NCBI GenBank assembly: GCA_015062605.1
Contig: SUUI01000012.1
Coordinates: 1-55,179, forward strand
DNA length: 55,179 nucleotides
Direction: 5' to 3'
Source: Eggerthellaceae bacterium
GTDB lineage: Bacteria > Actinomycetota > Coriobacteriia > Coriobacteriales > Eggerthellaceae
Shown here: piece by piece, positions 1 to 55,179 of the stretch
Layout of the letters: the number at the start of each line of letters is the position of its first letter
Numbering within the stretch: position 1 is the stretch's first letter
Program-made: the position numbers and the translations under genes
The notes under the pieces: generated by a model
Databases searched by the model: none
What the model was told of the DNA's origin: nothing
Seen by the model: only the letters and a program-made list of their open reading frames with translations

Positions 1-217
1 GCAATGCGACCGTCAACGTACCGATGCCGGGGCCGACTTCGAGCACGCAATCATCGGGGCCCACGTCCGAAAGCTTGATAATCTTCTTGATGATCGCGTC
101 ATTGATAAGGAAGTTCTGCCCAAGCGCATGCTTGGTCTCCAAACCGAACTCGGCGAGCACGCTTCGCGTTACGCCAAGCGCTGCGAGGGGCGATTCGGGC
201 TTTGAAGAGTCGCCCAT
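1..217 (-). CDS. rsmA: 16S rRNA dimethyladenosine transferase RsmA/KsgA, N-terminal part (cut by window edge)
   Basis: Only the first 72 codons lie in the window. They contain the family's N-terminal hallmark: a KHALGQNFL segment, then D-x2-VLEVGPGIGTLT, the SAM-binding motif I of RsmA. The enzyme dimethylates two adjacent adenosines near the 3' end of 16S rRNA during small-subunit maturation. The ATG at 217 overlaps the TAA of the upstream flavoprotein gene by one base (TAATG), so translation is probably coupled. A metG - tatD - rsmA order is common in Gram-positive bacteria and supports the call. Nothing can be said about the missing C-terminal part. Confidence 0.93.
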   Translation of the reverse strand, partial: MGDSSKPESPLAALGVTRSVLAEFGLETKHALGQNFLINDAIIKKIIKLSDVGPDDCVLEVGPGIGTLTVAL

Positions 218-951
218 TAGAACTCCTTGAGCTCCTCATCAACATCGTGCAGACCATCGAAATCTTCATCGATGAATTCCTCTAGGCCGTCTTGCTCATC
301 GCCATCGGCATCCCCTTCGCTTAAAACGAAGATATCGGGATCATCGATGATCTCGCCCGATGCATCGATCTTGCCGACCCAATCAAGGATCTGGTCAAGA
401 ACGAAGCCCGCGCAATAGAATGCAGAGCTCACGCACGTTACGAGCGGGTCATAGCCGAACGGGTCGTGACCTTCTCCGATGATATGCAGAGTTAACGGAC
501 GGGTTTCCTGATGACGCGCATCGGTGAAGAAGAATGGCTGCAAGCGATCGAGCAGCGCCTTGAATTGAGCCGGCGGACCTGCGAAGTACACAGGGCTCAC
601 CACGATGATCTCATCAGCCGCCGCGATCAAGTCGAGCACCGAGGCCATGTCGTCATTGATGACGCAATCGCCGTTTTCGCAAGCGCTGCATCCGATGCAT
701 GGATCGATATCTAAGCTCGCAACCGAAGCGATGGTGACAGCATCGTCTGGGTATTCCTCAAAACATGTATCGAACAGCTGCTGGGCAAGAGAGGCACTGC
801 GACCGTTTACACGCGAGGAACCCACGATGATCAAGCGGTTGTAGGCCTCTTCTTCGGGTACGGATGCCTTCACGTCAGAAGCTTTGACGTTCTTGCGCTT
901 CGGCGGCATGGTCTGCTTCGCCTTCTGGCCTTTGCTCTTCTGGTTACCCAT
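217..951 (-). CDS. NADPH-dependent FMN reductase-like iron-sulfur flavoprotein
   Basis: 244 residues. After a Lys-rich N-terminal stretch of about 40 residues there is a flavodoxin-like fold: a LIIVGSSRVNGRS phosphate-binding loop and VVSPVYFAGPP, typical of the NADPH-dependent FMN reductase family (PF03358). Between them lies a compact cysteine cluster C-x2-C-x2-C-x4-C (CIGCSACENGDC), the spacing known from iron-sulfur flavoproteins, where it holds a 4Fe-4S cluster. The C-terminus is very acidic (Asp/Glu-rich, about 35 residues). The ATG at 951 is preceded by GAGGAG; a longer open frame upstream overlaps tatD and was rejected. It sits 13 bp after tatD and overlaps rsmA by one base, so it is probably co-transcribed. 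Electron partner and substrate are unknown. Confidence 0.8.
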   Translation of the reverse strand: MGNQKSKGQKAKQTMPPKRKNVKASDVKASVPEEEAYNRLIIVGSSRVNGRSASLAQQLFDTCFEEYPDDAVTIASVASLDIDPCIGCSACENGDCVINDDMASVLDLIAAADEIIVVSPVYFAGPPAQFKALLDRLQPFFFTDARHQETRPLTLHIIGEGHDPFGYDPLVTCVSSAFYCAGFVLDQILDWVGKIDASGEIIDDPDIFVLSEGDADGDEQDGLEEFIDEDFDGLHDVDEELKEF

Positions 952-964
952 GCGTGGCTCCTCA

Positions 965-2008
965 TCAATCCTTTTCGATAAGCTTGGCTGGGATGCATTG
1001 CCAATCAAGCGGACCGCGATCCAGCAATCCCTTGGCATTATCCATAAGCTGCCCAAACAGCTCTGCACGCGCATCCGAAGCCTCATAGCCGAGCGTACGT
1101 GCAAGCACATCTGCAGTATACACGGTGTGTTGGGGACCGCATACCACACCGCGCATAGGTTCAGGTGCCATGTACGGCGCATCAGTCTCGGTCAGAAGCC
1201 TGTCTTTGGGCACTAAGCGCGCGGAGGCGCGCACGTAATCGCTCGGCTTGAAGGTTAAAGGACCGCCGAATGCCACGAAGCAGTCATGCTCAAGCCACGG
1301 CTCAAGCGTTTGAGGATCGAGGTTGAAGCAATGCAAGAGCACGCCAGATGTGGGAAACCCCTCTTCAGTAAGGATGCGAAGCGCCTCATCGTGTGCCTCG
1401 CGGATATGCAGGCTGATCGGCAATCCGAGTTCGTGCGCCATTCGGATTTGCGTCCGGAACACCTCGACTTGCACGGGCCGTGGAGAGAAATCGTAGTGGT
1501 AATCGAGTCCGATCTCCCCTATCGCGCATACGCGTGGATCAGAAAGCAAGGTTCTTAAGCGCGAAAGCGCTTCCCCATCGAAATCCTTCGCATTATGCGG
1601 ATGGCAGCCTACGGCGATCCTTATACGCACGCCATCGTCCCATCCCTCATGCGATACGCGCTCGCGGATCTGATCCTTCGTCGCCGCGACGACCGGATCG
1701 TCATCGGGCAAAAGAAGCGTCGATGCGACCAGATCATGCGCGAGAGGGATAGCGTCAGCCTGGTACGTGGAAAGATTCTCGAATGCCGTTTCGGCATCCT
1801 CGCATACATCGCAGATATCGCACACGAAATCGACGCCCCACACAAGCGCTTTCGCCAAAGCGAGCGCCGGGTTGGGAAGCATCTGGATGTGCGCATGCGT
1901 ATCGGCGATCGCCGCACCTATCGAAGGTGCGGCAACCACACGGTATTTGCCATGCTTGCGCTTCTGGTAGAACAGCGCGTCGTTAAAGGTCGGCTCGGTA
2001 TAATCCAC
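965..2008 (-). CDS. TatD family metal-dependent hydrolase (3'-5' DNase type)
   Basis: 347 residues, about 80 more than a typical TatD protein. The extra length is an N-terminal extension and an insertion after the first metal motif. Visible metal-site motifs of the TIM-barrel family (PF01026) are DTHAH (His38, His40), GEIGLDYHYD, LHIREA, LLHCF and TETDAPY. TatD proteins are divalent-metal-dependent nucleases with 3'-5' exonuclease activity; the role here is inferred from the family. I chose the GTG at 2008, ten bases after the metG stop, because the frame further upstream lies inside metG; no strong ribosome-binding site is visible, so the start is uncertain. Neighbours metG and rsmA match the usual arrangement. 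Confidence 0.88.
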   Translation of the reverse strand: MDYTEPTFNDALFYQKRKHGKYRVVAAPSIGAAIADTHAHIQMLPNPALALAKALVWGVDFVCDICDVCEDAETAFENLSTYQADAIPLAHDLVASTLLLPDDDPVVAATKDQIRERVSHEGWDDGVRIRIAVGCHPHNAKDFDGEALSRLRTLLSDPRVCAIGEIGLDYHYDFSPRPVQVEVFRTQIRMAHELGLPISLHIREAHDEALRILTEEGFPTSGVLLHCFNLDPQTLEPWLEHDCFVAFGGPLTFKPSDYVRASARLVPKDRLLTETDAPYMAPEPMRGVVCGPQHTVYTADVLARTLGYEASDARAELFGQLMDNAKGLLDRGPLDWQCIPAKLIEKD

Positions 2009-2018
2009 AGCGGTATGC

Positions 2019-3602
2019 TTACAGCGTGGTCTCGGCGATGTCGAGGCGCGGGAAGAGCGGTTCGCCCTTTTCGACCGGATTGCCCGCAGGCAACTGCCCC
2101 CATGCACTCGCGGCTTTGATGTCTTCGATTTCGGTGATGTCACCTAAGCCCAGACGCTTGAACACCTCTGCCGACGTGTTCGGCATGAATGGAGCCATGT
2201 ACAGGGCGATGACGCGGATGGCCTCAAGCAGATTGTAAAGTACGGCCGCCAGCTCATCGCGCTTGTCGGGATCTTTCGCCATGCGGAACGGCTCGGTCTC
2301 GTCGATGTAGAGGTTCGCACGGTGCGCAAGCTTCTGAACCGCTTGCGCGGCGCCCGTGAAATCGACGCGCGCCATGCATGCATCGTATTCCTCATAGAGC
2401 CCATCGGCGATTTCCTTGAGCGGATTGTCTTCCACGATCCCTTTCGCGCTTTCCGGCACCTCGGGAACCACGCCATCGAAATACTTGGAGTTCATGCCAG
2501 GAACACGGCTCGCAAGATTACCCCAGGTATTCGCCAAATCGGCGTTGTATACCTGCACCATGCGCTCCATCGAGATGTCGCCGTCATAGCCGAAGCGAAC
2601 ATCGGTCATGAAGTAGTAACGGTATGCGTCCACGCCGAAGATCTTCACGAGGTCGGCGGGCATAACGCCGTTGCCCTTGGACTTGCTCATCTTCTCGCCC
2701 TTGGTGAGCAAGAACCCATGACCGAAGATGGTATGCGGAAGAGGCAGACCAGCAGCCATGAGCATGGCGGGCCAGATCACGCAATGGAAGCGGATGATGT
2801 CCTTGCCGACGAAGTGGTACTGCATCGGCCAGCGCGCATCGAACTCGCCAGGGCGATCGGGATCGGCATAGCCGATGCCCGTGAGATATGCGAGCAGCGC
2901 ATCGGCCCACACATAGGCCACGTGGCCTTCGTCGAACGGCAGGGGAACGCCCCAGTCGAAGGTCGAACGCGAAATCGAGAGATCCTTCAATCCGCTCTTC
3001 ACAAACGAGACGACCTCGTTCTTGCGAATCTCGGGACGGATGAAATCAGGATGAGCATCGTAGTATTCAAGCAGCTTGTCTTCGAACTCGGACAGCTTGA
3101 AGAACCAGTTCTCCTCACCACCGGCCTTCTGCACCGGACGCTTGCAGTCGGGGCACACGAACACGCCGTCCTCGTTCTTCTCGAGGTCGCTTTCGGCATA
3201 GTAGGTTTCCTCATGCACGCAATACCAGCCCTCATAGGCGCCCTTGTACAGATAGCCCTTGTCATAAAGATCGCCCCAGAACTTCTGGACCGAACGCGTC
3301 TGACGGTCTTCTGTCGTACGCACGAAATCGGTATAGGTGATATTGAGCAAATCCCACGCATCACGAAACGCCGGCTCCATCGAGTCGCACCACTCCTGCG
3401 GCTCCATGCCGTGCGCTGCGGCCGTATCGGCGACCTTTTGGCCGTGCTCGTCCATGCCGGTCACGAACCCGACGTCGCAGCCATTCATGCGCTGATAGCG
3501 CGCGACGGTATCGGCAGCTGTTGTCGTGTATGCTGTGCCCAGGTGCGGGGACGCATTCACGTAGTAGATAGGCGTTGTGAAAGTATACGTTGGCTTGCCC
3601 AT
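2019..3602 (-). CDS. metG: Methionyl-tRNA synthetase
   Basis: 527 residues. Class I synthetase with HLGT (HIGH signature, near residue 20) and KMSKSKG (near 303). A zinc-binding insertion contains CPDC with other Cys/His residues. The anticodon-binding helical domain follows, with the N-x-Y-ID-E-EPF segment conserved in MetRS. The enzyme charges tRNA-Met with methionine. The C-terminal EMAP-II-like tRNA-binding domain found in many bacterial MetRS is absent, since the protein ends soon after the anticodon domain. The start at 3602 has GGAGAAG eight bases upstream; a 22-codon longer frame has no site. It heads the tightly packed tatD - flavoprotein - rsmA run. Confidence 0.96.
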   Translation of the reverse strand: MGKPTYTFTTPIYYVNASPHLGTAYTTTAADTVARYQRMNGCDVGFVTGMDEHGQKVADTAAAHGMEPQEWCDSMEPAFRDAWDLLNITYTDFVRTTEDRQTRSVQKFWGDLYDKGYLYKGAYEGWYCVHEETYYAESDLEKNEDGVFVCPDCKRPVQKAGGEENWFFKLSEFEDKLLEYYDAHPDFIRPEIRKNEVVSFVKSGLKDLSISRSTFDWGVPLPFDEGHVAYVWADALLAYLTGIGYADPDRPGEFDARWPMQYHFVGKDIIRFHCVIWPAMLMAAGLPLPHTIFGHGFLLTKGEKMSKSKGNGVMPADLVKIFGVDAYRYYFMTDVRFGYDGDISMERMVQVYNADLANTWGNLASRVPGMNSKYFDGVVPEVPESAKGIVEDNPLKEIADGLYEEYDACMARVDFTGAAQAVQKLAHRANLYIDETEPFRMAKDPDKRDELAAVLYNLLEAIRVIALYMAPFMPNTSAEVFKRLGLGDITEIEDIKAASAWGQLPAGNPVEKGEPLFPRLDIAETTL

Positions 3603-3701
3603 TGCTTCTCCTTGAGGTATTTGTCCGTAAACGATGTTATGATACGCCACTTCACGCGGCGTTTCCACTCACGTGCCGCAAACCGTACCTCACATCACGC
3701 A

Positions 3702-3732
3702 AAAGACCCTCGGGACGATCCCGAGGGTCTTT
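3702..3732 (-). terminator. Intrinsic terminator after the PrpD gene
   Basis: Perfect 14-bp inverted repeat AAAGACCCTCGGGA / TCCCGAGGGTCTTT with a 3-base loop, followed on the minus strand by TTTTGC. It lies 34 bases past the stop of the PrpD gene and before metG, so it separates the two minus-strand operons. Confidence 0.85.
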
Positions 3733-3765
3733 GCTTGAACCGAAATAACGCTTCGATTTGAGCGA

Positions 3766-5148
3766 TTACGCCAAAAGATTCGTCAACTCGGTAATCGACT
3801 CGAGTTCCTCCAGACGATTGACAGTCTCTATGACCTTGTCGGCCTGCTCGCGCGTAAGCTTGCCCGCGACGTTCTTATAGAACTTGTCGAGGATCTCCTC
3901 CTCAGTCATCGGGTTGTGATAGATGTTGCCCTTCACGTTCTCCGAACGTGCGAAGTACACGCTTCCATCTTCCATGATGACCTCGACATTGCCGGTGACG
4001 TACTCATCGGGCGGCAGACTCGGCGAGATCTCGATCTTATCGATGAGGTCGGCGATCACCGGGTCTTTGACAGCCTCAAGGCTTGCCATGTGCTCGGGAC
4101 GCACATCGTGCTTCGCTAAGGCGCACGCTACCGTGAAAAAGATGCTGAACGCAGCAGAGGGCTGGAAGTCTTCCGTGACTTCCCACGGCGTGCAGCAGAA
4201 GCCCGCAGCGGTCTTCGGCGTGGTATGCGCGATGATCTTTTTGATCTTGGCGGGATCGGGATTGTGCTCTTTGACAATCTCCATCGTCGCATCGATATAA
4301 GGATGTGTCACGCGGCATGAGCTCCACGGCTTGATGACGATATCGGCATAGAACACCTTGCCCAAGTCCTCGCAGAGAAGCTCAGGTTTCTGGGCATCAC
4401 CGCAGAATAGGAAGAAGTAGCCCTTCTTGCCACCGAATGCATCGTATGCGGCTGTGAGCCCGCGCTTCGCCAAATCAACGGACAGGAATGCGTTGCGTGC
4501 CGCGAACGCCATGGGGAATTTGAACGCCAGCGTCTTGTCATTGACGTTGTCCATCGAGCTGCCAAGCGTGTTCAGGTCGATGCCGTATGCGTTGCGCATC
4601 TGCTTCTCATCCAAACCCGAAAGCTTGCCGACGATCGTCGTGGCGCCAAGGCCATTGATTGTATTCGTGTTATCCCAACCCGCATATACGTTGAAACCGC
4701 TCGATGCACCCAGACGCGCCGTCACGTCATCGCCAAGCGCTAGCGCCGTGATGAAATCTTTGCCGCTTGCGCCCACGCGCTCTGCCGCAGCCAGCGCGGC
4801 AGGCACCGTCGTGCCAGAAATGTGGCCTGCACTGCAGAGCTTGCCCTTGTTCTCGCACTGCACCGCCTCGAAATCCCAGGAACGCATCTCGAAGCTGTTG
4901 ATGAACGCTGCTTCAGCAGCCGATAGCTTCTTGCCGCGGAACAGTGCGGTCGCACCGTTCTCTCGATCCTCGTAACCCTTCACCAAATCGAAGAGCTCAT
5001 CGCACATCGGAGCGCCCGTGCCAATGGCCATGCAGCCGATGCCATCGAGCAGGCGTACCTTCAACCTCGAAACCGTGAAATCGTCAAGGTCCTCGAACTT
5101 CGTCGAAACCACGTATGCGCTGATTGTCTCTGTCATGTTCTCGCTCAT
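3766..5148 (-). CDS. MmgE/PrpD family protein
   Basis: 460 residues, the usual length of the MmgE/PrpD family (PF03972), which includes 2-methylcitrate dehydratase, cis-aconitate decarboxylase and iminodisuccinate epimerase. Family features visible are RLLDGIGCMAIG near the N-terminus, the GHISGTTVPAALAAAE segment, a DVTARLG helix and KPWSSCRVTHPYIDA. The last corresponds to the active-site region before the C-terminal domain. The substrate cannot be read from sequence. ATG 5148 has AAGGGG six bases upstream and is preferred to an in-frame TTG two codons earlier. It is third in an operon with a Mo/W oxidoreductase and its Fe-S protein, so it probably acts on the product or precursor of that enzyme. 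Similar PrpD genes next to Mo enzymes would support a hydro-lyase or isomerase step. Confidence 0.87.
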   Translation of the reverse strand: MSENMTETISAYVVSTKFEDLDDFTVSRLKVRLLDGIGCMAIGTGAPMCDELFDLVKGYEDRENGATALFRGKKLSAAEAAFINSFEMRSWDFEAVQCENKGKLCSAGHISGTTVPAALAAAERVGASGKDFITALALGDDVTARLGASSGFNVYAGWDNTNTINGLGATTIVGKLSGLDEKQMRNAYGIDLNTLGSSMDNVNDKTLAFKFPMAFAARNAFLSVDLAKRGLTAAYDAFGGKKGYFFLFCGDAQKPELLCEDLGKVFYADIVIKPWSSCRVTHPYIDATMEIVKEHNPDPAKIKKIIAHTTPKTAAGFCCTPWEVTEDFQPSAAFSIFFTVACALAKHDVRPEHMASLEAVKDPVIADLIDKIEISPSLPPDEYVTGNVEVIMEDGSVYFARSENVKGNIYHNPMTEEEILDKFYKNVAGKLTREQADKVIETVNRLEELESITELTNLLA

Positions 5149-5184
5149 AGGCAACCCCTTTCTTCTTGATTGCGAAAAGGCGGA

Positions 5185-5523
5185 TTATTGGTTCGAGATG
5201 ACGTAGACCTTACCCGTCATCTCGCTAGCCTTACGTGCCAGCTCTAGGAAATCACCGTACTCGATGCACTGCGCCAAGCATACATGCGCGCATGCGGCGT
5301 CACCGCCAGCCGCGATACGGTCGGCGCACATGTCGCACAAAGACGTGAGGATGGGCGCATTGTCCCAATTCCAGTGCTCTTCGTCGATTTGGAACGGCGG
5401 CACTTCGAGCATCTTGATGCCCCACTTGCCCAAGCCGATGCCATGCTCGTTGCGGCAGGCGATCTCGCAGCTATGGCAACCCGTGCAATATTCGTAATTG
5501 ATAAGCAATGCTGGTTTAGTCAT
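5185..5523 (-). CDS. Small 4Fe-4S electron-transfer subunit of the Mo/W oxidoreductase
   Basis: 112 residues with nine cysteines placed for two 4Fe-4S clusters: C13-x2-C16-x2-C19-x3-C23 near the N-terminus and C63-x2-C66-x11-C78-x3-C82-x3-C86 in the second half. This resembles the beta subunits of DMSO-reductase-family enzymes but is half their usual size and has lost the other two cluster sites. No signal peptide or membrane segment is present. The start has GGAGGA seven bases upstream. It lies 24 bp behind the catalytic subunit and 36 bp before the PrpD gene, all on one strand, so it is very likely the electron-transfer partner of the catalytic subunit in the cytoplasm. Confidence 0.85.
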   Translation of the reverse strand: MTKPALLINYEYCTGCHSCEIACRNEHGIGLGKWGIKMLEVPPFQIDEEHWNWDNAPILTSLCDMCADRIAAGGDAACAHVCLAQCIEYGDFLELARKASEMTGKVYVISNQ

Positions 5524-5547
5524 TTTGCTTCCTCCTTGCGCATCCGA

Positions 5548-7791
5548 TTAGCCATCGAGGCCTTGGGCCTTGTAGATCTTGCACATCATCTCTTTGTAAA
5601 TCGAGCCGAAGCCCAGAGGGTTCACGCAGAAGTGAGGCAGGAGCAAGTTGACATTGGACTTCCATACGCCGAACAGGTTCGGCTCTGCGCCCTCCTGCTC
5701 CGGATACCACCAACCATGCTCGCAATGGACGACGCCCTCTTTGATAACCTCGGAAACCCATGCCTTCATCTGGCATTTGCCGAGCCAGTTCTCGATCGTG
5801 ACCCAATCGCCATTCTGGATGCCGTATTTCTCGGCATCGGCAGGATGGATGGTGACCTTCGCCCACGGATCGATCTCGCGCAAAGATGCGATCATGCGAT
5901 GCTCGGAATGGAACGACGTGTACTTGCGACCGCCGGTGGTCAAGATCAGCGGATACTCCTCCGCCAACTCCGGATGGCTGTACTTGCTGTAATAGGGCTC
6001 GTGATAGTACGGCAACGGATCCTCGCCCCACATCGGGTAGAGAAGAGAGTACAGCTCGATACGCCCAGACGGGGTGTTGAAGCCCGGTTTCCCATCACCG
6101 CGGGAAAGTCCCTTCTCGTACTTCTTATAGGTATACTCACCCTGGTACACGCCCATATGGCGCAGCTCATCGAACCCGAAATCATACGAGGCGTGCAGCT
6201 GCCTGTCGAAGAAGTCGACGGCATCCTTGTAATCCCATGCGTCAGGATTCAACCTCTTGCCAAGCTGGATGCAGAACTCGATGTCGGAACGGACGCCCGG
6301 ATTGTCAATCGCCTTGTTGATAGCTGCGACGAAGAACGGATTGCGTCCGTAGTGCGGCAGCACCACGCCGTCAAGCTCGGGGAAGGTCGCCACAGGCAAA
6401 AAGACATCTGCCAAAGCGACCGCGGTCGGTGTGAGGAACAAATCGCGGCACACCGTGAATTCCATCTTCTTGAGGCCCGCGTACCAACGCTGCGGCTGCA
6501 CGTTGTTCGTCGGCGAGATGATGTTCGTGCTCTGGAGCACCGCCATACGCAGCTTGATCGGCTCATCGGTCTCGAGGCACTCGAGCGTGATATCGGGATT
6601 GCATACCCACTGCGAACGATCGGCAGCCGGGAAGTTCTTCGCACCAAGGCGGTTCTCGAATTGGCCTGGAGCCAGATTCGAACGCGTATCGACGCGCCAC
6701 TTGCCCAAGAACGTAGAAGGCTGGCCGACGGTAACGCCGCCGGGGACGTCGACATAGCCGCAGATGGCGAGCATGGCGAGCGCCGCATGGCTTGCCTGGC
6801 CACCCGTCGTGGTCTGATCGAATGTCAAGCCCCACATGAGAGAGGACGGCTTGTTGGTCGCGAACTGGCGGGCAACCCGATAGATGAGATGCTCGGGAAT
6901 CTCGCAGATCTCGGCAGCGCGTGAAGGCGGATACTCGCGGCAGCGCTCTGCGAACTGCTCGAAGCCGTAGCACCACTTGTCGACGAAATCGTGATCATAG
7001 AGGTCCTCCTCGATGATGACGTTGAGGAAGGCAAGCGCGAGCGCCGCATCGGTGCCGGGACGTAAGCGAATCGCCGTATCGGCATGGGCGCCGAGCCATG
7101 TGATGCGCGGATCGATCGTGATGATCTTGGAACCGCGCTTCATCAAATCGATCAGCGAGTGGCCGAAGAAGCCGTCGCCGTTGGAGGTTAAGGGCATCTT
7201 GCCCCAGCTGATGATGTATTTGGGCACCTCGTAACCGGGATGATCATAGCTATCCGGGAAATACGATGCGAAGTCAAGCTCCGGATAGCCCGTACCGAAC
7301 ACGAACTCGGCGACTGCGCAACGCGGGCCATAGCAGGAATAACCGCTGATGCCCATAAGCGTCGTCGATGTACGGAACACGCCGAACGCCAAAGGCGGCG
7401 CATACAGCGCGGCCTGACGACCAGTACCCTGGATGACGACGATCGAGTCCATGCCGTACTTGCCTTGGATCTCGCGCGCCTTCTCGGCGATCAAATCAAG
7501 CGCATCATCCCACGTGATGGGCTCCCATTTGTTCTCACCGCGCTCGCCTGCACGCTTAAGCGGCGTGGTAATGCGCTGAGGATGGTTGAGATACTCGGGC
7601 AAAGTCAGGCAACGAACGCACAGACGGCCATTGGTCACCGGGTGCTCCTCGTCGCCGTCGACATTTACCAGTTTGTTGTCGACCACATGCAATTTCAGGC
7701 CGCATCCGACCGGATGGCATCCAGGGGCTGACCAGGCGCATGTCCTCACCCAATAATCGTTGTCAGTACCCCACTTCCATTGATCTTTCAT
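5548..7791 (-). CDS. Molybdopterin (Mo/W-bis-MGD) oxidoreductase, cytoplasmic, acetylene-hydratase/transhydroxylase-like
   Basis: 747 residues of the DMSO reductase superfamily. The N-terminal Fe-S region has C18-x6-C25-x4-C30 and C58-x2-C61, in the setting GCHPVGCGLKLHV...GRLCVRC. A GYSCYGPRCAVAE segment (Cys153, Cys158) lies where the metal-ligating residue normally sits. The molydopterin-dinucleotide-binding domain begins near residue 620 (YPLILTTGGRKYTSFHSEHR). There is no Tat signal, so it works in the cytoplasm. Length, missing signal and small Fe-S partner recall acetylene hydratase and pyrogallol transhydroxylase, which catalyse non-redox or internally redox-balanced reactions; the substrate is unknown. 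ATG 7791 follows GGGAGAAG. First gene of a three-gene operon, with a promoter-operator candidate upstream. Confidence 0.88.
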   Translation of the reverse strand: MKDQWKWGTDNDYWVRTCAWSAPGCHPVGCGLKLHVVDNKLVNVDGDEEHPVTNGRLCVRCLTLPEYLNHPQRITTPLKRAGERGENKWEPITWDDALDLIAEKAREIQGKYGMDSIVVIQGTGRQAALYAPPLAFGVFRTSTTLMGISGYSCYGPRCAVAEFVFGTGYPELDFASYFPDSYDHPGYEVPKYIISWGKMPLTSNGDGFFGHSLIDLMKRGSKIITIDPRITWLGAHADTAIRLRPGTDAALALAFLNVIIEEDLYDHDFVDKWCYGFEQFAERCREYPPSRAAEICEIPEHLIYRVARQFATNKPSSLMWGLTFDQTTTGGQASHAALAMLAICGYVDVPGGVTVGQPSTFLGKWRVDTRSNLAPGQFENRLGAKNFPAADRSQWVCNPDITLECLETDEPIKLRMAVLQSTNIISPTNNVQPQRWYAGLKKMEFTVCRDLFLTPTAVALADVFLPVATFPELDGVVLPHYGRNPFFVAAINKAIDNPGVRSDIEFCIQLGKRLNPDAWDYKDAVDFFDRQLHASYDFGFDELRHMGVYQGEYTYKKYEKGLSRGDGKPGFNTPSGRIELYSLLYPMWGEDPLPYYHEPYYSKYSHPELAEEYPLILTTGGRKYTSFHSEHRMIASLREIDPWAKVTIHPADAEKYGIQNGDWVTIENWLGKCQMKAWVSEVIKEGVVHCEHGWWYPEQEGAEPNLFGVWKSNVNLLLPHFCVNPLGFGSIYKEMMCKIYKAQGLDG

Positions 7792-7856
7792 CTCGCTTCT
7801 CCCCCTATTCTCTCGCGCTTCAATTCCCCTTGAAAAGAAACCGAATCTGTTAGTCC

Positions 7857-7886
7857 GATTGTACAATGCGAGACGGTCTCGCACAA
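7857..7886 (-). promoter_or_regulatory. Promoter candidate for the Mo/W enzyme operon
   Basis: On the minus strand TTGTGC (7886-7881) is followed by an 18-base spacer and TACAAT (7862-7857), about 65 bases before the ATG of the Mo/W enzyme. The spacer contains the 17-bp palindrome 7867-7883, as expected of a repressor-controlled promoter. A TACAAT also occurs on the plus strand at 7897-7902, facing the amidohydrolase gene, without a clear -35 box. Confidence 0.5.
7867..7883. promoter_or_regulatory. 17-bp palindrome, candidate operator shared by divergent genes
   Basis: TGCGAGAC-G-GTCTCGCA is a perfect inverted repeat with 8-bp arms and one central base. It lies between the minus-strand Mo/W operon and the plus-strand amidohydrolase gene and inside the -35/-10 spacer of the minus promoter candidate. 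It has no T-run and is far from gene ends, so it is better read as a protein-binding site than a terminator. The regulator is not encoded next to it. Confidence 0.55.
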
Positions 7887-7949
7887 TTGAATACGCTACA
7901 ATGACTGCGGCAAATATCCGGTGCGTTACCGTCTGAAAGGATCGCCCTT

Positions 7950-8744
7950 ATGGCTATCGTCGATATCCATGCGCACGTATATCCCGAGAAGATCTCCGAG
8001 AAGGCCGTAGCTGCAACAGGCCGTTTCTATAACGTCGAGATGTCCGGCAATGGCGCTCCCGAATTCCTCGCCGAAGTGAATCGCACCACGCCGATCACCC
8101 ATACCCTCATCTGCTCTGTGGCGACCACGCCCAAGCAGGTCGCAAGCATCAACACCTTCATCTCTAGTTCATGCGAAGACAACCCGACGCTTTTCGGGCT
8201 GATGGCCATGCAGCAGGATGTGAAAGATCCGGAGGCTGCCATCGAGGAAGGCATCGCGCTGGGTCTCAAGGGCATCAAGATCCACCCCGACATCCAACAG
8301 GTGAACCTTGACGATGATCGCCTCATGCGCGTATACGAAATCGCGGAGAAAAAGGGCCTTCCCATCATCATGCACACGGGCGATTACCGTTACGATTTCA
8401 GCCATCCGCGCAGGATGAAGCGCGTCTTGCATGAGTTCCCGAACCTCGTCGTCGATGCCGCGCACTTCGGAGGCTGGTCGATTTACGACCTCGCTACCGA
8501 ATTCTTGGAGGATGAGCGCTGCTTTGTGGATACATCGAGCGCGATGATGTATCTGGGACGCCGCCGTGTTCGCGAGCTAATCGAGCTTTACGGACCCGAC
8601 CGTGTGATGTTCGGAAGCGATTTTCCCATGTGGGACCCGAAACGCGAGTTCGACTTCCTGAAAAGCCTGGAATTGCCTGCCGCCGACTTCGAGAAGATCA
8701 CGTGGCGCAATGCCGAGCGCTTCCTGAATATGTCTATCGATTAA
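7950..8744 (+). CDS. Amidohydrolase family 2 protein (ACMSD/gamma-resorcylate decarboxylase-like)
   Basis: 264 residues, a TIM-barrel metal-dependent hydrolase of the amidohydrolase-2 family (PF04909). Metal and catalytic positions visible are DIHAH near the N-terminus, GIKIHP, IIMHTGD, VDAAHFGG and FGSDFPMWDP near the C-terminus. Members either hydrolyse C-O/C-N bonds or decarboxylate aromatic and related acids; which applies cannot be decided from sequence. AAAGGA lies ten bases before the ATG. It is transcribed divergently from the Mo/W enzyme - Fe-S - PrpD operon across about 160 bp holding a palindrome, so a shared regulator and pathway are likely (inference). No signal peptide. Confidence 0.85.
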   Translation: MAIVDIHAHVYPEKISEKAVAATGRFYNVEMSGNGAPEFLAEVNRTTPITHTLICSVATTPKQVASINTFISSSCEDNPTLFGLMAMQQDVKDPEAAIEEGIALGLKGIKIHPDIQQVNLDDDRLMRVYEIAEKKGLPIIMHTGDYRYDFSHPRRMKRVLHEFPNLVVDAAHFGGWSIYDLATEFLEDERCFVDTSSAMMYLGRRRVRELIELYGPDRVMFGSDFPMWDPKREFDFLKSLELPAADFEKITWRNAERFLNMSID

Positions 8745-8898
8745 CGCTTTCCCCATAACGATTCCATCAAAACCATCGGGCGAAAACGATGGCGATTCGC
8801 TTTGCCCATCACGTGTCCGAATATCACCCCATACGCGTGCCCACGCCCCGATTAGGATGCTTTCAAACGTAAAAAACAAGCCGAAAGGAGCGATGGGC

Positions 8899-9336
8899 AT
8901 GTCTAGCGCACTGCATACGCTGTATGGAACAACGAATGATTCCGGCAGCGTCCCTCGTGCGCTTCTTTCAAACTTCGACCTCACCGGTCCCGTGTATTCC
9001 GATGACGGACGGCTCATCTTAAATGAAAGCTTTTGCGACTTTGCGAAGATCCGCAACACCGCCGAGCTCGAAGATGACATCGACTCTTTGCTCGCAGATG
9101 ATGCCTATGTGGAGACATGGCGTATCTGGGATTGTTACGAGAACAATTGGGCGGACTTCGACCTTACCGTGCACAGGTTCGAGAACTTCGACTTGGCGAT
9201 ACGCCGAAGCGAATCGGGCATGTGTGCATGGCGCGGCGCGATAGATACACGTGGCCGTGTGCTCTCATCACGCGATACAGCGGATTGCGAACAGAAATGC
9301 TGGCAATGGAAGCGTATGAAAAGGCTATCGGTGTGA
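8899..9336 (+). CDS. Hypothetical protein
   Basis: 145 residues, family not recognised. It has no membrane segment or signal peptide, is fairly acidic and rich in aromatic residues in the middle (YENNWADFDLTVHRFENFD), and looks like a small soluble protein. AAAGGAG lies eight bases before ATG 8899, which I prefer to an ATG six bases earlier that would sit only two bases from the same site. It runs convergent to the WYL regulator gene, whose stop is 7 bp away. No function can be proposed. Confidence 0.6.
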   Translation: MSSALHTLYGTTNDSGSVPRALLSNFDLTGPVYSDDGRLILNESFCDFAKIRNTAELEDDIDSLLADDAYVETWRIWDCYENNWADFDLTVHRFENFDLAIRRSESGMCAWRGAIDTRGRVLSSRDTADCEQKCWQWKRMKRLSV

Positions 9337-9343
9337 AAGGCGC

Positions 9344-10324
9344 TTATTCGTCGAGGAGCTTTCGCAGGTAGTCGCGATACTCTTCGGCGAGTTTGCTCGG
9401 CTTGACGATGGTTACCAGCCCGTTCATGCCCGAAACCCAACCGAAGAACTGCGGGCTCACGCGAACCGATGCGCGCACGTCGGCGGCATCATCGTCGCGT
9501 GCGTTCACGACCGCATCCTTTCCGAATCGGTCGATGACCGCAGGCATGAGGTCACGCTCAACCCGAAGCGTCACGCTGGTCACCGGCCCATCGAAGTGCC
9601 CGAAATACAGCGAATCGCGCACTTGGTATTCGTAGTCCGCCATCAAATCGTTGCGTACCGCCTTCTCATCGAGTTGGCGAAGCCCTTGCATGCGGTCGAC
9701 GCGGTATTCGCGGACCTCATTATGCTTATCCGACCAAGCGGTAAGGTAATACCTGCTGTCGCTGAACGAGATGCGCATCGGAGAAACCACGTAACGCTCC
9801 CCGTCGTGCTCCGCATGGGCCTTCCCGTCGAGACCGATCTTCCAATACGTGAACGAGACCTTCTTTTTGGCATGCATGGCATCATGGATCTTATCCACGC
9901 ACGATAGCATGGCATCATTGTGCCCGCGCACACGGCTGTCAACATGGATGCGGCGCTCGAGCTTCTCGCGTTGGGAATCGGTGGCAAGCCGCCTGATATT
10001 GCGGCCCAATCGATCCGCTTGGCTCTGGGTGATGAACGGGCAGCTCTGCACGGCATCGACCATGAGCATGAGCTCATCTAAAGAGAACTCGCGCCGCTCG
10101 AGGTAATACTCCACAGGGCTGCGCTGCACCGTGCCGATGGACATGCCGAATTCGCGAAGCGCATCGAGGTCGGTATAGATGGTCTTGCGATCGGCGGATA
10201 TGCCCAATTCAGATAGGCGGCTGATGATATCCGACATCGACAAACCGTGCTCATCATCGGTTTCGTCTTGGAGCATTTGCATGATGAAGAGGATTCGGAG
10301 TTTTCCATTCGAGTTGCCAGCCAT
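9344..10324 (-). CDS. WYL-domain transcriptional regulator
   Basis: 326 residues. The N-terminus (about 1-75) is a winged helix of the HTH_11/DeoR-like type: LRILFIMQMLQD, then ISADRKTIYTDLDALREFG. The middle and C-terminal part carry the WYL domain (RYVVSPMRISFSDSRYYLTA with the downstream REYRVDRM motif) and a C-terminal extension ending in EEYRDYLRKLLDE. WYL proteins are ligand-sensing DNA-binding regulators that often control stress or DNA-damage genes. AAGGA is six bases before ATG 10324; an in-frame ATG two codons earlier overlaps this site and is less likely. No target can be assigned. Confidence 0.88.
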   Translation of the reverse strand: MAGNSNGKLRILFIMQMLQDETDDEHGLSMSDIISRLSELGISADRKTIYTDLDALREFGMSIGTVQRSPVEYYLERREFSLDELMLMVDAVQSCPFITQSQADRLGRNIRRLATDSQREKLERRIHVDSRVRGHNDAMLSCVDKIHDAMHAKKKVSFTYWKIGLDGKAHAEHDGERYVVSPMRISFSDSRYYLTAWSDKHNEVREYRVDRMQGLRQLDEKAVRNDLMADYEYQVRDSLYFGHFDGPVTSVTLRVERDLMPAVIDRFGKDAVVNARDDDAADVRASVRVSPQFFGWVSGMNGLVTIVKPSKLAEEYRDYLRKLLDE

Positions 10325-10584
10325 GATCATTCCTTACTTGTTCGTATTCGGTTGCCAACATAGAAAAGTTTCCGCCGTGTCTTAGTGTACCTTTTCCCAC
10401 TCGTTAATTCGCTCTCAAAAGACTGTAAATTTACATTGGGAACACAGTTTTTCTCGAATACGGGCACATAGTCGAAGTTCACGTGCACCAAGCAGAAAAC
10501 CTTCCTATAATACGTAGTTGGCTAACATGCATTTCAGGTGGCGATGTGCACCCCGTCGCTTATCAAAAGAAGGAGCGTATCACC

Positions 10585-11250
10585 ATGTTTGATATCATCA
10601 TCATCGTCGTTGTCATCGTGGCAGCCTTCGTGCTCGCACTTATAAACAACAAGAAGAGACGTGAGGTCACCGTCGAGAGAATCAGAATCGTGCGCGGCGG
10701 CATGGACGCATTCGACGAAGAGGCTTGGGCTTGGCCGGAGGGAACCGGCGATATCGTCGAGCTGCATCCACTCGACACCTTCTTAGGTGGGATGGTGAAA
10801 GTCATCCAAATCAAGAACAACACGATCAAGTTCCAGTCTTCCGTGCCGTTTGAAATCGAGGGTCAGAAGACCATGCTCTTCGAGCTTGCCCGCTTCGAGA
10901 ATCTCGTCCTCACCCCCACTGAAGGAGACACGACGCCGATCATCCTGTCGTATGAGAAGATGCTCGATCCCAGGGAAGAGCAATTGACGCCGGAAGAACA
11001 GCGTAAGAGGACCTACGCGAAGATCATGGCCATGAAAGAAGCGGAAGATGGGGCCGAAGATCAACTCGATGAGGAAATCGAAGAGGACGATGATCTGGGC
11101 GATCAAATCGAAGAGAAGATCGATGACCTTAAGGATTCTATCGAGGAGAAACTCGATGGCTTAGAGGATAAGATCGAGAACACTATCGATGACCTCAAAG
11201 AGAAGACCGAGGACGTCTTCGACGCCGACTCCAACACAGACGCCAAGTAA
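10585..11250 (+). CDS. Membrane-anchored protein with acidic coiled-coil tail
   Basis: 221 residues, family not recognised. One N-terminal membrane helix (residues 2-20, Ile/Val-rich) is followed by NNKKRR, so most of the protein should be cytoplasmic. Residues about 25-130 form a compact, probably beta-rich domain. From about 150 the chain is highly acidic and heptad-like (repeated EEKIDDLKDSIEEKLDGLEDK-type units), predicting a long helix or coiled coil. AAGGAG lies nine bases upstream of ATG 10585; the frame open before it has no site. A TATAAT at 10506-10511 could be the -10 box. The MFS gene starts 63 bp downstream on the same strand. A membrane scaffold role is possible but unproven. 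Confidence 0.7.
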   Translation: MFDIIIIVVVIVAAFVLALINNKKRREVTVERIRIVRGGMDAFDEEAWAWPEGTGDIVELHPLDTFLGGMVKVIQIKNNTIKFQSSVPFEIEGQKTMLFELARFENLVLTPTEGDTTPIILSYEKMLDPREEQLTPEEQRKRTYAKIMAMKEAEDGAEDQLDEEIEEDDDLGDQIEEKIDDLKDSIEEKLDGLEDKIENTIDDLKEKTEDVFDADSNTDAK

Positions 11251-11313
11251 GCAAAACTGAGCACCACATATTCGAGCACCACCTAGCAAATTAAAACGCA
11301 GGTAAGGAGATTC

Positions 11314-12594
11314 ATGGAAACGAGGGTTTGGAATAAAACCTTTATCTTGCTCTTCGCATTCGAGATGTTCGCCCAAATCGGTGCGAACACCATCAATCCC
11401 ATCGTTTCGAATTACGCCGTATGGTTGGGCGCCTCATATGCGATCGCAGGCTTTTTGGCAGGCATCAACGCATTCGTATCGTTTGCCGTGCGCCCTTTAG
11501 CTGGCATCTTCCTGCGCCGCTTTTTGCGTAGGAAGATCCTTTTGGTAGCGACAATCGCATTCGTCGCATCTGCCATCCTGTGCACCGTCTTCGCCTCTCT
11601 GATCACGTTGGGCGTCCAGCGCGTCGTGTTCGGCGCGGCGTTCGTATTCAAATCAGCCCTTGTCGTTGCCTTCGCCTCATCTGTCGTCCCCAAAGAAAAG
11701 CTCGGGCAGGGCGTAGGATATATCGGCCTTGCGAACGTCTTAGGTGCAGCACTCGGCCCGGTCGTCGCATCCTTCGTCTCCAACGCGATGGGCTACCCAT
11801 TCACCTGTGGCGTGGGCGTTGCATTCTTCATCATCCAATTCATCATCATCACCATGGTGAAAGATCCTCACGAAGCAGAACAGGAAGAAACGTTTGCTAA
11901 GCTTCGGGAAGAAAACGCCAAGAAGTCCACCCGCGAGATCGTCAAGGCCGAAACGCGCCTTTCGAGCATGTTCCACTTAAAGACCGTGCCGCTGGCCCTC
12001 ACATTCATCTGCGAAGCCTTCCCTTACGGCACGATCCTCATGTTTGTGTTGCTGGTATCGGAAGAACGCGGCACCACTGGCGGCGCATTCTTCTTCGCCG
12101 TCTACGTCATCGTGTGCCTGCTCTTAAGGCCCCTCACAACGCGCCTGTATGACAAATACGGCTTCGCAAAGGTGTTCTTGCCTGAAGGCATCCTCATGTG
12201 CGCAGGCATCATCATCCTCGTGTACGCTGACTCCGTGGCAACGTTCATCATCTCGGCAGCAGTGTTCGGAGCGGGCCAGGGCGCACTGTATCCCAGCGCG
12301 CAATCCGAAGCTGTTCGCGGACGTTCCACGCAAGAATCCGCCATGGCGATGAACACCCTGTATCTAGGTGCCGATATCGGCATGTTCATCGGTCCTTTGA
12401 TCTCGGGCATCATCCTCGAAGTCGCCACGTCCGAAATCATGATATGGGCGAACTTCGCTGTTGCTGTGATTTGGGTCATCACGCTCGCGTTCTATGTTCG
12501 CTGGCGTGCGAAGGATGACCTTAAGGAAGCCGAAGCGGCGGCAGCTGCCAAAGCCGGGCAGACCGAGGTCGCAGGCGAGCAAACAGGCGAATAG
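11314..12594 (+). CDS. MFS family transporter
   Basis: 426 residues with about twelve hydrophobic helices in two six-helix halves, separated by a charged cytoplasmic loop (residues about 185-220). The positively charged loop between helices 2 and 3 (FLRRFLRRK) is typical of the major facilitator superfamily. The general look (AVRPLAGIFLRR, FGAAFVFKSALVVAF) resembles drug or metabolite efflux carriers; the substrate cannot be read. TAAGGAG lies before the ATG. The last 20 residues are Ala/Glu-rich and cytoplasmic. The gene follows the coiled-coil protein gene and may be co-transcribed with it. Confidence 0.87.
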   Translation: METRVWNKTFILLFAFEMFAQIGANTINPIVSNYAVWLGASYAIAGFLAGINAFVSFAVRPLAGIFLRRFLRRKILLVATIAFVASAILCTVFASLITLGVQRVVFGAAFVFKSALVVAFASSVVPKEKLGQGVGYIGLANVLGAALGPVVASFVSNAMGYPFTCGVGVAFFIIQFIIITMVKDPHEAEQEETFAKLREENAKKSTREIVKAETRLSSMFHLKTVPLALTFICEAFPYGTILMFVLLVSEERGTTGGAFFFAVYVIVCLLLRPLTTRLYDKYGFAKVFLPEGILMCAGIIILVYADSVATFIISAAVFGAGQGALYPSAQSEAVRGRSTQESAMAMNTLYLGADIGMFIGPLISGIILEVATSEIMIWANFAVAVIWVITLAFYVRWRAKDDLKEAEAAAAAKAGQTEVAGEQTGE

Positions 12595-12737
12595 CAGCAT
12601 CTAAAAAAACGAGCTGCCTTTTCGACGATTCTCCTGAAATCTGCAGGGAATTTCCCATATACTCCAAATCAGAGATTCTCTCCCCGCGAACCGCTCGGTT
12701 CACCACGGCCCGCCATACACGAAATAGGAGGACTGCG

Positions 12738-14279
12738 ATGAAGAACCTGGATAAGCTTCCGTTCATGCGTACGACGAAATCATTGAAGAAGCTGATGCGC
12801 TCACGTCCGCAAAAGAATCTGAAGAAGCTGACGCTTCTGCACTCCAACGACATGCATGGCGATTTCCTCGAAGAAGACATCAACGGCACGCTCATCGGCG
12901 GCGTATCGATGCTTTCGGGCTATATCGATAAGTGCCGTCGCGAAGAAGAGAACGTCCTGTACTGCGTTGCGGGAGACATGTTCCGCGGCTCGGTCATCGA
13001 TAGCGAATTTCTGGGTTTATCGACGATCGAGATCATGAACATGCTCGCACCGGATGTCGTCACGCTCGGCAATCACGAAACCGATTACGGCCTCGCGCAC
13101 CTGCTCTTCATCGAGAAATGCGCCAACTTCCCCATCATCAACGCGAACCTCCACATCACAACGAACAACGTTCGCCTGTTCAAGCCCCATCTCATTAAGG
13201 AGATCGATGGCATGAAGGTCCTCTTCATCGGCATCCTGACCGAAGAGGTCATCGGCCAGACGAAGAAAGACGGGCTCATCGGAACGATGATCAGCGTCGA
13301 GGACGCCGCCAAGGAAGTCGAGCGAATCTGCAACTCCCATCATGCGATAGATATCGATTTCACGGTATTGCTCACGCATATCGGCTGGGAAGAGGATCAT
13401 AAGCTCGCCAAGCTTATCGACCCTGCATGCGGCGTCGATGTCATCATCGGCGGGCATAGCCACACGTTCATCGAGAAGCCCGACCTCGTGAACGGCATCT
13501 ACATCGTGCAGGCGGGCACGGGCACCGACCAGATCGGTCGCTTCGACATCATGGTCGACACCGACAGAAACGCCGTCGATAGCTGGTCTTGGCAGGCCGT
13601 GCCCATCGATGAGACGCACTGCCCGCGCGACACCGAGATGGAACGCCTCATCGAATCGCTTAAATCCCAGACCGATAAGAAATACGGGCGCTTCATCACA
13701 CGCCTCGCGCGCCAACTCACCCATCCTGCACGCGAGCAGGAAACCGAAATCGGCAACCTCATGGCCGATATCGCACTCGAAGGGCTTGGAACCGATATCG
13801 TCATGTTCGGCTCGGGCTCCATCCGCAACGAGAAGTTCGGGCCTTTGGTGCTTTTCCAGGACCTCGTCGAGCTCTTGCCCTACGATAACGGTTGGTATTG
13901 TATCTACGTAACAGGCGCGCAGCTCAAGCAAGCATGGAAGTTCATCAACCGCGACGAAGTGTGGCAGGGTGCGCACTGCGAGTACTATCAGCTCTCGAAA
14001 GGCATGAAAACGGTTTATAATCGCGCGACGCATGAGCTCGAAGAATTCAGCCTTAATGACGAGCCCATCGAGGACGATCGTGTCTACAGCGTTGGCATCC
14101 AGTCGTTCCACTATGACAACTTAGAAGACGTTTTCACGCTGACGCACAAGGAAATCGATGCCAATAAGAAAGCGAATATGTGCGCGACCTCGGGAAACGA
14201 CATCATCGACGAATGGCTTAGCTCGCATCAGCTTACCGATGCCCACATCGAAGGCCGCATCATCGTTAAGGACGAGTAG
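12738..14279 (+). CDS. Cytoplasmic 5'-nucleotidase/2',3'-cyclic phosphodiesterase family metallophosphoesterase
   Basis: 513 residues. The N-terminal calcineurin-like phosphoesterase domain shows HSNDMHGDF, CVAGDMF, LGNHETDYG, LLTHIGWEED and GGHSHT, the dimetal-site motifs of the UshA/5'-nucleotidase family. The C-terminal domain (from about 310) has the family's substrate-binding pattern, including NLMADIAL and FGSGSIRN. UshA-type enzymes are usually exported, but this one has no signal peptide; its first 30 residues are basic, so it should act inside the cell. AGGAGG precedes the ATG. Substrates are probably nucleotides or related phosphoesters; the exact one is unknown. A strong terminator follows. 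Confidence 0.87.
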   Translation: MKNLDKLPFMRTTKSLKKLMRSRPQKNLKKLTLLHSNDMHGDFLEEDINGTLIGGVSMLSGYIDKCRREEENVLYCVAGDMFRGSVIDSEFLGLSTIEIMNMLAPDVVTLGNHETDYGLAHLLFIEKCANFPIINANLHITTNNVRLFKPHLIKEIDGMKVLFIGILTEEVIGQTKKDGLIGTMISVEDAAKEVERICNSHHAIDIDFTVLLTHIGWEEDHKLAKLIDPACGVDVIIGGHSHTFIEKPDLVNGIYIVQAGTGTDQIGRFDIMVDTDRNAVDSWSWQAVPIDETHCPRDTEMERLIESLKSQTDKKYGRFITRLARQLTHPAREQETEIGNLMADIALEGLGTDIVMFGSGSIRNEKFGPLVLFQDLVELLPYDNGWYCIYVTGAQLKQAWKFINRDEVWQGAHCEYYQLSKGMKTVYNRATHELEEFSLNDEPIEDDRVYSVGIQSFHYDNLEDVFTLTHKEIDANKKANMCATSGNDIIDEWLSSHQLTDAHIEGRIIVKDE

Positions 14280-14300
14280 GGAAAACGAAGGATTAGCCAG

Positions 14301-14333
14301 GAAGGCCCGAGCGAAACCGCTCGGGCCTTCTTC
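14301..14333 (+). terminator. Intrinsic terminator after the 5'-nucleotidase gene
   Basis: Perfect 13-bp stem GAAGGCCCGAGCG / CGCTCGGGCCTTC with loop AAAC, followed by TTC. It starts 22 bases after the stop codon. Confidence 0.85.
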
Positions 14334-14485
14334 AATGCATGCATACATGCATCATACGGTCACCCAGCATCCGAAAAACGATCTTTTACATTTAGTCGCT
14401 GTCCAAAAAATACCCCAGGCAGTCTTTTATGGAATCCTATTATGATCTTGGATAAAACAGATACTCCGTAACGAGAGGAGCAGGT

Positions 14486-14833
14486 ATGTACGAGCCAAGC
14501 AGATTGATCGATAGCTTCTATGTCAAGGGATTCAAGAACTTCGACGGCGCATATGCACTCAAGAAACTGAAGGTCGGCAAGCGACTCGACCTAGTTCCCG
14601 AACCAGATAACCCCTACGACCCTTACGCCATGCGCGTCGAACGCAAAGGTGTCATGCTGGGCTACATCCCCAAAGAGAAGAACTACATGATGAGCCTGAT
14701 GGCATTCTACGGTCACGAGGATGTACTCGAGTGCCGGATTCTGCAAGTCGACCGCGAGGCGGATCCATGGCAGCAAGTGCGCATCGGCATCTATATCAAG
14801 GATGCCCGCAAGCGCGATGAGTCGTGCGCATAA
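14486..14833 (+). CDS. HIRAN domain protein
   Basis: 115 residues, almost entirely one HIRAN domain (PF08797). Characteristic segments are FYVKGFKNFDGA, KVGKRLDLVPEPDNPYDPYAMRV and VMLGYIPKEKN. In eukaryotic HLTF the HIRAN domain binds single-stranded 3' DNA ends; stand-alone bacterial versions are thought to take part in DNA handling or stress responses, but their role is not settled. GAGGAG precedes the ATG by seven bases. It is a single gene, flanked by a terminator upstream and a hairpin terminator about 100 bp downstream. Confidence 0.85.
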   Translation: MYEPSRLIDSFYVKGFKNFDGAYALKKLKVGKRLDLVPEPDNPYDPYAMRVERKGVMLGYIPKEKNYMMSLMAFYGHEDVLECRILQVDREADPWQQVRIGIYIKDARKRDESCA

Positions 14834-14933
14834 GCATCCGCGCCATCATAAGGCAGTGCCGCCTGCGTATATCCATCATCCAGCCATAGACTCCTTTGTT
14901 CCCTTCACCCCTTTCCGCAGGCGCATATACGCG

Positions 14934-14970
14934 AAGAAGGCTTCCACTCTGCATGGAAGCCTTCTTATTT
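14934..14970 (+). terminator. Intrinsic terminator downstream of the HIRAN gene
   Basis: Perfect 13-bp stem AAGAAGGCTTCCA / TGGAAGCCTTCTT with a 7-base loop, followed by ATTT. About 100 bases beyond the HIRAN stop; no other plus-strand gene lies between. Confidence 0.65.
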
Positions 14971-14995
14971 CATGGATCGATACCTTGGATGGAAA

Positions 14996-15013
14996 ACCGC
15001 CCAAAAGGGCGGT
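14996..15013 (-). terminator. Hairpin terminator for the minus-strand antitoxin region
   Basis: ACCGCCC-AAAA-GGGCGGT. On the minus strand the stem is followed by TTTTCC, so it would stop transcripts coming from the antitoxin gene at 15291-15488. Confidence 0.5.
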
Positions 15014-15100
15014 CTTAAAAAAGCAAGCCGCCCTCTCCTTCATGCGGCAATTCGGGGGACGATTGAAGGAGAAGGCGCTGCTATGAGAGGTCGAGGTCTA

Positions 15101-15340
15101 TTACCAGAACACTCTTGTACGCGTTGAACGTGGTGCTTGCGGGTTGAATGTGCGATTGGCAGATCTCCGATTGTTATAGAAGATCCAGTTCTTTTTCACG
15201 TAAATGGGTTTGTCCCTGAATCCCAAGAGTCTCAGAAGCCACATGCCTATCACCCAATCAGTCGCGTGCCCGTAACCCCACACCCATTTTTCAAGCGATA
15301 CCTCTGTCACCGGAAATACCCGGCGATGAATCGGGAACAA
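15101..15340 (-). CDS. Possible small protein, uncertain
   Basis: A 79-codon open frame that begins inside the antitoxin gene in another frame. Its last 45 residues are rich in Arg, Trp, Phe and Asn; a shorter version starting at an internal Met would be about 47 residues. It does not resemble the YafQ/RelE toxin one would expect here. No clear ribosome-binding site is seen. It may be a real short gene, a degraded toxin position or a chance frame. Confidence 0.2.
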   Translation of the reverse strand: MFPIHRRVFPVTEVSLEKWVWGYGHATDWVIGMWLLRLLGFRDKPIYVKKNWIFYNNRRSANRTFNPQAPRSTRTRVFW

Positions 15341-15488
15341 CTAAATCAAATGGAACGCGATCTTGTGAAACCAGCTGCACCGTCGCCATAACCACAAACG
15401 TGTTGAAGCTCAAGCCCAATGCCTCAAGCTTCGCCGTAGCTTGCTTTTTCAAATCGTCATCCATTCGAATGGTTGTCGACTTCATCAT
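15291..15488 (-). CDS. RelB/DinJ family antitoxin, shortened and without a toxin partner
   Basis: 65 residues. The N-terminal ribbon-helix-helix of the RelB/DinJ family is clear (KSTTIRMDDDLKKQATAKLE, LGLSFNTFVV, DRVPFDL). Family members are usually 80-95 residues, with the C-terminal part wrapping the toxin; here the frame ends soon after PFDLVVP, so the toxin-binding part is largely missing. No RelE/YafQ gene follows. AGGAAA precedes the ATG by six bases, so it may still be made. The promoter region has an inverted repeat fitting autoregulation. I read it as an orphan or decaying antitoxin. Confidence 0.7.
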   Translation of the reverse strand: MMKSTTIRMDDDLKKQATAKLEALGLSFNTFVVMATVQLVSQDRVPFDLVVPDSSPGISGDRGIA

Positions 15489-15541
15489 GGTGTATTTCCT
15501 AGTGCGTTTATGGTGCGTTTGTATTGTATTTGTATAGCATT

Positions 15542-15562
15542 TATAGTGTGTATTACACTATA
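15542..15562. promoter_or_regulatory. Inverted repeat upstream of the antitoxin gene, candidate operator
   Basis: TATAGTGT-GTATT-ACACTATA, 8-bp arms, 54 bases before the antitoxin ATG in an AT-rich promoter-like region. RelB/DinJ proteins commonly bind such palindromes to repress their own operon. Between it and the gene lie repeated GTGCGTTTRTR units (15501-15525). Confidence 0.45.
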
Positions 15563-15644
15563 TACGATATCATAATGACATATCAAGAGCTTTATTCAAA
15601 AAAAATTCGCGGGCGGATAGATTCCAAAAATCCACATAAACGCA

Positions 15645-15675
15645 GATGAGCGCTGCCATATCGGCAGCGCTCATC
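15645..15675. other. Strong hairpin without assigned gene
   Basis: Perfect 13-bp stem GATGAGCGCTGCC / GGCAGCGCTCATC with a 5-base loop, in the gap between the antitoxin promoter and the DtxR operators. Neither side has a run of T, and no gene end lies next to it. The rest of 15563-15754 shows nothing gene-like. Confidence 0.5.
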
Positions 15676-15754
15676 ACAAGAGAAGAGAAGAAAAAGGGAG
15701 AGGAGTTGTTTTTTCCTGGCGATCGCCTCGTTTCAGTCGGGGGCTTTAGCACAT

Positions 15755-15783
15755 TTGTTAGTCATTCCTAACACAACTATATG
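15755..15783 (+). promoter_or_regulatory. Promoter candidate of the DtxR-type regulator
   Basis: TTGTTA (15755-15760), 17-base spacer, TATATG (15778-15783). Both hexamers overlap the two DtxR-like boxes, as expected for metal-dependent autorepression. The leader to the start codon would be about 120 bases. Confidence 0.4.
15756..15773. promoter_or_regulatory. DtxR-type operator box 1
   Basis: TGTTAG-TCATTC-CTAACA, an 18-bp inverted repeat with 6-bp arms. The TTAG...CTAA half-site layout resembles binding sites of DtxR/IdeR/MntR regulators. It lies 136 bases upstream of a DtxR-family gene. Confidence 0.6.
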
Positions 15784-15799
15784 TTAGCAATTCCTAACA
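15782..15799. promoter_or_regulatory. DtxR-type operator box 2
   Basis: TGTTAG-CAATTC-CTAACA, the same arms as box 1, centred 26 bp downstream of it. Two copies with identical arms in front of a DtxR-family gene make metal-dependent control very likely. Confidence 0.6.
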
Positions 15800-15908
15800 A
15801 AAATGCAAGAGTTTTTTGATAAAATTTTTTCCAACGGGATCTGAACCCTTGAACCACTCCCCTTTCGGGCATATTCATACCCGATTGCATTAAGAAAGCG
15901 GTTATGTC

Positions 15909-16283
15909 ATGCGCATGCAAGAATCAGCTGAGATGTATTTGGAAACCATCCTCGTCCTATCGGAAGGAGGCGCGTCTGTTCGTGCGATCGATGTCGCCCG
16001 CAAGCTCGGCTTCTCCCGCCCCTCCGTATCCAACGCCCTTAAAGAATTGGCCCGTGACGGCTATATCGGCTACAAAGACTCCAAATACATAGAGCTCACG
16101 CAAAAAGGGATGGAGATCGCCGAGAAGATCTACGCACGCCATTTGGTGCTGACCAACCTATTGCTCGCGGTAGGCGTTTCGGATGAGACTGCACGCGAAG
16201 ACGCATGCCGTATAGAGCATTACATCAGCGATGAGACCTTCGAAGCGCTGAAACGATTGGATGTTGGGCGCATGCAAGAATAG
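15909..16283 (+). CDS. DtxR/IdeR-type metal-dependent transcriptional regulator, short form
   Basis: 124 residues: winged-helix DNA-binding domain (IDVARKLGFSRPSVSNALKELARDGYI) plus dimerisation domain, without the SH3-like third domain. The primary metal-site residues of DtxR can be placed: Met9 (AEMYLE), Cys100, Glu103 and His104 (DACRIEH). The Met/Cys pair is the iron-type (DtxR/IdeR) set rather than the MntR set. Ancillary-site residues look lost apart from His78. It should repress metal uptake or homeostasis genes when Fe(II) is plentiful. Start 15909 is uncertain, since a second ATG lies two codons later and the ribosome-binding site is weak. Two operator-like boxes precede it; no transporter gene is adjacent. 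Confidence 0.83.
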   Translation: MRMQESAEMYLETILVLSEGGASVRAIDVARKLGFSRPSVSNALKELARDGYIGYKDSKYIELTQKGMEIAEKIYARHLVLTNLLLAVGVSDETAREDACRIEHYISDETFEALKRLDVGRMQE

Positions 16284-16311
16284 CGCCTGACGAATCAAAC
16301 GCAAAACCTAA

Positions 16312-16339
16312 GATGCCGCCCGGTAATCCGAGCGGCATC
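16312..16339. terminator. Hairpin terminator between the DtxR gene and apt
   Basis: GATGCCGC / GCGGCATC arms, followed on plus by CTTTAGTT and on minus by TTAGGTTTTG. It lies between convergent genes and can serve both directions. Confidence 0.6.
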
Positions 16340-16363
16340 CTTTAGTTATATATGCAAATAACC

Positions 16364-16897
16364 TTATGACACTTTCACCAATGAGTGAAGCGGTACATCG
16401 GTGGCCTTTGCCAACAGTTCGCGCGGATTCAGGAACTCAAGCTCCATGAAGCAAGCGATGCCAACGAGCTTCGCCCCGAGCTTCTCTATCAGCTTGACCT
16501 GCGCTACAAGCGTTCCGCCCGTAGCAGCAAGATCGTCCACCAAAAGGACCTTATCATCTGGCGAAAGCGCATCTTTGTGCAACTGCAATTCCGCCGTTCC
16601 GTATTCCAGATCGTACTCTTGCCCGACCGTCTCACGCGGCAGCTTGTTCGGCTTGCGTGCCGGCACGAAGCCCGCACCCAGCTCGACTGCCACCGGAGCG
16701 CCCATCATGAAGCCGCGCGCCTCAGCACCAACCACCTTCGTGACGCCCATTCCGCGGAATGGCTCTGCAAGCTCGCGGACGCATGCTGCAAAACCCTCGG
16801 CATCGGCCAGAAGCGGCGTGATGTCCTTGAACACAACTCCTGGTTGCGGATAATCGGGGATGTCGATGATCAGTTTCTCGAAATCGAATGATGCCAT
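16364..16897 (-). CDS. apt: Adenine phosphoribosyltransferase
   Basis: 177 residues, the normal Apt length. DYPQPGVVFKDITPLL and EARGFMMGAPVAVELG near the N-terminus and the PRPP-binding loop VLLVDDLAATGGTL are diagnostic. The enzyme makes AMP from adenine and PRPP (purine salvage). AAAGGGAA precedes ATG 16897; a frame eight codons longer has no site. It lies 39 bp behind the NCS2 permease gene on the same strand: the permease brings in the base and Apt traps it. Confidence 0.95.
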   Translation of the reverse strand: MASFDFEKLIIDIPDYPQPGVVFKDITPLLADAEGFAACVRELAEPFRGMGVTKVVGAEARGFMMGAPVAVELGAGFVPARKPNKLPRETVGQEYDLEYGTAELQLHKDALSPDDKVLLVDDLAATGGTLVAQVKLIEKLGAKLVGIACFMELEFLNPRELLAKATDVPLHSLVKVS

Positions 16898-16936
16898 CTG
16901 ATTCCCTTTCAATCGATTCACGTCTTACAGTACGCC

Positions 16937-18361
16937 CTAGACGACCAAGAAGAACTTCACGAGGAAGATGAGCGCCAAGATATATGTGAGAATATATTGC
17001 TTGGACGCCTTGCCCGTCGTGATGTTGATGACGGAGAAGGTGATCAACCCGATGCCGATGGCATGTCCGATGGAGCCGGAGATCGGCATGGCGATGAGCA
17101 TGAGCGCCACAGGAACGACCTGCTCTAAGTTGCTCAGGTCGACGTTCTTCAGACCGGCGAGCATGATGACGCCGACGTAGATGAGCGCCGAAGAGGTAGC
17201 TGCAGCCGGGATGATCGCCGCAATCGGAGCGATGAACATGCAGAGCAAGAACACGATGCCGCACGTCAAAGCCGTCAGGCCCGTACGTCCTCCCGCCTCA
17301 ACACCCGAGGCAGATTCGACGAAGGTCGTAACGGTTGACGTACCGGTGCACGCACCCACCACGGTGCCAATCGAGTCAGAGAGCATGGCCTGCTTCATCT
17401 GGGGCATCTTGCCCTCTTCATCGAGCATGCCTGCACGGGCTGCAGTACCGACCAGTGTTCCGATGGTGTCGAACATATCGATCATGCAGAACGTGATGAT
17501 CAACGTGATAACCGTGAACCATCCGAGCTCTAAAAAGCCCGCAAGATTGAACTTGAAGAACGTGAGATTCACCATATCGCTGAATGGCGGCAACCAGCTC
17601 GCGGTGGCAAGTGCAGCGAACGGATCAGTGTCGAGGAATAAGTATTCGCCAGCCCAGTACACGATAGATGCGACCAGCATACCGATGATGACGGAGGCAC
17701 GCACGCCTTTGTGCGCCAGGAAGATGATCACGAATAGACCAACGAACATGGTCACAACGGTAAGCACCATGGGCGCATAGCCAGAGCCCATTGCGGTTGA
17801 CGCGCTTGAAGCAGTAAGCGAACCGAAGAAGTCGCGCATCACGTAGAAGGGACCGCCAGCTTCACTGTAGATGCCGGCATTTGAGCCAAGACCGATATTC
17901 AAAAGCATGATGCCGATTGCCGGCGCGATACCCATACGCACGCCATACGGAATGGCTTCGACGATCTTCTCGCGGATGTTGAGTATCGTCAAAATGAGGA
18001 AGACGATACCTTCGGCGAGGATGATGATGAGTGCAGCTTGGAATGACGCCACATACGTCGCACCCGTGATGACCGCGATCTGACCGACAACGACAGCGAA
18101 GAAGCTGTTCAGACCCATGCCAGGAGCCAAGCAGAACGGCTTATTGGCTAAGAACGCCATGCAGATCATGGCGATGCCGGAAGCCAAGCACGTGGCCAAG
18201 AAAACGGCATTCCAGAGATCTTGCCCACCAGCACCGAAGTTGGTAAGCAGATTCGGGTTCAAGGCGATGATGTAGGCCATCGTCATGAACGTGGTGAGAC
18301 CGGCGATTATCTCGGTACGTACCGAAGTGCCGTTCTCCTTAAATTTGAATATTTTTTCCAC
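16937..18361 (-). CDS. NCS2 family purine permease (AzgA/PbuG-like)
   Basis: 474 residues, about 12-14 membrane helices. N-terminal RTEIIAGLTTFMTMAYIIALNP, APGMGLNSFF and the FDTIGTLVG segment are hallmarks of the AzgA-like branch of NCS2 (adenine, guanine, hypoxanthine:proton symporters). AAGGAG abuts the ATG at 18367 but is six bases from the in-frame GTG at 18361 (ATG-CAG-GTG), so the GTG is the likelier start; the choice changes two residues. It forms an operon with apt. I found no purine-riboswitch signature in the leader; a TACAAT -10 candidate lies at about 18405 on the minus strand without a clear -35. Confidence 0.9.
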   Translation of the reverse strand: MEKIFKFKENGTSVRTEIIAGLTTFMTMAYIIALNPNLLTNFGAGGQDLWNAVFLATCLASGIAMICMAFLANKPFCLAPGMGLNSFFAVVVGQIAVITGATYVASFQAALIIILAEGIVFLILTILNIREKIVEAIPYGVRMGIAPAIGIMLLNIGLGSNAGIYSEAGGPFYVMRDFFGSLTASSASTAMGSGYAPMVLTVVTMFVGLFVIIFLAHKGVRASVIIGMLVASIVYWAGEYLFLDTDPFAALATASWLPPFSDMVNLTFFKFNLAGFLELGWFTVITLIITFCMIDMFDTIGTLVGTAARAGMLDEEGKMPQMKQAMLSDSIGTVVGACTGTSTVTTFVESASGVEAGGRTGLTALTCGIVFLLCMFIAPIAAIIPAAATSSALIYVGVIMLAGLKNVDLSNLEQVVPVALMLIAMPISGSIGHAIGIGLITFSVINITTGKASKQYILTYILALIFLVKFFLVV

Positions 18362-18474
18362 CTGCATCTCCTTTTCGCGAGCCTGAATATGCCCGCTTAC
18401 ATTGTAAGGAGTTTGGCTTCACAATTTGCACACAATTTTGCTCAGGGCGCAACTTTTTACCTTCAGGCAACGCA

Positions 18475-18506
18475 TAGGAAAGCCCGCCTTATGGCGGGCT
18501 TTCCTA
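18475..18506 (-). terminator. Hairpin terminator after the pyrophosphatase gene
   Basis: Perfect 14-bp stem TAGGAAAGCCCGCC / GGCGGGCTTTCCTA with a 4-base loop, 51 bp past the stop of the pyrophosphatase gene and upstream of the NCS2 gene. There is no long T-tract. Confidence 0.65.
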
Positions 18507-18556
18507 TAGATGGAAAAAGATATGGTGACGCGGGTTTCACACCGCGCAAAAACCTC

Positions 18557-19927
18557 TTACGCTTCGAGGATCCGTGCAGCCACTTGCTTCTTGCGTGAAA
18601 GCACTCCGGGCATCCATGTACCGCCCTCGCCCGTACATTCGATATCGAACGCTCGGTTGATGATCTTGCGGTTGCCTTCGCATAGAAACTGGCTGCCACC
18701 TGCGATGATGTCGGTCACCATGAGCAGCACGAACACATACCCGCCCGTTTCCACCAGACTGCGCATGTATGTGCGCATCTCCTGCTCGCGCATCATAACC
18801 GACTCGAGATTCGTCGTCTCATGCTGCGCGATGAGCACTGTGCCATCGGATATCTGGAACTCCTTGGAATCGGCCCCGACAAGCTTGTCAATGGGCATGT
18901 CGTCATCGTCCCCCCTGAACGAGAACACCTTAAGACCGTACATAAGCGGATCGGCGCCGATGATATCCGCAAGATATCCTGCAATCTCTTCATCGATGGC
19001 GGTGGTCGTCGGCGATTTCAGCACGACGGTATCTGTCATCACGGCAGACAAAAGCACTCCTGCAATCGGTTTGGGAATCTCGATGCCATGCTTTTTGAAT
19101 TCCAACGCGACGATGGTCGATGTGGAGCCGACCGGCATGTTCAAAAACTTGATGGGATTGACCGTGGAAACATCGCCGATGCGATGATGGTCGATGATCT
19201 CTACGACCTCGGCTTCCTTGATGCCATTGACGGCCTGACGCACCTCATTATGGTCGACGAGGATCACCTTGCGATGCGGATGGAAGGCAAGATCGGACCT
19301 CGTGACGATGCCGATGGGGCGATGCGCCTCATCGAGCACGACCGCTTCACGCCACGGCTGGGCAAGGATATCGACGCGCGCCTCGGAAAGGCGATCGTCT
19401 TTATCGACCGTAAGTATCTGCGCCTCCATGATGGAATCGACCGTCTGCTCGAGTGACGCGATCAGATCCGCCGCTACAGCCATATGGCTCGCGCCTTCGT
19501 CAAGCACATCTGTTGCGGAGATATAACGATTCGCTATCATGCGCGTCGAGACGATGCCTCGGTAGGTGCCCTCTTCGTCAGTCACAACCACAGCCTGGAT
19601 GTTGTGCTTTCGGAGAATGCGACCAGCATCTATGATCTTGGCATCGGGTGTCGTGCAGATGACATCCGAAGTCATAACGTCTGAGATGCGCGCGAATACG
19701 TTGTTGATGACCACAGGCGCTTCAACGCCCCACCTCTCGAGCACCCCGGCCGTCTCGGGAGGAAGGGGACCTAAGCGAACCGCCTGATAGGTTTGCGGCT
19801 CTTCACCATCTTTGGCTTCGCGCTTTGCGAGCTCGTTTTTCAGATAGGCATAGCCGATTGCTGAGCAGATGGCGTCGTTATCTGGGTTTTTGTGTCCGAT
19901 TACAAGGATTGGCTGCGGTTTCGGCAT
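18557..19927 (-). CDS. ppaC: Manganese-dependent family II inorganic pyrophosphatase with CBS domains
   Basis: 456 residues. The catalytic DHH domain is split: GHKNPDNDAICSAIGYAYL at the N-terminus supplies the first metal ligands and VEIIDHHRIGD appears near residue 245. Between them lies a regulatory insert with two CBS domains (SDVMTSDVICTTPDA and DSIMEAQILTVDKDD). The DHHA2 domain ends with SRKKQV, which binds substrate phosphate. CBS-type pyrophosphatases hydrolyse PPi and are inhibited or activated by AMP, ADP or ATP bound to the CBS pair. The insert here seems to lack a DRTGG domain. AAGGGAA precedes the ATG. Cytoplasmic; single-gene transcript. Confidence 0.92.
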   Translation of the reverse strand: MPKPQPILVIGHKNPDNDAICSAIGYAYLKNELAKREAKDGEEPQTYQAVRLGPLPPETAGVLERWGVEAPVVINNVFARISDVMTSDVICTTPDAKIIDAGRILRKHNIQAVVVTDEEGTYRGIVSTRMIANRYISATDVLDEGASHMAVAADLIASLEQTVDSIMEAQILTVDKDDRLSEARVDILAQPWREAVVLDEAHRPIGIVTRSDLAFHPHRKVILVDHNEVRQAVNGIKEAEVVEIIDHHRIGDVSTVNPIKFLNMPVGSTSTIVALEFKKHGIEIPKPIAGVLLSAVMTDTVVLKSPTTTAIDEEIAGYLADIIGADPLMYGLKVFSFRGDDDDMPIDKLVGADSKEFQISDGTVLIAQHETTNLESVMMREQEMRTYMRSLVETGGYVFVLLMVTDIIAGGSQFLCEGNRKIINRAFDIECTGEGGTWMPGVLSRKKQVAARILEA

Positions 19928-20020
19928 GCTAACGATTCCCTTCGGCCGTTACAACAATTGCTCTCATAAACGAAAAACGACAATAGCCCTCTTGCATGGT
20001 ATGTCAACCCTCCAACAGCA

Positions 20021-20050
20021 CCGAAAGCGCCAGGTACACGGCGCTTTCGG
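20021..20050 (-). terminator. Hairpin after the DUF4405 gene
   Basis: CCGAAAGCGCC / GGCGCTTTCGG, 11-bp perfect stem with an 8-base loop, 40 bp beyond the stop of the DUF4405 gene. Lacks a T-run, so it is a terminator by position only. Confidence 0.45.
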
Positions 20051-20089
20051 CGAAAATGGGGTTATGGCGAAAAGAAGGGGTTGCAGTCG

Positions 20090-20893
20090 CTAGATCAATC
20101 CCGCCTCATACGGCTTGTCACATCGAGGTGCACTGAGCGGGCAGCGCTTCTTGCATAGGTTGCAGGTCCCCGTCACGGTGCTTTCGGAAGACGAACTCCC
20201 GCTCGAAGAGGCGCTCGGCTGCTCGCTTTGCGTGCTACCCGAACTGCTTTCCGGCTCGCTTTTCAGGGCCTTGTCGTTTATCGTCGAGGCGTCAAGCCCC
20301 GCTGACGGGTTTTCGGTCCCCTCGTCCGCATCTGCGGCCGGCAATGCGAATGCCCGCATCGCGTTCGCACCGGCAATACCGATAGCGACGGTGGCGAGTC
20401 CTGCAGTAACACCCACGCATGTGCTGATCGCAGCACGCCTCGAAGGATCGTACGGTACGTGGCAGGCTTTCGCAAAGCTCTTCCAATGCATCGCTAAATG
20501 CACGACCGTCAACGCGCACAGCGCGTATGCCGAAAACGAGTGGATCATGCTCCAGGTCATATATGAGAACCAAAGTTCGAACGACAGTCCCATCCCCGAA
20601 AGGATGTGGCTTAAGGCAATCGAGCTTACGACCAGCGGAACGAACGCAAACAAAAGCAAGATTGCAAAGATCGCATGTGCGATACCTCGCTTGCTCGCTC
20701 GACCTGCGCTGATCGAACGCGACATGCTGCGAGCCCATCTCGCGGAAAGCGCCAAGTGCACCGCGATGGTGACGAAGAAGGCGAAGCCCACGATTTCATG
20801 AAGGGTGTCGCCCGTGAATTCAAAAAACATCTCGAACGCAAGCAGCGCGGTCATGAAAATGTCGAGGCGCAATCGGTTTTTCAAAGTATGCAC
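20090..20893 (-). CDS. DUF4405 membrane protein (cytochrome b-like) with Cys-rich C-terminus
   Basis: 267 residues. About five membrane helices in the first 190 residues. Paired histidines in helices (HEIVGF, VHLALSARW, MIHSFSAY, VHLAMHW) resemble the haem-b ligands of the DUF4405/cytochrome b561-like family. Then follow a Ser/Glu-rich linker of about 50 residues and a C-terminal C-x2-C-x3-C-x6-C group (CNLCKKRCPLSAPRC), which could bind an Fe-S cluster or another metal. The start is GTG 20893 with GGAAGG seven bases upstream. Likely a quinone- or haem-linked membrane redox protein; the partner is not encoded nearby. Confidence 0.75.
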   Translation of the reverse strand: MHTLKNRLRLDIFMTALLAFEMFFEFTGDTLHEIVGFAFFVTIAVHLALSARWARSMSRSISAGRASKRGIAHAIFAILLLFAFVPLVVSSIALSHILSGMGLSFELWFSYMTWSMIHSFSAYALCALTVVHLAMHWKSFAKACHVPYDPSRRAAISTCVGVTAGLATVAIGIAGANAMRAFALPAADADEGTENPSAGLDASTINDKALKSEPESSSGSTQSEQPSASSSGSSSSESTVTGTCNLCKKRCPLSAPRCDKPYEAGLI

Positions 20894-21157
20894 AGCGTAA
20901 CCTTCCGTCTGTTTTCGGATACGTGATCTTGATTGGATGCGCTCATCCTAAAGATGGTTCCTGAAATCACTCTGAAAGGCCGCCTCTCATCACAATTCCT
21001 CGACAAGTCTGCTTTCGCGTACACTACCGTGCCGTTGATGTGCGTTTTTTCACGAAGAAACAAAAAGTTACATTCGGGGCGCATTTCTATACTAAAGTGT
21101 AGGATGCTAACTACAAAAGCTTCGAACACCATACGATCTTAAAAGGAGATGAATGCT

Positions 21158-22195
21158 ATGGCGAAGAAGGATATCGATTGGGGCAGCCTCGGCTTCGGAT
21201 ATATGAAGACCGACTATAGCTATGTCAGCAACTGGAAGGACGGTGAGTGGGACGAGGGCGCGCTTACCACCGACCACACGCTCACCTTGAGCGAATGCGC
21301 TGGCATCTTCCATTATTGCCAAGAGGTCTTCGAAGGCCTGAAGGCATACACGACCGAAGACGGCAGCATCGTCTGCTTCCGCCCCGACCTCAACGCCGAG
21401 CGCATGTATGACTCCGCAGCCCGTCTCGAGATGCCCTCCTTCCCGAAGGACCGCTTCGTGGAGGCCGTCAAGGCCGTCGTGAAAGCGAATGAGGATTGGG
21501 TTCCGCCATTCGGCAGCGGCGCCACGCTCTACATCCGTCCCTTCATGGTCGCAACCGGCGAAGTCATCGGCGTCGCCCCCGCACCGGAGTATCAGTTCCG
21601 TATCCTCGTCACGCCCGTCGGTCCGTATTATTCCGGCGGCGTGAAGCCTGTGAAGCTGCGCACCACCATGTACGACCGTGCAGCACCGCATGGCACGGGC
21701 AACATCAAGGCTGGTTTGAATTACGCGATGTCGATCAAGGCCGGCGTCGAGGCGCACAACGGCGGTTATGCCGATAACATGTATCTCGATCCTCAGACGC
21801 GCACTTATGTCGAAGAGGCCGGCGGCGCGAACTTCCTGTTCGTCGACAAGAATGGGGCCCTCGTCGTCCCGCAGTCCTTCACCGACTCGATCCTTCCCTC
21901 CATCACACGCCGCTCACTCGTCGTGGTGGCGCAAGACATTCTCGGCATGGAAGTCATCGAGCGCCCGGTCAAGTTCGAGGAAGTCAAAGCCGGCGAATTC
22001 ACCGAGTGCGGCATGTGCGGCACTGCAGCCGTCATCTCCCCTGTCGGCCAGGTCGATGACAATGGAGTCGAGTACGTTTTCGCAAGCGGCATGAAGGAAG
22101 TCGGTCCTGTCATGAAAAAGCTCCGCGAAACCTTGACGGGCATCCAGGAAGGCAAGATCGAAGGCCCCGAAGGTTGGGTCGTCAAGATCTCGTAA
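21158..22195 (+). CDS. ilvE: Branched-chain amino acid aminotransferase
   Basis: 345 residues, class IV PLP aminotransferase of the long (IlvE type II) branch. Segments seen: FHYCQEVFEGLKAY, FRPDLNAERM, YIRPFMVATGE, GNIKAGLNYAMS with the PLP lysine, EEAGGANFLFV and CGMCGTAAVISPV. It interconverts leucine, isoleucine and valine with their keto acids using 2-oxoglutarate/glutamate. AAGGAG is nine bases before ATG 21158; an ATG three codons earlier overlaps the site itself. Single gene with its own terminator. TATACT at 21088-21093 may be the -10 box. The 260-bp upstream gap shows no T-box or leader peptide. Confidence 0.94.
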   Translation: MAKKDIDWGSLGFGYMKTDYSYVSNWKDGEWDEGALTTDHTLTLSECAGIFHYCQEVFEGLKAYTTEDGSIVCFRPDLNAERMYDSAARLEMPSFPKDRFVEAVKAVVKANEDWVPPFGSGATLYIRPFMVATGEVIGVAPAPEYQFRILVTPVGPYYSGGVKPVKLRTTMYDRAAPHGTGNIKAGLNYAMSIKAGVEAHNGGYADNMYLDPQTRTYVEEAGGANFLFVDKNGALVVPQSFTDSILPSITRRSLVVVAQDILGMEVIERPVKFEEVKAGEFTECGMCGTAAVISPVGQVDDNGVEYVFASGMKEVGPVMKKLRETLTGIQEGKIEGPEGWVVKIS

Positions 22196-22227
22196 CGCTT
22201 CGTTTCATCTAAGCTATAGCGATACAA

Positions 22228-22256
22228 GAAAGCGCCCGCGTGATACGGGCGCTTTC
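22228..22256. terminator. Terminator between ilvE and the convergent HTH gene
   Basis: Perfect 11-bp stem GAAAGCGCCCG / CGGGCGCTTTC with a 7-base loop, 32 bp after the ilvE stop and 26 bp from the end of the convergent gene. Confidence 0.75.
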
Positions 22257-22282
22257 CCTATATTGGATGAAGAAAGCACTTG

Positions 22283-23194
22283 TTACAGCAGCGGCTGATC
22301 GAATTCGTAGAGCGCTTGGTTCACAGCCATCAGATCATGTTTACCTGTTTCGAGGAAGTACTCCACCACCAAATCGCGCCTATCAGAATGCGAGAGCGCG
22401 AAGCCGGCGCGTTCGAGCAGATCCCGTGCTTCGTCCACGTTCAGCCGAAGCGCCACCGCAAGCGCGAGCACGGTCTTTTTTGCGGGACGGTACTCCGCAT
22501 CGCTTCGGATACGGCTGAACAACTGGCGACTCATGCCTGCACGTTTGTACACCTCCACGTCGTCGAAGCCGCGTTCATCGATTAAGCGCAGCAGAGTCGT
22601 CGAGAACGGCGCATCGACCGCATCGAGCCATTGCTTGAGACCCGCTTGGTTAAAGCCCTCGTACGAAGGCGCTCCAGCAATCGCTGGCTCAGCATCGCGG
22701 CAGACGCTCCTTTTTGCCGTCGAGGCGCCATATGCTGGATACACCGCTCCAAAATCATACGAATCCTCAATGGCAGCCGATTCTTCAAAGAGCTCCATTT
22801 CCTCCAAGCATGGCTCGTCTTCCACAAACTCCTCTTTGGAAGACTTCGCATGCTTGCCTTTTTTCGCGAGGCCGCCTATCGCCTTGCTAAGTGAGCCGAG
22901 CACGCCGCCTCGGGAGCTCGACTTTGGCTCGGGAGGAGCAGTTTTAGTAAGCATGTTCCTAGCGAACACGGGCGCCGATGCCTGCGGCTCTAGTTGGGGC
23001 ATCGCAGCAGGTGCATATAAACCATACGCCTCCGGCGTTTCGACTCCCTCGGATGCCACGTATTCAAGATCGTCCTCTTCCACAAAACGCACGTCTATGA
23101 AAGACTGGATTGCCTCTTTCAGCGCGGCATCAAGCCCGATACGGTAGCTCTCGGGCTCGACTGCGTTGTTCCTTATGTTCTCGTCAGCTGTCAA
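22283..23194 (-). CDS. HTH-domain protein, partner of the vWA protein
   Basis: 303 residues. The N-terminal two thirds is low-complexity (Ala/Pro/Ser/Glu-rich, with a Gly/Lys patch), probably disordered. The C-terminal 120 residues form a conserved XRE-like helix-turn-helix unit: FSTTLLRLIDERGFDDVEVYKRAGMSRQ, then RIRSD, then YRPAKKTVLALAVALRL and DLLERAGFALSHS. I know this module from proteins adjacent to vWA proteins in Firmicutes, but its function is not established. AAAGGAG lies five bases before an in-frame TTG at 23194, which I take as start; an ATG eight codons earlier lacks a site. It follows the vWA gene by 62 bp. Confidence 0.72.
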   Translation of the reverse strand: MTADENIRNNAVEPESYRIGLDAALKEAIQSFIDVRFVEEDDLEYVASEGVETPEAYGLYAPAAMPQLEPQASAPVFARNMLTKTAPPEPKSSSRGGVLGSLSKAIGGLAKKGKHAKSSKEEFVEDEPCLEEMELFEESAAIEDSYDFGAVYPAYGASTAKRSVCRDAEPAIAGAPSYEGFNQAGLKQWLDAVDAPFSTTLLRLIDERGFDDVEVYKRAGMSRQLFSRIRSDAEYRPAKKTVLALAVALRLNVDEARDLLERAGFALSHSDRRDLVVEYFLETGKHDLMAVNQALYEFDQPLL

Positions 23195-23256
23195 CGGATC
23201 TCCTTTGCGAATATGCATGGCACTATTCTACCGTAAGTCTTACAAACCCGTTCGCT

Positions 23257-23910
23257 CTAGCCGCGAGCCTCATGGTCGGCTTCCACCGCCTTCTTCCATA
23301 AAGACCCCAGACCTCCGCGCTTGGCTTTCGGGGCACGCATGGTACAACATGCCTGTGCCACTGCTTCGTACATCACCGCGCTGCCCGTCGAGTCGGGCAC
23401 ATACGTTGCCGCATAATCCTCCGCGATACCGATACGTCCCGCCTCCTTCGCTGCATCGATGTTCGCACCGAGGAACAAGAACTCCCAACCCTCTTCCTTG
23501 TGCATCTCGATGGCTTTCCTTACGTCTTCGTAGGAAAAGTGACGGCTTGCGTTCTCGTACCCATCGGTCGTGATGACGTAGATGACGCGCTCGGCCTTGT
23601 ATTCATCAGGCATATAGCCTTGCACGCGCGCCGTTTGGCGCATCGCATCGCCAAGGCAGTCGAGCAATGCCGTGCAGCCGCGCACGGAATAATCCTTCTC
23701 GGTAAGGTCTTTAACCTCGGCGATGGGCTTTCGGTCGACAAGCACTTCAGCGGTGTTATCGAACAAGATGATGGAAACGTTCGCCTCGCCCTCCGCTTCG
23801 CGGTTCTTCGCGAGCGTTGCGTTGATGCCGCCGATGGTGTCGGTCTCAAGTCCTCCCATAGAACCGCTGCGATCGACGATGAATACCAGTTCAGTCAGTC
23901 CCTTTTTCAT
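23257..23910 (-). CDS. von Willebrand factor type A (vWA) domain protein
   Basis: 217 residues, a single vWA domain. The MIDAS metal motif is DRSGSMGG near residue 13, with the threonine (GCTALLD) and aspartate (TTDGYEN) further along; all key positions are present, so metal-dependent protein binding should be intact. A short basic C-terminal tail follows. No signal peptide or membrane helix, so it is cytoplasmic. AAAGGA precedes ATG 23910. First gene of a pair with the HTH protein; two palindromes lie in its promoter region. Such pairs occur in stress-related loci; the role is unknown. Confidence 0.85.
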   Translation of the reverse strand: MKKGLTELVFIVDRSGSMGGLETDTIGGINATLAKNREAEGEANVSIILFDNTAEVLVDRKPIAEVKDLTEKDYSVRGCTALLDCLGDAMRQTARVQGYMPDEYKAERVIYVITTDGYENASRHFSYEDVRKAIEMHKEEGWEFLFLGANIDAAKEAGRIGIAEDYAATYVPDSTGSAVMYEAVAQACCTMRAPKAKRGGLGSLWKKAVEADHEARG

Positions 23911-23933
23911 GATGCGTCCTTTCTGTCGGATAA

Positions 23934-23949
23934 CTGTTTCTGGAAACAG
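23934..23949. promoter_or_regulatory. Inverted repeat upstream of the vWA gene
   Basis: CTGTTTC-TG-GAAACAG, 7-bp arms, 24 bases before the vWA start on the minus strand. Possible operator near the transcription start. Confidence 0.4.
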
Positions 23950-23974
23950 CATAGGGAGAAAGGACTGACGATAG

Positions 23975-23991
23975 GTCAATCGCCGATTGAC
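23975..23991. promoter_or_regulatory. 17-bp palindrome upstream of the vWA gene
   Basis: GTCAATCG-C-CGATTGAC, a perfect inverted repeat with one central base, 65 bases before the vWA start. Its right part supplies TTGACC on the minus strand, which could act as a -35 box, so a bound protein would block the promoter. Confidence 0.45.
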
Positions 23992-24004
23992 ATTGAGCTT
24001 AATC

Positions 24005-24044
24005 GAGCTTCGGGCGCTTCAATGAAGCGCCCGAAGCTCTTTTT
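24005..24044. terminator. Terminator-like hairpin after trpB
   Basis: 16-bp perfect stem GAGCTTCGGGCGCTTC / GAAGCGCCCGAAGCTC with a 3-base loop. The T-run (TTTTT, 24040-24044) is on the plus strand, although the only neighbouring gene end is that of trpB on minus. It may still end trpB transcripts by the hairpin alone. Confidence 0.6.
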
Positions 24045-24095
24045 CCATGCTGTGTGATTGACTGGATGCTCATGCAAGCACGTATCGTGACTCCC

Positions 24096-25526
24096 TTATT
24101 CTATCGGCAAACCACCAGCTGCCTGGATGCCTGGAACAGCTGGAATCGTCGCGAAGCCGCGCTCGAGTTCCTCATCGGTCGGAACATGGTCGACCATCTC
24201 GCCTGCACGATGCGCCTCATACGCGGTCATATCGAAGTAACCCGTGCCGGTCAAACCGAACAGGATGACCTTCTCCTCGCCCGTCTCGGCGCACTTCTTC
24301 GCCTCTTCGATGGCGACGAGGATAGCATGCGAGCTCTCCGGAGCGGGAAGGATCGTCTCGAGCTTGGCGAACATTTCCGCGGCATCGAATACAGCCGTCT
24401 GCTTCACAGCAACGGCATCCAGATAGCCGTCTGCCTTAAGCTTGGAGATGATCGGGCTCATGCCGTGGTAGCGAAGACCACCAGCATGATCGGGGCTCGG
24501 AATGAAGCCGTTGCCGAGCGTGTACATCTTCACGAGCGGGCAGGTTTGGCCGGTATCAGCGAAATCATATGCGAAGCGACCGCGCGTGAGCGAAGGGCAG
24601 CTCGCCGGCTCGACGGCGATGAACTGGGTATCAGGACGCTCGCCCGTAAGCTTATCGCGCATGAATGGTGCGATGAGTCCGCCGAGGTTCGAACCGCCAC
24701 CGGCGCAACCGATGACGATATCCGGATAATCGCCGAGCTCTTTGAGCGCTTCATAACTCTCAAGGCCGATGATCGATTGATGCAAAAGCACCTGGTTGAG
24801 CACGCTGCCAAGCTGGTAGCGACCCTTGTTCTCGGGCACATGGAGCGCACGCTCGACTGCTTCGGAGATCGCGGTGCCGAGCGAACCGGAACGGTTGGCT
24901 TCGTCAGCATACATCTTGCGGCCGATCTCGGTTTCCTGCGAGGGAGACGGTGTTACCTGAGCGCCGAAGGTCTGCATGATCGTGCGGCGGAAGGGCTTCT
25001 GCTCGTAGCTTGCACGGACCATGAACACGTCGCACTCGAGTCCGTAGTGAGCGGCTGCCTCGGAAAGGGCGGTGCCCCATTGACCTGCACCCGTCTCGGT
25101 CGTGATCGTCGACAGTCCTTGCTGATGCGCATAGTAAGCCTGCGCGAGCGCGGAATTGAGCTTGTGAGAACCACTCGTGTTGTTGCCTTCGAACTTGTAA
25201 TAGATCTTCGCGGGCGTGCCGAGTGCCTTCTCAAGATTGTAAGCACGGCACAACGGCGACGGACGATACACCTTGTACATCTCGCGGATGCCCTCGGGAA
25301 TATCGAAATACTGCGTGTCATCATCGAGCTCTTGGCGTACGAGCTCATCAGCGAACACGGGTGCGATGTGCTCGAATTCGGCGACAACGCCGTTCGGCAG
25401 ACGCATGGGGTCGGGTTTCTCGGGCATATCTGCACGCAGATTGTAATACTGCGTAGGGATCTGATCCTCTTTCAGATACACGCGATACGGATTCTTCTCG
25501 GCGTTCTTTGCTACCTCGTTTGCCAT
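24096..25526 (-). CDS. trpB: Tryptophan synthase beta chain, TrpB2-type
   Basis: 476 residues, longer than classical TrpB (about 400) and of the TrpB2 branch. The PLP lysine is in NNTSGSHKLNSALAQAYYA; TETGAGQWGTALSEAA and CAGGGSNLGGL (phosphate loop) are also diagnostic, as is VEPASCPSLTRG. It condenses indole with serine (or O-phosphoserine in some TrpB2 enzymes) to tryptophan. No trpA is nearby, so indole salvage or another source of indole is likely. AAAGGAG precedes the ATG. A T-box riboswitch with a tryptophan specifier controls it, so it is made when charged tRNA-Trp is scarce. Confidence 0.93.
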   Translation of the reverse strand: MANEVAKNAEKNPYRVYLKEDQIPTQYYNLRADMPEKPDPMRLPNGVVAEFEHIAPVFADELVRQELDDDTQYFDIPEGIREMYKVYRPSPLCRAYNLEKALGTPAKIYYKFEGNNTSGSHKLNSALAQAYYAHQQGLSTITTETGAGQWGTALSEAAAHYGLECDVFMVRASYEQKPFRRTIMQTFGAQVTPSPSQETEIGRKMYADEANRSGSLGTAISEAVERALHVPENKGRYQLGSVLNQVLLHQSIIGLESYEALKELGDYPDIVIGCAGGGSNLGGLIAPFMRDKLTGERPDTQFIAVEPASCPSLTRGRFAYDFADTGQTCPLVKMYTLGNGFIPSPDHAGGLRYHGMSPIISKLKADGYLDAVAVKQTAVFDAAEMFAKLETILPAPESSHAILVAIEEAKKCAETGEEKVILFGLTGTGYFDMTAYEAHRAGEMVDHVPTDEELERGFATIPAVPGIQAAGGLPIE

Positions 25527-25614
25527 CTCTCTGCTCTCCTTTCCGGGCGTCCTTTCGCCCTGACCGTTGGCGAGCCACTTGCAGGTGCGGCTCGGATCGA
25601 GAGAGGTGAGAGAA

Positions 25615-25656
25615 TAAAAAAACCGCCCTCGATCCTTCTTTCGGATTCAAGGACGG
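25615..25656 (-). terminator. Regulated terminator of the T-box leader
   Basis: On the minus strand a long stem (GCCCGTCCTTGAATCC pairing with GGATCGAGGGCGG, one bulge and GU pairs, loop GAAAGAA) is followed by seven T. It competes with the T-box antiterminator and lies about 90 bases before trpB. Confidence 0.85.
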
Positions 25657-25888
25657 GCTTCGAAATCGATGCTCGCGGTACCACCTTGATTCACGGATTT
25701 GACTCCGTGCACTTAGCGGAGATCCTGCAATCTCCCGGCAACTAACGTATGCCCCCACGTCGCAGCCTACTGGTTTTTACGTTCGGTGCGCCCTCAGCGG
25801 TCCACTCATCGTCTCGCATTTCGTCCTGGCTCACACCACCCCAGGCTCGCTGTGCGCGCGTCGGCGACTACTACTCCGCTTCAACGGT
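25615..25888 (-). ncRNA. T-box riboswitch (tryptophan specifier) controlling trpB
   Basis: Reading the minus strand: Stem I starts with GAAGCGGAGTAGTA and has the distal motif GGTGTGAGCCAGG. The specifier region reads GAG-TGG-ACCGCTGAGGG, so the specifier codon is TGG (25804-25802), matching tRNA-Trp. The conserved T-box AAGGTGGTACCGCG is at 25687-25674, followed by the regulated terminator. Uncharged tRNA-Trp would stabilise the antiterminator and let trpB be transcribed. Every expected element is present and in order. Confidence 0.95.
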
Positions 25889-25917
25889 TTAATCAACCTC
25901 ATCGATTGATTGCCCGC

Positions 25918-25946
25918 AATGTATCGAAAAAAACGAATAGGTGCAA
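25918..25946 (-). promoter_or_regulatory. Promoter of the T-box-trpB transcript
   Basis: On the minus strand TTGCAC, an exact 17-base spacer with seven T, then TACATT. Transcription would begin about 20 bases before Stem I of the T-box, as expected. Confidence 0.75.
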
Positions 25947-26060
25947 GGCTTAATTCACTTTGCTTCGCTAAAGCGACCATTCACCCGCGTTCAAACCGCC
26001 GTTCACCCCGCGATTACACGTAAGCGGAATTCTTGTGCGGAAAAGCCGATGCGCTTCACC

Positions 26061-26066
26061 TATAAT
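26061..26066 (+). promoter_or_regulatory. -10 box of the paaK leader transcript
   Basis: A consensus TATAAT about 30 bases before the leader peptide start. No -35 box at the usual distance is obvious (TTGTGC at 26033-26038 is 22 bases away). Confidence 0.5.
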
Positions 26067-26091
26067 CCCTGCCAACGGAAAGGACTATGAC

Positions 26092-26151
26092 TTGGCAAAG
26101 ACCGCTGGATACTTTTGGTTCGCGTTTAACTTCTTCTTTACGGAGGAGTAA
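26092..26151 (+). CDS. Aromatic-rich leader peptide, candidate attenuator peptide
   Basis: A 19-codon frame from TTG to TAA encoding MAKTAGYFWFAFNFFFTEE. Eight of the 19 residues are aromatic (six Phe, one Tyr, one Trp), clustered at positions 7-16. AAAGGA lies seven bases upstream of the TTG, and a TATAAT box 25 bases upstream. The composition recalls the pheA leader of enteric bacteria, in which stalling at Phe codons prevents termination. An intrinsic terminator (26205-26241) follows before the arylacetate-CoA ligase gene. I infer that ribosome stalling for lack of charged tRNA-Phe/Tyr/Trp controls the operon. The TTG start is an assumption; an overlapping ATG frame at 26087 also has a site. 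Confidence 0.6.
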   Translation: MAKTAGYFWFAFNFFFTEE

Positions 26152-26157
26152 TTCGCG

Positions 26158-26187
26158 ATGCCCGGTTTCAAGCAAGACATGGTTTAA
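26158..26187 (+). CDS. Second short leader frame (9 codons)
   Basis: ATG to TAA encoding MPGFKQDMV, with GGAGGAG nine bases upstream; that site overlaps the end of the aromatic leader frame. It ends 17 bases before the terminator. TGGTTT near its end (26180-26185) can pair with AAACCA of the terminator's left arm (26206-26211), so its translation or structure could affect termination. It may be a second leader peptide or only an RNA structural region. Confidence 0.35.
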   Translation: MPGFKQDMV

Positions 26188-26204
26188 CGAAGAAATGAAT
26201 CGCC

Positions 26205-26241
26205 AAAACCACCCGGGGTCGCAAGCCTCGGGTGGTTTTTT
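26205..26241 (+). terminator. Intrinsic terminator in the paaK leader (attenuator)
   Basis: AAAACCACCCG / CGGGTGGTTTT, 11-bp perfect outer stem with a further partly paired inner part, followed by a run of T. It stands about 75 bases before the paaK ATG and after two short leader frames, with no other gene end on this strand. Its position inside a 5' leader points to attenuation. Confidence 0.85.
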
Positions 26242-26314
26242 GTTGGGCTTGGCGACCTGGAACAGTTGCGGCAGAAGTTTCAAGACTCGAGCAGGCAATC
26301 GAAAGGAGCACCAG

Positions 26315-27616
26315 ATGATCTACCAACCGGAGTTGGAATGCATGTCGCGTGATGAGCGTCGCGCGCTGCAAACAGAGCGTCTCAAGGAAACCGTGCGCTG
26401 GGAGTACGACCACGTCGCCCTCTATCGTGAGCGCATGGATGAAGCAGGAGTTTCGCCCGAGGACATTAAAACCTTCGACGACATCACCAAGCTTCCCTTC
26501 ACAGAGAAAGAGGATCTGCGCAAGGAATTCCCTTTCGGCTTGCTCGCCGTTCCGCGTGAGGAAATCGTGCGCATCCAGGGTTCTTCGGGTACCACAGGCC
26601 ATCCGATCGTCGTCGGCTACACGGAAGGCGACGTTGATGTGTGGAGCGAGATGGTTGCACGCGCAATGTGCGCCGCAGGTGCGACAAAAGAGGATATCGT
26701 CCAAGTCGCCTACGGCTATGGCCTGTTCACAGGCGGCCTCGGAGCGCACCAGGGTGCGACGGAAATTGGTGCCATGGTTATCCCGATGTCAAGCGGCAAT
26801 ACGCAGCGCCAGATCATGATGATGCGTGAACTGGGCGCAACGATGCTGTGCTGCACTCCCTCCTACGCCATCTACCTAGGAGAGACCGCACGTGAAATGG
26901 GTCTTGTACCTGGAGTCGACCTCAAGCTCAAAAGCGGTGTGTTCGGCGCAGAGCCATGGACCGAAGAGATGCGTGCCAAGCTTGAGGATGTCTTGGGCAT
27001 CGATGCCTACGACATCTACGGCCTTACCGAGATCGCGGGTCCCGGCGTTGCATTCGAGTGTCCCGAAAAGCACGGTATGCATGTTAATGAGGACCATGTC
27101 ATCATCGAGTGCATCGATCCTGTCACGGGCAAGCACCAGCCCGCAGGAACGCCCGGCGAGCTCGTATTCACGACGATCACGAAAAAGGGCCAGCCTGCGA
27201 TCCGCTATCGCACCCACGATATCTGCACGCTCGACGATAGCCCCTGTGCATGCGGCCGCACCACTGTCCGCATGGGCAGGATCACTGGCCGTACGGACGA
27301 CATGCTCGTCATCCGCGGCGTGAACGTCTTCCCGAGCCAGATCGAGTCCATCCTCGTCGGCGTCAAGGGAGCGTCCCCGCATTACCTCCTCGAGGTCGAT
27401 CGCATCAATTCCACCGATGCTTTGACCGTCAAAGTGGAGATGGCGCCGGATATGGCCGTCGATGCTATTTCCAGCATCGAGAATTTGCGCAATACTATTG
27501 CTGACCAGATCAAGAGCGTCGTCGGCATTAAGGCGAAGGTCCAACTGGTTGCTCCGAAGAGCATCGCACGCTCCGAGGGCAAGGCCAAGCGCGTCATCGA
27601 CAACCGTAAGCTCTAG
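26315..27616 (+). CDS. paaK: Phenylacetate-CoA ligase family (arylacetate-CoA ligase)
   Basis: 433 residues, the usual PaaK length. Adenylate-forming motifs: GSSGTTGHPIVVGYT (ATP/P-loop), YGLTEIAGPG, YRTHDIC and GRTDDMLVIRGVNVFPSQIE. It activates phenylacetate, or related arylacetates such as indoleacetate or 4-hydroxyphenylacetate, to the CoA thioester using ATP. AAAGGAG precedes ATG 26315; the frame stays open upstream through the terminator, which I regard as chance. It forms an operon with a double-ACT protein 20 bp downstream. Behind an aromatic leader it is more plausibly anabolic: arylacetyl-CoA can be reductively carboxylated by indolepyruvate:ferredoxin oxidoreductase to aromatic keto acids. 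That enzyme is not in this window. Confidence 0.92.
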   Translation: MIYQPELECMSRDERRALQTERLKETVRWEYDHVALYRERMDEAGVSPEDIKTFDDITKLPFTEKEDLRKEFPFGLLAVPREEIVRIQGSSGTTGHPIVVGYTEGDVDVWSEMVARAMCAAGATKEDIVQVAYGYGLFTGGLGAHQGATEIGAMVIPMSSGNTQRQIMMMRELGATMLCCTPSYAIYLGETAREMGLVPGVDLKLKSGVFGAEPWTEEMRAKLEDVLGIDAYDIYGLTEIAGPGVAFECPEKHGMHVNEDHVIIECIDPVTGKHQPAGTPGELVFTTITKKGQPAIRYRTHDICTLDDSPCACGRTTVRMGRITGRTDDMLVIRGVNVFPSQIESILVGVKGASPHYLLEVDRINSTDALTVKVEMAPDMAVDAISSIENLRNTIADQIKSVVGIKAKVQLVAPKSIARSEGKAKRVIDNRKL

Positions 27617-27636
27617 GATTCGAGAGGATGACTATC

Positions 27637-28080
27637 ATGAGTGATTACAAGTGCATTCAACAGGTTTCCGTGTATCTGGAAAACAAAGAGGGTACCCTCG
27701 TGAACTTGCTCGAGATCGTTGGAGCGAAGGGGGTCAACCTGCTCGCCATGTGCATCGCCGATACGACCGATTTCGGCATCGCGCGCTTGGTCGTCGCGAC
27801 CGAGGATCAGGCGATTCTGATGGATGAGCTTGCCGCGCACGATATGTTCGCACGCATCAACGATGTCGTCGGCATCGGCGTCGAGAACAAACCCGGCGGC
27901 CTTGCAAAGGTTCTCGCAACCGTCCGTGGAAGCGGCCAGCAAATCGAGTACGCCTATTCGATCATCAGCGGCGATGCCGACCAAGCGGCTATCGTCATGC
28001 AGACGTCAGATAACGAAGCCTGCATGGAAGCGCTCGCCAAGGCGGGCATTGCGCTGCTTTCGAACGATGACTTGAATTAG
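27637..28080 (+). CDS. Double ACT-domain protein
   Basis: 147 residues with two ACT domains in tandem (residues about 8-70 and 75-142). Each begins with a pattern such as VSVYLENKEGTLVNLLEIV or GVENKPGGLAKVLATV, the amino-acid-binding loop of ACT domains. Proteins of this kind next to PaaK-like ligases occur widely in anaerobes and archaea and are thought to sense aromatic amino acids, possibly modulating the ligase; this is inference. GAGAGG is nine bases before ATG 27637. Second and last gene of the operon; a terminator follows. Confidence 0.88.
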   Translation: MSDYKCIQQVSVYLENKEGTLVNLLEIVGAKGVNLLAMCIADTTDFGIARLVVATEDQAILMDELAAHDMFARINDVVGIGVENKPGGLAKVLATVRGSGQQIEYAYSIISGDADQAAIVMQTSDNEACMEALAKAGIALLSNDDLN

Positions 28081-28106
28081 TCTTCGCCTCATATTCGCGC
28101 AATAGG

Positions 28107-28130
28107 AAGGGCCCTCGATCGAGGGCCCTT
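28107..28130. terminator. Terminator after the ACT gene
   Basis: AAGGGCCCTCGATCGAGGGCCCTT minus one is a perfect 24-bp palindrome that can fold into a 9-bp stem with loop CGATCG. Given as positions: arms 28107-28115 and 28122-28130. It lies between the convergent ACT and NrfH-like genes. Confidence 0.75.
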
Positions 28131-28156
28131 TGCTATAACCTTGCTTCGCCTTAACG

Positions 28157-28930
28157 CTAGCCGTTGAATGCGGTAACCATAATCTGCTGGGATGTATCCC
28201 AATTGACCCAGCCGTCGGGCAAGGCAACGTCTTGATGCTGGTGGCATGCCGTGCACACGATTGTGGATGCGCGGTGGCCCTTATGACACGCCGTGCAATC
28301 GGGATTGAGATTCGCATGGTGCTGCTCATGCGGATTGAATGCCATATCGGCCGTAGCAGCCGCCAGCTTCTCAGGGCTTACCAGTCCATCGTTACCGAGC
28401 AGATACACATGGCAGTTCTCGTTCGCGCAGAACTGGCTGCCTTCCTTCTTGTCCCATTCCTCGAGTTGCGAAGCGGTTCTCTCATTACGGGGCACCGTAT
28501 AATTGCCGGTCACGTAATTGACGCCGTCATGCGCAAGCTCAAGCATGTTGGGGATATGGCAATCGACACAGACGATCTCGGGTTTAGCAGTCGTTTGGGT
28601 CTTGCTGTGCAGCACCGCCATCATGGCGTTGGAATTCGTCACGGTATTGCCGTATTTGTCAGTTCCGACAACGCCCTGCTCTTGGGAGAGGTTGTTGACA
28701 TATGTTTCCTCGACATGGCAGAGCGTCGCGCAGAATGAAGGCATCTCGTGCCATTTCCACATGCCGATGCCGCCTGCGACGATCACCACCGCTATAACCG
28801 TGCAGATGATCTTCGCACGCTTGGAAAACGGCTTGCGTGGCTTCTTCTTTTTCTTTTGCGCACCCGCCGCAACGTCATCGACGGCGGAATCTACCGCATC
28901 GAGCGAGTGCGTGACCTTCTCTTCAGTCAT
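28157..28930 (-). CDS. nrfH: Membrane-anchored multihaem cytochrome c, NrfH/NapC-like
   Basis: 257 residues. A long charged N-terminal tail with KKKKKPRK, one membrane helix (about 41-57), then an extracytoplasmic domain with five haem-binding motifs: CATLCH (C67, CX3CH), CVDCH (C121), CANENCH (C168, CX4CH), CTACH (C212) and CTACH (C226). Two of the five have non-standard spacing. Its role should be to pass electrons from menaquinol to the nitrite reductase. It follows nrfA by 14 bp, the reverse of the usual nrfHA order. NrfH proper has four haems and is shorter, so this is a relative rather than a strict NrfH. Confidence 0.82.
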   Translation of the reverse strand: MTEEKVTHSLDAVDSAVDDVAAGAQKKKKKPRKPFSKRAKIICTVIAVVIVAGGIGMWKWHEMPSFCATLCHVEETYVNNLSQEQGVVGTDKYGNTVTNSNAMMAVLHSKTQTTAKPEIVCVDCHIPNMLELAHDGVNYVTGNYTVPRNERTASQLEEWDKKEGSQFCANENCHVYLLGNDGLVSPEKLAAATADMAFNPHEQHHANLNPDCTACHKGHRASTIVCTACHQHQDVALPDGWVNWDTSQQIMVTAFNG

Positions 28931-28944
28931 ATCGCATCACCGCG

Positions 28945-30369
28945 CTAGTTCCCTGCCTGGGTTTTCGAGGGCACGTTCAAAATCGAGTCGCCCTCGTCTA
29001 ACACCGTGTTCCCCATCTCAAGCGTATGGCGATAGTAAGTCGGGTTATGTGCGCCTTCGCTGTTCTCGGCTGCAGCGAGATTCCAGTAGTAGCACGATGC
29101 GCGCTGGATCCAACGCAGACGGTCGAGCTCGGCGTCTGTCAGGTTTCCATTGGCGATTGCGGCCTCGAAATTCTGGATGAACTTCACGCAACGGTTTCCA
29201 AGCAGCGTGGTCGCACCATCGATTTCGGTCTGCCAAGCCTTCACCTCTGCCTTGAGGTCCTTATGGCAGGTGCTGCAATCGCGCTTGATGAGCGCATCAT
29301 TTTCGGTAGGTGATGTCCAGTTATGATCTGCATACACGGTTCCATCGACAGCAGTCTTGGTGGGCATATGGCAATCGTTGCAGTCATAGCCCAGGTTCTG
29401 CATGTGGGAACCTTGTGGCAGGATCTCGTTGTCGCCACCATAGATGAACTCGTATTCCGCATGGCGGATAGCGAGCATCTTGGCACCGGTGGACTCGTAG
29501 GTCCAGTCAGCATAATTGTGGTCGTCATACCACTGCAGCGCCTTTTCGGGAACCATGTCAACGCGGCCGTTATCATAAGGACTCGTCGGAATGCTGGTAC
29601 CCGGAGCCATCGAATAATCGCAATGGCACTGGCCGCATACTTCGCCGTTGATGGTGTTGCCGGCATCGCTGCCCATGGCGCGTATCCACTCGGCACGGTC
29701 GACCTCGAGGTAAACCTCGCCATCCTTCATCGGGGTGTTCGCGTGGCAGGAAGCGCAACTGATATTCTCATCGAGATCGGTGATGACCTCGTTGAACGGA
29801 CGGAGATGGACCGATTCGCCTTCCATGTCAACGAGATTGGAATACTGCGGGGACTTGCATGTGATGCAGGCGGCCTTGGTCTTGGTGCCATCTCCAACAC
29901 GACCATTATGCGCTACCGTCCACAACGAGAAAACATGGCTGGCAGGCTCAGTGTAGTACTTGGCATAACCATAACCTAGGCCGAGTATCTTGATTTCAGG
30001 ATTGGTCTCCAGATAATCGGCCTTCTTGGCATCCACGTACTTCCATCCCTCAGGCAATGTCGAGGTCACGTCCTCGGTTTTGGAGGCGTAACCTTGCGCG
30101 ATATACGTATTCCCAAGGTAGTCTGAGGATGGCGGAGTGTTGCTGGAGTTCTCCAGATACGACTGATACTCGTAAGGATACGCCTCAGCCCACTGCGTCG
30201 CCTTAACGAGACCGTACTTGTCGACCTCGGGCGTCACGGTGGCCTGAGCTACCGTGGGCGTAGGATTGCCATATCCCGACAGCGCCGCTTTCGGAGCGCA
30301 TGCCGCGATAGCGACGACTGCTACCACCGCGAGCACGCCCACCAGAATCATCGCTTTCTTTTTCTTCAT
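28945..30369 (-). CDS. nrfA: Ammonia-forming cytochrome c nitrite reductase, lipoprotein
   Basis: 474 residues. Five haem motifs: the active-site CITCK (C168, lysine-ligated haem, the NrfA hallmark) and four CxxCH (C205, C245, C330, C365). The N-terminal signal has a lipobox VAIAAC with Cys24, so the enzyme is probably a lipoprotein on the outer face of the membrane. It reduces nitrite to ammonium with six electrons, supporting respiration or nitrite detoxification. GGGGGA precedes the ATG. The multihaem partner gene follows, and the ccm genes for haem attachment lie directly upstream on the same strand. Confidence 0.95.
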   Translation of the reverse strand: MKKKKAMILVGVLAVVAVVAIAACAPKAALSGYGNPTPTVAQATVTPEVDKYGLVKATQWAEAYPYEYQSYLENSSNTPPSSDYLGNTYIAQGYASKTEDVTSTLPEGWKYVDAKKADYLETNPEIKILGLGYGYAKYYTEPASHVFSLWTVAHNGRVGDGTKTKAACITCKSPQYSNLVDMEGESVHLRPFNEVITDLDENISCASCHANTPMKDGEVYLEVDRAEWIRAMGSDAGNTINGEVCGQCHCDYSMAPGTSIPTSPYDNGRVDMVPEKALQWYDDHNYADWTYESTGAKMLAIRHAEYEFIYGGDNEILPQGSHMQNLGYDCNDCHMPTKTAVDGTVYADHNWTSPTENDALIKRDCSTCHKDLKAEVKAWQTEIDGATTLLGNRCVKFIQNFEAAIANGNLTDAELDRLRWIQRASCYYWNLAAAENSEGAHNPTYYRHTLEMGNTVLDEGDSILNVPSKTQAGN

Positions 30370-30622
30370 ATGAGTCCCCCTTTAAATGCTAGACTCGTAC
30401 ACGGTAAGTGTATCAAAGGATTCGCGGGTTCAAGAGATGAAAACGAGATTTTTTCTCAGTTTAAGAAAAAAAGAAATGCCTGATGAAAATGTATAAAAGT
30501 TAGGCTAGGTTACAATGTGCCGAACTTTTTCTCCCATTATGATGAAGCACCTGGATGGGTAATATTCGTAGCCGCATATTTGTCTCCCCTACGAAAGCGC
30601 AGGTGGCAAAGCTCAAAGGGCG
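30370..30622 (-). promoter_or_regulatory. nrfA upstream region (250 bp, AT-rich)
   Basis: Between ccmD and nrfA. On the minus strand a TCTTGA - 17 bases - TACACT pair (30437-30409) is a promoter candidate for nrfA, and TATACA near 30491-30496 is another -10-like box. So nrfA may have its own promoter in addition to read-through from ccm. No complete FNR or NarL box was recognised; a TTGAT half-site occurs near 30415. Confidence 0.35.
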
Positions 30623-30814
30623 TTAATCGGTTGCCCTGCTATCGCGTTCGTATGCAGCTTCGAGCGCTGCCATTTGACGTTCCGTCTTCTTGATGCCCTT
30701 CACGACGAACACGACATACACTAAAAGCGCAACCCAGATAAGCGCATACGCTGCGATGAGATAAGGTGCAGACGGAATAACGGTGCTGTAGATATCGGCA
30801 AGGATCGGATTCAT
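30623..30814 (-). CDS. ccmD: CcmD-like small membrane protein
   Basis: 63 residues: one membrane helix (about 17-40, YLIAAYALIWVALLVYVVFVV) followed by a basic/acidic helical tail beginning GIKKTERQMAALEAA. Length, topology and position directly after ccmC (26 bp) fit CcmD, which helps release haem-loaded CcmE from the CcmABC complex. AAGGAG precedes the ATG. Identification rests on position and topology, since CcmD sequences are weakly conserved. Confidence 0.8.
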   Translation of the reverse strand: MNPILADIYSTVIPSAPYLIAAYALIWVALLVYVVFVVKGIKKTERQMAALEAAYERDSRATD

Positions 30815-30840
30815 CTGTTTCTCCTTTTTATCGCATATGC

Positions 30841-31800
30841 TTATCGTAATAAGCAGGTCGGGTATTCGCTTCTGATTTTGCCCTTATTCGGACGTGGCTC
30901 TCCGTTCGGACGCAATACGGTTTTGGGTCCCGTCTCACGCGCTTCATGGACAGCTACCGGCGAAACGGCGGCAGGCAATCCTCCAGAAAAAGGATTATCC
31001 ATCGGACGCTCATCGAGGATCTCCTTCAGCGCCTCCAGACGCTCACGCAAGCGAAGAGAGCGGAAACGCAAGCGATAGAGCGCATGCCCTAAGCACAGCA
31101 TGCCGATGAGCACCACCAAAACGGTCACTCCCATATCGAAAGACATCCCTCCCTCGCGCAAGACCACGGGATGCACGCTCGAGGGAATCATCCTCGTCAC
31201 CATGAAGCAGATGGGAACATCCACAAGCGCGATGATGCTCACGACGCTCGCAAAGGTCGCTCGCTTCTCGGGCTCGTCGACAGCATTTCTCAGCACGAAA
31301 TACGCGATGACGATGAGCATGAGGATGAGATAGGTGGTAAGACGAGGCTCCCATGTCCACCACACGCCCCATTCGAAACGCGTCCACAAATCGCCTGTGA
31401 TCATCGTCATTATCACGAAGAGCAAGGCGATTTCCATGAGGGCGCGCGAGCAGGTATCGAAACGCTGTTCATGGGTCATAAGAAAGCGGATGCCGTAAAA
31501 CGCCGCCATTGCCAACGAGAAGAAACTCACGATGGCTGCAGGCATATGGAAATAGAAGATCTTCTGCGAGATGAGCTGCTGATGCGTCACAACCGTATCG
31601 CCGATCATCTCGAAACCGTTGACCGCAGCACCGTTCACTGGCGCAGCCCATAGAAACGCCATCAAAAACCCCGCGGTCGTGAGTATCGCACCCGCTATGG
31701 CAGCAGGCACGGCGATTGCGTCCTGCCAACCGCCCGCATCGGGCAGCTTCACGGACTTATCCTTGCTTCGGGCCATCGCGCTTCCGCCAGTTCGCGACAT
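30841..31800 (-). CDS. ccmC: Cytochrome c biogenesis protein CcmC (haem delivery to CcmE)
   Basis: 319 residues, six membrane helices. The tryptophan-rich haem-handling signature WGVWWTWEPRLTT is clear, with flanking histidines (FYFHMPAAI and IPSSVHPVV). CcmC presents haem to CcmE on the outer membrane face. The C-terminal tail of about 70 residues beyond the last helix is longer than in most CcmC. AAAGGA precedes ATG 31800 by seven bases. It sits between ccmB and ccmD in the block ccmEFABCD. Confidence 0.93.
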   Translation of the reverse strand: MSRTGGSAMARSKDKSVKLPDAGGWQDAIAVPAAIAGAILTTAGFLMAFLWAAPVNGAAVNGFEMIGDTVVTHQQLISQKIFYFHMPAAIVSFFSLAMAAFYGIRFLMTHEQRFDTCSRALMEIALLFVIMTMITGDLWTRFEWGVWWTWEPRLTTYLILMLIVIAYFVLRNAVDEPEKRATFASVVSIIALVDVPICFMVTRMIPSSVHPVVLREGGMSFDMGVTVLVVLIGMLCLGHALYRLRFRSLRLRERLEALKEILDERPMDNPFSGGLPAAVSPVAVHEARETGPKTVLRPNGEPRPNKGKIRSEYPTCLLR

Positions 31801-31842
31801 TCGCTCATCCTTTCTTGCAAAGCTTAGCGACGTTTTCTTCTT

Positions 31843-32565
31843 TTAAGACGATATCACGAAATCGTAGAGCACCCAACACACGAGCAGCATGATGATGTCG
31901 AAACCTGCCGCAATGACGAGCGGGATCACGTAATAATCCATCCACGCCACTGAGCCTAGGATGGACGCAGTGGTGGCGGTCGTGCACGCATACAGCAACG
32001 GGAAGATGATGGGCACGAACAAAACGGCGAGCATGACATCGGCCGCACGGGTATGCATGGTGATAGTCGAGAGCATCGTCCCGATGCCCGCCATGCCGAT
32101 GGTTCCTAGCACAAGCGGGGCGATGATCCATAGAAACGTCGATGAGGTTTCGGAGCCGGTCATGAAGAAGAAATAGAACAGAGGAACCGCGATGACTTCA
32201 ACGACTAGCATGAACAGCATGTTCGCGACCGCCTTCGCCAAGAAGATGACCGAGCGGTCCATGGGAACGAGCAGGACGCCCTCGATGCAGCCTTGGTCCT
32301 TTTCATAGGAAAACGAACGTCCGAGGCCCAAAAGCGAGGTGAATACGATGAGCACCCAGATAAGTCCGCCGCCCATGCTGACGATGTCGATATCGCGTGC
32401 CGTCAGCGCAAGCGCAGCACCGAACACGATGATGACGAGCAGTGCGTACAAACCCATCGATGTGAGCATCTCGCGGGTACGGAACTCACGACGCAGATCC
32501 TTGCGCAGAAGGATGCAGAAATGCTGCCAGGTAGAGGGTTTCTTCGGCCGTGCGTATTGCATCAT
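31843..32565 (-). CDS. ccmB: CcmB, membrane subunit of the CcmAB transporter
   Basis: 240 residues with six membrane helices and the CcmB-type N-terminus (LLRKDLRREFRTREMLTSMGLYALLV). SFSYEKDQGCIEGVLLVPMDRS is the conserved cytoplasmic loop that contacts the ATPase. CcmAB uses ATP hydrolysis to release holo-CcmE from CcmC/D. Its ATG overlaps the ccmA stop (ATGA), so translation is coupled. A second ATG directly follows the first; either may be used. Confidence 0.92.
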   Translation of the reverse strand: MMQYARPKKPSTWQHFCILLRKDLRREFRTREMLTSMGLYALLVIIVFGAALALTARDIDIVSMGGGLIWVLIVFTSLLGLGRSFSYEKDQGCIEGVLLVPMDRSVIFLAKAVANMLFMLVVEVIAVPLFYFFFMTGSETSSTFLWIIAPLVLGTIGMAGIGTMLSTITMHTRAADVMLAVLFVPIIFPLLYACTTATTASILGSVAWMDYYVIPLVIAAGFDIIMLLVCWVLYDFVISS

Positions 32566-33329
32566 GCCACCCCCATGCCAACGACTTGGCGGTACAAGCG
32601 CTCGAATGCCACAGCATCGATCTCGTCCTTCGCCTGGAACGACACCAACTGACCTTGTGCCATGACGAGCGCATGCGAGCACATCGCGAGTCCTTTTTTG
32701 AGATCATGGCTCACCATGACGAACGTACGCCCGCCTTGTAAGTCGGAAAGCAAGCTATCGAACACATCGACCGCATACGGATCGAGACCGGAATACGGTT
32801 CATCTAGAAGCACGATGCGCGGATCGTGGATTAACGCACGGGCGATGGCAACGCGCTGCGTCATGCCACGCGAGAACGTGCGCACCGCATCATGGCGCCT
32901 GTGAGCGAGGCCGACCGCATCCAAGAGCTCATCCACACGAGCCTTCGGATCTTGCACACCGTACATCTCCGCATAGAACAAAAGGTTCTCCTCGGCCGTC
33001 AGGTCGGGATATACCATGGGCGCATGGGAGATGAGCCCTAAAAGAGAACGCGCCTGATCAGGCTCCTCCTTCGTATCGACGCCTTGAAGCACTACCTGCC
33101 CACTCGTCGGACGCGCAAGCGTCGCCAGCACGCGCAAAAGCGTGGTCTTGCCTGCACCATTAGGACCGAAAATCGAAACGAACGCACCTTCGGGAACATC
33201 GAAGGAGATATCATCGAGCGCGCGTCTTGTCCCGAAAACCTTCGAGACACCACGCACAGAAATCGCCGGGGAAGGTACGGGAGGCGTCGATGGAGGCGGC
33301 GCCGCTATGCGAGCATGCCCTGCCGTCAT
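32562..33329 (-). CDS. ccmA: CcmA, ATPase of the CcmAB transporter
   Basis: 255 residues. Walker A GPNGAGKTT, signature FSRGMTQRVAIARAL (SRGMxQR, as usual in CcmA-like ATPases), Walker B RIVLLDEPYSGLD and the H-loop VSHD are all intact. It powers release of haem-loaded CcmE. The start at 33329 overlaps the ccmF stop (ATGA); a longer frame would overlap ccmF further and was not chosen. The first 30 residues (Ala/Pro-rich) are an extension relative to typical CcmA. Confidence 0.92.
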   Translation of the reverse strand: MTAGHARIAAPPPSTPPVPSPAISVRGVSKVFGTRRALDDISFDVPEGAFVSIFGPNGAGKTTLLRVLATLARPTSGQVVLQGVDTKEEPDQARSLLGLISHAPMVYPDLTAEENLLFYAEMYGVQDPKARVDELLDAVGLAHRRHDAVRTFSRGMTQRVAIARALIHDPRIVLLDEPYSGLDPYAVDVFDSLLSDLQGGRTFVMVSHDLKKGLAMCSHALVMAQGQLVSFQAKDEIDAVAFERLYRQVVGMGVA

Positions 33330-35452
33330 GCGCTTCTTCGTCTCCCGAAACACGCGAACGCCGTACCGATCATCAGCATCGCAAAGCCTATCCACACGAG
33401 ATTGATCAGGGGGTTTATACGCACATCAAGCGAGAACCATCCTGCTTGGTTCACTCCCTGATAGACCACGAACAAATCCTCTTCCGGGAAACCTAGAACC
33501 GCGGCATTGAGCTTGCGTTGCTGCGTTGCGACATTGACTTGCACCGATGGGCTCACCTGGCCGACCTTCGTGCCATCGCGGAACACGTCGAAAGTGACCT
33601 CATACACGATGGTGTTCGATGCTTCGGAATCATCGATGATGCGGTCGGAAGCATAATCAAGCGTATATTCCTGCACTGTAAACGGCGTGCTCTGATGTGT
33701 TTCTGCATCGATTTGCAGATACCCCGTCTTCTCGTAGACATACATGGATGAACCGACAAGGCCCACCAGCAAGACCGCCATGGCGATATGCGCGAATCCA
33801 CCACCGATTGCCGCCGGACGCTTCTTTTGCAAGCGGATGTTGCGCACGAACATGAACAGCGCATTGAAGAAGAGCAGGCTCGCCACGAGGATGCCGACAA
33901 TCGCAAGCGCATGATAGTAGACAGAGGGACCTGCCTCAAACAGGGTCATCGCGTTCGAACCTCCGTCCGCGATGACCGCATCATATGCGGGTTTTAAGTT
34001 CGTCGCCCACCATGCGATGAGCGAGATGGCCAACACCGCGGCGCAGATGGCAGGCACTTTTGCCTGGCGCAAGAATGCATCCCGATCGGTCATTCCCCAC
34101 GAAAGCAACGGGCAGACCGCCAAGATGAATAGGTAGATGATGCCGAGAGGCCTTGCTATTGCCTCGTAGGCTGTAGCGCTAAGCGACTCGCCGCCAAACG
34201 GCAAGAAACTCGGCAATGCAGAACTTACGGTCATGTAAGTGAGCAACACGACGAACACCATCATGACAACATTGTTGAAGTAGTACGCCGCATCCTTGCT
34301 GACCATGCTCTCGATGTCCTCGGATTCCTTATCTGTTGGACCGAAGGATGTCTTGCGGATGATGAGACCGGCGATCGGGCAGATAAGGCTTACGGCGATA
34401 AGACCGCCGAACAGGGCAAGGGAGACCGGATCACCTGCGAACGCATGCACCGATTGCACGATGCCCGACCGCGTGATGAAGGTCGCGACGATGACGAACG
34501 TGAACGCAAGGCATGCGCACAGAACCGCCCAACGCTTGAACTGACCACGCTGGCGATACACCGTAAACGTATGCACGAGCGCAACGCACACCAGCCATGA
34601 GAGCAAGCTCGCGTTCTCGACGGGATCCCATCCCCAATAGCCACCCCAGCCCAACACGACGTAGGCCCAAACGGCGCCAAGTCCGATGCCAGCTCCTAAG
34701 AAGAGCCAGCTCGCGAGGACGAAGCGCGTCGTCCGCTCAACCCATAGCTTAGATGGATCGTTCACCACGAGTGCAGCCATCCCGTAAGCGAAGGGCACCG
34801 TAAGCCCAGCATAGCCTATGAAGAGCAACGGCGGATGAATAGCCATCGCCCAATGCTCGAGCAACTGGTTCATAGAGTAGAGCGAGGCAGCAGCGGTAAG
34901 CGAGCCATCGGCGTTGAAGAAGTTATCCGGCGTCGGTGTGAACGGCATGTTGTCGGCAGCGAACAAGAGCAGCGCACAGAATATGGCGATGACGATCTGC
35001 ACGATGGCCATGGCGATGGCATCGAGTGCGCGGGCACGTGCCGCAACGCCATTTTCAGAGGCAGCATTCGCGTCTTCGCCGTCTTCCCGATCTTTCGTTT
35101 TGCTCCAACGCGCCAGAATCAGAACGTTGAAAAGTGAGATCAAGAACACCCAGAACAGAAGGGAGCCCGCACGCCCCGCCCACAACCCGGCAAGCTTGTA
35201 CAGCCATGCGAATCCATCAGTGGAAAGCGAACGTTCCTCGAGAACGTAGAGGATGGACGTATCGCCCGTCATAAAAGCCACGACGAGGACGCAGCACGCT
35301 GCAAGAAGAGCGAAAAACGTCACTACCACGCCAAGCGTCCCCCAACGGGTGAGCACCTCTTTGTGCATCGGATGGGCTAGCGCAAACGCCGCAACCGATG
35401 CAACGGACGCAATGAACGCAATTACGAGGAGTACGAATCCCGATATCGCCAT
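33326..35452 (-). CDS. ccmF: CcmF, haem lyase subunit of cytochrome c maturation
   Basis: 708 residues with about 14-15 membrane helices. The tryptophan-rich WGGYWGWDPVENASLLSW signature and the HPPLLFIGYAG segment are diagnostic. CcmF takes haem from CcmE and attaches it to CxxCH motifs. GGAGG, which overlaps the end of ccmE, serves the ATG at 35452. The C-terminal 110 residues form an extracytoplasmic domain ending in one helix, as in other CcmF. Since no ccmH or ccmG is seen, apocytochrome handling must be done by CcmF alone or by genes elsewhere. Confidence 0.95.
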   Translation of the reverse strand: MAISGFVLLVIAFIASVASVAAFALAHPMHKEVLTRWGTLGVVVTFFALLAACCVLVVAFMTGDTSILYVLEERSLSTDGFAWLYKLAGLWAGRAGSLLFWVFLISLFNVLILARWSKTKDREDGEDANAASENGVAARARALDAIAMAIVQIVIAIFCALLLFAADNMPFTPTPDNFFNADGSLTAAASLYSMNQLLEHWAMAIHPPLLFIGYAGLTVPFAYGMAALVVNDPSKLWVERTTRFVLASWLFLGAGIGLGAVWAYVVLGWGGYWGWDPVENASLLSWLVCVALVHTFTVYRQRGQFKRWAVLCACLAFTFVIVATFITRSGIVQSVHAFAGDPVSLALFGGLIAVSLICPIAGLIIRKTSFGPTDKESEDIESMVSKDAAYYFNNVVMMVFVVLLTYMTVSSALPSFLPFGGESLSATAYEAIARPLGIIYLFILAVCPLLSWGMTDRDAFLRQAKVPAICAAVLAISLIAWWATNLKPAYDAVIADGGSNAMTLFEAGPSVYYHALAIVGILVASLLFFNALFMFVRNIRLQKKRPAAIGGGFAHIAMAVLLVGLVGSSMYVYEKTGYLQIDAETHQSTPFTVQEYTLDYASDRIIDDSEASNTIVYEVTFDVFRDGTKVGQVSPSVQVNVATQQRKLNAAVLGFPEEDLFVVYQGVNQAGWFSLDVRINPLINLVWIGFAMLMIGTAFACFGRRRSA

Positions 35453-35455
35453 GGG

Positions 35456-36124
35456 CTATGCCTCCAGCGCGACGACCGTTGCCGCAAACGATCCGTTCGC
35501 GGAAAGCGAACCGGTCAGCACGACCTCGGAGCCGTCTGCAATCTCATTGGCAAGGGCATCTTGGAACATAATGCGCAATTCTTGGCCGCTCTCTTGGTCC
35601 TGCACGATGAAGCGCTGATCGGCATCGACCGTGCCGATGGAACCGGTTTTAACGATGCCATGCACCTTCACAGGCTTATCGATGACCGCATCGCCATAGC
35701 CGAGCAAATCGGCAATGGAAAGGGATCCGTCAGCGGATTCATACTTGGAAGGGCACTTCGTGACGAGCTCTGAGCATACGAGCACACCCGATGCATCCTT
35801 CTTGCCCGTACAGATAGCCGTCACCTCGTTGCCGAAAGTCGCCGAAACACCGCCGTCATAGCGGACGTGCAGCGTGCTTGTAGCCGCAGGGTCGGCCGCG
35901 GAATCGTAGATATCGAAGGTAAGCGTGCTGTTGCCGATTTCGAAAGAATTATCGACGACATTACCCGTGACTTGGATCTTGGTGTCGGATGCGATGGTAC
36001 GTGCCTCGGCAACCGAAACCGTCTTCGCAGCAGACGATCCGCCGACCACGGCCAACACGATGACAGCGACGATGACAATGATGCCCGTCACCACGATCAT
36101 CCGACGCTTCGTCTTGGTGTTCAT
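35456..36124 (-). CDS. ccmE: CcmE-like haem chaperone, CxxxY type, with duplicated OB-like domain
   Basis: 222 residues; ordinary CcmE has 130-160. One N-terminal membrane helix (10-28) and a first OB-like domain (about 35-130) ending in TKCPSKYES. Here Cys124-x3-Tyr128 replaces the usual His-x3-Tyr haem handle, the variant known from Ccm systems that lack CcmH. A second OB-like stretch (about 143-222: VKVHGIVKTGSIGTVD, FIVQD, VVLTGSLSANGSFAA) repeats the fold without a haem handle. GGAAGG precedes ATG 36124. First gene of ccmEFABCD. Confidence 0.85.
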   Translation of the reverse strand: MNTKTKRRMIVVTGIIVIVAVIVLAVVGGSSAAKTVSVAEARTIASDTKIQVTGNVVDNSFEIGNSTLTFDIYDSAADPAATSTLHVRYDGGVSATFGNEVTAICTGKKDASGVLVCSELVTKCPSKYESADGSLSIADLLGYGDAVIDKPVKVHGIVKTGSIGTVDADQRFIVQDQESGQELRIMFQDALANEIADGSEVVLTGSLSANGSFAATVVALEA

Positions 36125-36291
36125 GTTCACCTTCCAAAAGCCTCGTGCACGATCATACGCGCACAAATCATGTTCCTAATCGTCATGGTAAAGAGTAGCA
36201 GAAAGAGCAGCTGACACGTGCGAGGCACCATTCATATTTCCAAAGATATGGTTGGATTGCAGCGAAAATCGCTATGCGCGTAAAGGGGCGC

Positions 36292-36603
36292 CTATTCCTC
36301 TAAAGCGCGTGTGGCAACTTTCAGCATACGGATAGCCAAGTCGTGATAATCAACGAGCACATCGTAGGGCAGGTCCTCATTAAGTACACCACGCGAAAGG
36401 CCTTCCGGCAACTGTCCCGCCTCATCGGCATCGCGATCATCGAACCACTCCTCGCTGCCATAGTAACGGGCAAGCTTTGTGATGGCATCCTGCGCCTCCT
36501 CGAAATCATCGAGATCCTGCGCAAAGCCTAAGATGGCAACCGCCGCTTTGTCGAATGCCTCTTCCATCTCCGCAATCCGCGCGACGCGCTCGGCAACTTC
36601 CAT
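36292..36603 (-). CDS. DUF4298 family protein
   Basis: 103 residues, matching the small DUF4298 family in length and pattern: VARIAEMEEAFDKAAVAI, ITKLARYYGSEEWFDDRDADEAG and LPEGLSRGVLNEDLPYDVL. Predicted helical, cytoplasmic, function unknown. GAGG lies about nine bases before ATG 36603; the 38-codon longer frame has no site. Single gene between the ccm operon and an AT-rich gap. Confidence 0.8.
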   Translation of the reverse strand: MEVAERVARIAEMEEAFDKAAVAILGFAQDLDDFEEAQDAITKLARYYGSEEWFDDRDADEAGQLPEGLSRGVLNEDLPYDVLVDYHDLAIRMLKVATRALEE

Positions 36604-36954
36604 GGGTCTGCACCTCTTCTTTTGTTCTGATCTAATGTAATCGATTATAGCAAACGGCAAGGAGCCCATCCGTTGTACGCAATACCCTTCGATCTTTTCG
36701 AAGCGTCTCGAAGACATGAGACAAACAAGCGATATCCTGTATTAAATACTTATTCATGAATAATTTAATAAAGAAAAATTATGCCTATTTATCAGGTAAA
36801 ATTATGTAGTTTATATATTTCAAGCAAAAGAAAGTGAATAATTCTCTTGCATTTCCATGCAAACTCGTTTAAGGTCTTTTGCCGGCATTGAAATGATGTA
36901 AGACACGTATGCGCTGCGCATATGCGCTTCGCCAAGAAGAAAAGGATGATCACC
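36604..36954. other. AT-rich gap with three inverted repeats, promoter region of the HTH gene
   Basis: About 350 bp without a supported gene; 36721-36850 is strikingly AT-rich against GC-rich surroundings. Inverted repeats: TTATTCATGAATAA (36750-36763, perfect); AAGCAAAAGAA / TTCTCTTGC with a 9-base gap (about 36821-36850, one mismatch); and TTGCAT-TTCC-ATGCAA (36847-36862, perfect). They precede a MarR-like regulator gene and may be its operators. No clear sigma-70 pair was found. Confidence 0.5.
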
Positions 36955-37443
36955 ATGACAGACTCCATCACCACTTTCAAGCAACTGAAGAAGGCCTCGA
37001 AGCTCGCTTGCCTCACCATGCACAAGAACGGCCCGAAGAGCTTCCGCCGCGGCGTCGGTTCGCTGCTCCGTGCACTGGATACGGAAAAGGCCGTAACGCG
37101 CGATGAGCTCATCGAGCATTTCGGGTTCAGCCGCAAGCATCTTAAAAACATCGTGAAGAAGGCCGAGAAGAGCGGTTTGGCCACGATCATCGAGGCGGAT
37201 GAGGGCTATGCCGTTATGCTGACAGAAGAAGGCGCCGAAGTGCTCGCCAAACGCGAAGAGGCGAATGCGGCAGCCGCCGATAAGCTGTTCGCTGCGCTTT
37301 CCGATGAGGAGCAGGAACAACTGGGCGCACTGCTCGACAAGGTCATCGTCGCTGCGAAGGACGAGGATGTCACCATCTTCGGCAAAGATTACAAGGATAA
37401 GAAAGTCAAGCGCTGCGGCCATCATAAGCCTTGCTGCAAATAA
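36955..37443 (+). CDS. MarR-like winged-helix regulator with Cys/His tail
   Basis: 162 residues. The recognition-helix region is VTRDELIEHFGFSRKHLKNIVKKAEKSGLATII, with a wing (EADEGYAVMLTEEG), then a long helical dimerisation segment (LFAALSDEEQEQLGALLDKVI), a layout typical of MarR-like proteins. The chain ends in KRCGHHKPCCK: three Cys and two His within nine residues, suggesting metal or redox sensing. AAGGA is eight bases before ATG 36955. The promoter region holds several inverted repeats, so autoregulation is plausible. Target genes unknown. Confidence 0.75.
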   Translation: MTDSITTFKQLKKASKLACLTMHKNGPKSFRRGVGSLLRALDTEKAVTRDELIEHFGFSRKHLKNIVKKAEKSGLATIIEADEGYAVMLTEEGAEVLAKREEANAAAADKLFAALSDEEQEQLGALLDKVIVAAKDEDVTIFGKDYKDKKVKRCGHHKPCCK

Positions 37444-37464
37444 CGCGCTTCATCACATGAGCCC

Positions 37465-37492
37465 AAGCGGGGCGCCTTCGGGCGCCCCGCTT
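37465..37492 (+). terminator. Terminator after the HTH gene
   Basis: Perfect 12-bp stem AAGCGGGGCGCC / GGCGCCCCGCTT with loop TTCG, 22 bp past the stop. The T-run is weak (CATTGTG). Confidence 0.75.
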
Positions 37493-37581
37493 CATTGTGC
37501 CACCGAAAAGCTTTCTGATTGCGCACTTTGCGTGATGGTTGCCCGAATACCGTCCTGTTCATGTACGCGACCTTGCCAGAT

Positions 37582-37590
37582 TGGTATAGT
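37582..37590 (+). promoter_or_regulatory. Extended -10 promoter candidate for the YidC-sulfatase operon
   Basis: TGGTATAGT, an extended -10 element (TG-n-TATAGT), with TGTACG 17 bases upstream as a weak -35. About 40 bases before the start codon. Confidence 0.45.
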
Positions 37591-37629
37591 GGAATCCAAT
37601 CCAATTGCAAAGGCACGATAGTAAATCGA

Positions 37630-40455
37630 ATGATCATTCTGTCAAGCATCTATCAGGTCCTCATCGGCCCACTCGAACTGTTCTTCGAGGTCGTTTACTC
37701 TTTCGCCTATCAGCTGATAGGCGATCCTGGTTTTGCCATCGTGTTTTTGAGCTTGGCGATGAATTTCCTCGTTCTGCCTCTGTACCGGCGTGCCGACGCC
37801 ATGCAAGAGGCCGAACGGGATCGGTCCATGCGCATGAAGCCCGCCGTCGATCATATCAAGAAGACATTTACAGGCGACGAGCGCTTCATGATGCTCCAGA
37901 CCTACTACCGCCAAAATAACTACAAGCAAACCGATGCCCTCAAAGGCTCGATCTCGCTTCTCCTGGAAATCCCGTTCTTCATCGCAGCCTATTACTACCT
38001 ATCCGAGCTTGCGCTCTTAAACGGCGTTTCGTTCGGACCCATTCCCGATTTAGGTGCGCCTGATGCGTTATTGACCATCGGCAGCATAACGATCAATGTG
38101 CTCCCTTTGCTCATGACTGCGATCAATGTGGTATCCGCCGCCGTATACATGAAGGGCTTTCCGCTCTCGAGCAAGATCCAGATGTACGGTATCGCAGCCA
38201 TCTTCTTGGTGCTTTTGTACAACTCCCCCGCTGGATTGGTGTTTTACTGGACACTGAACAACATCTTCTCTTTAATTAAGAATCTGTTTTACAAGCTTGC
38301 GCATCCTGGGAAGGTGCTGGCAGTCATGGCATCGATTGCAGGCATCGCGCTTCTCGTCCTCGCGTTCGCGCTTCCTGCTCTTTCGGTGGAGACACAGGTG
38401 TTCTTCATCGTATGCGCCGTGCTTTTGCAAATCCCCATTTCAGTGAGTCTGTTAAGGCGCGGCTCCAAGCTCCCGAACATCCGTGAGGCCACGAAAAAGG
38501 ATGATCGGGCATTCTTCTTGGGCTGTTTGTTCTTGGCGCTGCTTACGGGCGTGCTCATCCCGGTAACGGTCATCCAAGCTTCGCCAAGCGAATTCGTGAA
38601 TCTCGCCAACTACAAGACGCCGCTTAGGTTCGTGCTCGACTCCGCGCTGATCGCCTTCGGCACCTTCGTTGTATGGTTCGGCATCTTCTACCGCCTCGCC
38701 TCCCCGAAGGGCCGAAGCATTTTCGGCGCGATCCTGTTGGCTGCATGCGGCATCTTCTTGATCGACTATCTGTTCTTCGGGACGGATTACGGCAATCTCT
38801 CTCCGTTGCTGGAATTCGATGTGCCACCTACGGTGACGCTTGAGGCTGGGCTTACCAACCTCGCCGCGATCGTAGCGCTCACGGTGATACTGTTGCTCAT
38901 CTGGCACAAATGGAGAGATGCTGCAGGCGTTGCTTACGCCTGCATGTGCGTTGCCTTAGCGGCCGTATCCATCTTCGGCATGGTACAGATTAACACCACA
39001 CTCGACAATGCGCTCGGTTCCTCTTTAAGATGGAACAACGGCAGACCGCATTTCACGCTAAGCCGCAGCGGGCAAAACGTCGTCGTCATCATGATGGATA
39101 GGGCGGTCTCGGATTACGTCCCTTACATCGTCGAGGAGAATCCGAAGATCGGACAGCAGCTCGACGGGTTCACGTACTACCCCAATGCTATGTCGTACGG
39201 CTCTCTGACGATCACCGGATCGCCTGGTTTGTACGGAGGCTATGAATACATTCCCGAAAACATGAACGAACGCGACGATGTCCTCCTCGTCGACAAGCAA
39301 AACGAAGCGCTTCGCGTCATGCCGCTTTTATTCGTCGAGGCCGGCTATGACGTCACGGTTTTCGACCCTACCTATGCAGGATATACGTGGACTCCCGATT
39401 TGAGCATCTATAGCGACACGCCTGAGATCTCCGCATATGTCACCATGGCAGAGGAATTCGAGACTGATGAGTTCGGCCCGATTGTCGAGTCGGACCTCGG
39501 AGAAGCCCTGCAATCCCGCAACTTCTTCTGCTACAGCATCTTCAAAGTCGCTCCGCAGTTCGTCCATCCCGCACTGTACGATGAAGGACGCTATCACACT
39601 ACCATGATGCTCACCTCAGACCCGTCGGTTACAGTGACGGTCGATGAGTCAGCAGGTCGGCAAATCATCACAAACGCCTCAGTGGGCCAAGGATTGGACA
39701 ACACCTTTTTGAAGGCATATGCGATATTGCAGAATCTCCCCGAGATGACCGAGATCGCCGATGCGGGTCCGGGCGGGTTCTTGATGATGTCGAACGATAC
39801 GACGCATTCCCCCACGATCCTTAAGGAACCCGAATACATCCCCGCCTTTACGGTCGACAATACCGAGTACGACCTTGAGCACGAAACCCGCACAGATGCG
39901 GATGGCAACATCCTCGACCTCTCGAACGATTCCGACCAGCCCGTCATGTCAAAGCACATCCATTACGAGATCAACACCGCTGCATGGCGTGAACTGGGAA
40001 ACTGGTTCGATTATCTCCGCGAGCAAGGCGTTTACGATAATACGCGCATCATCATCGTTTCGGATCACGGACAGCACCTTTCGCTCCACGACGACCTGAT
40101 CATCGAACGGATGGGCACAGATGGAGTCGAGCACTGGGATACCCAGATCTTCAATTGCCTGCTCATGGTCAAGGATTTCAACGCGACGGGCTTCACGGTC
40201 GATGGACAGTTCATGACCAACGCAGACACGCCGCTTTTAGCGCTCGCGGACATCATCAGCGATCCAGTGAACCCATCGACGGGAACACCTCTCGATAACG
40301 CGGAGAAATATGCCCTTGAGCATCACGTCCAATGGCCTAGTGAATGGTCGACAGATGTGAATAACGGAACAACGTTTTTGCCAGGCCATTGGTTCTCTCT
40401 TTCAGGAGATGATGTCTTAGATGGCGATAGATGGCGTTACCTTGGATACTACTAG
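37630..40455 (+). CDS. YidC/Oxa1-like domain fused to a sulfatase-like (alkaline phosphatase superfamily) domain
   Basis: 941 residues in three parts. Residues about 1-215 are a YidC/Oxa1 insertase core: FLVLPLYRRADAMQEAERDR, the charged cytoplasmic hairpin, LLLEIPFFIAAYYYLSELA, and NSPAGLVFYWTLNNIFSLIKN. Residues about 220-465 add further membrane helices. From about 480 an extracytoplasmic hydrolase domain follows: NVVVIMMDRAVSDY (metal-binding Asp), SLTITGSPGLYGG near 525 (candidate Thr nucleophile) and IIIVSDHGQHL near 810. This layout recalls LtaS-type phosphoglycerol transferases. No strong ribosome-binding site precedes ATG 37630. The next gene, 18 bp on, is a CDP-glycerol glycerophosphotransferase homologue, suggesting work on a phosphoglycerol envelope polymer. 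Confidence 0.85.
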   Translation: MIILSSIYQVLIGPLELFFEVVYSFAYQLIGDPGFAIVFLSLAMNFLVLPLYRRADAMQEAERDRSMRMKPAVDHIKKTFTGDERFMMLQTYYRQNNYKQTDALKGSISLLLEIPFFIAAYYYLSELALLNGVSFGPIPDLGAPDALLTIGSITINVLPLLMTAINVVSAAVYMKGFPLSSKIQMYGIAAIFLVLLYNSPAGLVFYWTLNNIFSLIKNLFYKLAHPGKVLAVMASIAGIALLVLAFALPALSVETQVFFIVCAVLLQIPISVSLLRRGSKLPNIREATKKDDRAFFLGCLFLALLTGVLIPVTVIQASPSEFVNLANYKTPLRFVLDSALIAFGTFVVWFGIFYRLASPKGRSIFGAILLAACGIFLIDYLFFGTDYGNLSPLLEFDVPPTVTLEAGLTNLAAIVALTVILLLIWHKWRDAAGVAYACMCVALAAVSIFGMVQINTTLDNALGSSLRWNNGRPHFTLSRSGQNVVVIMMDRAVSDYVPYIVEENPKIGQQLDGFTYYPNAMSYGSLTITGSPGLYGGYEYIPENMNERDDVLLVDKQNEALRVMPLLFVEAGYDVTVFDPTYAGYTWTPDLSIYSDTPEISAYVTMAEEFETDEFGPIVESDLGEALQSRNFFCYSIFKVAPQFVHPALYDEGRYHTTMMLTSDPSVTVTVDESAGRQIITNASVGQGLDNTFLKAYAILQNLPEMTEIADAGPGGFLMMSNDTTHSPTILKEPEYIPAFTVDNTEYDLEHETRTDADGNILDLSNDSDQPVMSKHIHYEINTAAWRELGNWFDYLREQGVYDNTRIIIVSDHGQHLSLHDDLIIERMGTDGVEHWDTQIFNCLLMVKDFNATGFTVDGQFMTNADTPLLALADIISDPVNPSTGTPLDNAEKYALEHHVQWPSEWSTDVNNGTTFLPGHWFSLSGDDVLDGDRWRYLGYY

Positions 40456-40473
40456 GCACCGATAAGGGGTTTT

Positions 40474-41820
40474 ATGCACGATATGCTTCTATATATCGAT
40501 CCTGGCACGGGGAGCATGCTGTTCACGATCCTTATCGGCGTCATCAGCGCGGGTATCTATGGGCTCAGGAAGGCCCTTGTGAAGGCGAGATTCATCCTCG
40601 GTGGCGGCAAGCAGGAGAAATCCGGCGTGGAGAAGGAACGTATCGCGATCTTCTCCGATAGCAAACGCTATTGGAACGTGTTCGAACCAATCTGCGACGA
40701 ACTCGAACGCCGTGAGGTCCCTGCGAGCTATCTGACGGCATCGCCAGACGATCCTGCACTCAATAAGACCTACTCGCATGTGAAATGCGCGTTCATCGGC
40801 GAAGGCAACAAGGCATTCGCTTATCTGAATATGCTCAAATCCAACATCGTGCTCTCTACGACCCCAGGACTCGATGTGTATCAATGGAAGCGCTCACGCG
40901 ATGTCTCTTGGTACGCGCATGTGTTCCACGCCCTCGGAGATGCCACCATGTACCGCATGTTCGGTTTGGACTACTACGATGCGGTATTGCTCGCGGGACC
41001 GTGCCAGACAGAACAGATACGGGCGCTCGAGAATCTGCGCAAGCTCCCTGAAAAAGAGCTCGTCACGGTGGGACTCCCCCATTTGGATGCCATGCAAGAA
41101 CGCCTGCAGAGCGCTCCTGCGCTCCCTCCTCATCCGACCACGGTCCTCCTTGCGCCTTCCTGGGGAGCGAGCGCTATATTGAGCCGCTATGGCGGACGCA
41201 TCATCGAAAGCCTGCTTAAGACGGGCTATCACGTCATCGTCCGACCGCATCCGCAATCGTTCGAGTCCGAAAGCGACTTGATGGAGCGGCTTATGAAGGA
41301 GTTCCCCGCCTCCGATACGCTCGAGTGGAATCGCGACAACGACAACTTCGATGTACTACGCAGATCAGACATCATGATCTCCGATTTCTCGGGTGTCATC
41401 TATGATTTCGCACTCATATTCGATCGCCCGGTCATCTACACCGAACCCGCATACGACAAAGGACCTTACGACGCATGGTGGCTCGATGAGGACCTATGGA
41501 CATTCAACGTATTGCCCCATATCGGAGCGCAACTCGATATGGCCGCCCTCGACAAGCTCAAGGAGATCATCGACGATTGCCTGAACAACCCACGTTTCGA
41601 GCAAGGCCGCAAACAGGCTCGCGATGAAGGGTGGGCGCATCGTGGCGAAGCTGCGGTAAGGATCGTCGATTACCTGCTTTCCAAGGAAGCAGAACTTTTG
41701 GCGCAAACATCATCAGAGAAATCGGATGCAGCGAGCGCGCCTGACGAGGACGGCGACGAGAAGATTTTGCATGCGAAGCATGCGCCTTCCCCGAAAGGAA
41801 GCCCGGATGGAACCGACTAA
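40474..41820 (+). CDS. CDP-glycerol:polyglycerophosphate glycerophosphotransferase family (TagB/TagF-like)
   Basis: 448 residues. An N-terminal membrane segment (MLLYIDPGTGSMLFTILIG) is followed by a GT-B-like catalytic region of the CDP-glycerol glycerophosphotransferase family (PF04464). Motifs: TPGLDVYQWKRS, WYAHVFHALGD, VLLAPSWGASAIL, VIVRPHPQSFE and MISDFSGVIYDFALIFDRPVIY. The last two are the conserved donor-binding and catalytic regions. Such enzymes add glycerol phosphate to teichoic-acid-like polymers at the inner membrane face. AAGGGG precedes the ATG. Tightly follows the YidC-sulfatase gene and overlaps the GNAT gene by 14 bp. The last 40 residues are charged and disordered. Confidence 0.87.
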   Translation: MHDMLLYIDPGTGSMLFTILIGVISAGIYGLRKALVKARFILGGGKQEKSGVEKERIAIFSDSKRYWNVFEPICDELERREVPASYLTASPDDPALNKTYSHVKCAFIGEGNKAFAYLNMLKSNIVLSTTPGLDVYQWKRSRDVSWYAHVFHALGDATMYRMFGLDYYDAVLLAGPCQTEQIRALENLRKLPEKELVTVGLPHLDAMQERLQSAPALPPHPTTVLLAPSWGASAILSRYGGRIIESLLKTGYHVIVRPHPQSFESESDLMERLMKEFPASDTLEWNRDNDNFDVLRRSDIMISDFSGVIYDFALIFDRPVIYTEPAYDKGPYDAWWLDEDLWTFNVLPHIGAQLDMAALDKLKEIIDDCLNNPRFEQGRKQARDEGWAHRGEAAVRIVDYLLSKEAELLAQTSSEKSDAASAPDEDGDEKILHAKHAPSPKGSPDGTD

Positions 41821-42349
41821 TCTGAATGTGACGCTTGTCCCATTGCGTCCAGAAGATAAGGATCGATTCATCCTCGACAATCAGGAAGCGTTCAATTTCG
41901 GCGCCTTAGAGGAATTCGGGCGCCGTGACGACCGTTTCGAGGAAGATGGGCAGATCATCTCGCGAGCGACCATAGAGCAGAGCATAGATGCAGGCGATGC
42001 GTACCGCATCATGCTCGGCGAAAGAATAGTCGGTGGCGCCATCGTCAATGTAGAAGGCGACAAAGGAGAGCTGGAAATCCTGTTCGTCAGCCCGCATGTT
42101 CACAGCAAAGGCATCGGGTACGCTGCCTGGTGCGCAATCGAGAAGATGTACCCCGACGTGAAGGTCTGGGGATTGGTCACGCCGTATTTCGAGACGCGCA
42201 ACATCCATTTCTACGTCAATCGCTGCGGGTTCCACATCGTGGAGTTCTTCAACAGCCATCATCCCGACCCGAATGATCCTGATGCCTACAAGACACAGGA
42301 CGCAGATTCCCGCGACGGCATGTTCCGCTTCGAAAAGCGGATGGTTTAA
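41807..42349 (+). CDS. GNAT family N-acetyltransferase
   Basis: 180 residues. The acetyl-CoA-binding region reads LEILFVSPHVHSKGIGYAAWCAIE, and the C-terminal part has NIHFYVNRCGFHIVEF, typical for GNAT folds. The acceptor is unknown. GAAAGGAAG precedes ATG 41807, which lies inside the end of the glycerophosphotransferase gene, so the two are translationally linked; a link to envelope polymer modification is possible but not shown. A longer upstream frame lacks a site. Confidence 0.85.
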   Translation: MEPTNLNVTLVPLRPEDKDRFILDNQEAFNFGALEEFGRRDDRFEEDGQIISRATIEQSIDAGDAYRIMLGERIVGGAIVNVEGDKGELEILFVSPHVHSKGIGYAAWCAIEKMYPDVKVWGLVTPYFETRNIHFYVNRCGFHIVEFFNSHHPDPNDPDAYKTQDADSRDGMFRFEKRMV

Positions 42350-42391
42350 AGGAGCACCCCCTCAGTTCACGCCAACCCGAAAGGTGCGATC

Positions 42392-44347
42392 ATGGTTAAG
42401 CAGGCATCCCTCAAAACACGTCTCTCGTATTGGTTCGACAATTTCATGAGCCGCGGCCTGTGGGCCAAGATCGGTTTTTTGGCACTTGTCACCGTCATCT
42501 TCATCGCCATCATGGGCATCATCGCCGCAATAGCTTACGGAGATGGCGAGCAGATGCTCCCATGGGTTTGGTGGAAAACGGTCATGACATCGCTTGGCAA
42601 GAACACGCCAGGACAGAATGACGGCCCTGTCGTCTATATCGCACTCATGATCATCGCGATGATCTACGGCATGTTCTTCTCGTCTATGCTCATCGGCTTT
42701 ATCGCGGGAAGCATCCGCGATAAAGTGAACAGCCTCGCCAAGGGCACGGGCAACGTGGTGGAGTCGGACCATATCATCATCCTTGGATTCAACGAGACGA
42801 CCTACGTGTTGCTCGGTGAACTCATAGAGGCGAACCGCAATATGCAGAAAACGCAGGTCGTGGTCGTGCTTGACGAGACAAGCAAGGAGGATATGGACGA
42901 TGCCATTGCAGCGCGGTTCGGCAAGCAATCTGACCATCCGAAAACCCGGATCGTCTGCCGCAAGGGATCGATTTACGATCTTGCAAGCCTCGAGCGTTGT
43001 TCGATTGCAACATGCCGCTCCGTCATAGTCGGTGCATCAAGCGATTTCGAGACCATCAAGGCAATCATGGCTTGCGCCTATCTTCTGAATTCCGGCGAAG
43101 CTTCGCCTGATGCGTTCGCGGTTGCCGTCATCCATGAGGAAGATAGTGTCGCCGCAGCAGAAATCGCGGGACATGACGGCCGCGAAGGTGATCGTTTAGA
43201 GCTATTGCCCTTGCAGGAGATCCTTGCGCGCATCATCGTACATACCTCGCGTCAGCCAGGGCTCTCACGTGTGTTCGACGAGCTCTTCAACTTCAAGGGA
43301 AATGAGGTGTACACGATCGAGGCTGCCCATGTGCCTGCCACGTTGCATAACCGCACATTGCGTGAGATTAATCTCCAACTCAAGGACTCCATTGCAATCG
43401 GCATACTCGATGAGAACCGCGGCATCGTCCTCTCCAATCCGAACGAAGTCGTCCTCGAGGCGGGCCAGTCGCTCATCGTGGTAGCAGAAGACGATCATGA
43501 CCTTCATCTGGCCCCAAAGCCTATCGCGCCAAAGGAACTCGGCGTGAACCGAAACAGCCCATTGGCGACGATGCGCTGCCTTGTATTCGGCGGTCAGCCG
43601 ATTCTGAACGACATGCTCATCGAGTACGCACGCTATCTGCAGCCAGGATCAACGGTAACGGTTGTCACCGAAGAGGCTCGTCTGCGCCGTCCGATTCGAC
43701 ATGCAACGCAAGAAGCGCTCGATAGGGCTTCCATAACGCTGCGTATGGAAAACGTTCCTGAAATCTCCCGCGAGGAGGTGTTCGCCATGCTTGACGAAGC
43801 GCGACCCGATTCGGTCGTCGTGCTCAGCAATCATGCATCGTCGACGCCCGATGCCGAAGACGCGAAAACCATCGCACTTGTGCTCTATCTACGCGACTAT
43901 CGCGATCTTCGCGGCGCCACGTTCAGCATTACAAGCGAAATGTGCCTCGGTAAGAATCGAGAAATCGCCGCTAATACCAGTTCGGACGACTTCATCATCG
44001 GGAAGCATCTTTCGGGCTTGCTCATGGCCCAAATCGCACTCGACCGCAACGTCCGAAGCTTCTTCGAATGCCTGCTTTCACCTGAAGGCTTCGAGGTCTA
44101 CATGAAGCCAGCGCGAAATTACGTCCCGATGAATTACGACATCGATCTATTCTCTTTGGTCGATATCGTCGCCGCACGTGGAGAGATGCTCATCGGCATC
44201 CAACAGCGAAGCGGCACCGTCTTTATGGAACCTCAGATCAATCCACCGAAGTATTCGAACGGATCTATCAAGAACTACCGATTCGGGCTGGATGATCGTC
44301 TCGTGTTGCTTTCAGAGGAAGCTTACGACAAGATCGCGACCGATTAA
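42392..44347 (+). CDS. CASTOR/POLLUX-like ion channel with RCK/TrkA-N domains
   Basis: 651 residues. Two membrane helices (about 24-50 and 80-105) with a short pore-like stretch between them (MLPWVWWKTVMTSLGKN). Then SDHIIILGFNETTYVLLGELIEANR starts a Rossmann-type RCK domain, and a second RCK-like unit begins near CLVFGGQPILNDMLIEYA (about 393). This is the plan of the CASTOR/POLLUX/SYM8 channels (calcium/potassium-permeable nuclear envelope channels in plants) and their bacterial relatives, where ligand binding to RCK rings gates the pore. Ion and ligand here are unknown. AAAGGTG precedes the ATG. Downstream of the GNAT gene by 42 bp; its stop overlaps the convergent galT stop. Confidence 0.82.
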   Translation: MVKQASLKTRLSYWFDNFMSRGLWAKIGFLALVTVIFIAIMGIIAAIAYGDGEQMLPWVWWKTVMTSLGKNTPGQNDGPVVYIALMIIAMIYGMFFSSMLIGFIAGSIRDKVNSLAKGTGNVVESDHIIILGFNETTYVLLGELIEANRNMQKTQVVVVLDETSKEDMDDAIAARFGKQSDHPKTRIVCRKGSIYDLASLERCSIATCRSVIVGASSDFETIKAIMACAYLLNSGEASPDAFAVAVIHEEDSVAAAEIAGHDGREGDRLELLPLQEILARIIVHTSRQPGLSRVFDELFNFKGNEVYTIEAAHVPATLHNRTLREINLQLKDSIAIGILDENRGIVLSNPNEVVLEAGQSLIVVAEDDHDLHLAPKPIAPKELGVNRNSPLATMRCLVFGGQPILNDMLIEYARYLQPGSTVTVVTEEARLRRPIRHATQEALDRASITLRMENVPEISREEVFAMLDEARPDSVVVLSNHASSTPDAEDAKTIALVLYLRDYRDLRGATFSITSEMCLGKNREIAANTSSDDFIIGKHLSGLLMAQIALDRNVRSFFECLLSPEGFEVYMKPARNYVPMNYDIDLFSLVDIVAARGEMLIGIQQRSGTVFMEPQINPPKYSNGSIKNYRFGLDDRLVLLSEEAYDKIATD

Positions 44348-45444
44348 CGCGAAGCGAATGTGCCAAGAAACACATCGAGCGCGGCTTGGCCTTCGCCGTC
44401 CCACGCAAAGACACCACAGCAGCAAAGCGCCTCAGCGAAGCGCTCGCCAATCTCCGTACGTACGGATGCGTCATCGACCGCCATCTCGCGCGTCAGACGT
44501 GGTGGAAGTATCGCACGGCCCATCACTTCGATCAGTCCGATGTTCTCCTTCTTGATATGGTGCAGATGGTCATGCACATGGAAAGCACCCAGCGGATGCT
44601 TCTCGCTTGTGATGTTGCAGCGAAGAGCCAAGTCAAGCGTGTAGGTCGCATCCTTCTTGCGCAGCATCGGCGTAATGGTGTTATGCCGTATCGCCTGCTT
44701 TCCCTCGTACGTCACGGCGATGATCCCAAGCTCTTCGTTGGTATAAGCACGCCATGCATCAAGGATGTGGCATGCGGAATCGATAAGCGCCTCACGGTCG
44801 GTTGTTTCCAGCCTAAGCACCGTAAGCGGCCATTTCACAACACCCGCATTCACGTGGGGAAACGCGCTCATCGTGAATGTGCGATCAATCGGTGCCTTAT
44901 GGAGCGGGAATGTATGGCGACCGCCTTGGAAGTGATCATGTGAAAGGATCGAACCGCCTACGATAGGCAGATCGGCATTGCTTCCGATGAAGTATTGCGG
45001 GAATTGGTCAACGAAGTCGCAAAGCCCTACGAAAGCCGCGCGGTCGATGTGCATGGGGCGATGCTCCCAACTCATCGCTATGCAGTGCTCATTGAAATAT
45101 GCATAGGGGCTATACCACAATGCCCATGGCTCATCGCAAAGCTGGATGTTTTTCGCATAACCCGAGTCGATATCGCCTTGCGTGACGCAAAGGTCGCATA
45201 GCTTGTCCGGGTCCTTCTGCTTTGCCGCGGCGGCGATTGCCGCGGGGTCTTTCTCGGGCTTGCTTAGGTTGATGGTAACTTGGATATCGCCCCAGACAGT
45301 CGGCGTAACCCACTCGATATTGCGAGCGATGTCTTCAACCTTCACGAATCCTTTCGTGATGGAATCGCGATAGAACGCATCGGTGTCGATACGTTCTATG
45401 TCACTTGACGTGCGGATGCAATCGTTGTTATCGCATGCGCTCAT
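44344..45444 (-). CDS. galT: Galactose-1-phosphate uridylyltransferase (class II, short)
   Basis: 366 residues. GGSILSHDHFQGGRHTFPL contains the active-site His-x-His of the family, and FHVHDHLHHIKKENIGLIEVMG is the C-terminal conserved block. It exchanges UMP between UDP-glucose and galactose-1-phosphate (Leloir pathway). Gram-positive class II GalT proteins usually have about 490-510 residues; the N-terminal 120 or so are missing, yet the start overlaps the galK stop (ATGA), so the short form seems genuine. Last gene of the galactoside operon; its stop overlaps the convergent channel gene by 4 bp. Confidence 0.9.
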   Translation of the reverse strand: MSACDNNDCIRTSSDIERIDTDAFYRDSITKGFVKVEDIARNIEWVTPTVWGDIQVTINLSKPEKDPAAIAAAAKQKDPDKLCDLCVTQGDIDSGYAKNIQLCDEPWALWYSPYAYFNEHCIAMSWEHRPMHIDRAAFVGLCDFVDQFPQYFIGSNADLPIVGGSILSHDHFQGGRHTFPLHKAPIDRTFTMSAFPHVNAGVVKWPLTVLRLETTDREALIDSACHILDAWRAYTNEELGIIAVTYEGKQAIRHNTITPMLRKKDATYTLDLALRCNITSEKHPLGAFHVHDHLHHIKKENIGLIEVMGRAILPPRLTREMAVDDASVRTEIGERFAEALCCCGVFAWDGEGQAALDVFLGTFASR

Positions 45445-46652
45445 TGGGAGATCTTAAACCTCAGACAAGATCCTTCACCCAATAGCGCGTTGACGTTCTT
45501 GGCAACATCGTCGTAACGGTCTTTATGCACGAAGGCCAGAATCGTTCCTCCGAAACCACCGCCATGGATGCGGCAAGCCCCATCCATGCCCAATGCGCTT
45601 TGCACTGCAGCAAGGGCGATCATCGCCGGCTGCATGTGGCGTTCGGTGGTGCTCACGTTCTGTAAGAACGCTGCTGAAGATGCTCCGGAAAGACGCGTTG
45701 CCGTAAGGAACGCCTCCATATCCCCCGCCTCAAGCGCTGCGACACGTGCATCGACCAATTTGACCTCGTTGTAGAAATGCATCGCACGCAGCACCGGCTG
45801 ATCGCCGAGAACGCGGCGTGCATCGCTGAATCCTTCTAAGAAACGCTGCTCATCAAGTTCGCCTAAGCGGGACTCGCCGAAGAACTTCGCGACCGCATTC
45901 ATGTCGGAAACGACCAGCGAATACTCATCCGGATACAGGCTATGGTCGCAGTGGGTATCGATAAGGCAGATATAGTAGCCGAATTCTGAGAAGTCGACGT
46001 CGAGCCTTCTGACCATCTTCCCTTCATCGAGTGCTGCATACGAGAAATCGTGCTCTACAAGACCGCGATATGCGATGGCGCGCTGATCCATGGCTCCACA
46101 CGGTTTCCCGAAGAATTCCTGCTCAGCCATAAATGCCGCTTTGACGCGGACCTCGGGATCTAGGGTCTCGCCACCGAACAGCTTCGCGATGGTCGATACC
46201 AGCGCCAATTCGTACGCAGCCGAGGAAGACAGACCACGGCCGACAGGAATCGTGCTCGTCACATCGGCATCGAAGCCGCCCACACAGATCCCCTGCGCTT
46301 TCAGTGCGGCAACAACGCCGCGGACGATGGCAGCCGATGTGAAACGCTCCTCAGGATGCGGTTCGACATCGTTCGCATCGATGATCGTGTCTGGGAAACC
46401 AGGGCTTGCGATATGGATGGTCGATGTATCGTTCGGAGCAGCATGGATCGTGATGAAACGGTCGATCGTAGCCGTCAGCGCACGGCCGCCTTGGTGATCG
46501 ACATGATTGCCCGCCACCTCGATGCGGCCGGGCATCCGTACGAACACGCTGCGGGAGCTCTCCTGCACGCGCGTATCCGGGCGTGCATCCTTCGCTTTGC
46601 CTACCGCTGCGCCCTTCTTGATCTTGATTACCTTTCCAGTCGCTTTGCTCAT
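45441..46652 (-). CDS. galK: Galactokinase
   Basis: 403 residues, GHMP kinase. The galactokinase signature appears as MPGRIEVAGNHVDHQGGRAL, the ATP-binding loop as PVGRGLSSSAAYELA, and the third motif near the C-terminus as CRIHGGGFGGTILAF. It phosphorylates galactose at C1. The signature His/Asp in GNHVDH fits galactose binding, although GEHTDY is more usual. Start and stop overlap with the alpha-galactosidase and galT genes, respectively (ATGA both times). N-terminal 35 residues are a basic extension. Confidence 0.94.
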   Translation of the reverse strand: MSKATGKVIKIKKGAAVGKAKDARPDTRVQESSRSVFVRMPGRIEVAGNHVDHQGGRALTATIDRFITIHAAPNDTSTIHIASPGFPDTIIDANDVEPHPEERFTSAAIVRGVVAALKAQGICVGGFDADVTSTIPVGRGLSSSAAYELALVSTIAKLFGGETLDPEVRVKAAFMAEQEFFGKPCGAMDQRAIAYRGLVEHDFSYAALDEGKMVRRLDVDFSEFGYYICLIDTHCDHSLYPDEYSLVVSDMNAVAKFFGESRLGELDEQRFLEGFSDARRVLGDQPVLRAMHFYNEVKLVDARVAALEAGDMEAFLTATRLSGASSAAFLQNVSTTERHMQPAMIALAAVQSALGMDGACRIHGGGFGGTILAFVHKDRYDDVAKNVNALLGEGSCLRFKISQ

Positions 46653-48328
46653 GTTCGTTTCCTCTCGATGATGGTCTTCGCCATACGTGCGAAACGTTTA
46701 CGTTGCTCAGGCGTCCAAGCGCCCATATCGTCAGATGTCATCAGCACGCTGCCGCAACGCGCAGCGGTCGTATGCATCTCCTTACGTTGGTCTTTGGATA
46801 GCTTAACATCTTCACGCAAGAATACGACGTCCGGATCTGATCCGAATGCGCGTCCGTCAAGCGGAGAACGCGCCCGCGCGCATAAAAGCGAGTTCTTGGT
46901 GCTCACGCGCTCGCGGTGCAACAGACGCATCGGGGCCTTATCGTTCCAATCAAGCCCGACATCGCAACCGACACGGCAGTACTCCACTTTGCCGAACACG
47001 CTTGCCAACGGCACACCGCATGCGAGTAAAAGCGCATCTGGCGCCGCATCGCGCACTAGATCGATCGCGTCCGCCATGAGCTGTCCACGGTTAAGCCCGC
47101 CATGCGGAATCATGCAGGCGGCGTACAAGAAGTCGAGTTTGAGCAGACCGAATCCCCACTCGTCAACCGCGGTGTGGATCGATCGGCGTACGTAGTCGCG
47201 AACCTCGAGGTTGAGCGAATCAAGCGCGAAGGCGCCGTTCCAGTGACTGCCCGTCATAACCGTCTCGCCAGACGCATCACGCAACAGCCAATCGGGATGC
47301 TCCAAGAATAGCCGTGAGTCCTTCGAGCACACGAAAGGCGCCAGCCACAATCCCGGCATGAAGCCGATTTTTCGGACCGCCTTCGCAACAGGCTGCATGC
47401 CATCAGGGAAACGGTTTTCGTGTGGGAGGAGCCAGTCACCAACCGTGCACCATCCATCATCGACCTGAACGCACCATGTCACAGCTGAATCCGCAGCGAT
47501 TCTGTCCGCATCCGCAATCGCAGCAACTTGCGTCGGGTCGGGAGAGACGCTCACCGATCCACATAGCTCTGCAAGCTCTGGCGAGGAAATCGCCTCGAAC
47601 ACGCCTGCCAAATCCCCTACGATCTTGCCTGCATCGATATCGTCGTAATGACGATACCAGCTGGAATAGCCTACAAGCGGCTTTATGGGACGTGGCGTAA
47701 TACCCGATAGTTCGAACCAGCGATCGTATGCGCGATCGCGCACATCCGCTCCCTGCATCGTGATGACCGCGAAATGTCCGAGGATCGCACGCTCTCCTGC
47801 TTCAAGCGGGCGTGCAGGCATCTCGGGTATAAGCGTTACCGTCTTTTTCTGGGGATCGGTGCGAATGAGCGTGAATCCGCGGCTCTCATCTAAAGACCCC
47901 ACAAGCGTAAGCTCATCATATCGGTTGAACACAGCATAGGTGAATCCATGCAGATAGCCCGGCCTGTTTATATATTCGACGAAACGGTAATCGCCGCCTC
48001 CATCGAGCACGTATCGGTCGATGATCGCCTTCGGCGTACGTGAAAGCCCCGGCATCGAAGAGAGCGATGAGTACTCGCGCGTATCGGTCCAGCTCTGATA
48101 GCCGTTCATGAGTATGCCCTCGCGCGAGAAATCGCGCGAGAATATGATTGCAAGCTCGCTTACCTCGATACGGTTTATCGCCTCGATGGCAACTGCAAGC
48201 TCCTCGCCCGTCCATTCGACGGAAAGCGCGAAGTCTTGGCATCCGAACGAGGAGAATCCCCCTCGCTGGATCGTTGTTTTCAGCCCATCATCGGTTCGAT
48301 AGGCGACAGTTAAGCTCTGCGGCTTCAT
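46649..48328 (-). CDS. Alpha-galactosidase, GH36 family, cytoplasmic
   Basis: 559 residues. The GH36 catalytic barrel is visible: GYSSWYRHYDDID, WCVQVDDGW, PGLWLAPFVCSKDS, GLLKLDFLYAACMI with the nucleophile Asp, and CRVGCDVGLDW with the acid/base Asp. It releases terminal alpha-galactose from melibiose, raffinose or similar sugars. No signal peptide, so the substrate must be imported, fitting the GPH symporter gene in the same operon. Shorter than the 700-residue bacterial GH36 enzymes. The ribosome-binding site is weak (AGGTAG). It feeds galactose to galK and galT, whose genes overlap or follow. Confidence 0.91.
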   Translation of the reverse strand: MKPQSLTVAYRTDDGLKTTIQRGGFSSFGCQDFALSVEWTGEELAVAIEAINRIEVSELAIIFSRDFSREGILMNGYQSWTDTREYSSLSSMPGLSRTPKAIIDRYVLDGGGDYRFVEYINRPGYLHGFTYAVFNRYDELTLVGSLDESRGFTLIRTDPQKKTVTLIPEMPARPLEAGERAILGHFAVITMQGADVRDRAYDRWFELSGITPRPIKPLVGYSSWYRHYDDIDAGKIVGDLAGVFEAISSPELAELCGSVSVSPDPTQVAAIADADRIAADSAVTWCVQVDDGWCTVGDWLLPHENRFPDGMQPVAKAVRKIGFMPGLWLAPFVCSKDSRLFLEHPDWLLRDASGETVMTGSHWNGAFALDSLNLEVRDYVRRSIHTAVDEWGFGLLKLDFLYAACMIPHGGLNRGQLMADAIDLVRDAAPDALLLACGVPLASVFGKVEYCRVGCDVGLDWNDKAPMRLLHRERVSTKNSLLCARARSPLDGRAFGSDPDVVFLREDVKLSKDQRKEMHTTAARCGSVLMTSDDMGAWTPEQRKRFARMAKTIIERKRT

Positions 48329-48359
48329 GGACTACCTAAAAGATATCGCTCATTTACGC

Positions 48360-48851
48360 TTACTCGTTCGAATCGGCAGCCGTGTCATCCTCGGGCTCAT
48401 CACAACCGCAAGCATCTTCATCTGCATCAATATCGAGCGCAGCGATTTCAGATGCCTCTTCGGCGGCAGCCTCGGCATCCTCCGCGGTGACGGGATCGCT
48501 CGTAAGGACTTCCTTAAGCGTCTCGTCAACGGCCTCGTGAACCGCGTTGGCCTCCTTGATGTCCTCGACGATCTTCTCCACGAGCGGCTCTGCCAGATCA
48601 CTCAGCTCCTTGCCTGCTTCCTCGAGCGAATCGGCCATCTTTACGAAATCGTCGAACACGCCGTCGATGATCTTCCGTGCTTCATCGGCGGTTGCATCGG
48701 CTGCTTCGAGATTCTTGGCCACGGCATCCACAAGCGGATCGAGCAGATCATCGAATTGCTTGCCCGCATCTTCGAACTCGTCTGCCGCCTTGGCAACGTC
48801 GTCGAGCATGGAATTGACGATCTTACGTACATCCTCTATGAAATCGGACAT
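48360..48851 (-). CDS. Acidic helical repeat protein in the galactoside operon
   Basis: 163 residues, family not recognised. Two similar units of about 50 residues can be aligned: DDVAKAADEFEDAGKQFDDL...DEARKIIDGV and DDFVKMADSLEEAGKELSDL...DETLKEV. Both are amphipathic and helical. The C-terminal 45 residues are Asp/Glu/Ala-rich with DEDACGCDEPEDD. Very acidic, no signal or membrane helix. GGAGG precedes the ATG by eight bases, so it should be well translated. It lies between the symporter and alpha-galactosidase genes (about 30-40 bp gaps), but nothing in its sequence suggests sugar metabolism. Confidence 0.7.
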   Translation of the reverse strand: MSDFIEDVRKIVNSMLDDVAKAADEFEDAGKQFDDLLDPLVDAVAKNLEAADATADEARKIIDGVFDDFVKMADSLEEAGKELSDLAEPLVEKIVEDIKEANAVHEAVDETLKEVLTSDPVTAEDAEAAAEEASEIAALDIDADEDACGCDEPEDDTAADSNE

Positions 48852-48890
48852 GTCGATTACCTCCTTGGAATAACGGGTTGACCATATGAT

Positions 48891-50462
48891 TTAGTGCAAA
48901 AGCTCGTTTATCACAACGGTATCGGCTTGATCGTCTGCGATCTCTAACGCATCAGCGAGCTCAGAACCGATTTCCGCGGAAACGACGGCGCCCGCCCCGA
49001 CGGCTTGCGCCTCGGCGGCCTTCTCAGCTGCACGCTCCTCGGCGACGGTTTCCTTCTCACCCAGAATAGCAAAAACATCCTTCTCGCGATAGCGCAGGAA
49101 CACAAGACCGCCCGCTAAGCAGAACACGGCGGCAACGACAGCCGTCAAACGATACCCGAAGCCACCCGTACCGATGAGCGCGATGGACGTGAATGCGAGC
49201 ATGCTGATGGACTGGCCCAGCTTGAATGCGAAGGTGCGAGTCGCGTAGAACATGCCTTGGCGTGCCTCGCCTGTGGTGATGGCGTCAGCCTCGGCGATGT
49301 CGGCAACGACGGCCTGTGGCAAAACGCCTAAGATCGCCATCGGGATGGCAGCGAGGATGGCGACGATGAAGCCCCAAGCGACGCCGGGGATGCCCATCGT
49401 GCCCACCATCGTGGTGATGGCGAACACGCAAGCGAAGAAGATGAATGCAAACGATACCATCTTCTTCTTACCTAAACGCTTGGCGAGCACGTTGACGATC
49501 GGATAGCACAGAAAACTCATGCCAGTCATCGCTATGAACAACAGCGTCGTCCACGAGGCATCGAGTCCCATCAACTCCGTGATGTAGAACGGAAGGCCCG
49601 TTTGGAACATCGTGAGCGCGATCCAATACAGGACATCGGAGCACACAAAGGTCTGGAAATGCTTGTTCTTGAAGGTCTTCTTCAAGCTCGCGAACGTCGG
49701 CGTGGCAGACGGCGTGGTATCGGCATACATCTTCTCATTGATGCCGAAAGCGGGCACCAGCATGCAGATAACCGCGATGACCGCCAGAATCGCGATGGTG
49801 ACGCGGAAGGAGCCGACCGATCCGAGCGAGGGCTCCAAAAAGCCCGCAACCGTGGGAATGGCATATGCGAACGCCGTGCCCACGAAATACGTGATCGAGA
49901 TGTAGGTGCTCACGTTGATGCGCAGATTCTGCGTACGCCCGAGCTCGGGGATGAGCGCGTTATACGGCGTGCAATAGCAGGTCATCGACAGATAGAACAA
50001 AAGCACGAAAACAAGAAGCCAGATGTTGTTTAGGACGCTGACGCCCTCAACCGGCGCGCAGAACACGAGCACGGTAATGATGCCGAACGGAATCGCCGCG
50101 AAACGCAGAAACGGGATACGGCGGCCAAGGCGATGCTTGCAGCGGTCGGACTTACTCGCGATCCAGGGGTCGGTGAACGCATCGAACACACGACCTAAGG
50201 CGGTCACGCCGCCGATGACGGTGACGAAACCCAAAAAGACCGCAGTCTGCGTGATGAACAGCGTGTGTCCCTTCGCGAGAAGCGACTCACCCGGCATGTA
50301 GAAGTACACCAGCCAGTTGCTGATGATGCCCGAAAGCGTCGACCACCCCAACTGGCCGATGGCGAACAGCCAAAGAATCTTGTTGGTGGCGAGCTTTTTT
50401 ACGGGTTCCGGAGTAGATGACGCGATGCTTGCCGCTTGGGCGGCGATTTCTTTTGCGGACAT
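48891..50462 (-). CDS. GPH family sugar:cation symporter (MelB-like)
   Basis: 523 residues, 12 membrane helices. Family signs: GRVFDAFTDPWIASKSDRCKHRLGRRIPFLRF, the conserved Asp-rich and basic cytoplasmic loop of the glycoside-pentoside-hexuronide family, and a matching TGEARQGMFYATRTFAFKLGQS in the second half. It probably imports an alpha-galactoside such as melibiose or raffinose with Na+ or H+; the operon context supports this. The C-terminal 70 residues are cytoplasmic and Ala/Glu-rich. ATG 50462 is chosen; a TTG ten codons earlier with AAAGAG is an alternative. First gene of the operon. Confidence 0.88.
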   Translation of the reverse strand: MSAKEIAAQAASIASSTPEPVKKLATNKILWLFAIGQLGWSTLSGIISNWLVYFYMPGESLLAKGHTLFITQTAVFLGFVTVIGGVTALGRVFDAFTDPWIASKSDRCKHRLGRRIPFLRFAAIPFGIITVLVFCAPVEGVSVLNNIWLLVFVLLFYLSMTCYCTPYNALIPELGRTQNLRINVSTYISITYFVGTAFAYAIPTVAGFLEPSLGSVGSFRVTIAILAVIAVICMLVPAFGINEKMYADTTPSATPTFASLKKTFKNKHFQTFVCSDVLYWIALTMFQTGLPFYITELMGLDASWTTLLFIAMTGMSFLCYPIVNVLAKRLGKKKMVSFAFIFFACVFAITTMVGTMGIPGVAWGFIVAILAAIPMAILGVLPQAVVADIAEADAITTGEARQGMFYATRTFAFKLGQSISMLAFTSIALIGTGGFGYRLTAVVAAVFCLAGGLVFLRYREKDVFAILGEKETVAEERAAEKAAEAQAVGAGAVVSAEIGSELADALEIADDQADTVVINELLH

Positions 50463-50567
50463 GATGTACCTATCTTTGGAATGATTCGACAATTCTCTTT
50501 CAGCACAAAAAGCACTGTTCTAGTATCATAATGCATAAAAGCGCGATAAATGGGGAGGATGCCCGAT

Positions 50568-52094
50568 ATGCTTACCGACAAATCCAAGCGAATCTTCGGA
50601 AACGACATCGATGAGCGTACGCAAAGACAGGCCATGCGCGGTAAGGAAGGCTTCCTCAAGCGCTTCGGAGATGATGGAGGGGTATGCCATATCGACGCAA
50701 TCGATGCGCCGATCATCGGCGATCGATTAGGCGTACGCCAGCTTGTCGAACGCGGCGAAGCAGATGGCACGTTCTCCATCACCGAGGATGCCCTCATCCA
50801 ACCCCCCTTCCCCGAAACCGGCCGCACGCTACTCGGTGCTGCAGGCAAGCCCGTCGTCATCGGCAACATCCGAATGGGCTTCGGGCACTATCGCATCGCC
50901 ATGGCATTCGCAAGCTGCGCGCATGCCATGGGTTTCACCCCCTATTGGATGGATCTGTGCGGCTTTCCCAATACCATCGCATCAAAGATCATCAAAAGCC
51001 AAAACGACCTCTATTCGATGGGATCAAGGCTTTCACAGCAATCGAAGCTGTTCAACAAGCTGTACTGGGAGCCGCTGAACTCCGAAGGCTTCCGCCAGCT
51101 TACCTATAACGCCAAGGACCAGAAGACCGCCGAGCTTTTCGTCGCGCCGTTTGCGGACCTTCCGAGCGATGTTCCCTTCGTGGGAACGCATGCATGGACC
51201 GCACAGGCCGCCGTGCATGCAGGGTTGACGCACGTGGTGAACGCGATTCCAGACAATTGGCCGATGGCGCTCCATTTGGCCGAAGGCGCTATCCACACGG
51301 TGCAAACACCATCCGCATACTATGGCTACAAGATGCTTCGCGGCATGGGCAGAAAACCCCTGTTCGGCACGCCGCGGATCTTGAAACCCATGCCGAAAGG
51401 CTCTCTTTTCGATGTCGGCCACTACATCGACCACGAATTGGTCGCCAACATCGAGGATGACTGCGAGCGCCGCAGCCGCCGCGTGATGGATGGCGAACCG
51501 ATCCGCTACCTCTTAACCGTCGGCGGAGCGGGTGCACAATACGATCTGTTCAAAGGCATCATCGAGCACCTCATCCCACTCGTGCAGCGCAATGAGGCAG
51601 CGCTTATGGTGAATGTGGGCGATCATAAGGGCGTCTGGGACAAGCTCGCATCCGCGATTCCCGTGCTTGCGCATGCAACATGCCACTTCGAGGATTTCGA
51701 TGAAGTGGAGGCATTTGCGACAACCGCGCTCGATGGGCCGCTTGAAGGCATCCATGCGTTCTATGATGCTGATATCTTCGCAGCAGTGTATTCGACGAAC
51801 CTGCTCATGCGCGCATGCGATGTGCTTATAACCAAACCGAGCGAGCTTGCGTACTACCCCGTTCCCAAGCTTATGATTCGTCGTGTGGGCGGTCATGAAG
51901 CATGGGGCGCGATTCGCGCAGCAGAGCTTGGCGATGGCACGTACGAGATGCAAGCGCTTCCCGAGATCTGCACGATGATCGATTGCTTCCAAGAAGAACG
52001 CGAGCTTATCGATTTCATGGACCAGAACATCCGTGTAGAGGCCGAACGCGGCACCTACGATGGCGCCTACAACGCTCTTCTGCTTGCGATGTAA
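50568..52094 (+). CDS. Glycosyltransferase-like (GT-B fold) protein of unknown specificity
   Basis: 508 residues. I do not recognise a named family, but the pattern suggests a GT-B enzyme of the MGDG synthase/MurG kind. NIRMGFGHYRIAMAFASCAHAMGF resembles the N-terminal Gly-rich acceptor loop with its conserved His. YLLTVGGAGAQYDLF starts the second Rossmann half, and VLITKPSELAYYPVPKLMI with the following GGHEAWGAIRAAELGDGT corresponds to the donor-binding region. No membrane helix. GGAGG is nine bases before ATG 50568; two earlier in-frame ATGs overlap the site. Single gene, divergent from the galactoside operon. Confidence 0.65.
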   Translation: MLTDKSKRIFGNDIDERTQRQAMRGKEGFLKRFGDDGGVCHIDAIDAPIIGDRLGVRQLVERGEADGTFSITEDALIQPPFPETGRTLLGAAGKPVVIGNIRMGFGHYRIAMAFASCAHAMGFTPYWMDLCGFPNTIASKIIKSQNDLYSMGSRLSQQSKLFNKLYWEPLNSEGFRQLTYNAKDQKTAELFVAPFADLPSDVPFVGTHAWTAQAAVHAGLTHVVNAIPDNWPMALHLAEGAIHTVQTPSAYYGYKMLRGMGRKPLFGTPRILKPMPKGSLFDVGHYIDHELVANIEDDCERRSRRVMDGEPIRYLLTVGGAGAQYDLFKGIIEHLIPLVQRNEAALMVNVGDHKGVWDKLASAIPVLAHATCHFEDFDEVEAFATTALDGPLEGIHAFYDADIFAAVYSTNLLMRACDVLITKPSELAYYPVPKLMIRRVGGHEAWGAIRAAELGDGTYEMQALPEICTMIDCFQEERELIDFMDQNIRVEAERGTYDGAYNALLLAM

Positions 52095-52135
52095 TAATAT
52101 CGCTCCAACAATTTAGCACGCCTTAGATGGGCTCT

Positions 52136-52178
52136 CGCGCGCGCGTACGCGTACGCGCGCGTATGTCTATATATATGC
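52136..52178. repeat. Alternating purine-pyrimidine tract with 24-bp palindrome
   Basis: 52136-52166 alternates pyrimidine and purine without a break (CG and TA/CA steps), and 52168-52178 does so again (TATATATATGC). Within it 52138-52161 is a perfect 24-bp palindrome centred on CGTACG-CGTACG. Such sequence favours Z-DNA or cruciform extrusion. It lies between the stops of two convergent genes. Confidence 0.8.
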
Positions 52179-52200
52179 CGCTTATACCTGCAAGAAGCAA

Positions 52201-52230
52201 GAGGGGCTGCATCTTCCGATGCAGCCCCTC
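52201..52230. terminator. Terminator between convergent genes
   Basis: Perfect 13-bp stem GAGGGGCTGCATC / GATGCAGCCCCTC with loop TTCC, 37 bp from the end of the surface-protein gene. No T-run on the plus side; serves the minus-strand gene and possibly both. Confidence 0.75.
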
Positions 52231-52266
52231 GATTCAAGCTTTGTCAGCGCTTGCGCGCGTTAAGGC

Positions 52267-55179
52267 TTAATCCTCCTTGCGGAGCTTGCGGCCGAGGCCC
52301 AGCGTCACGAGGCCGGAAGCCAGGGCAACGAGCGCGAGCGGCGTCATAACGCCAGCCAGGTCGTCACCAGTCGTCGGGATGGTCGGAGGCTCTTCCTCGT
52401 AGGTGTTCGTGAACACGGCCTTGTCGACAGAGTTGCCGGAGCCATCGACGATCGCCTCAGACACACTCAGACGGCCTTCCTTGTCGGCAGTGATCACAAC
52501 CGCGAGGAAGTACTTCGTATCGTCATAGGTGTAACCCTTGGCGCTGCCGGCGATCTCGGTGATCTCGTAGGTGTACTCGGCGGCCTCGTAGTAGTTGATC
52601 TCGCCGAATTCCTTGCTGCCGGAGCCCGCGATCGTGATGGTCTTGGTGCCGCCGACCTGATCATCGGGCATCGGGGCATCCGCCGTGACGGCCTTCAGCT
52701 GGAAGGTGAAGGTCTCGGCAGTGGACGGGTTGCCCTTGACAATCTTCTGGACCGGCGGGTCGATCGATACGGGGTCGACCTCGAACGGGTTGGTGATTAC
52801 GCACTCGCCGGTCTCACCGTAATTGATCTCGGCCTTCAGTTGGCCGGTGCCCGGATCGGTCACGGAGATGACCACGTCATGGGCCGAAGTGTCGTACGTG
52901 AAGCCGTACGCGGAGCCTTCCTTCTCCTTGATCTGGTACTTGTAGTCGCCGACCTTGTCGAACGTCAGCTCGCTGAAGTTCACGTAGCCGCCGCCCGTGA
53001 TGGTCACGGTCTCGACGACCTTGCCGTCGGGATCGAGCAGGTCGAAGGTGAACTCGACGTCATCGGGAGCGGTGCCGGCGACCTCCTCGATGACCTTGCG
53101 GGCCTGCGGGGTTGCCGTCGCGGGCTTCGGCTCGTAGATGTTGGTGACCGTGAGCTTGGTCGGGTCGTCGCCCTCGTACACGACGGTCGCGGCGAGCTTG
53201 CCGGCCTCATCGGCGACGGTCACGACGACCTTGTAGGCCTTCATGTCGTTGGTCCAGGCATCGCCCTCGCCGCCCTTGGTCTCAGTGATGGTGTAGGCGA
53301 ACTCGCCCTGCTTCTCGTAGGTGATCTCGCCGAAGGAGCCGGTCTCGCCATCCTTGATGGACACCGTGGTGTCGGACTCGGGCATCGGGACGTCGCCGTC
53401 AGGAGCCAGCGTGAACTCGAAGGTGACGTCGGGGGCGCTACCGGACTTGTCCTCGACCTTCTTCGTCACCTGGAGGGTCGACGTGGTGGAGGCGGCCTTG
53501 TAGATGTTGGTGAAGGTCACCTCGGTGGTGCTCTCACCGTCGATGGAGGTCGTCTCGGTGAGGACCGCGGTCTCGAAGTTGTCATTGACTACGATGGTGA
53601 CATGATGCTCGGTGGTGTCGTTGGTCCACGCATCGCCCTCGCCGCCCTTGGACTCGATGATGGTATAGGCGTACTCGCCGGCCTTATCGAACGAGAGCTT
53701 ATCAAAGCTGACGCTGCCCTTGAAGTCGACCGTAGTGATCTCCTTCTCATCGATGACCTCACCCGCGGAATTCTTGAGCTGGAACGTGAATGTCGCATCC
53801 TCGGCGCTATCGGACAGGTCCTCGATCTCCTTGTTCACCGTCAGGACGACATCGACGCCCTCCTCCTTGAACACGTTCACGATCTCGACGTTCGTCTCTG
53901 CGCCGAGCTTGGTGATGTCGGTGACCTCGAGCTGGCCGTTGAGGTTATCCTCGACGGTCACGACGACCTCGTACTCGTTGTCATCGTAGGTGAAGCCGGC
54001 GTCGGTGCCCGCGGTCTCCTTCACGGTGTAGGTGAATTCCTTCTTCGTGAGCTGCTTGCCCTCATCATCGACCATATCAGCGAAGGTGTACTCGATCTCG
54101 CCGAACTCGGCAGAGCCGGTACCACCCACGGTGGTGATGTTGACGGTCATCTCACCTTCGATCTTCGGACCGGCCATGGTCACCGTAAAGGTACGGTCGA
54201 CGACGTTGCCGTTCGGATCCTCACCGGAGATGTAGCCATCGATCGTCTTGGAAACGTTGATCTTGGCCTTCACCGGCTCGGCGACATAGGTGTTGATGAT
54301 CTTGTCCTCTGCAGTGTAGGTCACCTTGGTGCCAAGCGTGCCGTCGCCGTTGTCGCTGACCTCAACCGTCGCGGTGATGTCACCGGATTTATTGACGCCG
54401 TCGGGCAGCGTGCCGGTCTCGCTGATGGTGTAGGTGTAGGTCTTGCCCGCATCAGCCTCGGTGTACTTGAACGCCTTGAAGGTCACGGACGTGTTGGAGG
54501 AGACGGTCTGCTCGTCGTACTTCGCGCCCTTGTCGTCAAGCAGCGTGAAGGTGAAGGACTCGCCTTCCTTCCACTCGCGGCCAATCAGCTCCTTGGAAGC
54601 TTCCAGAGCAACGGAGCCCTCGGCCTTATAGGTGTTGATGATGGTCGCATCCTCGGGCGTGTACTCGACGGAGGTGCCGAGCGTGCCGTCGCCGTTGTCG
54701 GTCACGGTGACCTTAGCAGTGATGGAGTCAGGCGAGCCGGTCCATGCGCCGCCGAAGCCGTCGCCCTCGGAGACCGTGTAGGTGTAGGTCTTGCCGGCGT
54801 CGGACTCGTCGAACTTAATCGGGCCGAAGGTGACGTCACCCGCGGCGGTAAGCGTCGCGGTCGTGGTCTCCGGCATCGGGGTCTCGTCGTCTTCGCCGGT
54901 CAGGGTGAGGGTCAGGGTCTTGCCAGTGGGCCATGCGGCGCCAGCGAGCGCCTTGGTCACGGTGATGGACTCCTCGCCCTCGGCCTCGTAGGTGTTGATG
55001 ATGGTCGCGTTCTCGGGCGTGTACTCGACGGAGGTGTCGAGCGTGCCGTCGCCCTTGTCGGTCACGGTGATCTTAGCGGTGACGTCGCCGGACTTGGTCC
55101 AGGCGCCGCCGAAGCCGTCGCCCTCGGAGACCGTGTAGGTGTAGGTCTTGCCGGCGTCGGACTCGTCGAACTTAATCGG
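52267..55179 (-). CDS. Cell-wall-anchored pilin-like protein with isopeptide-type repeats (C-terminal part)
   Basis: The frame runs off the window, so the N-terminus is missing; 970 residues are visible. About eight tandem domains of 110-125 residues each start with a strand carrying Lys (ITVTKALAG, LQVTKKVED) and end with Asn in an N-T-Y or N-I-Y motif (IINTYKAEG, VTNIYEPKP). Each has a central Glu (YTVSEGD, YTITETK). This is the Spy0128/FctA-type pilin repeat, in which Lys and Asn form an internal isopeptide bond helped by Glu. The C-terminus has a sorting signal IPTTGD, a hydrophobic helix and RKLRKED. Likely an adhesin or pilus component attached by sortase. Confidence 0.9.
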   Translation of the reverse strand, partial: PIKFDESDAGKTYTYTVSEGDGFGGAWTKSGDVTAKITVTDKGDGTLDTSVEYTPENATIINTYEAEGEESITVTKALAGAAWPTGKTLTLTLTGEDDETPMPETTTATLTAAGDVTFGPIKFDESDAGKTYTYTVSEGDGFGGAWTGSPDSITAKVTVTDNGDGTLGTSVEYTPEDATIINTYKAEGSVALEASKELIGREWKEGESFTFTLLDDKGAKYDEQTVSSNTSVTFKAFKYTEADAGKTYTYTISETGTLPDGVNKSGDITATVEVSDNGDGTLGTKVTYTAEDKIINTYVAEPVKAKINVSKTIDGYISGEDPNGNVVDRTFTVTMAGPKIEGEMTVNITTVGGTGSAEFGEIEYTFADMVDDEGKQLTKKEFTYTVKETAGTDAGFTYDDNEYEVVVTVEDNLNGQLEVTDITKLGAETNVEIVNVFKEEGVDVVLTVNKEIEDLSDSAEDATFTFQLKNSAGEVIDEKEITTVDFKGSVSFDKLSFDKAGEYAYTIIESKGGEGDAWTNDTTEHHVTIVVNDNFETAVLTETTSIDGESTTEVTFTNIYKAASTTSTLQVTKKVEDKSGSAPDVTFEFTLAPDGDVPMPESDTTVSIKDGETGSFGEITYEKQGEFAYTITETKGGEGDAWTNDMKAYKVVVTVADEAGKLAATVVYEGDDPTKLTVTNIYEPKPATATPQARKVIEEVAGTAPDDVEFTFDLLDPDGKVVETVTITGGGYVNFSELTFDKVGDYKYQIKEKEGSAYGFTYDTSAHDVVISVTDPGTGQLKAEINYGETGECVITNPFEVDPVSIDPPVQKIVKGNPSTAETFTFQLKAVTADAPMPDDQVGGTKTITIAGSGSKEFGEINYYEAAEYTYEITEIAGSAKGYTYDDTKYFLAVVITADKEGRLSVSEAIVDGSGNSVDKAVFTNTYEEEPPTIPTTGDDLAGVMTPLALVALASGLVTLGLGRKLRKED
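54631..55179. repeat. Near-identical tandem DNA repeat in the surface-protein gene
   Basis: The stretch 54631-54820 is repeated at 54991-55179 with few differences, a period of 360 bp that becomes 357 bp after a one-codon indel. The last 70 or so bases of both copies are the same. It reflects two neighbouring isopeptide domains and continues past the window edge, so copy number cannot be given. Confidence 0.85.

Follow-up and report, generated by a model that had tools for sequence, protein, structure and literature searches.

An operon pairing a dehydroxylase-family Mo/W enzyme with an MmgE/PrpD-family protein recurs in Eggerthellaceae and two other families

The DNA analysed here (hereafter the window, 55,179 nucleotides) is contig C29 of a 1.70-Mb genome, 98% complete, of an Eggerthellaceae member from the ruminant gut. 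A sequence-only reading of this stretch had described a three-gene operon divergent from an amidohydrolase-2 gene, and all four open reading frames were recovered as such (Table 1). The genes of the operon, designated MoL, FeS and PrpD, are separated by 24 and 36 bp (ORF positions), and the amidohydrolase gene lies 158 bp from MoL. MoL starts with an ATG served by a GGGGGAG ribosome site, and the ribosome sites of both MoL and FeS are good. A pattern scan revealed no convincing promoter or terminator, and the operon holds no transporter or regulator gene of its own.

Table 1. Genes of the window operon and its neighbour, small genes of sister loci, and gene arrangements with other PrpD copies
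Feature	Locus	Position	Strand	Basis
MoL, cytoplasmic bis-MGD Mo/W enzyme, 747 aa	window	5548-7791	minus	ORF and Pfam
FeS, small ferredoxin-like partner, 112 aa	window	5185-5523	minus	ORF and conserved Cys
PrpD, MmgE/PrpD-family protein, 460 aa	window	3766-5148	minus	ORF and Pfam
Amidohydrolase-2, Amidohydro_2 (PF04909)	window	7950-8744	plus	Pfam; judged outside the module
Small conserved genes of sister MoL-FeS loci	L002	6929-7219		
Small conserved genes of sister MoL-FeS loci	L003	8150-8446, 8795-9253		
Small conserved genes of sister MoL-FeS loci	L073	8240-8584, 11638-12156		
Other PrpD subfamily, MoL, GPH-type transporter, trigger-factor-like gene	L124, L129, L146			
Two MoL-FeS sets flanking two PrpD	L125			
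Aromatic-acid MFS-MoL-FeS-DcuC-PrpD	L143 (same gene kinds in L134)			
MoL-FeS-LigB/AMMECR1-PrpD-TRAP	L130			
Two MoL-FeS sets, two PrpD, DASS transporter	L087			

MoL carries the Molybdopterin, Molydop_binding and Molybdop_Fe4S4 Pfam domains, all above cut-off, and the absence of a twin arginine from its first 40 residues bears out the earlier statement that the Mo/W enzyme has no Tat signal. Its cluster cysteines are Cys18, (Cys25), Cys30 and Cys58. The GCH-x3-CG motif singled out in the sequence-only reading is indeed present, but Cys25 is not invariant, being an Asp in a sister clade. Among solved structures, the best relative of MoL is acetylene hydratase of Pelobacter acetylenicus (PDB 2e7z), matched over almost the whole length with an E-value of 4e-86, followed by thiosulfate reductase (E 5e-55). 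In the alignment with acetylene hydratase, Cys153, which is invariant among 60 homologues, falls within the metal-ligand region, and it is the predicted metal ligand of MoL. FeS contains nine cysteines, of which eight are conserved in 97-100% of 69 FeS partners and would fit two 4Fe-4S clusters. The partner had been called half-size, which is literally so, though a length of 112 residues is typical rather than peculiar in this family, whose members here mostly span ~107-126 aa; almost every MoL locus examined encodes such a two-cluster partner next door.

The window genome yields 28 MoL match segments, corresponding to ~20 MoL genes, as is typical of such Coriobacteriia, and Gordonibacter pamelaeae 7-10-1-b (G067) yields 42; G. 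pamelaeae paralogues, including a candidate beside an Eah-like gene, are 41-55% identical to MoL. The proteins that cluster with MoL of the window in a tree of the family are those of L090, L002 and L091, all PrpD-linked, and the next protein out is a 79% identical paralogue from the same genome (contig C16) with no PrpD beside it, followed by that of L130. The sister group of the window clade includes MoL_A; orthologues of MoL_A and MoL_B are present on other contigs of the window genome. Acetylene hydratase falls clearly outside the Coriobacteriia clade. Two small conserved genes, one for a zinc-ribbon-like protein of ~100 aa and one for a protein of ~150-170 aa that matches no Pfam family, accompany the sister MoL-FeS loci (Table 1) and are absent from the window operon.

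Gordonibacter dehydroxylases have been described as soluble reductive enzymes with a small 4Fe-4S electron carrier; they carry no Tat signal, are smaller, adjoin the gene of this small 4Fe-4S protein and have acetylene hydratase as closest relative (PMC7028382, eLife 2020), and each such strain has more than 30 members that are still uncharacterised (PMC12771579, the urolithin paper). The bis-MGD fold, the absence of a Tat signal, the adjacent small 4Fe-4S partner, the many paralogues per genome and the closeness to acetylene hydratase are common to MoL and to Dodh, Cldh, Gp Hcdh and Eadh1-3 (PMC7028382, PMC11585353, PMC12771579). Matched through this published description, MoL-FeS is assigned to the Gordonibacter-type (soluble) catechol dehydroxylase family, with an activity that is predicted from sequence. 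The window operon differs from this type by its co-directional PrpD gene and by the lack of adjacent MFS and LuxR genes, which are frequent, not defining, in Gordonibacter; MFS genes occur in the relatives L080-L085 and L116, and a LuxR-type gene lies beside MoL_A in L080. The papers found on Gordonibacter-type dehydroxylases do not mention PrpD. The eam (ellagic acid) cluster of Gordonibacter likewise combines dehydroxylases with a non-redox partner for the same aromatic acid, this partner being the amidohydrolase-type Eah and not PrpD.

PrpD contains the MmgE_PrpD_N and MmgE_PrpD_C Pfam domains, both above cut-off, and its profile search returned IDS epimerase (6e-84), cis-aconitate decarboxylase (2e-80) and 2-methylcitrate dehydratase (2e-30). 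A true 2-methylcitrate dehydratase was rejected on a score of 38.5 bits against an NCBIfam equivalog cut-off of 950. In alignments with these enzymes and with methylsuccinate isomerase (PMC12290011, PMC7347537), the active-site positions of the family are retained, with the acid (E94), the base His (H109), Tyr (Y155), two Lys (K210, K273) and Cys (C278); both domains together with E94, H109, K210 and K273 place the protein in the MmgE/PrpD superfamily. Its differences are a Glu in place of Asp at position 94, corresponding to Glu91 of methylsuccinate isomerase, an insertion before His109, and Asp159, which replaces a His found at position 150 of IDS epimerase and also in bsIRG1. This His is a carboxylate contact in docking models, and the classical dicarboxylate pocket is thus altered. 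Judging from these residues, the chemistry of the window PrpD is likely of the MmgE/PrpD family type, and its substrate is probably none of those known for the family.

Orthologues of this PrpD, defined by at least 47% identity, were found in 15 genomes, 13 from Eggerthellaceae and two from other families of the class (f10, f15). FeS/MoL adjoins PrpD in all 15, hence in three families, within ~150 bp except in L091, where two small genes bring the distance to 1.4 kb. In L091/L003 (1-500 and 9250-10459), the PrpD gene is split across two contig ends with the matching inverted motif GGTAACCAAAGGCAATA and looks interrupted by a repeated element. Gordonibacter (including G. pamelaeae 7-10-1-b) and relatives (L080-L083, L089) share a block in which MoL_A-FeS diverges from MoL_B-FeS-PrpD-MFS-MFS, L084 and L085 showing as much of it as fits on their contigs. 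In a genome of another family, L116 combines MoL_A, MoL_B and PrpD with an MFS. Since it is conserved in relatives, the three-gene block is not a product of chance. A phylum-level search at an E-value of 1e-230, a cut-off that distant cases could escape, gave no match outside the lineage.

The pairing extends beyond this PrpD clade. PrpD-family genes are present in 29 of 138 Eggerthellaceae genomes. Overall, 30 of 52 PrpD copies have MoL/FeS no more than 5 kb away. In three well-assembled genomes with full MoL lists, two of them close kin so that the effective number is smaller, six of seven PrpD copies were near MoL against 0.71 expected (p 9e-6). No fewer than eight changes of the PrpD-linked label are required on the MoL tree, indicating that the pairing was repeatedly gained or lost, and the arrangements with other PrpD copies are diverse (Table 1). 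The transporters encoded beside PrpD-MoL pairs (DcuC with an aromatic-acid MFS, DASS, TRAP DctPQM and an OFA-like MFS) point to carboxylates, each of these families being broad and none being represented in the window operon. The earlier suggestion that the Mo/W enzyme, the Fe-S protein and PrpD form a unit is thereby strengthened, by the 15 genomes and by other PrpD subfamilies alike, and its carboxylic-acid substrate agrees both with what is published on MmgE/PrpD proteins and with the transporters encoded nearby. We found no paper, on Gordonibacter or on dehydroxylases more widely, that describes the pairing. MoL-FeS-PrpD is a real and conserved module that is new in combination, the enzyme families themselves being known.

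Two further features were observed at these loci. A fused protein of LigB (a ring-opening dioxygenase) and AMMECR1 is encoded between FeS and PrpD, ahead of the TRAP transporter, in L130 (5838-7247), whose host is an anaerobe. A trigger-factor-like protein of ~435 aa lies repeatedly beside PrpD in dehydroxylase clusters (L124, L125, L129, L135, L144 and L146).

We favour, with reasonable though not strong confidence, a module in which a soluble, electron-consuming MoL of the bis-MGD dehydroxylase family, its FeS partner and PrpD act on the same imported compound, probably one plant acid bearing a dicarboxylate-type substructure. In the proposed order of steps, a plant-derived hydroxylated or aromatic acid would be imported into the cell, and PrpD would isomerise, dehydrate or decarboxylate its carboxylate-bearing part via an enolate, with His109 as the putative base and Glu94, Lys210 and Lys273 holding the carboxylates. 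The ferredoxin-like, two-cluster FeS would then feed electrons to MoL, whose metal, presumably held by Cys153, would reductively remove a hydroxyl group. The sequences themselves show the genes present, the spacing of the operon, the family memberships, the conserved residues and the recurrent linkage of PrpD to MoL; the direction of the redox step, the sharing of one substrate, the sequence of steps and the dicarboxylate-type substructure are inferred. Several observations speak against this reading: the operon carries neither transporter nor regulator, Asp159 alters the classical dicarboxylate pocket, the closest MoL paralogue, on contig C16, has no adjacent PrpD, so that PrpD is not needed by every member of this MoL clade, and in Gordonibacter PrpD sits behind MoL_B and not behind the window-like MoL_A.

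Other explanations were weighed against this module. The sequence-only reading had leaned towards non-redox chemistry for the Mo/W enzyme, and MoL could accordingly hydrate or transhydroxylate an unsaturated or polyhydroxylated acid in the manner of acetylene hydratase. Its nearest solved relative and the correspondence of Cys153 to the metal-ligand region would suggest this. Acetylene hydratase, however, is a single protein without separate Fe-S subunit, whereas MoL is accompanied by FeS almost everywhere examined. Asp13 is essential in acetylene hydratase, where it sits after the second cluster Cys, between the second and the third; it is absent from MoL, which reads C25-H-P-V-G-C30 at this place and has no Asp between these two cysteines. 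On both counts an acetylene hydratase is disfavoured, as is a pyrogallol-phloroglucinol transhydroxylase, whose large subunit is matched only weakly (E 2.6e-10) and over residues 82-286 rather than the whole length. The closest published kin are reductive dehydroxylases (PMC7028382). The lack of an Asp13 equivalent and the two-cluster FeS partner encoded next door favour redox chemistry, and we regard a non-redox MoL as quite unlikely.

Alternatively, PrpD could lack any metabolic link to MoL-FeS. The latter would then be a catechol dehydroxylase of the usual kind, and PrpD either a passenger or a catabolic enzyme in its own right that shares the same hypervariable islands by coincidence. Dehydroxylase genes do occupy gene-rich variable clusters, 22 of the 52 PrpD copies are not near any MoL, and the window genome itself has a PrpD copy (C7) without adjacent MoL. 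This reading nevertheless seems doubtful to us in view of the tight co-directional operon kept over three families for one PrpD clade, of the pairing having formed anew with five or more other PrpD subfamilies and of the enrichment at p about 1e-5. At the other extreme, all four genes, including the amidohydrolase that had been proposed as fourth member, could serve one pathway in which the amidohydrolase would be, like Eah from the ellagic-acid cluster, a decarboxylase. In this genus it lies next to the operon in divergent orientation (L090, 98% identical), and the related Eah lies in a dehydroxylase cluster of Gordonibacter (L127). Its distribution, however, differs from that of PrpD: it occurs in 94 of the 138 available Eggerthellaceae genomes and 37 of 48 genera, almost always as a single copy, with identities outside the window genus of mostly 47-61% and a CNNM/CBS membrane-protein gene as usual neighbour, against 29 of 138 genomes for PrpD. 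It is separated from the PrpD operon by ~25 kb in G067 and G069 and by ~405 kb in G058, and lies on another contig in G086. The operon, or a paralogous copy of it, adjoins other genes in L002, L003 and L073. An unrelated MoL ~3 kb from the amidohydrolase in G067 is expected by chance, because in ~10% of such genomes it lies within 5 kb of some MoL. Co-occurrence of the four genes in other genomes thus held for MoL, FeS and PrpD and failed for the amidohydrolase only. We rejected it as a module member and consider a four-gene pathway highly improbable; the gene is judged to belong to the core of the lineage, with the operon happening to adjoin it in this genus, and their proximity is local to this genus. 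A ~510-aa family without Pfam domain was also seen near dehydroxylase genes, at the Eah-like locus of G. pamelaeae (L127:9852-11387) and on contig C7 of the window genome (L074:13611-15158).

More speculatively, and against our own expectation, MmgE/PrpD enzymes and bis-MGD dehydroxylases could make up an anaerobic route, recurrent and so far undescribed, by which PrpD would prepare an aliphatic or alicyclic hydroxylated acid that the Mo/W enzyme would then dehydroxylate reductively. The acid might resemble tartrate, citrate or quinate, to name examples, or be conjugated to a catechol; literature on quinate and shikimate in the rumen returned nothing on genes. If true, this route would extend the dehydroxylase family beyond catechol rings. 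For most dehydroxylases of the Coriobacteriia, a substrate has yet to be assigned, and a non-redox partner that is recognisable by its sequence offers a handle for doing so. Occurring in human Gordonibacter and in ruminant bacteria, the PrpD partner narrows the search to acids that suit an enolate-forming enzyme.

Finally, proteins of the URO-D family are encoded downstream of PrpD loci, in L080 (17812-18831, weakly methyltransferase-like), L085 (1-687 and 1532-2524) and L088, the latter also encoding an activator-like ATPase of ~1280 aa; together, these URO-D proteins and the ATPase may be a sign that methoxylated substrates are O-demethylated.

Follow-up and report, generated by a model that had tools for sequence, protein, structure and literature searches.

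The 55,179-nucleotide stretch of an Eggerthellaceae genome analysed here (the window) encodes a YidC-derived membrane module fused to a domain of the alkaline-phosphatase (AP) superfamily, which comprises sulfatase/LtaS/EptA-like enzymes, and next to it a TagF-like transferase, here called G. We tentatively posit that the fusion and G work together as a single membrane-spanning enzyme machine that assembles or decorates a surface polymer, with the YidC module handling a polar intermediate. Proteins of the YidC/Oxa1 family occur universally and are recognised for inserting proteins into membranes; our analysis suggests that this ancient insertion factor has been recruited into a machine for the building or decoration of cell-surface polymers. 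The source organism is a rumen bacterium, and relatives with fused or adjacent modules span at least four phyla. The initial annotation knew of no studied protein with such an architecture, and our search of open-licence PMC text likewise found no published description of YidC fused to an AP/sulfatase domain or a glycerophosphotransferase, only unrelated work on LcpA and the MCR-1 interactome.

The fusion is encoded by one open frame on the forward strand (ATG at 37630, stop at 40455) and comprises 941 aa. An alternative TTG start at 37519 would give 978 aa; a near-identical relative (L040) also has 941 aa. Pfam matches are PF02096 (60KD_IMP/YidC) at aa 34-221 with 75.8 bits (cut-off 35) and PF00884 (Sulfatase) at aa 482-817 with 34.9 bits (cut-off 25), and MMDRA, TITGSP and SDHG motifs are found in the translation. 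The AlphaFold model (pLDDT 87.7, pTM 0.79) predicts 12 transmembrane (TM) helices in total, with a YidC fold in aa 1-222 (Z 18.1 and rmsd 2.8 over 207 residues to YidC 3wo7; Z 18.1 to E. coli YidC 6al2), seven more TM helices, and an outward-facing AP domain in aa 479-941 (Z 21.5 to 2w8s, 18.7 to MCR-1 and 18.0 to LtaS). These family and fold matches confirm the layout that had been read from the letters alone, namely a YidC core, extra helices and an AP domain with its motifs in a single frame, and place the membrane part within the YidC family. A frameshift or assembly error joining two genes is ruled out by two MAGs with the same arrangement (94-95% identity) and by tens of full-length fusions at 32-51% identity. 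The features of the locus are listed in Table 1. A promoter/terminator scan, which performed at chance level, gave no terminator call at the hairpin upstream of the fusion, and an Rfam search of positions 36000-43000 gave no match.

Table 1. Features of the fusion gene, its partner gene and their surroundings, in window coordinates.
Feature	Position	Strand	Description
GC-rich hairpin, probable transcription boundary	37467..37490	+	between upstream regulator-like gene and fusion; read by eye
YidC-derived membrane module	37630..38295	+	aa 1-222: amphipathic helix, 5 TM, cytosolic hairpin; PF02096 and fold match
Asn45 codon	37762..37764	+	position of hydrophilic-groove Arg in housekeeping YidC
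Linker of seven further TM helices	38305..39027	+	aa 226-466; model helices
Extracytoplasmic AP-superfamily domain, stop codon included	39064..40455	+	aa 479-941; PF00884 and fold matches
Thr527 codon	39208..39210	+	probable nucleophile; LtaS/EptA also have Thr here, sulfatases Cys/Ser
18-bp junction	40456..40473	+	ribosome-binding-like AAGGGG ahead of second ATG
G, membrane-anchored TagF-like GT-B transferase	40474..41820	+	448 aa; PF04464 and fold
M, N-terminal membrane-helix motif of G	40489..40524	+	LYIDPGTGSMLF; YIDPGTGS helix

The positive-inside pattern of the linker places the AP domain outside. There, the active-site residues are intact: D490, T527, H726, D812 and H813 are invariant among the aligned fusions, each of which has Thr at position 527 and not the Cys/Ser of formylglycine sulfatases. 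Based on its spacing to D490 and on the family, Thr527 is the probable nucleophile. With its predicted fold and outer location, its metal ligands and a Thr at the nucleophile position, the domain has the traits of an LtaS/EptA-like transferase. It shares with LtaS, EptA-MCR and PbgA an outer AP fold behind N-terminal TM helices and a conserved Thr where the nucleophile probably sits; unlike these enzymes, the fusion has 12 TM helices, starting with a YidC-derived module, and the identity in structure alignments is only ~14%. The LtaS equivalog model of NCBIfam scored 11.7 bits on the fusion against a cut-off of 970.

The TagB/TagF-like gene that the initial annotation had noticed 18 bp after the fusion matches PF04464 (Glyphos_transf) with 45.6 bits (cut-off 22.1), and the model of G (pLDDT 87.6) has its best PDB matches in the TagF 3l7j family, with a GT-B fold. 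With the TagF/TarL/Cps glycerophosphotransferases (PF04464) G shares this fold and the RPHP and SDFSGVIFDF motifs, but it differs from them in its low identity to TagF (~16% in structure alignment), its YIDPGTGS membrane anchor and a genomic setting mostly without TagD. The anchor motif M is the more conserved part of the protein, with a mean identity of 0.96 over 44 G proteins vs 0.67 for the GT-B domain.

Counting at an 80% identity cut and including the fusion of the window, we found at least 79 distinct YidC-AP fusions of full length in Bacillota, Spirochaetota, Chloroflexota and Eggerthellaceae. G adjoins YidC-AP on the same strand in 52 of the 69 gene runs that no contig end interrupts, and 24 of 60 junctions overlap; the 17 other internal runs have no adjacent G, and three Treponema loci (L107, L109, L115) have none anywhere in the fetched flanking DNA. 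A second locus in the source genome (L004) is domain-swapped, with YidC fused to G and with flanking AP proteins that carry a YVDPS motif related to M. Every PF04464 and PF00884 match of the genome falls in one of these two loci. YidC-G fusions occur in 16 of 149 Coriobacteriia (15 besides the source genome), and in 15 of the 16 an AP protein lies directly downstream of YidC-G or is fused to it. Three genomes (G186 and G087/G098, two families) encode Y-G-M-AP as a single protein of ~1,370 aa, and fusion was found in each of these orders. The predicted sidedness is consistent throughout these architectures: seven TM helices come before AP whether it is part of the window fusion, unfused or part of the triple fusion, and in YidC-G the G part is placed after the cytosolic end of YidC. 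The swapped locus and the triple fusions tie YidC, G and AP into one probable functional unit. The pairing originally proposed is supported, and the system is larger than the pair.

We posit that the three modules may act in one reaction sequence. G, a cytosolic GT-B enzyme held at the membrane by its YIDPGTGS helix, would take a phosphate or phosphonate compound activated with CDP or CMP and use it to form or charge a lipid-linked intermediate. With its groove Arg lost, the YidC-derived module may bind the polar intermediate in the groove and help its crossing or its residence in the membrane, and the outer AP domain would pass the phospho-group to the final polymer via the Thr nucleophile. 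Oxa1-superfamily insertases, YidC included, scramble lipids in vitro, so far as a side activity (PMC10491306), and by analogy to these relatives, which still hold the groove Arg, the module might move a lipid. It is possible, though doubtful, that a YidC/Oxa1 branch has even turned into a dedicated flippase or carrier of phospho- or phosphono-linked lipid intermediates at the centre of the Y-G-AP machine. To our knowledge, such transport is not known for the YidC/Oxa1 superfamily.

The arrangement resembles multi-component transmembrane glycosylation systems such as CsbB/GtlA, the flippase GtcA and YfhO/GtlB (PMC8035078), in which an inner transferase, a membrane translocator and an outer transferase act on a surface polymer. 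Genes for an inner transferase, a membrane module and an outer transferase are encoded together here as well, and lipid flipping would be the putative counterpart of translocation. The components themselves differ: a TagF-like GT-B enzyme stands on the inside, a YidC-derived module takes the place of GtrA or Wzx in the membrane, a phospho-transferase of the AP superfamily replaces the GT-C on the outside, and fusion of the parts is common. If our reading is correct, an insertase fold can become specialised, in evolution, for the handling of lipids or polymers, as the strong selection, the missing insertion Arg and the varied fusions would indicate, and the machine would supply candidates for the missing transferases of phosphonate/phosphocholine decoration in Coriobacteriia, rumen Clostridia and Treponema. 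Because of the swapped and triple fusions, single polypeptides lend themselves to a direct test of the idea.

The groove arginine of YidC, located in TM1, serves protein insertion. It is kept in 25 of 25 aligned canonical/housekeeping copies and in none of the 91 readable YidC-AP fusions (N 83, S 4, T 2, G 1, Q 1), while the YidC-G sequences read have Lys. The module could still function as a YidC and serve as an insertase or chaperone dedicated to partner proteins or to the AP/linker portion of its own chain: fold, PF02096 match and TM order are those of YidC/Oxa1/Alb3 insertases, and E. coli YidC survives the loss of the groove Arg. We regard this as improbable, as the Arg is absent throughout, the cytosolic C1 hairpin is rewritten relative to housekeeping YidC, and the module recurs fused to or beside two specific enzymes and not varied clients. 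In the tree, the window module is monophyletic with the other fusions (support 100/100) on a very long stem, with stem lengths of 5.2 and 5.5 changes per site vs a median end branch of 0.22, and its score of 79.0 against NCBIfam yidC_oxa1_cterm (TIGR03592) lies just under the curated cut-off of 84.3. Moreover, the genome already has an ordinary yidC where the initial annotation had advised looking, between an rnpA-like gene that it closely follows and a downstream rsmG-like gene, and this rules out the fusion as the sole YidC of the cell. A passive scaffold that docks G to AP and couples or matches the inner and outer steps without any lipid handling would fit the several fusion orders, and the conserved cytosolic hairpin at aa 76-98 (KKTFxGDERFMMLQTYYRQNxY) could be a G-binding surface. 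This, too, seems rather unlikely to us, given that the YidC module is the best-conserved portion of the fusion, with a mean identity of 0.69 vs 0.55 for the catalytic AP domain and 0.41 for the linker (housekeeping YidC, 0.68), and that it has near-invariant polar residues inside its TM helices (S41, T163, N166, S169, Q184, N210, N211), which a bare scaffold would not need. Of the two roles initially suggested for the YidC part, active lipid or polymer handling has thus gained support and the scaffold-only role has become less likely.

The product initially suggested was a phosphoglycerol polymer. Classical poly(glycerol-phosphate), made by G from CDP-glycerol and by AP from phosphatidylglycerol, which is a possible donor for the AP domain, would agree with the PF04464 match and TagF-like fold of G, with the resemblance of the AP fold to LtaS, and with the presence of TagD above cut-off in 8 of 37 fusion-bearing genomes. 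Even so, there is in our view little likelihood of such a product: the other 29 genomes have no TagD above cut-off, the TagF, TarL and LtaS models of NCBIfam score far under their cut-offs, and family searches found no TagD in the 98%-complete source genome, whose PF01467 matches are only CoaD, NadD and a cytidylyltransferase fused to PEP mutase. With no TagD in these family searches, TagD-made CDP-glycerol was set aside as an unlikely donor of G in the source organism. Recurrent neighbours at other loci also speak against a phosphoglycerol polymer, as they supply phosphonate, amino-alcohol or choline-like head groups activated with CDP or CMP.

These neighbours point to CDP/CMP-activated choline-like or phosphonate substrate groups, and the substrate of the proposed Y-G-AP machine may be of this kind. 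Head-group genes lie near about 34 of 75 loci, with none beside the window pair, and PEP-mutase genes occur in the fetched flanks of 10 of the 75, vs an expectation of ~0.5 even if every 2.5-Mb genome had one. As in Pnt/Lic phosphonate/phosphocholine tailoring (PMC6697681), PEP mutase, phosphonopyruvate decarboxylase, LicC-like cytidylyltransferases and LicD are present, encoded on other contigs of the source genome and beside many relatives. The Y-G-AP machine is not part of these pathways as described, in a text that does not mention YidC, sulfatase or glycerophosphotransferase (PMC6697681). LicD is encoded twice in the source genome and could itself use CDP/CMP donors. Four 601-aa neighbours (L094, L060, L100, L081) were considered as PntC-AEPT, a reading that was dropped because NCBIfam identified them as a nucleotidyltransferase fused to a CobD/HisC-like PLP domain, the latter under the TIGR01140 cut-off. 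A true AEP transaminase gene is present in L083.

The 941-residue frame and the partner gene described in the initial annotation are both present just as stated there. They lie on contig 29 of a 1.70 Mb genome that is 98% complete and is close to MAGs, obtained from goat and other hosts, that bear the name Eggerthellaceae. HMM and structure evidence divides the protein into a YidC fold, seven additional transmembrane (TM) helices and an alkaline-phosphatase-superfamily (AP) domain, with AlphaFold models compared as whole chains and the linker fold barely covered. D490, T527, H726, D812 and H813 are invariant AP-type residues, and hydropathy together with the positive-inside pattern places the AP domain on the outer side. 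G, the partner, is TagF-like with a GT-B fold, and its N-terminal membrane motif, YIDPGTGSMLF, hardly varies.

Positions of the features discussed
Feature	Source	Position	Basis
YidC fold	941-aa protein	aa 1-222	HMM and structure evidence
Seven additional TM helices	941-aa protein	aa 226-466	HMM and structure evidence
AP-superfamily domain	941-aa protein	aa 479-941	HMM and structure evidence
YIDPGTGS helix motif of G	window	40489-40524	
AP proteins with YVDPS motif	L004	5722-7830	
Four tandem YidC-AP fusions beside one G gene	L060	7164-18422	
Four tandem YidC-AP fusions beside one G gene	L063	4331-15880	
AP gene 3' of YidC-G, split in two frames	L139 (genome G128)	1-1562	
Phosphonate cassette with LicD	L129 (contig 13)	6008-11333	
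Three-domain 589-aa protein	L130 (contig 27)	6593-8362	
Cytochrome c maturation-like genes	window	32562-36166	by eye
Castor/Pollux-type protein, 651 aa	window	42392-44347	
Galactose utilization-like genes	window	44344-48328	by eye

YidC-AP is an old fusion with a wide distribution. Six short peptide patterns, run in one scan across genome contigs, yielded 77 loci, from which 92 distinct frames of 834-1055 aa were read; 79 fusions, including that of the window, were left at an 80% identity filter. Hosts are mainly Clostridia of rumen and gut, with further copies in Erysipelotrichia, Treponema, Chloroflexota and Eggerthellaceae. The relatives are mostly MAGs, and the isolate Khoudiadiopia massiliensis (Peptoniphilaceae) also carries the fusion; stops or frameshifts split the frames at four loci (L102, L108, L112 and L113). 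In the YidC-domain tree the fusions form a single group (support 100/100), within which the window copy stands beside Mogibacterium, nested inside Bacillota (100/81), and this nesting suggests acquisition by lateral transfer.

G adjoins the fusion in 52 of 69 runs, leaving out those cut by a contig end. Tandem arrays contain up to four fusions with one G, as at loci L060 and L063, and look as if several outer transferases share one inner enzyme. Three Treponema loci (L107, L109, L115) have the fusion and no adjacent G, and at L109 phosphonate genes are close by. Treponema has an outer membrane and lacks teichoic acid.

The YidC module is altered, yet strongly constrained. The groove position is Arg in all 25 housekeeping copies from Coriobacteriia, whereas in YidC-AP it is Asn (83), Ser (4), Thr (2), Gly (1) or Gln (1), and Lys in the domain-swapped YidC-G sequences read. 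The C1 hairpin has its own conserved sequence. In the tree, the stem branches of the two groups are 5.2 and 5.5 changes per site long, where the median end branch is 0.22. Within the fusion, mean column identity is higher in the YidC module (0.69) than in the AP domain (0.55) or the linker (0.41), and is on a par with housekeeping YidC (0.68), a set that spans a far narrower range of organisms. This conservation is our main argument that the module probably has a specific function and is not a mere anchor.

The closest functional parallel is multi-component transmembrane glycosylation, in which an inner transferase, a GtrA flippase and a GT-C outer transferase cooperate (PMC8035078). Oxa1-family proteins, YidC among them, show lipid scrambling when reconstituted into vesicles (PMC10491306). 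Based on both, we posit a relay in which G would load an intermediate, the YidC-derived module would pass or present it, and AP would transfer it. Sequence and models support the three-part association, the predicted sidedness and the altered groove, while the activity of the module and its substrate are what we infer.

A domain-swapped version occurs at L004 on contig 15 of the same genome, where a 644-aa protein joins a YidC domain to a G domain and is flanked by two AP proteins with a YVDPS membrane motif. It sits in a glycan region that also contains galactofuranosyltransferase-like, LicD and GT genes. Together with the window locus, it accounts for every PF04464 and PF00884 hit of the genome. 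YidC-G was found in 16 of 149 Coriobacteriia, own genome included (58-67% identity to the query), with AP directly downstream or fused in 15 carriers; only G168 has no AP protein at its YidC-G. At L139 the downstream AP gene is split. In G186 and G087/G098 all three parts form one chain of 1357-1377 aa, ordered YidC, G, YxDP helix, TM, AP. Fused and unfused forms are intermixed in the tree, and the triple fusion therefore probably arose twice. In the architectures examined closely, each system has one YxDP helix, which sits on whichever partner YidC is not fused to, or else between both; seven TMs always precede AP, with G placed after YidC's cytosolic end. The YIDPGTGS/YVDPS motif shared by G and the swapped-locus AP proteins received no Pfam name from these scans.

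The currency of the system is likely a CDP- or CMP-activated head group, judging from the absence of TagD, cassettes in the same genome and recurrent neighbours in relatives. TagD was not found in the window's genome; CoaD and NadD are present, and the third PF01467 match is fused to a PEP mutase passing TIGR02320. That cytidylyltransferase-PEP mutase fusion belongs to the contig 13 cassette, along with LicD, a gene resembling phosphonopyruvate decarboxylase and a nucleotidyltransferase joined to an iron alcohol dehydrogenase, which suggests a CMP-activated hydroxyethylphosphonate. The 589-aa protein of contig 27 unites a winged-helix regulator, a LicC-like nucleotidyltransferase and a choline-kinase-like part, and similar proteins adjoin several fusion loci. 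Recurring neighbours of the relatives' fusions are LicC-like (17 loci), nucleotidyltransferase-CobD-like (12) and PEP mutase genes (10). The enrichment calculated for PEP mutase treats the loci as independent and takes a density of one gene in 2.5 Mb; some of the loci (L088, L097, L099) are closely related. TagD is present in 8 of 37 fusion genomes, so the substrate may differ among lineages.

Cytochrome c maturation-like genes (ABC transporter, CcmF-like, CcmE-like) lie immediately upstream of the window fusion on the opposite strand. The 651-aa protein combines RCK domains with a Castor/Pollux-type domain (PF06241), known in ion channels of plant symbiosis, and is followed by galactose-1-phosphate uridylyltransferase-, galactokinase- and alpha-galactosidase-like genes.
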